This document shows positions 1 through 35,866 of a stretch of 35,866 bases of DNA, piece by piece. Where the stretch lies: the IMG/VR virus record IMGVR_UViG_3300006790_000053, positions 1 through 35,866 of that record; one strand, written 5' to 3'. Positions within the stretch are counted from its first letter, which is position 1. Each line of letters begins with the position of its first letter. The notes beneath the pieces are model-generated. The model saw only the letters and a program-made list of their open reading frames with translations. It had not been told where the DNA came from and searched no databases. The position numbers and the translations under genes are program-made. This DNA is from a virus.

Positions 1-10400: not shown

Positions 10401-13400
10401 ATAAGGATCAACCCTGGGTCAACGACCCCAACGTAAACCGCCAAGCCTATGCCCTCTACCTCGCCAGAGAATCCGCAGAACGAAACATCGTCCGAAAAGA
10501 CGGAACGGTCGAAGCAGTACCGTGGGATGTTGAACAGAGAGCTGGCCTCGACGATGCCATCGACCAGGCCGCAAGCCACAACCCCCTTGGATACTACCGC
10601 AATATCAGTCGTGACCGGCTTGGGGTCGAGAAAGCGACGACGCAGTTGGCGGGACGCGATGCAAGAGTGCCGGAAGAATGGCTGGACGTAAACGTTAAGA
10701 AGGCGCCGAAGTATCTGCGCGAAGACTTGGTGCAAGTCAAAGAACTGCCCAAGTCGATGCATGGTACGCAGGCGAACCTACTGTTTGCCGAAGTTCGCCG
10801 TAGCGATAAGGGCGCGAGCAACAGCGCCAAGGCATACGGGTTGCCAGACCTCGGAGACGACGTGCGCCACTTCGTGGGCGTCGGCCCGAACATGAAGCAC
10901 CACGCCAGCAAGGTCGTGGTTTCGATCCGTGGCAATGAGGTCGTTTCGATCAAGGCCGAGAAGGAATCCTTCGCCGCCTGGATGATCAACGATCTGCGCG
11001 AGACCGAGGGCATTGAGGTCATTACCGCGCGCCCGGAAGCCGCGACCATGCTAAGTGCCGCCGGCTTTGTTCCAGTCGCCGCCGGAAAGGATGGCAAGGT
11101 GCGCTATGTACACTCTGCCGGCCAGCAGGATCTGCTGTTCGCGGAGTCGCTCGACGACCTCGCCGAGTACGGAGTACGCACGGTCGACGACGTTGAGAGC
11201 GTAGTCAGCCGCGCGGTATTGGATGCGCGCCACGCTGCCATCGAGGAGCGCCTGCTAATCTCGCCGGCTGACGAGTTCGGGTATGAGCGATTCGGCAAGA
11301 AGACCGACGCCTACCCAGGATCGGAGCGCGAGTTCCTGGATCGCAATACCCCAGCCAAGGCCGAGGCGGATGTTGCGCTCGCCAAAGGTGAGATCGACCT
11401 AGTCGAGTACGACCGTATCCAGCGCTCCGCTAGACCTACGCCAGCGCGACCGGGCATTGTCCGCGTATTCCACGGCGGCAGTAAGACCCTGTCCGATGAC
11501 GTGGACGCGATCTTCTATGTCAGCAAAGACAAGGACGAGGCTACCGCCTACGCCGGAGATGACGGAAGTGTGCATGAGTTCAGCGTCGACACGAACAAGC
11601 TGATCGACGAGGACGAAGCGGGGCGAGTCCTAGAGAGCATTGGCGTCCAGTTTGATAAGGACGACGGGATGTTCTTTGAAAGGCTCCAGCCTACAAACTC
11701 CGACTACTACATTGGCGATGAGGCGGTCGAGGCGTTCAGGAAGAAGATGGACGAGCTCGGCCATGAGGGCGTCACCATTACGGATTACAAAGGGTCGGGT
11801 AGCGCTCAATGGACAGGCGAGCTTACGGGTGAGAACATCGCGCTGGTTCGCAAGCCTAGAGCCGAGGAAGGCCCCACCGTGCTGCCGCAGCGCGACGAGC
11901 GTTTCACTAATCGCCGTCGAGCGCCGCGTGATCCAGAGGATATTCTCAACCTGGATCGTATGCATGCCAAGCGCGAGGTCGCCTTGGCTATGCAAGATCT
12001 ACTTGAGTCGACGGTGATCGAAGGGCGTCACGTGGCGCAACGCTCTCTCAAAGACGCGCGAGAAGAGGCGCGCCGCGAGTACGTCAAGATCGCAAAGGAG
12101 GAGGGTATCAACGTCAAGTTCAAGATCCTCCGCGAGCTAAACGGCAACAGCCTGGCGGAAGGGATCCGCGAAAAGAACGCGCAACTACAGGTGGCGCGAG
12201 ATTACTTGGCTCGCATTGGCGAAGAGTTCCATCGCCGATGGGGAGATAAGAACCCAGCGGACATGACAGACGCTGATCTTCTTGAGATGCGTAAGCAATG
12301 GGACATCGTGCGCTCTTGGTCGCAACTTGTGCAGGAGGCCAAGTCTGAGTTTGGTCGAGCGCTAGGTGACCAGCGGATCCGCCACGATGGGAAGATCACC
12401 AAGAAAGAGGTGAACGTGTGGGACGTGTCCGGCAAGAAAACGCAAGGTGGATCGGATCGCCCGGAGCGTACTAGCAGGGAACGCAAAACGCTCGACACGC
12501 ATAACGAGAGCGCGGGTGGAGTTCCTGGCGGAACGGCTGCTGACAAGCCCAAGGGTGACGGATCTGCTGCGCCGAACCGAGACGCTGCACAGGTCACCCA
12601 AGATGCCGAGCTACTAGACGCCATGCCAGGTGGACGAGATGGCGTGGTCGTTGAGTTGACGCGCGTCAACGACACGGTTAAGCGACTCAAGGAAACAGGC
12701 AGGCTCGACGAGCCGATGAAGACGCAGGGCCTTAAGAAAATGGGCGTTGAGTATTTCCTCAACAACTTGCTGTCTGGAATCAAGACGCACCTGATCAACG
12801 GCATCGGCAACGCGACCAACCTAGTCTTCCGCCCACTTGAGCGAGCCGTTGGCGCGACGATCATCTCGCCCCTAACCGGCGATGCCGACATGATTAGGCA
12901 GGAGCTTGCCGAGTTCGCCTCCACAGTACAGTTCGTCGGCGAGGGCGCCTCGCGCGCCAAGAAGGCTTGGAAGTACGACACTCCTTTGCTGACCGAAGAC
13001 GCGAAGATTGACAACAACAATCCGGGCAATGTGCGCGCTATCTCCTCGCTGGGGCAGGGCATCGATCCTGGGAGCGTGAAGGGTAAAGTCCTCGACAGGA
13101 TCGGGGCGTTTATCAACCTGCCCAGCCGCGCGCTGGTGAGTAGCGATGAGTTCTACAAATCCGTTGCCTATTTGCGACGGTTGAAGGCTAACTCTTGGAA
13201 GACTGCTCGAGACAAGTTCCCCGATGACGTTGTCGCGCAGCAGGCCGAAGTCGACCGCGTCATGAAGATGGCGCAGCAGGAAGACGCTGCGATGACCCTG
13301 CAGTCAATGCGCCGTCGCGCTATCGAGGAAGGTCGCCGACGTGGATACAAAGGCGAGCAACTGCAGCGATACACGAATCAATGGCTCGATGACAACTTCG

Positions 13401-14836
13401 ACTCTGCCGTAGCGGCGGATGTGCGCGATGCGGTGCGCGAAGCTCGGGCCGTCACTTGGACTACTGAGCTTGACGGCAACCGTGGCGGGTGGTTCTTCCG
13501 CAACGTGTTGAACGACGCGGCGATCTCGCTGCGCTCTCTCACCAACAAGCACCCCATCCTTGTGCCGGTTGTTCCGTTCGTGACAACGCCGATGAACGTG
13601 CTGAACTGGTATCTCGACCGGTCAGTCGGAGCTATTTCCGATACGACCAAGCAGTTGTACGCGGTGGCTCGCAAAGAGAATCAGATGAGCCGCGAGGCTC
13701 AGGCTGAACTGGCCGGTAGATTTGCGACCGGCGCCAGCCTGACCGCTCTGGCGATCACGCTTGCAATCTCCACCGACGAGGATGGTTACCCACGCATCAC
13801 AGGTCATGCACCCGCAGACAAAGGCGAGCGTGAACTGTGGGAGCGCTTGGGTATCCAGGAATACTCGATCCGGGTTGGCAGCAAGTACATCTCGTATGCG
13901 CGCTTTGAGCCGTTCGCGACGCACTTGGGTGTGATCGCCGATACGGCCCAGAAGGCTCAGGACATCGAGGCGGACGGCGGCGAACATAACTGGCAGGACT
14001 GGCTCGGCGGGATGGTCTTCGGACTAACCTCGGCGATCAAGTCCAAGTCGTACCTCCAGGGCTTTACAACGCTGATGGGGATGATCAATGATGCCGACCC
14101 GTTCAGTACGCGGACGGAGCGCTTCATGCAATCTCTCGGCGGGGCGATGGTTCCGTACTCGTCGCTGATGCGCGGCACGGTCAACCCTGGCCTCGGCCTT
14201 GCACAGGAACACTTTGTCGAAGTTCGCAATAAGCTCGACGTATTGATCCTCGGCGATCTCGCGGCTGGCTTCCAGCGCGTATTGCCGAATGGCGAGAAGG
14301 CGCTTGAGCCACGCCGCAACATGTACGGTCGACCGGTCAAGAGGACTTCCTTCTTTGGCCCGGACTCCCTGTCGCCGATTGCCGAGCGCGAGATCAAGAA
14401 CGATAGAGTCGCGATGGCGATGCTCGACAGCGGCTACTCGGGGACAGTCCCGCGCACAAACTACCGGGGCCACGACCTCTTGAAGTTCGCGCGTAATGGG
14501 CAGACTGCATACGACAGGTTCCTTGAGCTTCACGGCGAGATCACCGTGAAGGGCAAGTCCCTGAACGGCACGGCGCGCGCAGACCGCAATGTTCCGATGA
14601 CCCTAGAGCAGGCGCATGAGTCTCTCATCGCCAGCCCAGAGTTCCTGGCGCTCTCCCCGAAGGGAACGCCAGATACTCCCAGCCCACGCCGGCAGATGTT
14701 CCAAAACGTGACGACTCGATATCGTCAACTGGCTTGGGAGCAGTTGCTGCAAGAATACCCCGACCTCGCAGAGGAAGCGCTGATTCTGCAGGCCGAAGAA
14801 GACGCTATGAAGCGCGGACTCCTGTACCTGAAATGA
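7412..14836 (+). CDS. Giant internal virion / polyvalent ejection protein (T7 gp16 slot)
   Basis: 2474 aa, nearly twice T7 gp16 (1318 aa), encoded in the gp16 position between gp15-like and tail fibre genes. It is expected to be ejected into the host with the DNA. Domains visible: (a) residues about 290-430, a zincin-like region with HELSH at 362-366 and a downstream E-E-K-F-A-D (413-418); (b) residues about 1350-1490, an ADP-ribosyltransferase-like pattern with FHGGS (H1354), FYVSKDKDEATAYA and a later helix/strand run, as in ART domains of polyvalent proteins; (c) residues about 1460-1700, coiled charged helices and a disordered linker; (d) residues about 1780-1910, NLLSGIKTHLINGIGN and SDEFYKSVAYLRR, resembling a large polyvalent protein-associated domain (LPD38-like, from memory); (e) hydrophobic segments near 2048-2068 and 2106-2116. 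I see no convincing lytic transglycosylase domain at the N-terminus, unlike T7 gp16. The protease and ART activities are predictions from motifs only. Confidence 0.85.
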   Translation: MAQEPDIRRDLLSIDLENRGFDAQYLPRQRRQAVEAEEESDHTVIGEIGRGIMHGVEGALQGTYNFVDSVGEYVSGTGFLADYNERFLDGWGIERPDTWYGSLTEGVSQFAVGLVGLGKFQKLAAATRPGSAVAKKYASTSVGKSLATARAAQAAGTASRTQKLQLLAAAEVRFAATEFVAFDGLEGRITDLFKGWGLESEFTSWLESDEDDTQLEGRLKNAVEGMVVGPALEGVFFVASKVGGWAKKLAKGEVDEKGVPKGVTDEDVVEVVEGLEEFLINKIGFTDYEARATAAVMDALNLRGVDGEYLEGFGGFVHLDQVKDPQVRSQLEVDGTRGGMYMEAGRAFVVLMGESDVTTAMHELSHVVRKLLLDDPEMAARIGIDEDMLAIVAKESGAGVDSAGRAVWDTDAEEKFADMFERYLLDGEFNVDESISGILDRISRWAADVYSRFTSDRLEIEVSTEMKDVFDRMFQKGKAAPTPEPRPMTAPERYEQGSLFGESVVLRQADDTETVRLTKEQSDLVQETLFNPVDKETTGNYNVGAGLTPTNMPATFRGLDEMADAHPDILADSESWDAAVADQSDRIDYAVKAPQKLIDEINDGSANARLRGARQDIIDKVDEGLERTRKVGAALREDTSGRGLAELLMWSAASLRASPFNQEAAFLDSIVVWEKHLDLARDGKFNEDAFDDEIRSVLEKGSGRPSASNQMQVANTNLLLRRINDATLRGEDLLADLHRIWFDDSRSSREVMRDVWQTVGGQGMGMDNKLLRFARLASGYHDVIIIDAIQQQTWWGANRELVDALNAMVSGDRKINLADTQGAIDGKATKGGRGLVIYEGMERSIQKRLEALYAGTGREGSIARFHWEMWVLNGDEPSEIAHETLDWFWNKEYRDGIREGRYNEKSYGVIYKLGDLAKFFIPTRFGVLSYGPRQWSGYTEQLDEINPKTGKPKERRIPGVRDRMFAAKTGILRRTKSPTRKKKDGKPADWTPEDRLDKDQPWVNDPNVNRQAYALYLARESAERNIVRKDGTVEAVPWDVEQRAGLDDAIDQAASHNPLGYYRNISRDRLGVEKATTQLAGRDARVPEEWLDVNVKKAPKYLREDLVQVKELPKSMHGTQANLLFAEVRRSDKGASNSAKAYGLPDLGDDVRHFVGVGPNMKHHASKVVVSIRGNEVVSIKAEKESFAAWMINDLRETEGIEVITARPEAATMLSAAGFVPVAAGKDGKVRYVHSAGQQDLLFAESLDDLAEYGVRTVDDVESVVSRAVLDARHAAIEERLLISPADEFGYERFGKKTDAYPGSEREFLDRNTPAKAEADVALAKGEIDLVEYDRIQRSARPTPARPGIVRVFHGGSKTLSDDVDAIFYVSKDKDEATAYAGDDGSVHEFSVDTNKLIDEDEAGRVLESIGVQFDKDDGMFFERLQPTNSDYYIGDEAVEAFRKKMDELGHEGVTITDYKGSGSAQWTGELTGENIALVRKPRAEEGPTVLPQRDERFTNRRRAPRDPEDILNLDRMHAKREVALAMQDLLESTVIEGRHVAQRSLKDAREEARREYVKIAKEEGINVKFKILRELNGNSLAEGIREKNAQLQVARDYLARIGEEFHRRWGDKNPADMTDADLLEMRKQWDIVRSWSQLVQEAKSEFGRALGDQRIRHDGKITKKEVNVWDVSGKKTQGGSDRPERTSRERKTLDTHNESAGGVPGGTAADKPKGDGSAAPNRDAAQVTQDAELLDAMPGGRDGVVVELTRVNDTVKRLKETGRLDEPMKTQGLKKMGVEYFLNNLLSGIKTHLINGIGNATNLVFRPLERAVGATIISPLTGDADMIRQELAEFASTVQFVGEGASRAKKAWKYDTPLLTEDAKIDNNNPGNVRAISSLGQGIDPGSVKGKVLDRIGAFINLPSRALVSSDEFYKSVAYLRRLKANSWKTARDKFPDDVVAQQAEVDRVMKMAQQEDAAMTLQSMRRRAIEEGRRRGYKGEQLQRYTNQWLDDNFDSAVAADVRDAVREARAVTWTTELDGNRGGWFFRNVLNDAAISLRSLTNKHPILVPVVPFVTTPMNVLNWYLDRSVGAISDTTKQLYAVARKENQMSREAQAELAGRFATGASLTALAITLAISTDEDGYPRITGHAPADKGERELWERLGIQEYSIRVGSKYISYARFEPFATHLGVIADTAQKAQDIEADGGEHNWQDWLGGMVFGLTSAIKSKSYLQGFTTLMGMINDADPFSTRTERFMQSLGGAMVPYSSLMRGTVNPGLGLAQEHFVEVRNKLDVLILGDLAAGFQRVLPNGEKALEPRRNMYGRPVKRTSFFGPDSLSPIAEREIKNDRVAMAMLDSGYSGTVPRTNYRGHDLLKFARNGQTAYDRFLELHGEITVKGKSLNGTARADRNVPMTLEQAHESLIASPEFLALSPKGTPDTPSPRRQMFQNVTTRYRQLAWEQLLQEYPDLAEEALILQAEEDAMKRGLLYLK

Positions 14837-16872
14837 CCTTCAACGCATACCAGCAGTACGACGATCAGACCGGCGCAACATCGGTCTATACGATCTCGTT
14901 CCCATACCTTGATCGAGACCACGTCGTCGTGACCTTGGGTGGCGTGACGTTGACGGTCGGCACGGACTATTCGTTCACGTCGGACACGCAACTGACGTTC
15001 ACCCCGGCGCCGACTGGCGACTTGGTGATCAAGCGCGTGACCCCGGTCGCGTCATCGATTGTGGACTTTGAATCCGGCGCGGCTATCACCGAGCGCGATC
15101 TCGACCGGGCGAATCTGCAGGCGCTGTACGCTGCTGCGGAAACGCGCGACACCGCGACGGTGGATGTTGAGACGTTGCAGGATTACGTCGACGATGCCTC
15201 GCTGTACGACCAGGGGCCTGAGGGTACACCGCAAGCCTGGTCGTTTACTGCGACTGGTGGGCAGACCGACTTCACCCTGTCGACCCCGACGCCGGACTCG
15301 ACGAACGACGACTTCTTCATCGTCACGGTCGACGGTCTGTCGAAGCGCCCAGGCACGGACTTCACCGTGAGCAGCAGCAACGTCATGACCCTGACCTCTG
15401 CGGCGACTGTCGGCCAGATCGTCAGCGTCCGCAACTTGGGTCGTCAGCGCACACTCAACACGATCCTCGACGCCAGCGTCACGTCGGCCAAGCTAAGCTC
15501 CGCATGCGGCGTCACCGCTGACGGCGGCACGACCGAGCGCAGTTTCATCACCCGCTTCGGTGACATCGTCAACGTGCTGGACTACGGTGCTGATGCGACC
15601 GGTGCCACGGACTCGACTGCCGCGATCCAGGCCGCGCTCGATGCTGCCGCTGGTGGCACGACCTACTTCCCGGCTGGCACGTACATCGTCAACTCCGCGA
15701 ACCTGGAGGTCGACGACAATGGCGCGCGACTGGCAGGCGATGGCGTTAGCAGCAAGATCGAACTGACGGGCTACTCGATCAAGGTGCCGGCTGACGATGA
15801 CGCCACCGACTACGAGGACATCCGCTTCGTCGACCTGTACATGAAGCGCACCGATGCCGGTGGCCCAATCGTCGAACTCGCAGGCAGCGAAGGCAACAGC
15901 AACTGGATCTATGCCGCATCGTTTACTGCCTGCAAGTTTGAAGGCGGCAACATCGGCGTCGACCTCGAGGGTTGCGAGAACGTCACCTTCGACCGCTGCC
16001 GATTCATCGACTGCACCAAGCACATCAACGCAGCCGACAGTACGGAGATCCCGGTCGTGCATTGCGTGATCCTGAACTGCTGGTTCAAGGGTCACACGTA
16101 TGGCGTGTACCTGGAAGGCGCGCGCAGCGTGACCATGCGCGGGTGCTTCTTCACCGGCACGTCCGCAAACGACGTGGTCGTGCATGACCGATGCCGAGAC
16201 ATCGAGGTCGACAGTTGCCGGTTTGAAGATGCCGACGCTGACCCCAGCATCATCCTCGGCAATGACCCCGCCGGCCCCACCAACAGCGAAGGCTTGCGCG
16301 TAATCAACTGCCTGTTTGAACACACGGGCGGGACGAAGGATCACTTCATCAAGATGCAGCGCGCCATCCGTGTGCTGATTGAGGGCTGCTCGTTTTACGG
16401 ATCGCAGGACAAAGACATCGAGAACGTCCCGGCTGCGACGGACAGCACCAGCGGATTCTTCGATAACAACTACACGGACAATGACCTGTCCGACACGACC
16501 GACGCCAACTTCTACGAGCGCAAGAAGGAAGTCCTGTTCGACGTGATGGACTTCGTGTACGGCACGATTGATTTCTCTTCCGGTGGAACTGGAACGCTTG
16601 CCAACCCAGGCAACACCACCATCTCGCACGACAGCGAAGAAGTCGTCAACGTGCCGATGACGGGCGCTCGCTTCGGCGACATCGTGTGGGTTTCGTTCGG
16701 GCAGACTGGAGCGTTTACTCCGAACCTAATCACCACGGCCAAGGTGGTCACGGCGGATGAAGTCGAGATCACATTCAACAACAACAGTTCAAGCTCGGGT
16801 ATCACCGTGAGCGCGAACGTAACCACGCGCATCCTGCGGATTCCGCGCGACACCTTCGACGAGATTGACTGA
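14833..16872 (+). CDS. Tailspike: T7 gp17-like N-terminus plus beta-helix (pectate-lyase-like)
   Basis: 679 aa from the ATG overlapping the previous stop (ATGA). An upstream in-frame start at 14734 lies inside the gp16-like gene and is unlikely. Residues 1-150 match the T7 gp17 tail-attachment domain (MTFNAYQQYDDQTGAT, then YTISFPYLDRDHVVV, then a GTDYSF turn). From about residue 247, NVLDYGADATGATDSTAAIQ is the classic start of a pectate-lyase-3-type right-handed beta-helix. It is followed by repeating turns with NVTFDRCRF, VTMRGCFF and IEVDSCRF patterns. This implies a trimeric tailspike that binds or degrades surface polysaccharide. Enzyme activity is not provable from sequence. Confidence 0.88.
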   Translation: MTFNAYQQYDDQTGATSVYTISFPYLDRDHVVVTLGGVTLTVGTDYSFTSDTQLTFTPAPTGDLVIKRVTPVASSIVDFESGAAITERDLDRANLQALYAAAETRDTATVDVETLQDYVDDASLYDQGPEGTPQAWSFTATGGQTDFTLSTPTPDSTNDDFFIVTVDGLSKRPGTDFTVSSSNVMTLTSAATVGQIVSVRNLGRQRTLNTILDASVTSAKLSSACGVTADGGTTERSFITRFGDIVNVLDYGADATGATDSTAAIQAALDAAAGGTTYFPAGTYIVNSANLEVDDNGARLAGDGVSSKIELTGYSIKVPADDDATDYEDIRFVDLYMKRTDAGGPIVELAGSEGNSNWIYAASFTACKFEGGNIGVDLEGCENVTFDRCRFIDCTKHINAADSTEIPVVHCVILNCWFKGHTYGVYLEGARSVTMRGCFFTGTSANDVVVHDRCRDIEVDSCRFEDADADPSIILGNDPAGPTNSEGLRVINCLFEHTGGTKDHFIKMQRAIRVLIEGCSFYGSQDKDIENVPAATDSTSGFFDNNYTDNDLSDTTDANFYERKKEVLFDVMDFVYGTIDFSSGGTGTLANPGNTTISHDSEEVVNVPMTGARFGDIVWVSFGQTGAFTPNLITTAKVVTADEVEITFNNNSSSSGITVSANVTTRILRIPRDTFDEID

Positions 16873-17252
16873 TGACTTTCGCCACTAAAGAGTACGACGG
16901 AGACAACGTCGTCACCTACAAGCTGACGATCACGGCGAGTTCCAACTCCAATGTGATCCCACTCCGAGGAGCCAAGAGTGTGTATCTGATTTCAGATGTA
17001 CAGGACGCTGCTCAAATCTACGTGCCTCAGGTTACGGACGATGGCAGCGCGCCCGACAACACAGGGTCTAACGACGTGCGCCTAGCTGCCCTGATTGGCA
17101 CGGGCTACACGGGAGCGGTGGTTGACCCGAACACGTCGGTCAACTCTAGTCGTGCCGGCGTGATCCCAGGCAACGTGATGCCCCCGTACATCTACATCAA
17201 GAACACCGACGCGCTCAACCCCGTTGGCGTTGATATCTGGGTGACTTTCTAA
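16872..17252 (+). CDS. Small putative structural protein, paralogue 1
   Basis: 126 aa of unknown function. It starts with a 1-nt overlap after the tailspike. It shares LRGAKSVYLISD and RAGVIPGNVMPPYIYIKN patterns with the next gene, so the two are tandem duplicates. Composition (T, S, V, N, D; no helices or membrane segments) suggests an all-beta fold, possibly a spike accessory, head decoration or receptor-binding component. Functional assignment is only from position next to the tailspike. Confidence 0.75.
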   Translation: MTFATKEYDGDNVVTYKLTITASSNSNVIPLRGAKSVYLISDVQDAAQIYVPQVTDDGSAPDNTGSNDVRLAALIGTGYTGAVVDPNTSVNSSRAGVIPGNVMPPYIYIKNTDALNPVGVDIWVTF

Positions 17253-17587
17253 TGGCACGCGCAACCTCATACCAAGACTCCATGGCGACCGCGACCAAGA
17301 GCGACCTGCTCTACGTGCGCGGCGCCAAGAGTGTCATTATCACTTCCGACCAAGCTGTGCAGATTAAGATCCCCCTCGTACCTACGGGAACCGCTGCGCC
17401 TAGTAATGCGTCGGGCGTCAAGATCGAGTCCCAGGCTATGAGCAGTCCGCTCAGCCTGGTCGGCCCGACCAAGGAGCCGGACGGTACGTATGCGGGTGTG
17501 ATCCCGGAGGAGTTTATGCCTCCGTACATCTTCCTGCACAATACGTCGGGCAGCACCGCCAATGTTTCGGTATGGATTACCTACTAA
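17252..17587 (+). CDS. Small putative structural protein, paralogue 2
   Basis: 111 aa, related to the preceding gene: VRGAKSVIITSD against LRGAKSVYLISD, YAGVIPEEFMPPYIFLHN against RAGVIPGNVMPPYIYIKN, and similar endings (VSVWITY against VDIWVTF). It overlaps the upstream and downstream genes by 1 nt each, so the late transcript is tightly coupled here. No motif of known function is seen. Confidence 0.75.
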   Translation: MARATSYQDSMATATKSDLLYVRGAKSVIITSDQAVQIKIPLVPTGTAAPSNASGVKIESQAMSSPLSLVGPTKEPDGTYAGVIPEEFMPPYIFLHNTSGSTANVSVWITY

Positions 17588-17793
17588 TGGAATCTGCCGA
17601 AGTGTGGTTTGCCGTGGCGCAAGGTGCGACCGGGCTACTGGTCGTGGTCATTGGGTGGACGGCGGCGCGCTTGGCCGAGACGGTCGGGCGCTTAGCTAAC
17701 AAGGTCGCGAACCTGGAGCGCGATATGGTGCAACTCGTGGCCGAGCTCAAGGTCGAGGTCGCCACATTGCAGGAGCGATTACGTGGGCGCTAG
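17587..17793 (+). CDS. Small one-TM plus coiled-coil protein (holin/spanin candidate)
   Basis: 68 aa from the ATG that overlaps the previous stop by 1 nt; an in-frame ATG at 17572 would add 5 residues. Residues about 7-27 form a hydrophobic membrane segment (FAVAQGATGLLVVVIGW). The rest is an amphipathic heptad-like helix (VGRLANKVANLERDMVQL, then VEVATLQERL). Size and place after the fibre cluster match T7 gene 17.5 (class II holin, 67 aa), but the single TM plus coiled coil would equally fit an inner-membrane spanin. Assignment is tentative. Confidence 0.6.
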   Translation: MESAEVWFAVAQGATGLLVVVIGWTAARLAETVGRLANKVANLERDMVQLVAELKVEVATLQERLRGR

Positions 17794-18085
17794 GTACATC
17801 CCCCTGCTGGCGCTGTCGTCTTGCTCATCGCTGCCCACGCTAGGCTCCGGCGGTGACTCATCGTCGGCCCCTGACCTCGGGCCGGCGGTGGTGCAGGCCC
17901 TGCCGGAGGTCGCCCAGGCCACCAGCAATCTACTGCAGACCTTCGTCGTGACGGCGGTCGTGGTCGCGCTGTTCTTCCCAGCCGCGCGCTTCGCTGCGGT
18001 CGGAGTGTTCGTCGCCTTCTACGAATGGGTCGCTCGCCTGTTCCGTCCCCGCTCAAAGGAGGGTGGAGAAAAGGAAGTGCAGTAG
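17783..18085 (+). CDS. Putative lipoprotein with second TM segment, lysis region
   Basis: 100 aa with a GTG start 7 nt after an AGGAG ribosome binding site, overlapping the previous gene by 11 nt in another frame. The N-terminus (IPLLALSSC) looks like a short signal peptide with a lipobox ending at Cys14. A second hydrophobic stretch spans about residues 51-80 (FVVTAVVVALFF, then FAAVGVFVAFY), followed by a basic tail. A lipoprotein after a small one-TM protein recalls Rz/Rz1-type spanins, but the second membrane segment is not typical. Membrane topology and lysis role are inferred. Confidence 0.55.
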   Translation: MGARYIPLLALSSCSSLPTLGSGGDSSSAPDLGPAVVQALPEVAQATSNLLQTFVVTAVVVALFFPAARFAAVGVFVAFYEWVARLFRPRSKEGGEKEVQ

Positions 18086-18494
18086 GTGTAAGCGGCGCAA
18101 GGCTCTGTCCGAGTTCAACAAAGGCGGACAAACCTTTTGCCGCGATTGCAACCGCGAGTACCAGCGCGAGTACAGAAAGAAGAACCCCGACTACTGGCGG
18201 AGATACGAGGGGAAGCGTCGATCTAAATCGCAGATCCGTCAGAAGAACGCACGTCGCCGCGCCCTTGAGCGCAACGCTTCGGGGGAGGCCACGGCGCAGC
18301 AGATCGCAGCGCGCTTCGCCTACTACGGCAACCGCTGCATCACGTGCGGCTCGACCGATAAGCTGACGGTCGACCACCTGATCCCTCTCAGCAGGGGCGG
18401 CGCCAACTGGCCGTCGAACATGGCCCCCATGTGCCACAGGTGCAACTGCCAGAAAGGATCGCGCACGATCCAGGAGTTTAGAGATGGCAAATGA
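18063..18494 (+). CDS. HNH endonuclease next to terminase
   Basis: 143 aa. The N-terminal zinc-knuckle CSRCKRRK...FCRDC is followed by a basic helix. The HNH core is CITCGSTDKLTVDHLIPLSR, then a glycine-rich turn, N-W-P-S-N-M, and CHRCNCQKGS. This has two CxxC pairs, the DH of the first motif and the central Asn. HNH proteins beside large terminases in other phages assist genome cutting and packaging; a homing-type role is the alternative. The GTG at 18063 sits close behind AAGGAGGG, inside the previous gene. It overlaps the terminase gene by 11 nt. Confidence 0.85.
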   Translation: MEKRKCSRCKRRKALSEFNKGGQTFCRDCNREYQREYRKKNPDYWRRYEGKRRSKSQIRQKNARRRALERNASGEATAQQIAARFAYYGNRCITCGSTDKLTVDHLIPLSRGGANWPSNMAPMCHRCNCQKGSRTIQEFRDGK

Positions 18495-20235
18495 GCAAAG
18501 CATTAAAGCAGTCCGCGAGATGTACGCCGAGTTCGGCGACTTCCTGCATGACGTGTGGATGGGACTGCAACTCCCGCAGCCCACAGCCAGGCAGTACGAG
18601 ATCGCCGACTTCATGCAGCACGGCGGCTCGGCTGTGTTCGTCGCCGGCCAGCGTGGCATCGGCAAGTCCTGGATCGCAGCCAGCTACGGGATCTGGCGCC
18701 TGCTGCACGATCCCTCGGTCAACGTGTTCACCCTGTCCGCGTCTGCCGAGAAAGCAAACGAGCTCAGCCTGTTTGCCAAGCGCCTGCTAACCAACCCGCG
18801 CCTGCCGATGCTGCACCACCTCGCGCCGGCAGCGAACAGCCGGGACAACATCGCGCGTTGGGATGTCGCGCCTGCGCCGAACCAGCAAATGCCTAGCTGG
18901 AAAGCTATCGGTGTCGAGGGTCAGATCCAGGGCGCGCGTAGCAACCTAGTCATCCTCGACGACATCGAGTCGATGGCTAACTCCAAGACTCCCATGTCCC
19001 GCGAGCAGTTGCTGCGGCAGGCCATGGACGTTGAGTCCACCAAGATCCCGGACGACCCCAACGCGCAGACAATCTGGCTCGGCACGTATCAGTCGACCGA
19101 CTCGATCTACAAGCAACTGCGCGAGCGCGGCGTGGCATCGCGGATGTGGCCGTCGCGCTACCCGTCAGCCGATGCGATGGCTGCGTACTCGGGTTGCCTG
19201 GCTCCGTCGATTGAGAAGGAGCTCGAGCAGGATCCGGGCCTCGCGTCCGCCGGCATTGAGGGCCGGGGTGCGCCCATCGATCCGCAGCGATTCGGTGACG
19301 AGTTCCTGCTGCAGCGCGAGCGACTGTTGGGTAAGGCGCAGTTTGAACTGCAGTTCCAGTTGAACCCGCACCTGTCCGACCTCGACGCATACCCGCTGCG
19401 TTGCGAGGACGTGATCGTCGCGCACCTCACGCCCGATGGTGTGCCGGACGAGATCGCACCATCAGGTCGGGCGGAAGACCAGGCCGGGGATCTCCCGTGC
19501 GTGGGTCACAGCGGCGACTCCTTCTACCGCGCCGGCAAGTGGGAAGGCACGACCGTGCCATACGATCACATCGTCTGCGCTATCGACCCGTCAGGATCGG
19601 GCCGAGATGAGACCGCCTGGGTCATTGCAGCGGTGACTCTAGGTCGGATGTTCGTGCTGGACTGGGGCGGTCGGCAGGACGGAGCCAGCCAGCAAACCCT
19701 CGACGTGATCGCGAAGGCGTGTCGCAGGTGGAGCGTGACCGAGATCCTGCTGGAGCGGAACTTCGGCGGCGGAACCTGGACTGAGCTCCTGCAAGGTACG
19801 CTCCGCAAGGTGTACCCGTGCAGCGTCACGGAGGTGCAGGCCAAGGGATCCAAGGAGCAGCGGATCGCAGACATCCTGGAGCCAATCGTCCAGGCTCGCA
19901 AGCTGGTGATGGATGAGCGCGCCATCGCGTCCGAGTTCACGTGGGCATCGCGGCAGGAGTTGCCGGAGGCCGCGCGCGCTCGCCTGCTGGTCTACCAAAT
20001 GGCCCACCTCAAGCGCGAAAAGGGATGCCTGGAATGGGACGACCGCGTCGATGCCCTCGCGATTGCGGCGCAGTCCCTGCGTAAGCACGTCGGCCTCGAC
20101 CCCGACGAGCAAGCGGCTAGGCTCCGGGACGAGCGGCTCGATGCCGCCCTGGAATCCTTCCGCGATAGCGTGATCAGCCCAGGCCCCCCGAAAGGGAATG
20201 CTTGGGTGACCCTTCCGGGATCCAGACGCCGGTGA
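18484..20235 (+). CDS. Terminase large subunit (T7 gp19-like)
   Basis: 583 aa packaging ATPase-nuclease that pumps DNA into the prohead through the portal. Walker A is at about 54-63 (AGQRGIGKSW, K61). Walker B and the catalytic acid are at 155-161 (LVILDDIE, D159/D160). The RNase-H-like nuclease domain begins at AIDPSGSGRDETAW (D368) and continues with LLERNFGGG and a late D-x-x-D-A-L region (WDDRVDALAIAA). T7-like large terminases share the RG(I/V)GKS form of Walker A. The start has AGGAG 7 nt upstream. It is the last rightward gene before the non-coding region facing the integrase. Confidence 0.93.
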   Translation: MANEQSIKAVREMYAEFGDFLHDVWMGLQLPQPTARQYEIADFMQHGGSAVFVAGQRGIGKSWIAASYGIWRLLHDPSVNVFTLSASAEKANELSLFAKRLLTNPRLPMLHHLAPAANSRDNIARWDVAPAPNQQMPSWKAIGVEGQIQGARSNLVILDDIESMANSKTPMSREQLLRQAMDVESTKIPDDPNAQTIWLGTYQSTDSIYKQLRERGVASRMWPSRYPSADAMAAYSGCLAPSIEKELEQDPGLASAGIEGRGAPIDPQRFGDEFLLQRERLLGKAQFELQFQLNPHLSDLDAYPLRCEDVIVAHLTPDGVPDEIAPSGRAEDQAGDLPCVGHSGDSFYRAGKWEGTTVPYDHIVCAIDPSGSGRDETAWVIAAVTLGRMFVLDWGGRQDGASQQTLDVIAKACRRWSVTEILLERNFGGGTWTELLQGTLRKVYPCSVTEVQAKGSKEQRIADILEPIVQARKLVMDERAIASEFTWASRQELPEAARARLLVYQMAHLKREKGCLEWDDRVDALAIAAQSLRKHVGLDPDEQAARLRDERLDAALESFRDSVISPGPPKGNAWVTLPGSRRR

Positions 20236-20475
20236 CTTAGCGCGCGCAGGCACGCACGCACGCACGCACGCGCACACGCGCACACACACGCACGCGCGTT
20301 TTGGATAGGGGGCGCGGTCGCCGCACCGCGTCGAGGATCCCCGCGCGGCATCGGGGCCAAATCGCAGGGCATCGCGTCAGACGCGCGTTAAGGGGTCGCC
20401 ACGACGCGAAGGGCCGCAAGTAGGCTCATCACCCACCTGCGGCCAAGCGTGCAGCAGAGGCCCTCTGTGCGCGTC
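20236..20475. other. Non-coding 240-bp region between terminase and integrase; candidate attP region
   Basis: No convincing gene. It holds the alternating CA/CG tract (20251-20299), a hairpin of GGCCGCA (20412-20418) with TGCGGCC (20438-20444), and a small dyad CAGAG-GCC-CTCTG (20455-20467). It lies between convergent genes and directly 3' of the integrase, where attP commonly sits. The hairpins may act as transcription barriers, although no T-tract follows. Neither a core attachment site nor a tRNA fragment can be recognised by eye. Confidence 0.4.
20251..20299. repeat. Alternating purine-pyrimidine tract (CACG)n/(CA)n
   Basis: 49 consecutive bases alternate strictly between pyrimidine and purine, beginning with four to five CACG units and ending in CACGCGCG. 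Such sequences can adopt left-handed Z-DNA under negative supercoiling and are prone to replication slippage. It begins 15 nt after the terminase stop. Confidence 0.9.
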
Positions 20476-21264
20476 TCAGGAGATGCCCTCCATCGCCTCG
20501 CGCAGGGCGCGGTCACTCGGTCGCGAGTACCACTTGAGCGTGGTCTCGGCCTTCGCGTGTCGCATGAGCCGCTGCGCCACGTGGATCTTCACCCCGCTGT
20601 CGAGTAGCTGCGCGCCGAAGTACCCCCGCAGGGAATAGAACGTCCGCCGCCGACCGAGGCTGTCGTGCTGCTCGATCCCCACCGCCGCGAGATCGCAGCG
20701 CAGGGTCTCGGCGAGGTTCCGCCAGCCCCACTCCGTGAGGCGCGCGTAAGCCCCCGTCCGTAGCCGCATCTCGACCTCAAAGGGGAGCGGCAGGGTGTCA
20801 GCGCGTCGGCTCTTCTGTGCGCTCGCTGGCAGCCTCAGGACGAACACGTCCGGCTCGGTCTGCACGATATCCCGGTCGGGATTGATGCGCCGGATCTCGA
20901 CAGGGCGCAGCCCCGTGCGTGCCGCGATCAAGTAGAGGTCGCGCCGCGCTGCCGGGATGCGCTCGTCCGTGGTCAGGGCCTCAACGTGTTCCGGCTCCAG
21001 AGATCCCGGCTCTGCCGTCCGGCCCGTGCGCCGTGCTGGCTTCACCAGCCGCTGCAACTCGGCGATGCTCGCCCACCGACCGTAGCTGCGAAGCACCGTC
21101 ACCACGTGCTGCGTCGATGCGTCGCTGCGCTGCTGCGCGTATCGGTTGACGAGGCCCTGCGCCTTGGCAGGATCGGCTGCGAATCGGCGCAGGACAGACT
21201 GCACTTGGCGCACGTATTTGTCCGTCTTGCCGAGGCCCTCAAGGTGCGTCAGGTAGTCGATCAT
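20476..21264 (-). CDS. Tyrosine-family integrase
   Basis: 262 aa site-specific recombinase. The catalytic domain shows AARTGLRPVEIRRI (first Arg), a beta-hairpin with a possible Lys (AQKSRRADTLPLP), YSLRGYFGAQL (second Arg of the box-II region, with Y at the usual His position), LMRHAKAETTLKWY (His/Arg, and the nucleophile Tyr at the end). The N-terminal 90 residues form a short SAM-like core-binding domain (IDYLTHLEGLGKTDKYVRQV). I start at the ATG at 21264, which overlaps the upstream stop as ATGA. The longer 306-aa frame would run through the upstream gene. Last gene of the leftward operon; implies integration capacity. Confidence 0.88.
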   Translation of the reverse strand: MIDYLTHLEGLGKTDKYVRQVQSVLRRFAADPAKAQGLVNRYAQQRSDASTQHVVTVLRSYGRWASIAELQRLVKPARRTGRTAEPGSLEPEHVEALTTDERIPAARRDLYLIAARTGLRPVEIRRINPDRDIVQTEPDVFVLRLPASAQKSRRADTLPLPFEVEMRLRTGAYARLTEWGWRNLAETLRCDLAAVGIEQHDSLGRRRTFYSLRGYFGAQLLDSGVKIHVAQRLMRHAKAETTLKWYSRPSDRALREAMEGIS

Positions 21265-21512
21265 CCGACCACCTCCGTCAGCGTGTCGAGGTCGAATGCA
21301 TCGCACGGGTGGATCTTCCACGTGGCTTGTTCGCGCAGCGAGTTGGTACGCGCTTCGATCACGTATGCCAGCGACACGCGGCAGCAGGAAAAGCACTCGA
21401 CCTCGTTCCCGTTGGTCAGGGAGTAAAGCCGTCCGGCGCGAGCGTCGAGCAGTAGTTCGTCGTACCGCTCGCGCGTTACGGCCATAGGCTTGAAGGAATC
21501 AGGCTGTGTCAT
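21261..21512 (-). CDS. Unknown small protein upstream of integrase
   Basis: 83 aa. It has three clustered cysteines (CFSCC) and a later Cys (HPC), which could bind metal, but the pattern is not a standard zinc finger. An internal Met (position 10, MAVTRERYDELLLDARAGRL) could be the true start. It overlaps the integrase by ATGA, so the two are co-translated; an excisionase or integrase-accessory role is possible only by position. No family recognised. Confidence 0.6.
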   Translation of the reverse strand: MTQPDSFKPMAVTRERYDELLLDARAGRLYSLTNGNEVECFSCCRVSLAYVIEARTNSLREQATWKIHPCDAFDLDTLTEVVG

Positions 21513-21571
21513 ACCGCCGAAGCCCCGCGACGCTCAAGGCGGCACGGGGCTGGGGCTGTGTGGTGATCGGG

Positions 21572-21655
21572 TCAGGTGATGCACCAGATGACGTAGAGCA
21601 GGGCCACAAAAAGCAGCAGATCTAGCCAATCGAGACGGTCGCGGTCGTCGCTCAT
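21572..21655 (-). CDS. 27-aa membrane peptide
   Basis: A very short ORF, MSDDRDRLDWLDLLLFVALL followed by YVIWCIT and a TGA stop. It has a charged N-terminus followed by one hydrophobic helix of about 17 residues. It fills most of the gap between the 83-aa and 79-aa leftward genes, in the same orientation. Small phage peptides of this design can modulate membrane proteins or lysis, but no specific role can be claimed. No clear Shine-Dalgarno is seen. Confidence 0.5.
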   Translation of the reverse strand: MSDDRDRLDWLDLLLFVALLYVIWCIT

Positions 21656-21657
21656 GG

Positions 21658-21897
21658 CTAGAACCTATCCGGGCTTAGCACCTTGTCCGTGCATTCAACC
21701 GGATACCACGGGTCATTCTTACTAGTCCCGCACCTATCCCACGCCTCGATGAAGCGGCTGAGCCACTCGCGCTCCGGGCCATCGCCCATCTCGGCCCAAA
21801 GGGAGAAAGCGCAGTCGGGATCGATCCCGCGCGCCTCGCACCACGCATCGAGCAAGCGACTAAGGCGGTCTTCCTGATGTCGAGTAAGGCTGTGCAT
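21658..21897 (-). CDS. Unknown 79-aa protein
   Basis: 79 aa from the ATG overlapping the upstream stop by 1 nt (a GTG 3 nt earlier is also in frame). The sequence is helical, acidic and tryptophan-rich (RLSRLLDAWCEARGID, EREWLSRFIEAWDRC). No motif recognised. It is part of the tightly packed leftward operon. Confidence 0.6.
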   Translation of the reverse strand: MHSLTRHQEDRLSRLLDAWCEARGIDPDCAFSLWAEMGDGPEREWLSRFIEAWDRCGTSKNDPWYPVECTDKVLSPDRF

Positions 21898-22511
21898 CAC
21901 TTAGCCTCCCATCCCTCGCCGTCGCAGCGTGGACACGGGAAGCGCATACAAATGTCATCACTCCCGCTCCCTTTACACGCAGGGCAGTTCTTCAGCTTTT
22001 CAAGCTGTACATCGCGAGATTCGATTTCGACCTCTTCGCATACCTCGTTTAAGACACGCTCCGCAGCCTCCATCGCTTCTTCAATCTTTTCGCCGTAAGC
22101 GTCCACAGCCGCGATTTGGTGGAAGTCCTCGTTACGGACGGTGTCGGTGTCGATCTCGACCACCACCTTGGTCTTAAGGTAATACTCGACCTCGACCTCG
22201 TAATAGGCTGAGGTCGGGTCGGCCTCGTCAGGGTCGCGCTTGATCGCGTCAAACTCGCCGAGCGCGCCATCGATCTTCAGCAGCAGTCCGTCCCAGCATG
22301 GGCTGTCCCAGTCGCGCCTAACCTTGTCCTCCGAGATGAAAGCATCCAGGGACATGAAGCGCATCCGCGTGATCTCAAACCAAAGATCGTGCAACTCGGT
22401 GTCATCGGGGTGCATCTCGCGTAGCTCATTCGCGTGGCCGCTGATGATGTCGGATTCAATGTCATTGACGCGCTGCCAAAGAGCGCAGGGAAAAATGGAT
22501 TTTGCAGTCAT
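21897..22511 (-). CDS. Unknown protein with C-terminal DnaJ-type zinc motif
   Basis: 204 aa. Residues 1-170 are acidic and mixed alpha/beta with no recognised family. The C-terminus carries NCPACKGSG and PCPRCDGEGW, two CxxCxGxG repeats like half of the DnaJ central zinc-finger module. In phage proteins this usually marks a zinc-binding region used for protein or nucleic-acid contact. The ATG is preceded by ACACACAG and 4 nt rather than a Shine-Dalgarno, as in the upstream gene. Confidence 0.7.
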   Translation of the reverse strand: MTAKSIFPCALWQRVNDIESDIISGHANELREMHPDDTELHDLWFEITRMRFMSLDAFISEDKVRRDWDSPCWDGLLLKIDGALGEFDAIKRDPDEADPTSAYYEVEVEYYLKTKVVVEIDTDTVRNEDFHQIAAVDAYGEKIEEAMEAAERVLNEVCEEVEIESRDVQLEKLKNCPACKGSGSDDICMRFPCPRCDGEGWEAK

Positions 22512-22532
22512 GGCTCTGTGTGTGGTTCGGGG

Positions 22533-22847
22533 TTAGGCGGTGCGCTTGCCGCCCGTGATGCGGAAGGAGAGGAAGCGATCACCACCGTAGGTGAAGGAGT
22601 GCGGCAGCAGTTCGGCTTCGTACTCCATGTGGCGATCAAGCCAAGCCTGCGCCGCGATTGCTGCGTTGGTCGCCTGCGGCAGGCCGGGATCGAAGGCTAC
22701 GCGGACGCTGCGCTTCGGCGACAGCCGCCCCTCATCGGTGCGCGCAGTCATGGTGCCGTTGCCTGCGCTGTAGCGCACACGGATTGCGACGCTCGGCTGC
22801 GGGGTTGGGATCATTTCCCCGGTGGTGGGATCTTGTACGGATTGCAT
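22533..22847 (-). CDS. Unknown 104-aa protein
   Basis: Start chosen at the ATG at 22847 (MQSVQDPTTGEMIPTPQPS); the frame upstream of it is non-coding in character. Composition suggests a small beta-rich protein (VAIRVRYSAGNGTMTA, FLSFRITGGKR). No family recognised. The ATG is preceded by ACACACAG plus 4 nt. A shared 11-mer operator-like sequence lies 67-77 nt upstream. Confidence 0.6.
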   Translation of the reverse strand: MQSVQDPTTGEMIPTPQPSVAIRVRYSAGNGTMTARTDEGRLSPKRSVRVAFDPGLPQATNAAIAAQAWLDRHMEYEAELLPHSFTYGGDRFLSFRITGGKRTA

Positions 22848-23001
22848 GTTTCTGTGTGTTAGGTGGTCGGCGGGTTGCCGCCACGCCCCTATCCTATCGA
22901 CCATTCCACATTACCGATCCCATAAATCGGAGGCAAACTTGGATTTACCTAACTCAAGCTGTGCTAAGCAGTTACGCAGAGTCGTGTTGCCAGGCACACG
23001 G
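22848..23001 (-). promoter_or_regulatory. Leftward intergenic region with operator-like element and weak promoter
   Basis: 154 bp between two leftward genes, the largest gap in this operon. On the minus strand it contains TTGCCT, 17 nt, then TAATGT, a weak sigma70-like arrangement. The spacer is the inverse of CCGATCCCATAaatCGG (22914-22930), which overlaps the candidate promoter. The 11-mer CCGATCCCATA recurs at 24407-24417 upstream of the first leftward gene. It could be a repressor-controlled internal promoter. Confidence 0.35.
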
Positions 23002-23331
23002 TTAATCGGCCCCAAACAGCGCCCGATAGGCCCGTGCGTAGTGCAGTCCCCACGTGTCGCCGTGGTCATCCGGCCCCCAATCCCGGCGAGGCGATCCAGC
23101 GCCCCAGCAGTCAAGCGCGTGCGCCCACTCATGCACTAAGAAGTGCAGCGCGACGCAGAGCGGGAGGTCGGGATCGACCCTGATAAGCAGTCGTCGCCGC
23201 TTCCCCTTCCCCCGCAGTTCGCAAGTGCCGAGGCATTCCGGGGTGCGCGCCCGGACTACGCGCACGGGTAGAGGTGGTGGTGCTTCCTGCCGCAGCACCG
23301 CGACAGCCGCCGTCCACGCGGGATCAGGCAC
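23002..23331 (-). CDS. Small zinc metallopeptidase-like protein (HExxH...HGxxW)
   Basis: 109 aa from a GTG start right behind AGGAG, overlapping the upstream stop by 8 nt. The C-terminal half has FLVHEWAHALDCW (H67, E68, H71) and then DDHGDTWGLHYARAYRALFG, with H90 a likely third zinc ligand in an HGxxW pattern seen in SprT-like and related phage zincin-fold proteins. The N-terminal part has a CLGTC pair. The longer frame to 23700 is a shadow of the 250-aa gene. Substrate unknown: anti-host, head maturation or lysis roles are all possible. Confidence 0.72.
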   Translation of the reverse strand: MPDPAWTAAVAVLRQEAPPPLPVRVVRARTPECLGTCELRGKGKRRRLLIRVDPDLPLCVALHFLVHEWAHALDCWGAGSPRRDWGPDDHGDTWGLHYARAYRALFGAD

Positions 23332-24076
23332 GGCTCCTGGATCGCGCCTTGGCACGGCTGCGCGCTGGCATATCGACCGTGAACCACTCCCGTAGCTGTC
23401 GCCGCCGCTCGATATCGGCGGGGTCAGGCTCGATGCCCTGCGCGCGCTCCGCAAGGTAGGCCATGGCTTCGGCTTCGTAATGCTCGGCGTTCGCTTCCTG
23501 GATCCGCGCGGCCAGCGTCGGTGAGTCTCGCAGCAGCCGCCACACCTGACGGCGCGGCCCACGCCGCCCCCGGTCGCCGTGCTGCTGCACGTATGCCTCC
23601 AGCAGGACGCTGTTGGCAGACGCGGCGCACGTGCGGTCGGACATCGGCCATCGCTCGGGGTCGCGCTCAGGGGATGTACGGAACACCACCGGAGCAGCAC
23701 ACGCTTGGGCGATCCAGAACGCCGAGCCGAAGCCGCGCCCCGTCAGCGAGTACGGCCACGTGTCCCGCAGCACCTCGGCCAGCCGATGCGGCCCCCGCGT
23801 GTACAGCAGGAACTCCCGCGCTGCCTTGGCTCCGGCCAGCGTCCACGCCGCACGCCGCTGGCGGTCACCCTTCCACCGCTCCCGCACCCAGCGGTACTCA
23901 AGGTAGACATCGGGGAACCACGGCGCACCGACCCCGGCCTCGAGATGCCCGTACCGCCTCCACCTGTAGTGATGCGACGCGCAATAGGGTGTGCGGTCAT
24001 TGCGTCGGCCCTGTCGGCAACCCTCGGCCCTGCACGCACCCAGCGCGCTGCGTCGGCGCAGTTCGCGGTAGGTCAT
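23324..24076 (-). CDS. Unknown 250-aa basic protein with N-terminal zinc-knuckle-like motif
   Basis: The N-terminus shows CRAEGCRQGRRNDRTPYCAS, then HHYRWRRYG, which resembles the C...GC...C..H..RWRRxG zinc module found at the start of many phage HNH or DNA-binding proteins. No HNH core follows. The rest is arginine- and tryptophan-rich and mostly helical, ending in an RSRAKARSRSRA basic tail suited to nucleic acid contact. The ATG overlaps the upstream stop (ATGA). Function unknown. Confidence 0.65.
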   Translation of the reverse strand: MTYRELRRRSALGACRAEGCRQGRRNDRTPYCASHHYRWRRYGHLEAGVGAPWFPDVYLEYRWVRERWKGDRQRRAAWTLAGAKAAREFLLYTRGPHRLAEVLRDTWPYSLTGRGFGSAFWIAQACAAPVVFRTSPERDPERWPMSDRTCAASANSVLLEAYVQQHGDRGRRGPRRQVWRLLRDSPTLAARIQEANAEHYEAEAMAYLAERAQGIEPDPADIERRRQLREWFTVDMPARSRAKARSRSRA

Positions 24077-24294
24077 CGGCGCTCCGTCCGGCCTCGCATC
24101 TTTTCGACGAAGGCATCCAGCTCATCGCTGCCCACGGCCTCCCCGGCTCGCTCGGGGCGCTTCGTGGCACGTAGGTAGGATACGGCATTAGCAACGTCAG
24201 ACGGCTTGCTGTCGGGATCCCGGAGCCGCGCCAGCAGTTGCCGCACGGTCTCGACGTGTAGCTGGTCGAGTAGGTCGTCGAACTCTGCGCTCAT
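24073..24294 (-). CDS. Small helical protein, possible small terminase subunit
   Basis: 73 aa. The pattern FDDLLDQLHVETVRQLLARL, then D-P-x-S-K-P-S-D-V-A-N-A-V-S-Y-L, resembles the helical core of small terminases in T7-like marine and soil podoviruses (LHxxxAxxLLxRIxxGxAtaxElxxarqfLk, from memory). It is the first gene of the leftward operon, about 4 kb from the large terminase and on the opposite strand, which is unusual. The frame upstream of the ATG at 24294 looks non-coding. No other small terminase candidate is seen. A DNA-binding regulator is the main alternative. Confidence 0.45.
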   Translation of the reverse strand: MSAEFDDLLDQLHVETVRQLLARLRDPDSKPSDVANAVSYLRATKRPERAGEAVGSDELDAFVEKMRGRTERR

Positions 24295-24408
24295 GCGTCC
24301 AGGGTAGGTGGTGGTGGTGCTGCGCTTTCCACGGATGATGGGGGTGGGTGGTAGGCGACTCAATGGGTGGGGGGCCCCCTGCCGCTCGGCGAGCCGCCAC
24401 GGCCCACC

Positions 24409-24430
24409 GATCCCATAGGCCGATGGGATC
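24409..24430. promoter_or_regulatory. Operator-like perfect dyad
   Basis: GATCCCAT and ATGGGATC, 8-bp perfect arms around a 6-nt spacer, lie 115 nt upstream of the first leftward gene. The left half with its two flanking bases and next base (CCGATCCCATA) is repeated at 22914-22924 upstream of another leftward gene. This is consistent with binding of a dimeric repressor; no T-tract follows, so it is not an intrinsic terminator. Confidence 0.5.
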
Positions 24431-24556
24431 CAACCGCTTACCTGGCAAGGACTTACGCGCGCCGACCCCCCACCCGGTCGCTCGCAAGACCCCCACCCCA
24501 CGGGGGGTGACGCGGTCGCTCGTTCGCTATGTTGACCACACGAATCGCGAACGGTG

Positions 24557-24584
24557 TTTGGATTTTCCCCCGCGCCCGTATACT
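24557..24584 (+). promoter_or_regulatory. Candidate sigma70 promoter for the rightward operon
   Basis: TTTGGA (24557-24562), a 16-nt spacer and TATACT (24579-24584). The -10 is strong, the -35 is weak, so an activator is possible. Transcription would start near 24591, about 36 nt before the terminator hairpin and 83 nt before the first rightward gene. Confidence 0.4.
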
Positions 24585-24626
24585 CATGTCTCACGCGGCT
24601 CATGGGTTCGTGTGTGTTCTGTGTCT

Positions 24627-24656
24627 GGGGGCTGGCTTGCGCTGGCCCCCTTTTTT
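24627..24656 (+). terminator. Intrinsic terminator inside the leader of the rightward operon
   Basis: The stem GGGGGCTGGC (24627-24636) pairs with GCTGGCCCCC (24641-24650), 10 bp including two wobbles, around a TTGC loop, followed directly by six T (24651-24656). It points rightward and sits 17 nt upstream of the first rightward gene. It must either be read through (antitermination or attenuation) or end a short RNA from the upstream promoter. Confidence 0.8.
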
Positions 24657-24673
24657 CATGTATACCTTTCCGC

Positions 24674-24970
24674 ATGACACAGACGCCCTACCACCGCCGG
24701 CTACGGCCCGTCCGCCCCAGCTATCGGGATCGCATGGTTCTCAAGCGGCTGCAGACCGTATTGCCTGGTGAGCTCGGGGAGCCGATCCGCTTGGCGACGC
24801 GATACCTGTCGATCCTGACCGGGATCGGGCAGGGGCATTGCACGATGCACCTGAAGCGGCTGGAACACCTCCGGCTGATCGAGTGCTATGAGCGGCAGCG
24901 TCAGGGCAGCAAGAAGGGTGGCCTGTACAGACTGACCCGTCGCGGCTCCGCGTTTGACTGCGAGGTCTAG
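24674..24970 (+). CDS. Winged-helix DNA-binding protein
   Basis: 98 aa from the ATG at 24674; the longer in-frame extension runs through the terminator and is not coding. Residues about 35-90 show a winged helix: LGEPIRLATRYLSILTGIG, then GHCTMHLKRLEHLRLIECYE (recognition helix and second strand), then GGLYRLTRRG (wing). A basic N-terminus precedes it. As first gene of the rightward operon it could be an early regulator or replication accessory protein. It overlaps the initiator gene by 1 nt (TAGTG). Confidence 0.7.
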   Translation: MTQTPYHRRLRPVRPSYRDRMVLKRLQTVLPGELGEPIRLATRYLSILTGIGQGHCTMHLKRLEHLRLIECYERQRQGSKKGGLYRLTRRGSAFDCEV

Positions 24971-25842
24971 TGTCGAGTTTCGGCAAGGTGACCCAGCCTC
25001 TCCTGGAGGCTGCGAAGGTCTGCAGACAGTCGCGCGTCGACACGTCGCCCCTGCTGGTGCTGGCGTACTACGGTCTGGCTGAGCGGCCCGTCTGGGCGTC
25101 CAGCTACACCATCGCGGACACGCTCGGGGTAGACTCCAGCAATGTCCGCCGCACCCTACGCCGATACGTCGACATCGGGGTGCTGGAACTGGTGGGAGTC
25201 CGCCATCGGAGCAACTGCTACCAGCTAACGTCTAGGGTCATGGTGACCCTAGACCAGGGTCATGGTGACCCTAGATCTAGGGTCATGGTGACCCTCAAAC
25301 AGACTACTGAACAGACAACAGAACAAAAGAGCATGGCAAAGCCAAAGAGAGTACGCCCATGGCCTAGCGTCGACCCTGACGTTCAGGCCGCCATCGTCGA
25401 GAACTACTGCCGCGTCCTGGAGAAGTGCGGCAGCCCAGCCGCCCCGTCGCAGAAGGCGCTCGGGGTTCAGGAGGGCCTCGGTCGCCGCCACCAGATGTGG
25501 GAGGTCGACGGGATCGCCCACGTCCTAGAGGCGCCGGATGTCTGGGCCTGGATCGAGAAGCAGTTGGTCGGGCCGGACGGTCTGCCGTCGTGCAACCCCG
25601 CCTGGGCCTGGAAGTCGATCCTCGACAAGCTGGATCACGCACGGGTGCTGCGGGTGAAGAAGCAGCAGGCGCAGAGCGAGGCTGATCGCCGCGAGCAGGA
25701 AGCTCAGGCGGGAGCCGAGGAAGCCAGCGAGCGCGTGATCCTCGAGCAGCGCGCTGCAGCCGGGGATGTCGACGCTATGCGCGCCCTGTATGGAGACGCT
25801 GTGGCCGACGCTTTCGTCAAAGCCATGGAGGCGAACGCCTGA
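24970..25842 (+). CDS. Replication initiator-like protein with origin iterons inside its gene
   Basis: 290 aa with a GTG start overlapping the previous stop by 1 nt. Residues about 25-80 form a winged helix typical of phage initiators (VLAYYGLAERPVWASSYTIA, VDSSNVRRTLRRYVDIGVLE). A variable linker (about 88-120) is encoded by three 17-bp iterons. The C-terminal half has a tryptophan-rich helical domain (MWEVDGIAHVLEAPDVWAWI) and a coiled, charged tail. Its organisation parallels lambda O: initiator gene, internal origin, then a DnaB-type helicase downstream. No sequence kinship to O can be shown by eye; the role is inferred from domains and context. Confidence 0.7.
   Translation: MSSFGKVTQPLLEAAKVCRQSRVDTSPLLVLAYYGLAERPVWASSYTIADTLGVDSSNVRRTLRRYVDIGVLELVGVRHRSNCYQLTSRVMVTLDQGHGDPRSRVMVTLKQTTEQTTEQKSMAKPKRVRPWPSVDPDVQAAIVENYCRVLEKCGSPAAPSQKALGVQEGLGRRHQMWEVDGIAHVLEAPDVWAWIEKQLVGPDGLPSCNPAWAWKSILDKLDHARVLRVKKQQAQSEADRREQEAQAGAEEASERVILEQRAAAGDVDAMRALYGDAVADAFVKAMEANA
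25234..25330. repeat. Candidate replication origin: three 17-bp palindromic iterons plus A-rich stretch
   Basis: AGGGTCATGGTGACCCT occurs exactly three times, at 25234-25250, 25256-25272 and 25279-25295. Each is a perfect 7-bp inverted repeat around TGG, and start-to-start spacing is 22 and 23 bp, about two helical turns. The first copy extends to 10-bp arms (TCT...AGA). They are followed by a purine/A-rich, G-poor strand (25296-25340, with CAAACAGACTACTGAACAGA). Because spacings are not multiples of three, the repeat is translated in different frames, so DNA rather than protein sequence is conserved. This is the expected architecture of a lambda-type origin inside the initiator gene. Confidence 0.8.
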
Positions 25843-27044
25843 TGCGCTACCTGTCCGTATGTTCCGGGATTGAGGCTGCTACGGTCGCGTGGCATCACCT
25901 CGGGTGGAAGCCTACCGCTTTCTCGGAGATTGACGCATTCCCATCGGAGGTGCTGGCCCACCACTTCCCCGATGTTCCAAACCTGGGCGACATGACGGAG
26001 ATTTCGGATGAAGCACTTTCAGGAAATGATCTCATTGTGGGAGGAACGCCGTGCCAATCGTTCTCGGTGGCAGGGCTACGCGAAGGACTGGAAGATCCTC
26101 GCGGCAACCTCGCGCTTGCCTTTTGCGACTTGGTTCGCCGCGCACGTCCCCGATGGGTTGTCTGGGAAAATGTACCCGGAGCCTTGTCGTCGGGAGGAGG
26201 ACGGGACTTTGGTTCCATCATCGGGGCGTTGGCAGAACTCGGGTACGGTCTCGCCTGGAGAGTGCTGGACGCTCAACACTTCGGAGTTCCACAGCGGCGC
26301 AAGCGCGTCTTTCTTGTCGGATGTCTTGGAGACGCAGCCCGTGCCAGAGCGGTACTTTTTGAGCCCGAAAGCCTGCGCCGGGATTCTCCGCCGAGCCGAG
26401 AAGCGAGGCAAAAAGTTGCCGGAGTCCCTGGAGTCAGCTTTACGCTTAACGCTCACGGCGGATCACACAGCCGATTAGACGCGGAAAGTGAGACCTTCAT
26501 CACCTTCGACGGGGCGCCGACGATCAGCCATTGGGAAGGTGGGCCGCACCCGACCTTGAACCAATCGCACAACACGAGTTCGCCCGGTTATAGCGATCAG
26601 GAGCTTTTCTCCCAGCGCGGCGGTGGCCTGGTTCCGTCGGACGGCGTGGCCGATCCCGTCACCGCCAACGACGACCGCACCTACACGCAGGAGGGTAGCC
26701 GGAACTTCCGACTGAAGAACTGCGTGATAGCCTTCAAGCCTGGGCAATCTGCCGACGCAGGAACATTGGGCGCGCAAGAAGAGGTCGCTTGCACCGTGGA
26801 GGCCGGGGGCGGAGGGAATAGCCGCCAAGCAATCGCCAGCGGTCGCGGTCACGTGAGGCGACTCACCCCCCGCGAGTGCGAGCGGCTGCAAGGGTTCCCC
26901 GACGACTGGACGCGCATTCCGTGGAAGGGGAAGCCGGCAGACAAATGCCCGGACGGCCCACGCTACAAGGCTTGCGGCAACAGCATGGCCGTCCCCGTGA
27001 TGCGGTGGATCGGCGAGCGCATCCAGGAGGTCGAGAATGGATAG
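25842..27044 (+). CDS. C5-cytosine DNA methyltransferase (Dcm/HhaI type)
   Basis: 400 aa. Ordered motifs: I LSVCSGIEAATVAW (1-15), IV GGTPCQSFSVAG with catalytic C71, VI WENVPG (E109), VIII PQRRKRVFLVG (about 153-163), a target-recognition region about 190-320, IX RRLTPRECERLQGFPDDW, and X YKACGNSMAVPV. It methylates cytosine at C5, probably to protect phage DNA from host restriction or to mark its own DNA; no cognate nuclease is visible, so it is an orphan enzyme. The ATG overlaps the initiator stop by 1 nt. Residues about 56-212 are encoded by DNA that also carries a second ORF in the +1 frame. Confidence 0.95.
   Translation: MRYLSVCSGIEAATVAWHHLGWKPTAFSEIDAFPSEVLAHHFPDVPNLGDMTEISDEALSGNDLIVGGTPCQSFSVAGLREGLEDPRGNLALAFCDLVRRARPRWVVWENVPGALSSGGGRDFGSIIGALAELGYGLAWRVLDAQHFGVPQRRKRVFLVGCLGDAARARAVLFEPESLRRDSPPSREARQKVAGVPGVSFTLNAHGGSHSRLDAESETFITFDGAPTISHWEGGPHPTLNQSHNTSSPGYSDQELFSQRGGGLVPSDGVADPVTANDDRTYTQEGSRNFRLKNCVIAFKPGQSADAGTLGAQEEVACTVEAGGGGNSRQAIASGRGHVRRLTPRECERLQGFPDDWTRIPWKGKPADKCPDGPRYKACGNSMAVPVMRWIGERIQEVENG
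26008..26478 (+). CDS. Nested overlapping ORF inside the methyltransferase gene
   Basis: 156 aa in a different forward frame, wholly inside the methyltransferase gene. It has its own ATG with a GGAG 7 nt upstream. The translation is not low-complexity. The C-terminal part (SGTVSPGECWTLNTSEF, LSDVLETQPVPERYFLSPKA, CAGILRRAEKRGKKLPESL) resembles, from memory, a recurring family of phage and prophage hypothetical proteins found with or within Dcm-type methyltransferase genes. If that recollection is right, both frames are expressed. Function unknown. The alternative is a fortuitous GC-rich open frame, which I consider less likely because of the family resemblance and the ribosome binding site. 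Confidence 0.65.
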   Translation: MKHFQEMISLWEERRANRSRWQGYAKDWKILAATSRLPFATWFAAHVPDGLSGKMYPEPCRREEDGTLVPSSGRWQNSGTVSPGECWTLNTSEFHSGASASFLSDVLETQPVPERYFLSPKACAGILRRAEKRGKKLPESLESALRLTLTADHTAD

Positions 27045-28353
27045 CCTAGCCAACTCGGAGCAATGCCTCGTCGCCATGATGCTCATGGACGGCAAGCTGG
27101 TCGAGGCAGCTTCCGCCAAGGTCAAGCCGGAGGACTTTGGATCCGACCGGCTTAGGAAGCTGTACAAGCTGATCCTCGACCTCGACCGCGCAGAGCCGGG
27201 GGCCGTCGACGCCGTCCAGGTGATGACGGTCATCGAGGATCGCAGGCTGCAGGAGGAACTCGTCGACCGCGAGGGGCTTCGCTCGATGCTCGCGAGCGTT
27301 CCGTCGACAGCATACGCTGAGACGCACGTGAACGCCGTTCTGGAGGGCGCGCGTCGTCGCCGCCTGTCCGATGCCCTTGTGCGCGCCCAAGCCGCCATAG
27401 GCGAAGGGGAGAAGGCTGGCAACGTCATGCGCCAGTTGGACGAGGATCTGCAGACCGCCCACGCCGCACGTGGCGAGACGGATCTGGTGGTCTCGCGTGA
27501 CGCGGACAAGATGTTCCGGGGCCAGTTGCAGCAGCGCGTCAGCCAGACGGATGGCGCGAGGCTCATCGATACTCCGATCCCGGCCCTGACGCAGCTACTC
27601 GGCGGCGGATTGTCCGGCGGCGAGATGGTGATCGTGGCGGGTCGTGCCGCGATGGGCAAGTCGGTGTTCGCCGAGTGCATGGCCGAACAGGCATGCCAGC
27701 ATGGGTCGGTGCTGTACTGCAGCCTGGAGATGACCTCGGATCAGATGGTGCAGCGCGCCTACCAGCGATTCTCCGAGCAGCCGATCCCTGACGCTCGCAC
27801 CGCCTACGGGGCCAGCGCGCAGGCAGTCCTGGCCGTCAGCGAGTCGGTGTCGACGCGGATCAGGAGCCGCAACATCTACTACATGGACAAGACCGACGTG
27901 GACTTCCAGGCGATCCATGCTGCGGCGCTGTCGCTGCGCGCTCGGTCGTCGCTGTCGCTGGTGGTCGTCGACTACATCGGCCTAGTGCGCGAGGATCCGT
28001 CCGCGCGTAGCCGGCAGGAAGCCGTGAGTTCGCTGTCCCGCCGCCTGAAGCGAATGGCGCTGTCTCTCAAGATCCCGGTCATCGCCGTCGCGCAGTTGAA
28101 CCGCGAGCTTGAAAGGCGCGACGATAAGCGCCCGAAGCTGTCGGATCTCCGGGAGTCGGGCGCTCTGGAACAGGATGCCGACCGCGTGTTGGCCGTCCAT
28201 CGTCCGAGCTACTACGATCCTGGGTGCAATGAGACCGATAGGATCATTGTCCTCAAAAACCGATACGGTCAGACTGGCGAAGTCGGCGCCAGCTTTGAAC
28301 CGCACAGAATGCGCTGGAGCGCGCTCAAGTTTTCCGACCATTCCGTTCTGTAA
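27037..28353 (+). CDS. DnaB-type replicative DNA helicase
   Basis: 438 aa. The N-terminal DnaB-N-like helical domain (SEQCLVAMMLMDGKLVEAAS, residues 7-130) is joined to a RecA-like domain: the ring-forming lead-in GGGLSGGEMVIVAGRAAMGK (Walker A K208), SLEM (sensor region), VVVDYIGL (Walker B D312), VIAVAQLNRELERR (motif H4-like) and a late DLRESGALEQDADRV arginine-finger/Gln region. It unwinds DNA 5'-3' at the phage fork. Length is slightly below the usual 450-470. It overlaps the methyltransferase by 8 nt. With the initiator it forms a self-sufficient loading module; no DNA polymerase is encoded, so the host enzyme is presumably used. Confidence 0.94.
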   Translation: MDSLANSEQCLVAMMLMDGKLVEAASAKVKPEDFGSDRLRKLYKLILDLDRAEPGAVDAVQVMTVIEDRRLQEELVDREGLRSMLASVPSTAYAETHVNAVLEGARRRRLSDALVRAQAAIGEGEKAGNVMRQLDEDLQTAHAARGETDLVVSRDADKMFRGQLQQRVSQTDGARLIDTPIPALTQLLGGGLSGGEMVIVAGRAAMGKSVFAECMAEQACQHGSVLYCSLEMTSDQMVQRAYQRFSEQPIPDARTAYGASAQAVLAVSESVSTRIRSRNIYYMDKTDVDFQAIHAAALSLRARSSLSLVVVDYIGLVREDPSARSRQEAVSSLSRRLKRMALSLKIPVIAVAQLNRELERRDDKRPKLSDLRESGALEQDADRVLAVHRPSYYDPGCNETDRIIVLKNRYGQTGEVGASFEPHRMRWSALKFSDHSVL

Positions 28354-28469
28354 TGAAGCACGTCCGCAAATACCTCAGTCTCGCTTTCTACTTCCTCGCG
28401 CAACTGCTCGCTCGCGTTAGCTGCGCGTGTGAGAAGTTCAGCCTGTACGTCGCCCCGAAGAACAAATGA
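28353..28469 (+). CDS. 38-aa membrane-type peptide between helicase and GH10 gene
   Basis: The ATG overlaps the helicase stop by 1 nt (TAATG) and the TGA overlaps the next ATG (ATGA), so it is embedded in a translationally coupled chain. The peptide starts MKHVRKYLSLAFYFLAQLLA and continues with two Cys and a basic tail. The hydrophobic helix (about residues 8-24) suggests a membrane anchor or a signal-like leader; the VSCAC segment resembles a weak lipobox. No known family. Coupling on both sides argues that it is real. Confidence 0.6.
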   Translation: MKHVRKYLSLAFYFLAQLLARVSCACEKFSLYVAPKNK

Positions 28470-29443
28470 GTTGCGTCAACAAACGAACTATGTCTGGCAA
28501 GCCGCTGTTTGGCTACATGCAGCGCGTTACTAGCAGACACGTCGAGCCGATGGCATGCATGAGCAAGGCCAGCGTTTCGCTGTGCGGCGTGTCCGGCAAG
28601 TGGCCGAGCATGCTGACGCGCGAGTCGGACGGCATTCTCGATTTAGACCTTAGCGATCTCGAGGAGTCTATCGACCGCGCGCGTGAGATGGGCCACAAGA
28701 CCAAGTGGCACTTCGCTGTCGGCTTCAAGCCCAAGTGGGTTCCGGCGGAAGGCTACACCCTGGCGTACCAAACGAAGCGCATCGAGGACAACCTCGCGTA
28801 CATCGACACGGTCATGCGCGAGCTAGGTCACAAGATCGACATCGTCGACGCGATCAATGAGCCTCTGCAGCCTGACGGCTCGGGGTTCCGGCATAGCCCG
28901 AACCACGACAAGATCACCGTCGAGGAGATCGCCACGTACCTCAAGTACATTGACGCGCACCCCTGCCGGAAGACAAACCTGCAGATCGGCATCAATGAGT
29001 ACGGTGTCGAGCGCAATGGCCTGAAGCAGGACACGCTCTATCAACTCTGCCTGCAGTTGCGCGACGAGTTAGACGCGCCTCTGGATTACGTCGGCATGCA
29101 ATGCCACCTCGACGCGGCAGACCCGCCGAACCGAGATGAGTTGCAGCAGTCGTTCCAGCGTTTCGCCGACGCAGGGTTCGCCGTGCATATCACGGAGTTG
29201 GACATCCGCGTCGCCGGAGTGGATGCCTACAAGCTGCGCCGACAGGAGGAGGTCGCCGAGGATCTGCTGGTCGCCGCGCGTCGCGCCGGGGTGCATTACG
29301 TAATCACCTGGGGTACGACCGACAATGACAGTTGGATCTACGCCAAACACGGCATTGACTACCCAGATGAGCAGCCGCTGCCGTATAATGTCCAGAATGC
29401 GCCGAAGCCATTCGGCCAGAAACTCGAAGCCCATACGAGGTGA
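28466..29443 (+). CDS. GH10-family endo-1,4-beta-xylanase-like glycoside hydrolase
   Basis: 325 aa, the size of one GH10 (beta/alpha)8 catalytic domain. Signature residues in order: GKW (44-46, equivalent to the MKW substrate-binding Lys-Trp), TKWHFAVGFKPKWV (conserved His82, like LVWHxQxPxWV), IVDAINEPL (N131, E132 general acid/base), YVGMQCHLD (Q212, H214), HITELDIRV (E244 nucleophile) and VITWGTTDNDSWI (282-291, like FWGVTDxxSW). All catalytic-site hallmarks are kept, so it is probably active on xylan or a related beta-1,4 glycan. No signal peptide is visible on its own ORF. It is not near the tail genes but in the replication operon between helicase and recombination genes. It is unusual cargo, presumably released at lysis. 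Confidence 0.85.
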   Translation: MSCVNKRTMSGKPLFGYMQRVTSRHVEPMACMSKASVSLCGVSGKWPSMLTRESDGILDLDLSDLEESIDRAREMGHKTKWHFAVGFKPKWVPAEGYTLAYQTKRIEDNLAYIDTVMRELGHKIDIVDAINEPLQPDGSGFRHSPNHDKITVEEIATYLKYIDAHPCRKTNLQIGINEYGVERNGLKQDTLYQLCLQLRDELDAPLDYVGMQCHLDAADPPNRDELQQSFQRFADAGFAVHITELDIRVAGVDAYKLRRQEEVAEDLLVAARRAGVHYVITWGTTDNDSWIYAKHGIDYPDEQPLPYNVQNAPKPFGQKLEAHTR

Positions 29444-29445
29444 CG

Positions 29446-30285
29446 ATGACACAGAAAGAGCAAAGCAAACAATCAGTCGGCGCGAAGCGCTACGTCGAGG
29501 TCATGGATCCCGACGTTTATCACAGTCAGCCTGAGATCAGCAAGTCTGGTCTCGACATGATTGCGAAAGCCCCGCGCCTCTACCATTGGCATCACATCGA
29601 CCCAGATGGTGAGCCGCTGAAGCAGACTCCGGCGATGGAGTTGGGCGAGTACGTCCACGTCGCAACGCTGGAGCCGGATCGCTGGCAGTCGCACTACATT
29701 TGTGCGCCCAAGTTCGACCGACGCACCAAGGCTGGCAAGGAGCAAGCCGCGCAGTTTGAGCTTGAGAACGAGGGCAAGATCGTCGTGCCATCCGACATGT
29801 ACGATCACGCCAACCGCAGCGCCGACGCTGTGCGCGAGCATCCGCATGCCGGCGATCTACTGATGCTGCCTGGCAGGGCAGAGGTCTCGATGTTCTCCGA
29901 GCATGAGGAGATGGGCGTCGGCATTCGCGGTCGCGCGGACTACATCCTCGACGGCTCGTCGAGCATCATTGACCTGAAGACAACTCGCGACGCATCGGCG
30001 CGCAAGTTCTACTACTCGGTGCGCGACTACCGCTACGACGTGCAAGCAGCGTTCTACCTGGATCTGCTTAGCCACTTCCGCGAGGAGGTCGGCACGTTCT
30101 ATTGGGTGGCTGTCGAGCCGCGTCCGCCGTATATGGTCAGCCTCTACTGGGCTGGTCAGGATATGGTCAACGCAGGTCGCGAAAAATACTACCGCGATCT
30201 GCTTAACTACAAAGTGTGCCTTGAGACCAACACATGGCCGGGGTACGTCGCAAGTCAAGAGTTGAACCTGGAGGTTCCAAAGTGA
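29446..30285 (+). CDS. RecE/PDDEXK-type exonuclease
   Basis: 279 aa. It matches the phage exonuclease VIII-like nuclease fold: ISKSGLDMIAKAPRLYHWH (conserved N-terminal LSxSxLxxxxxSPxHY-type motif), GEYVHVATLEP, then GRADYILDG with D165, IIDLKTTRDAS with D176 and K178 (the D...DxK core), and YRYDVQAAFYLDLL (motif IV Gln/Tyr). It produces 3' single strands for the following annealing protein. ATG at 29446 has GAGG 5 nt upstream and is preferred to the GTG at 29440 that overlaps the GH10 stop. Confidence 0.88.
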   Translation: MTQKEQSKQSVGAKRYVEVMDPDVYHSQPEISKSGLDMIAKAPRLYHWHHIDPDGEPLKQTPAMELGEYVHVATLEPDRWQSHYICAPKFDRRTKAGKEQAAQFELENEGKIVVPSDMYDHANRSADAVREHPHAGDLLMLPGRAEVSMFSEHEEMGVGIRGRADYILDGSSSIIDLKTTRDASARKFYYSVRDYRYDVQAAFYLDLLSHFREEVGTFYWVAVEPRPPYMVSLYWAGQDMVNAGREKYYRDLLNYKVCLETNTWPGYVASQELNLEVPK

Positions 30286-30938
30286 CACAGATTGAGCAAG
30301 TCAAAGAGCAGGCGCGGATCATCGCGTCGTCATCCCTCGTCCCAAAGCAATATCACGGGAAGCCCCAGGATTGCTTCATCGCGCTGCAGGCAGCTAACAG
30401 GCTCGGGTGCGACCCGATGCTGTTCATGCAGCAGACCTACGTGCTGCACGGCAAGCCGGCAATGACGGCTAAGTTCCAGATCGCACTAGCGAACAACTCG
30501 CCGCGCATCCGTGGCGGCATCCGCTGGAACATCAGCAAGAAGGGTGACTATTCGTGCGAGGCGACATGCGCCGAGACGGGTGAGATCCTGCAAGGCCCGA
30601 TCTGCAACCTTGAACTGGCAAAGGCAGAGAACTGGACGAAGAACGGCAAGTACCGCACGATGCCGGATCTGATGCTGCGCTATCGTGCGGCGACGATGTT
30701 CATCGCGCTCTATCTGCCGGAGACCACCATGGGCTTCCAGTCGGTCGAGGAGGTGCAGGACGTGCAAGCGTCGCAAGCGCCGATGACCTCGCTGCCGCCG
30801 GATCTCAAGCCGGAGCAGGCCGCTGCGCCCCCGGCTATTGAAGAGCCTAAGGCTCAGGATCTAACGCATGGTGATGGCGAGATCGTCGACGCCGTAGTGG
30901 CGGAAGACGCCAAGGTCGAGCAGAAAGACCTGATCTAG
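30282..30938 (+). CDS. RecT-family single-strand annealing protein
   Basis: 218 aa from the GTG at 30282 (GGAGG 7 nt upstream, overlapping the exonuclease stop). The core shows FIALQAANRLGCDPMLFMQQ, then YVLHGKPAMTAKFQIAL, then the terminal motif NGKYRTMPDLMLRYRAATMF with the PxxMLRYRA pattern typical of RecT-type proteins. The C-terminal 50 residues are a disordered, proline- and acid-rich tail. It pairs with the upstream exonuclease as a RecET-type recombination system for end repair, concatemer formation or recombination. Confidence 0.88.
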   Translation: MTQIEQVKEQARIIASSSLVPKQYHGKPQDCFIALQAANRLGCDPMLFMQQTYVLHGKPAMTAKFQIALANNSPRIRGGIRWNISKKGDYSCEATCAETGEILQGPICNLELAKAENWTKNGKYRTMPDLMLRYRAATMFIALYLPETTMGFQSVEEVQDVQASQAPMTSLPPDLKPEQAAAPPAIEEPKAQDLTHGDGEIVDAVVAEDAKVEQKDLI

Positions 30939-31195
30939 CAGTTCCACTTCTTGAGGGCCAAGTTGATGCGAGACTTCGGATCGCGCTTCGTCTTTTCGCT
31001 AGTCAGCTTGGCCTTCATACCTTTCATCCGCGCACAGAAACTCTTGCGACGCTTGGCATCCTTCGACCCCTTCTTGGGCTTACCCGTCACCGGGGCCTTG
31101 AGGTTTGAGCCTGTCTCGCGGTTGTACTTGCGCCGACCGGCTGCGGTCAGTCCACCTGTGCGCGATTTGTGTTTGCCGATTCTGAGGGAGACCAT
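30935..31195 (-). CDS. Small basic protein (DUF6321-like), antisense to the operon
   Basis: 86 aa from the ATG at 31195, rich in Lys and Arg: GGLTAAGRRKYNRETGSNLK, then RRKSFCARMKGMKAKLTSEK, then DPKSRINLALKKWNC. From memory this matches a widespread small phage protein family annotated DUF6321. It overlaps the recT stop by 4 nt tail-to-tail and diverges from the resolvase gene with only 15 nt between starts. It therefore sits backwards inside a rightward operon. A nucleic-acid-binding role is plausible from charge; function is unknown. Confidence 0.75.
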   Translation of the reverse strand: MVSLRIGKHKSRTGGLTAAGRRKYNRETGSNLKAPVTGKPKKGSKDAKRRKSFCARMKGMKAKLTSEKTKRDPKSRINLALKKWNC

Positions 31196-31210
31196 AGCGT
31201 GAAGGATAAC

Positions 31211-31696
31211 ATGAGATTCATCGGCGTCGACCCCGGCAAGACCGGGCATATTGCGATTATCAACGAAGAGGGTAAGTACCTTTTCGATGCCAAGATCCCG
31301 CTGATTGACGGCGAGCTTGCCTGCAGCGTCCTAGAGACGCATTGCCTGGGCGCGCGCTGCGTCGCGCTGGAGCAGGTGCAGGCGATGCCGGGGGGCGGTG
31401 TGCGTCGTCCTGGCATTGTGTCGACGTTTAACTTTGGCAAGATCTTCGGCGAGACGCTCGCTTGCATCCGCATGTGCAACGCGCCGTTGCTAAGACCGAG
31501 GCCACAAGAGTGGCAGAAGCTGATCTACGGGGGCCGCAAGAAAGGCCAAGACCCGAAGGAGACCAGTCGGGCTGTCGCCGCCGAGCGACACCCATCCATC
31601 GCCGACCGCTTTCAAACTAAGGTTTCAGCCGGCCTCGCGGACGCGCTGCACCTTGCTGAGTACGCGCGGCGGCTAACCCTGTACGAAGAGAAATGA
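31211..31696 (+). CDS. RuvC-like Holliday junction resolvase
   Basis: 161 aa from the ATG at 31211 (AAGGA 4 nt upstream); in-frame starts at 31169 and 31199 are less likely. RNase-H-fold motifs: MRFIGVDPGKTGHIAII (D7), VALEQVQAMPGGG (E54), RPRPQEWQKLI (loop before the last helix) and GLADALHLAEYA (D144). It cleaves branched DNA, resolving recombination intermediates or debranching DNA before packaging. It overlaps SSB by ATGA. Confidence 0.88.
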   Translation: MRFIGVDPGKTGHIAIINEEGKYLFDAKIPLIDGELACSVLETHCLGARCVALEQVQAMPGGGVRRPGIVSTFNFGKIFGETLACIRMCNAPLLRPRPQEWQKLIYGGRKKGQDPKETSRAVAAERHPSIADRFQTKVSAGLADALHLAEYARRLTLYEEK

Positions 31697-32112
31697 GCTA
31701 CAACCGCGTCATTCTGATGGGCAATCTCACGCGAGATCCCGAAACCAGCCAGAGCAAGTCTGGCATGACCATCTGCAAGGCCGGCCTCGCTGTCAACGAG
31801 CGCATGCCGGACGGGCAAGGTGGATACAAAGACGAGGCGTCGTTCTTCGATGCCGTCCTCTTTGGCAAGCGAGCAGAGGCGTTTGCGCGCTTCATGCAGA
31901 AAGGCAAGCCATGCCTGATCGAAGGCAAGCTGCGACAGAGCCGCTGGCAAGACAAGGAGTCGGGCAAGGCCCGATCCAAGGTCGAGGTCATCGTCGACAG
32001 TTGGGAGTTTGTCGGGCCAAAGGGCGAGGACAGTCGAGGGGACTCCGTCCAGCAGGCTTTCGGTGGCACTCCGCAACCGGCAGCAGCTTTCGGAGACGAC
32101 GTTCCGTTCTAG
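31693..32112 (+). CDS. ssb: Single-stranded DNA-binding protein
   Basis: 139 aa OB-fold SSB of the bacterial type. It begins SYNRVILMGNLTRDPETSQS, followed by the conserved ASFFDAVLFGKRAEAFARFM and CLIEGKLRQSRW segments. A short linker with Q, G, P and A leads to the acidic tip FGDDVPF, which in bacterial SSBs recruits partner proteins, so this phage protein probably binds host replication factors. It is the last gene of the rightward replication operon, followed by a terminator. Confidence 0.95.
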   Translation: MSYNRVILMGNLTRDPETSQSKSGMTICKAGLAVNERMPDGQGGYKDEASFFDAVLFGKRAEAFARFMQKGKPCLIEGKLRQSRWQDKESGKARSKVEVIVDSWEFVGPKGEDSRGDSVQQAFGGTPQPAAAFGDDVPF

Positions 32113-32128
32113 AGAGAAAGTGTTTTCC

Positions 32129-32164
32129 TACGAGCCTTCCTGATAAGGGGAGGCTCGTTTTCTT
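32129..32164 (+). terminator. Intrinsic terminator after ssb
   Basis: CGAGCCTTCC (32129-32138) pairs with GGAGGCTCG (32147-32155), with one bulged T and an 8-nt loop. TTTTCTTTT follows (32156-32164). It closes the early/replication operon just before the head-gene cluster. Confidence 0.85.
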
Positions 32165-32221
32165 TTCCACGGACGCAACTTTATATGCCACAGTCACTTG
32201 CGCTCGCTATACGATCCCACT
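32165..32221 (+). promoter_or_regulatory. Possible late promoter region
   Basis: The gap between the ssb terminator and the next ATG contains TTTATA (32178-32183) and TATACGAT (32206-32213) as -10-like sequences, but neither has a good -35. A late promoter is expected here because the terminator separates it from the upstream operon. Exact site not resolved. Confidence 0.3.
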
Positions 32222-32404
32222 ATGAGCGAAGCAGGGTTTCCCTTGGTCTCCAAGGAGCTCGTCGAGAAGTTGGAGGAGCTTTTTCCACCCCAATGCATCG
32301 GCGAGAATCAGAGTTTCGATGACGCCCACCGATACGCCGGGATGGTGTTCATCGTGCAGTTCCTCCGCAACCAGTACGAGAAGCAAGTAGATGTGCCTCG
32401 GTAG
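32222..32404 (+). CDS. Unknown 60-aa protein, first gene of head cluster
   Basis: 60 aa from the ATG at 32222 (MSEAGFPLVSKELVEKLEEL); a TTG 24 nt upstream is also in frame but lies in the likely promoter. It contains a helical, acidic sequence with FDDAHRYAGMVFIVQFLRNQ. No family recognised. Its small size and place before the proline-rich protein and portal are similar to small pre-portal genes in other T7-like phages. It overlaps the next gene by 14 nt in another frame. Confidence 0.6.
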   Translation: MSEAGFPLVSKELVEKLEELFPPQCIGENQSFDDAHRYAGMVFIVQFLRNQYEKQVDVPR

Positions 32405-32585
32405 CACGACCGTTCGCCCTCCGGCTCCCGCCCCCGCTGCCCCACCGCCGGCCACCAAGCCGGCAGAGGAGATCACGACTGGTGACGTGCGAAAGCGCCG
32501 GAAGCGCCAGGAGCAGCTTGGCTTTGCTCTACGCATTCCTCGCCCCCAGGGCTTAGGTTCGGGCGGTAGCGGCGCCAACTACTAA
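32391..32585 (+). CDS. Proline-rich small protein upstream of portal
   Basis: 64 aa. MC start, then TTVRPPAPAPAAPPPATKPA, a basic stretch (VRKRRKRQEQ) and a glycine-rich C-terminus (GLGSGGSGANY). Small MC-proline-rich proteins of this type are common immediately before podovirus portal genes, from memory; function unknown, possibly a head or membrane-associated minor component. It overlaps both neighbours (14 nt and 1 nt). Confidence 0.7.
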   Translation: MCLGSTTVRPPAPAPAAPPPATKPAEEITTGDVRKRRKRQEQLGFALRIPRPQGLGSGGSGANY

Positions 32586-34144
32586 TGCATCAGCAGGGAT
32601 CGATTGCAGGCCAGTATCAGCGCATGTGCGCTGATCGTGAGCATTTCCTGGATCGAGCGCGAGACTGCTCGGCGGTCACCATCCCGACCGTCGTGCCGCC
32701 AGAGGGGTTCGTGCAATCGAGCGACATCCACGTCCCGTTCCAGGGCCTGGGCGCGCGCGGTGTCAACAACCTGAGCTCGACCCTTCTGCTGAGCATCCTC
32801 CCTCCGTCGAGTCCGTTCTTTCGACTCACGCTAACCCCGGAGGCTAGGGCATTAGTCGGCGAAGACCATGAGGCTCTTGCAGAAATCGACACAGCCCTGA
32901 GTCTCCGGGAACAGGCCGTCATGCGCGAGATCGAGCGCCAGGGGTTGCGTAACCCGCTGCACTCGGCTCTGCGTCACTTGCTCATCTCCGGCAACGTGGT
33001 GATCTACCATCGCCCGGAGGGTGGGTTCCGCCTGTTTCCCCTAGATAGTTTCGTCATCAAGCGCAGCGGTCGCGGACAGATTGAGTGCCTGATTACGCAC
33101 GAAACGGTTAGCGTCGAAGATCTGCGCCAGCAGCTAGAAGACGAAGAGATCGCGGCTATCGAGGCATCCCCCGCTGGGCAAGGCGCGATGAAGCGCCACA
33201 GCGACCTCGATATGTACTGCCGCATTGAGCGGCGCGACGGCGGGTACGTCAAGGAACTTGAAGTCGCTGGCGTAAAGATCGACAGCGCCGACCATGAGTG
33301 GGGTGAGGACGAGGGCCTGCCGTACCTGGCTCCGCGCATGATCACCATCGATGGTGAGGCGTATGGCCGTAGCTACGTCGAGGAGTACCTCGGAGAACTG
33401 CGGTCACTCGAGGGCCTGCAGCAGGCTATCGTCAGCGCGAGCGCCGCAGCCGCCAAGGTTTTGTTCCTGGTCGATCCGTCCGGCTTGACCAGGCCGAAGG
33501 ATCTTTCGGACACCCCGAACCTAGCCGTGCGCTCCGGGCGCGCCGCCGACGTGTCGACGCTGCAACTGCAGAAGTTCGCAGACATGCGCGTCGCGTTTGA
33601 GTCGATCCAGAACATCGAGCAGCGGCTTAGCTACGCATTCATGCTGGTCGAGGCTGGCATCCGAAACGCTGAGCGTGTGACCGCTGAAGAGGTGCGCCGT
33701 GTGCAGCAGGCTGTCGAGCGTCAACTCGGCGGCGTGTACAGCCTGATCAGCAGCGAGATCCAAGTCCCGTTGATCGAGCTCGTCATGGAGCAGATGCAGT
33801 CGGCGCTGCCAGAAGTCCCGACCAAGTACGTCGACAAGGTGATCATCACCGGGGTCGAGGCCCTGGGTCGCGCTGCCGACAGCGCGCGCCTGGACGCATT
33901 CATTGCCGGCGGACTGCAGACGTTCGGGCCGCAGTTTGTCGAGTACCTCAACATGCCGGAGTTTGCGCGCCGTCGCGCTGCGTCTCTGGGCATCGAACAC
34001 AAGGGACTCGTCAAGTCGGAAGAGCAACTGGCGCAGGAGCGGCAAATGGCTGCACAGGCGCAGGCTGCTCAGATGGCAAACCAAGAAGCGATTGGAGTTG
34101 CGGGTTCCGTCGCGAAGGAAGCATTAACAGCACCGCAGGAGTAA
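32585..34144 (+). CDS. Portal (head-tail connector, T7 gp8-like)
   Basis: 519 aa (T7 gp8 is 536). Typical T7-like portal features: an R-x-x-F-L-x-R-A-R-D start of the wing, FQGLGARGVNNLSSTLLLSI (the Q-x-x-GArgvN-LasKL-l motif), long helices, VTAEEVRRVQQAVERQLGGV and YSLISSEIQVPLIELVMEQM near the C-terminal half (the stem/crown), and a Q/A-rich C-terminal helix. It forms the dodecameric ring used for packaging and ejection. It is followed 3 nt later by the scaffold gene. Confidence 0.94.
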   Translation: MHQQGSIAGQYQRMCADREHFLDRARDCSAVTIPTVVPPEGFVQSSDIHVPFQGLGARGVNNLSSTLLLSILPPSSPFFRLTLTPEARALVGEDHEALAEIDTALSLREQAVMREIERQGLRNPLHSALRHLLISGNVVIYHRPEGGFRLFPLDSFVIKRSGRGQIECLITHETVSVEDLRQQLEDEEIAAIEASPAGQGAMKRHSDLDMYCRIERRDGGYVKELEVAGVKIDSADHEWGEDEGLPYLAPRMITIDGEAYGRSYVEEYLGELRSLEGLQQAIVSASAAAAKVLFLVDPSGLTRPKDLSDTPNLAVRSGRAADVSTLQLQKFADMRVAFESIQNIEQRLSYAFMLVEAGIRNAERVTAEEVRRVQQAVERQLGGVYSLISSEIQVPLIELVMEQMQSALPEVPTKYVDKVIITGVEALGRAADSARLDAFIAGGLQTFGPQFVEYLNMPEFARRRAASLGIEHKGLVKSEEQLAQERQMAAQAQAAQMANQEAIGVAGSVAKEALTAPQE

Positions 34145-34147
34145 AGC

Positions 34148-34855
34148 ATGTCTGAAAGAATCACCATCAGCAACGGAGAGGTGACCGACGCCGATACTGG
34201 CGAGGTCGTCGCCGAAGTTGCAGATCAGCCTCAAGAAGACCAAGTCGACGAGCAAGTCGAGGAGCAGTCTGATGCCGAAGCCGTACAAGAAGAAGCCGGC
34301 GAAGCCGAAGAAGAAGAGTGGGAATACGAAGAAGAAGAAGCCGAGGATCAAGACTCCGGGCCTCTATCGGTAGATTCACTCAACGAAATGAGCGCAGCCT
34401 ACATGGAGAGCGGCGCGCTCACCGACGATCATTACGCGGCGCTTGAAGCAGCAGGCGTCGACCGCAATGTCGTCGACCAAGTCATCCAGGGCCAAGTCGC
34501 CTTGGTTGAAATGCAGAAGGCCCAGGCTCTCTTTGAGCTTGACCTGACGCAAAGCCAATACCAGCAACTCGCTGATTGGGCTGGCAAGAACTGGTCTGAG
34601 GATCAGATTGAAACCTACAACCGCCTCGTCGACGGGAACGATCCCGCCGCACGTCGCATGGCTATTGAGAACCTGAAGATGCAGGCTGGCGCTCGAGGGC
34701 GTCGCGCAGCGGTCGAAGGCAGCGTCAAAGCTAAAGGTGTAGCTCCTTTCCAGAACACCCAGGAGATGGTTGAGGCAATGTCCGACCCCCGATACAAGCA
34801 GCGTCAAGATCCGTACTACAGCGAAGTTCGCGCGCGGATTGCTGCAGGGGGCTAA
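34148..34855 (+). CDS. Scaffolding protein (T7 gp9-like)
   Basis: 235 aa and very acidic: residues about 25-65 are a long run of E, D, A and Q (EEEWEYEEEEAEDQD), followed by helical segments and a basic C-terminus with YKQRQDPYYSEVRARIAAGG, like the capsid-binding end of podovirus scaffolds. It is encoded directly between portal and major capsid genes. GGAG lies 6 nt before the ATG. It assembles the procapsid and is lost on maturation. Shorter than T7 gp9 (307 aa). Confidence 0.9.
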   Translation: MSERITISNGEVTDADTGEVVAEVADQPQEDQVDEQVEEQSDAEAVQEEAGEAEEEEWEYEEEEAEDQDSGPLSVDSLNEMSAAYMESGALTDDHYAALEAAGVDRNVVDQVIQGQVALVEMQKAQALFELDLTQSQYQQLADWAGKNWSEDQIETYNRLVDGNDPAARRMAIENLKMQAGARGRRAAVEGSVKAKGVAPFQNTQEMVEAMSDPRYKQRQDPYYSEVRARIAAGG

Positions 34856-34891
34856 ACAAACCCCTTCAACTTCTGATTAGGAGACAACGTC

Positions 34892-35866
34892 ATGGCAGCG
34901 CCAGACATTACTAAGATCACCTTTGGTGGTCAGGTCGACGGTAGCGGTGCTTTCAGCACCACTCACGCCGATCAAAACGCACTTTTCGCTCGCACCTTTG
35001 GTGGCGAGATCCTCACCGAGTTCCGCGAAGCTACCGTCTTCCGGGACACCACCCTGCAGCGCGCGATTGCTCAAGGCAAGGCCGCTAAGTTCCCCGTGTT
35101 CGGCAACGCTGGCACGTCGTACTTTGCACCTGGCGACAGCATTCTTGAAGACACCGGTCTGCTGCAAAACGTCCAGCGCAACGAGAAGCTGATCTACATC
35201 AACGATCTGTGCATCTCGTCCGTGTTCGTCGATGAGCTTGATGAGATGAAGGACGACTACAACGGCGTCCGTCAGATCTACGCCAGCGAACTCGGTCGCG
35301 CCCTTGCCAACAAGTACGACACCAACATCGCGCATCAGATCGTCCTCGGCGCCAACGCTGACTCGCTCAGCGCTGCCGGCCCGAAGCAGGGTACTGGCGA
35401 TGTGAACGTCGTGACTGTTGACTTGGCTGATGGTGGCACGACTACCGACGACCCGGCGACTGACGAAGAAGCTGGCGACCGCATCGTCGCTGGTATCTAC
35501 GACATGGCTGCTAAGTTCGACAACTTCTCCGTGCCTCAGGGCGAGCGAGTTGTCGTGCTGAAGCCGGATCAGTACTACCTGCTCGTTCAATCGGCGAAGG
35601 CGATCAACCGTGACTACGGTGGCGCCGGATCGATGGCTGGCGGTCAAGTCCTCCGCGTCGGTGGCTTCGATGTCATGATGTCGGTCAACATCCCGACCGC
35701 TTACGCGACCTCGGATGGCGACCACAACGATGGCGCTCCGGCCAACTCCGGCACGTTCGCCGGCACGTTCGGCGTCGCTTACCACAAGAGCGCCGTTGGT
35801 ACGGTCTCGATGATGGATCTCGGCTTTGAGCAGGAGTACTTGATTAACCGACAAGGCCATCTGCTC
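34892..35866 (+). CDS. Major capsid protein, N-terminal 325 residues (runs off right end)
   Basis: T7 gp10A-like HK97-fold capsid protein that forms the icosahedral head. The start is an ATG preceded by a clear TAGGAG Shine-Dalgarno. It follows the acidic scaffold gene and the portal gene, the standard T7 head order. The frame is open to the last base and ends in NRQGHLL, which lines up with the segment just before the conserved C-terminal MGHGGLRPEA region of T7 gp10. The missing C-terminus is encoded at bases 2-64. The total would be about 346 aa, against 345 aa for T7 gp10A (from memory). High confidence for family; the exact junction is inferred. Confidence 0.93.
   Translation, partial: MAAPDITKITFGGQVDGSGAFSTTHADQNALFARTFGGEILTEFREATVFRDTTLQRAIAQGKAAKFPVFGNAGTSYFAPGDSILEDTGLLQNVQRNEKLIYINDLCISSVFVDELDEMKDDYNGVRQIYASELGRALANKYDTNIAHQIVLGANADSLSAAGPKQGTGDVNVVTVDLADGGTTTDDPATDEEAGDRIVAGIYDMAAKFDNFSVPQGERVVVLKPDQYYLLVQSAKAINRDYGGAGSMAGGQVLRVGGFDVMMSVNIPTAYATSDGDHNDGAPANSGTFAGTFGVAYHKSAVGTVSMMDLGFEQEYLINRQGHLL

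Follow-up and report, generated by a model that had tools for sequence, protein, structure and literature searches.

A divergent GH10 glycoside hydrolase gene carried between replication genes of a T7-like podovirus

The GH10 gene and its phage surroundings

The window analyzed here, i.e., the whole stretch of 35,866 bases that makes up an entire IMG/VR record, has the gene order of a T7-like podovirus, with tail tubes, internal virion proteins, tail spike, T7-type terminase, portal, scaffold and capsid; a tyrosine integrase gene and a replication module of the DnaB/RecE/RecT/SSB kind are also present (Table 1). Based on the presence of the integrase gene, the phage is probably temperate. Searches with the integrase and the terminase brought out no named host, and no close prophage was found in ~ 780 Pseudomonadota genomes, where the best terminase reached 39%. 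The tail spike appears to be the virion-borne polysaccharide-binding part. The gp16-like internal virion protein (7412-14836) contains 2474 aa, about twice the length of that of phage LUZ100 (~ 1210 aa); a HELSH metallopeptidase-like motif was seen in it by eye, and phrog_6651 matches only parts of it. Two adjacent paralogous ORFs of 126 and 111 aa, ~ 31% identical and with no profile match, follow the tail spike (16872-17587), and a run of CGCACG/CACACG repeats (20240-20300) separates the convergent terminase and integrase genes, possibly near the attachment site.

A preliminary description made from the sequence alone had placed a GH10 xylanase-like gene between a DnaB-type helicase and a RecE-like exonuclease, and Pfam and PHROGs confirmed this placement. 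The GH10 gene is an uninterrupted ORF, and its neighbors overlap it on both sides: dnaB runs into a 38-aa peptide through TAATG, the peptide into the GH10 gene through ATGA, and the GH10 gene into recE through GTGA. The ATGA overlap agrees with the translational coupling of peptide and enzyme that had been proposed. For a membrane segment, the hydrophobicity of the peptide is borderline, with a Kyte-Doolittle maximum of 1.58 over 19 residues. That the enzyme is not a tail gene was also borne out, given its position between dnaB and recE, its single domain and the absence of a virion-anchoring domain. A sigma-70-type scan detected no promoter-like or terminator-like site beside the GH10 gene and one weak promoter-like site just after it. 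Synthesis in a lysogenic host, as had been allowed for, appears unlikely, since the gene sits in the middle of an operon for lytic replication and showed no credible promoter of its own in that scan. Further along the operon, a 104-aa gene on the opposite strand (30935-31249) overlaps the start of the resolvase gene; it falls within a set of related PHROGs whose function is unknown, and its relatives occur near many T7-like portals at 35-65% identity.

Table 1 Features of the phage genome discussed in the text
Feature	Coordinates	Strand	Remarks
Tail spike	14830..16872	+	T7 gp17-type N-terminal domain and pectate-lyase-like β-helix
Holin-like 73-aa protein	17572..17793	+	One hydrophobic segment, T7 gp17.5 position; by position and eye
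u-spanin-like 100-aa protein	17783..18085	+	LSSC lipobox-like start, C-terminal hydrophobic segment; by eye
T7-type terminase large subunit	18484..20235	+	Pfam/PHROGs
Tyrosine integrase	20476..21396	-	Pfam/PHROGs
Replication initiator, O-like	24970..25842	+	Near start of replication operon; PHROGs
DNA methyltransferase	25842..27044	+	PHROGs; no match in L027
DnaB-type replicative helicase	27037..28353	+	Upstream of GH10; PF03796, E 5.9e-63
38-aa hydrophobic/amphipathic peptide	28353..28469	+	Core module gene; overlaps dnaB and GH10
GH10 glycoside hydrolase, 325 aa	28466..29443	+	One catalytic domain; E132 presumed acid/base, E244 presumed nucleophile
RecE/exonuclease VIII-like PD-(D/E)XK nuclease	29440..30285	+	Downstream of GH10; phrog_412, E 4.5e-79
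RecT-like annealing protein	30234..30938	+	Pfam, PHROGs
Holliday junction resolvase	31169..31696	+	phrog_1770
Single-strand binding protein (SSB)	31693..32112	+	Pfam
T7-type portal (head-tail connector)	32585..34144	+	Pfam, PHROGs

Family, predicted fold and sugar subsites

The GH10 motifs listed in the preliminary description were each found in the ORF, i.e., GKW (44-46), WH (81-82), NEP (131-133, with E132), QCH (212-214), ITELD (242-246, with E244) and WGTTDNDSW (282-290). A profile search agreed with the family call made from them: PF00331 matched residues 73-316 (profile positions 70-304 of 311) with 120.7 bits and an E-value of 9.5e-35, above the curated Pfam cut-off of 22.1 bits. In a sequence search of the PDB more than 100 chains matched the ORF and, among the matches listed, nearly all were GH10 xylanases. 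The GH10 match is thus far above chance level. Residues 1-72 lie beyond the Pfam match yet hold the expected strands 1 and 2, and FG in strand 1 lies only ~ 2 residues nearer to KW than it does in ordinary GH10s. Residues 14-325 were modeled with AlphaFold from an alignment with trimmed rows (pLDDT 86.5, pTM 0.88), and the barrel strands came out in order. The model shows the GH10-type (β/α)8 barrel; the top solved match was Cellulomonas fimi Cex (Z 34.8, rmsd 2.1 over 292 residues), and the 50 PDB structure matches listed were GH10 enzymes with Z values of 31.8-34.8. No signal segment is evident at the N-terminus, where the hydrophobicity maximum is 0.83. The lack of an evident signal peptide, the synthesis together with replication proteins and the absence of a virion anchor suggest that the protein is cytosolic and made during replication.

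Within the model, E132 lies just past strand 126-131 and E244 within strand 239-248; both columns hold Glu in all 86 other GH10 sequences of our alignment. The phage protein keeps further positions that are near-invariant in these 86 sequences, namely K45, G76, H77, W81, D128, N131, N177, G210, Q212, H214, D246, W282, D286 and W290. The residues that we take to form the -1 subsite (K47, H80, W84, N126, Q203, H205 and W273 in Cex numbering) have their equivalents in K45, H77, W81, N131, Q212, H214 and W282. The -2 subsite for xylose in Cex-type enzymes, presumably formed by E43, N44 and Q87 and not common to every GH10 member, is replaced: the E-N pair of the ENxMKW motif is G41 and V42 in the phage protein, and the Q after WHN is A84. 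There is also a 3-residue insertion at residues 86-88, and two further family-wide residues are changed, with T in place of L79 and V127 in place of the W that precedes the acid/base motif. Given the replacement of the -2 residues and the retention of the catalytic and -1 residues, we would expect working chemistry with a shifted substrate preference; plant xylan would be one candidate, and the true substrate may be quite unlike xylan.

Selection, presence and absence, and rarity of the gene

A second contig from another metagenome (3300007960_004813, hereafter L002) carries the same GH10 gene (97% aa identity) between the same neighbors at 96.7% nucleotide identity. It aligns to positions 27196-35865 of the window and continues into positions 1-1565 with ~ 6 bases between, which indicates that the ends of the phage genome meet. 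Comparison of the two contigs, in which the counts of differences are small, gave dN/dS values of 0.14 (GH10 gene), 0.21 (portal) and 0.08 (small peptide). Nine of the ten GH10 differences fall in residues 22-98, and there are none in residues 99-318. Based on the dN/dS value and the identity of residues 99-318, purifying selection keeps a working GH10 protein. The two phages do not represent one strain, as the similarity of their gp14 and gp16 proteins is no more than 26-45%. In the comparison of region 4132-14836 with L111/L108, the gp14-gp16-like ejection proteins of the two GH10 phages share only 26-45% identity between flanks of ~ 92-99%, which marks the exchange of an entire block. Nucleotide identity to L002 drops to 82% (dS 0.62) in the Holliday junction resolvase gene, with the genes around it at 96-99%, and yet its product is 88% identical to that of the distant contig L027 described next, which marks a local exchange.

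We compared 80 IMG/VR contigs with related portals (L027-L106), many of which are short or do not cover the locus. One of them, L027 (3300006869_000164; portal 60%), has the same replication module, with identities of 59% for TerS, 54% for DnaB, 63% for RecE, 79% for RecT, 88% for the resolvase and 73% for SSB. Its gene order is dnaB, a 47-aa ORF, a 39-aa peptide and recE, and both the GH10 gene and the DNA methyltransferase gene are absent from the module; a profile search for GH10 in L027-L106, limited by the same short or locus-lacking contigs, was negative. The 39-aa peptide (L027:3294-3413) is homologous to the 38-aa peptide (44%, E 2.8e-5). Comparison with the L027 module therefore indicates that the GH10 gene either entered between peptide and recE or disappeared from this site. 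It is a clean cargo gene, present or absent between the conserved peptide and recE, and its neat ATGA/GTGA overlaps and phage-like composition suggest a long residence in the phage. A survey of related genomes, as the preliminary description had envisaged, thus yielded one relative with the GH10 locus and one without it; the view of the gene as a moron-like addition to a podovirus replication operon stands, as it is flanked by phage genes on both sides in two assemblies and missing from L027. The tie between the 38-aa peptide and the enzyme does not stand, because the peptide has a homolog in the GH10-less module; it is a core module gene rather than a partner of GH10. Its conservation in L027 likewise rules out the 38-aa ORF as a signal peptide supplied by frameshifting, and no slippery site was seen by eye.

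That such genes are rare in phages, as had been stated, was supported by searches of phage records and IMG/VR. Among 50,697 phage records, GH10 occurred only on nine unannotated fecal virome scaffolds; a search with the phage GH10 protein reached three such scaffolds. The one scaffold examined in detail looks bacterial: judged by eye, a GH43-like ORF comes after the GH10 gene, and AraC-type regulator-like ORFs stand to either side. GH10 was found neither in isolate phage records nor in PHROGs, which gave no match to the ORF, nor among the matches listed from a library of predicted viral protein structures, the best of which were GH5 enzymes of the same clan (TM ≤0.68). The canonical GHTLVWH motif detected 15 contigs in IMG/VR, and the profile identified a clear GH10 in 4 of these. 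By eye, the latter have bacterial-type genes around GH10, or a contig end next to prophage-like genes, and they look like prophage borders or like contig ends that bear host-type genes. Broader alignment scans of IMG/VR added nothing beyond L002. The IMG/VR scans rely on short exact peptide patterns that may overlook divergent relatives, so that these counts are lower bounds.

Exact peptide patterns detected no close GH10 relative in the GTDB genome collection, and the nearest relatives by alignment patterns, from Nocardiopsis, Streptomyces and haloarchaea, are ~ 33% identical. In the maximum-likelihood tree, which is midpoint-rooted and places long branches with uncertainty, the branch that leads to the two phage GH10s measures 3.5 changes per site and falls outside the 86 others. 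Due to the midpoint root and the uncertain placement of long branches, the donor cannot be named. A close bacterial donor was ruled out among the sequences found, the nearest being 33% identical, and the tree gives none.

Possible roles and relation to known systems

We tentatively favor, at a probability of roughly 0.45, a cytosolic GH10 enzyme that is made during replication, set free at lysis and acts on an extracellular β-glycan. As we infer its activity, release, substrate and benefit, the protein would be a retaining β-glycanase, cargo of a probably temperate T7-like phage, that is translated in step with dnaB, the small peptide and recE and builds up in the cytoplasm during lytic growth. 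Once the cell is opened by holin, lysis enzyme and spanin, it would leave together with the virions and cut a β-1,4-linked glycan outside, candidate targets being the exopolysaccharide or capsule of neighboring host cells, or xylan-like detritus from plants or algae with hosts attached to it; such cutting would help progeny to diffuse towards new cells. A polysaccharide coat on the host is probable, as the virion carries a β-helix, pectate-lyase-like tail spike. In some Alphaproteobacteria, GH10 genes lie amid glycosyltransferase genes (Methylosinus pMSC49c, Sphingobium L162), a context that offers a precedent for GH10 serving bacterial exopolysaccharide. The extracellular reading is preferred because of this suggested coat, the glycosyltransferase-associated GH10s and the lack of any other recognized sugar-use gene; against it, L027 lives without GH10, and the -2 residues of known xylanases are lost. 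Phages engineered to express dispersin B, a biofilm-degrading glycosidase, within the host and to free it at lysis demonstrate that such a strategy is workable, and the phage GH10 would be their natural counterpart.

A cytosolic GH10 could equally act inside the cell, as an auxiliary metabolic enzyme that cuts β-1,4 oligosaccharides imported by the host (e.g., xylo-oligosaccharides) and feeds metabolism and nucleotide synthesis. Expression with replication genes and the lack of an evident signal peptide would fit such a role, as would the match to the intracellular xylanase IXT6 (2q8x/1n82, E ~ 3e-12; fold Z ~ 32); IXT6 is, however, no nearer than secreted xylanases. We consider it possible but unlikely, since no transporter, xylosidase or pentose gene was recognized in the phage genome with Pfam and PHROGs, and the loss of the -2 residues is unexpected for a xylo-oligosaccharidase.

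It is doubtful that GH10 is a recruited endolysin cutting the β-1,4 glycan strand of peptidoglycan. The gene lies beside the helicase, where T7-like phages keep their lysozyme (T7 gp3.5), and the amidase of the temperate T7-like phage LUZ100 is encoded in the replication region. Pfam and PHROGs recognized no endolysin domain in the other ORFs, which cover 98% of a genome whose ends meet, yet holin-like and u-spanin-like ORFs are present; the glycone subsite is moreover remodeled. Were this true, the enzyme with its altered -2 subsite would be the lysis glycosidase of the phage, the sole endolysin candidate recognized and the first GH10-type enzyme on peptidoglycan, a proposition that we hold to be improbable. 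To our knowledge GH10 enzymes do not cut peptidoglycan, and the top structural similarity is to ordinary xylanases. Furthermore, the L027 replication module is likewise without a recognized endolysin, and L109, a contig from the same sample (terminase 62%) that we assume to be of one phage with L027, has the same holin/spanin-like set with no recognizable endolysin in its late lysis region. As L027 and L109 also lack a recognizable one, the lineage probably has an unrecognized endolysin elsewhere. A 696-aa tail-region protein of L109 (619-2709) contains a WTNEFWN stretch that resembles a clan GH-A glycosidase by eye, and it had no Pfam, PHROGs, PDB or phage match.

We judge it very unlikely that the protein is a repurposed or inactive GH10-like barrel, e.g., a glycan-binding or anti-defense protein. 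The branch of 3.5 changes per site and the changes at family-wide positions described above (at V127, T79, G41-V42 and A84, with the 3-residue insertion) could be read in this way, but neither the catalytic glutamates nor the -1 subsite have been altered, the two phages agree at every residue from 99 to 318 in spite of their differences elsewhere, and a PADLOC search gave no match. Finally, host DNA at a prophage edge or an assembly chimera, which the other GH10s in IMG/VR or fecal phage scaffolds bring to mind by resembling prophage-adjacent host DNA or misassigned bacterial contigs, is practically dismissed: phage genes overlap GH10 on both sides, L002 repeats the gene and its neighbors, L027 has the module closed up, the composition of the gene is phage-like (GC3 0.79), and the gene circle closes without host genes. 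Judged from these sequences, the GH10 gene is truly phage-borne.

The phage protein shares with Cex/Xyn10A of C. fimi, Thermotoga XynB and Streptomyces XynAS9 the whole predicted (β/α)8 fold, the catalytic Glu pair and the -1 subsite. It differs from known GH10 xylanases in being ≤33% identical to the relatives found, in lacking an evident signal peptide and a binding module, in its replaced -2 residues and W preceding the acid/base motif, and in the insertion, which lies in the β3-α3 loop. Like the Geobacillus enzyme IXT6 it is a single-domain GH10 that is presumably not exported; IXT6, in contrast, is a bacterial catabolic enzyme with ~ 21% identity over 296 aligned residues. The phage itself resembles LUZ100 in its T7-type virion genes in the same order, its tyrosine integrase and its portal (45% identical). 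LUZ100, however, has a phage RNA polymerase, a T7-type primase/helicase and an amidase, whereas the GH10 phage has DnaB/RecE/RecT-type replication and GH10, with RNA polymerase and endolysin not recognized. Tail-spike depolymerases are likewise phage-borne polysaccharide-cleaving enzymes; those are virion-bound, mostly β-helical and encoded in the tail module, whereas the GH10 gene lies outside the tail module and its product has no virion anchor.

Studies of soil and mangrove viromes have described glycoside hydrolases on viral contigs and read them as auxiliary metabolic genes; among these are a GH5 endomannanase (PMC6786970) and a chitosanase (PMC9485262), both active, and a GH10 xylanase that appears in a table for mangrove soil viruses (PMC6460857). 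A viral GH10 has thus already been reported, and what is new is where the gene sits, how far it has diverged and how its locus compares with a module that lacks GH10. For polysaccharide hydrolases of viruses, the usual evidence is a contig that might include host DNA from a prophage edge. The GH10 gene described here is overlapped by replication genes, recurs, under purifying selection, in a second phage and is absent from a sister module; its branch lies far from every bacterial or archaeal GH10 in our comparison, and its substrate-binding subsite is altered. In comparison to the virome enzymes, it is set apart by two independent contigs, a closed gene circle, a GH10-less sister module and its place in a replication operon.
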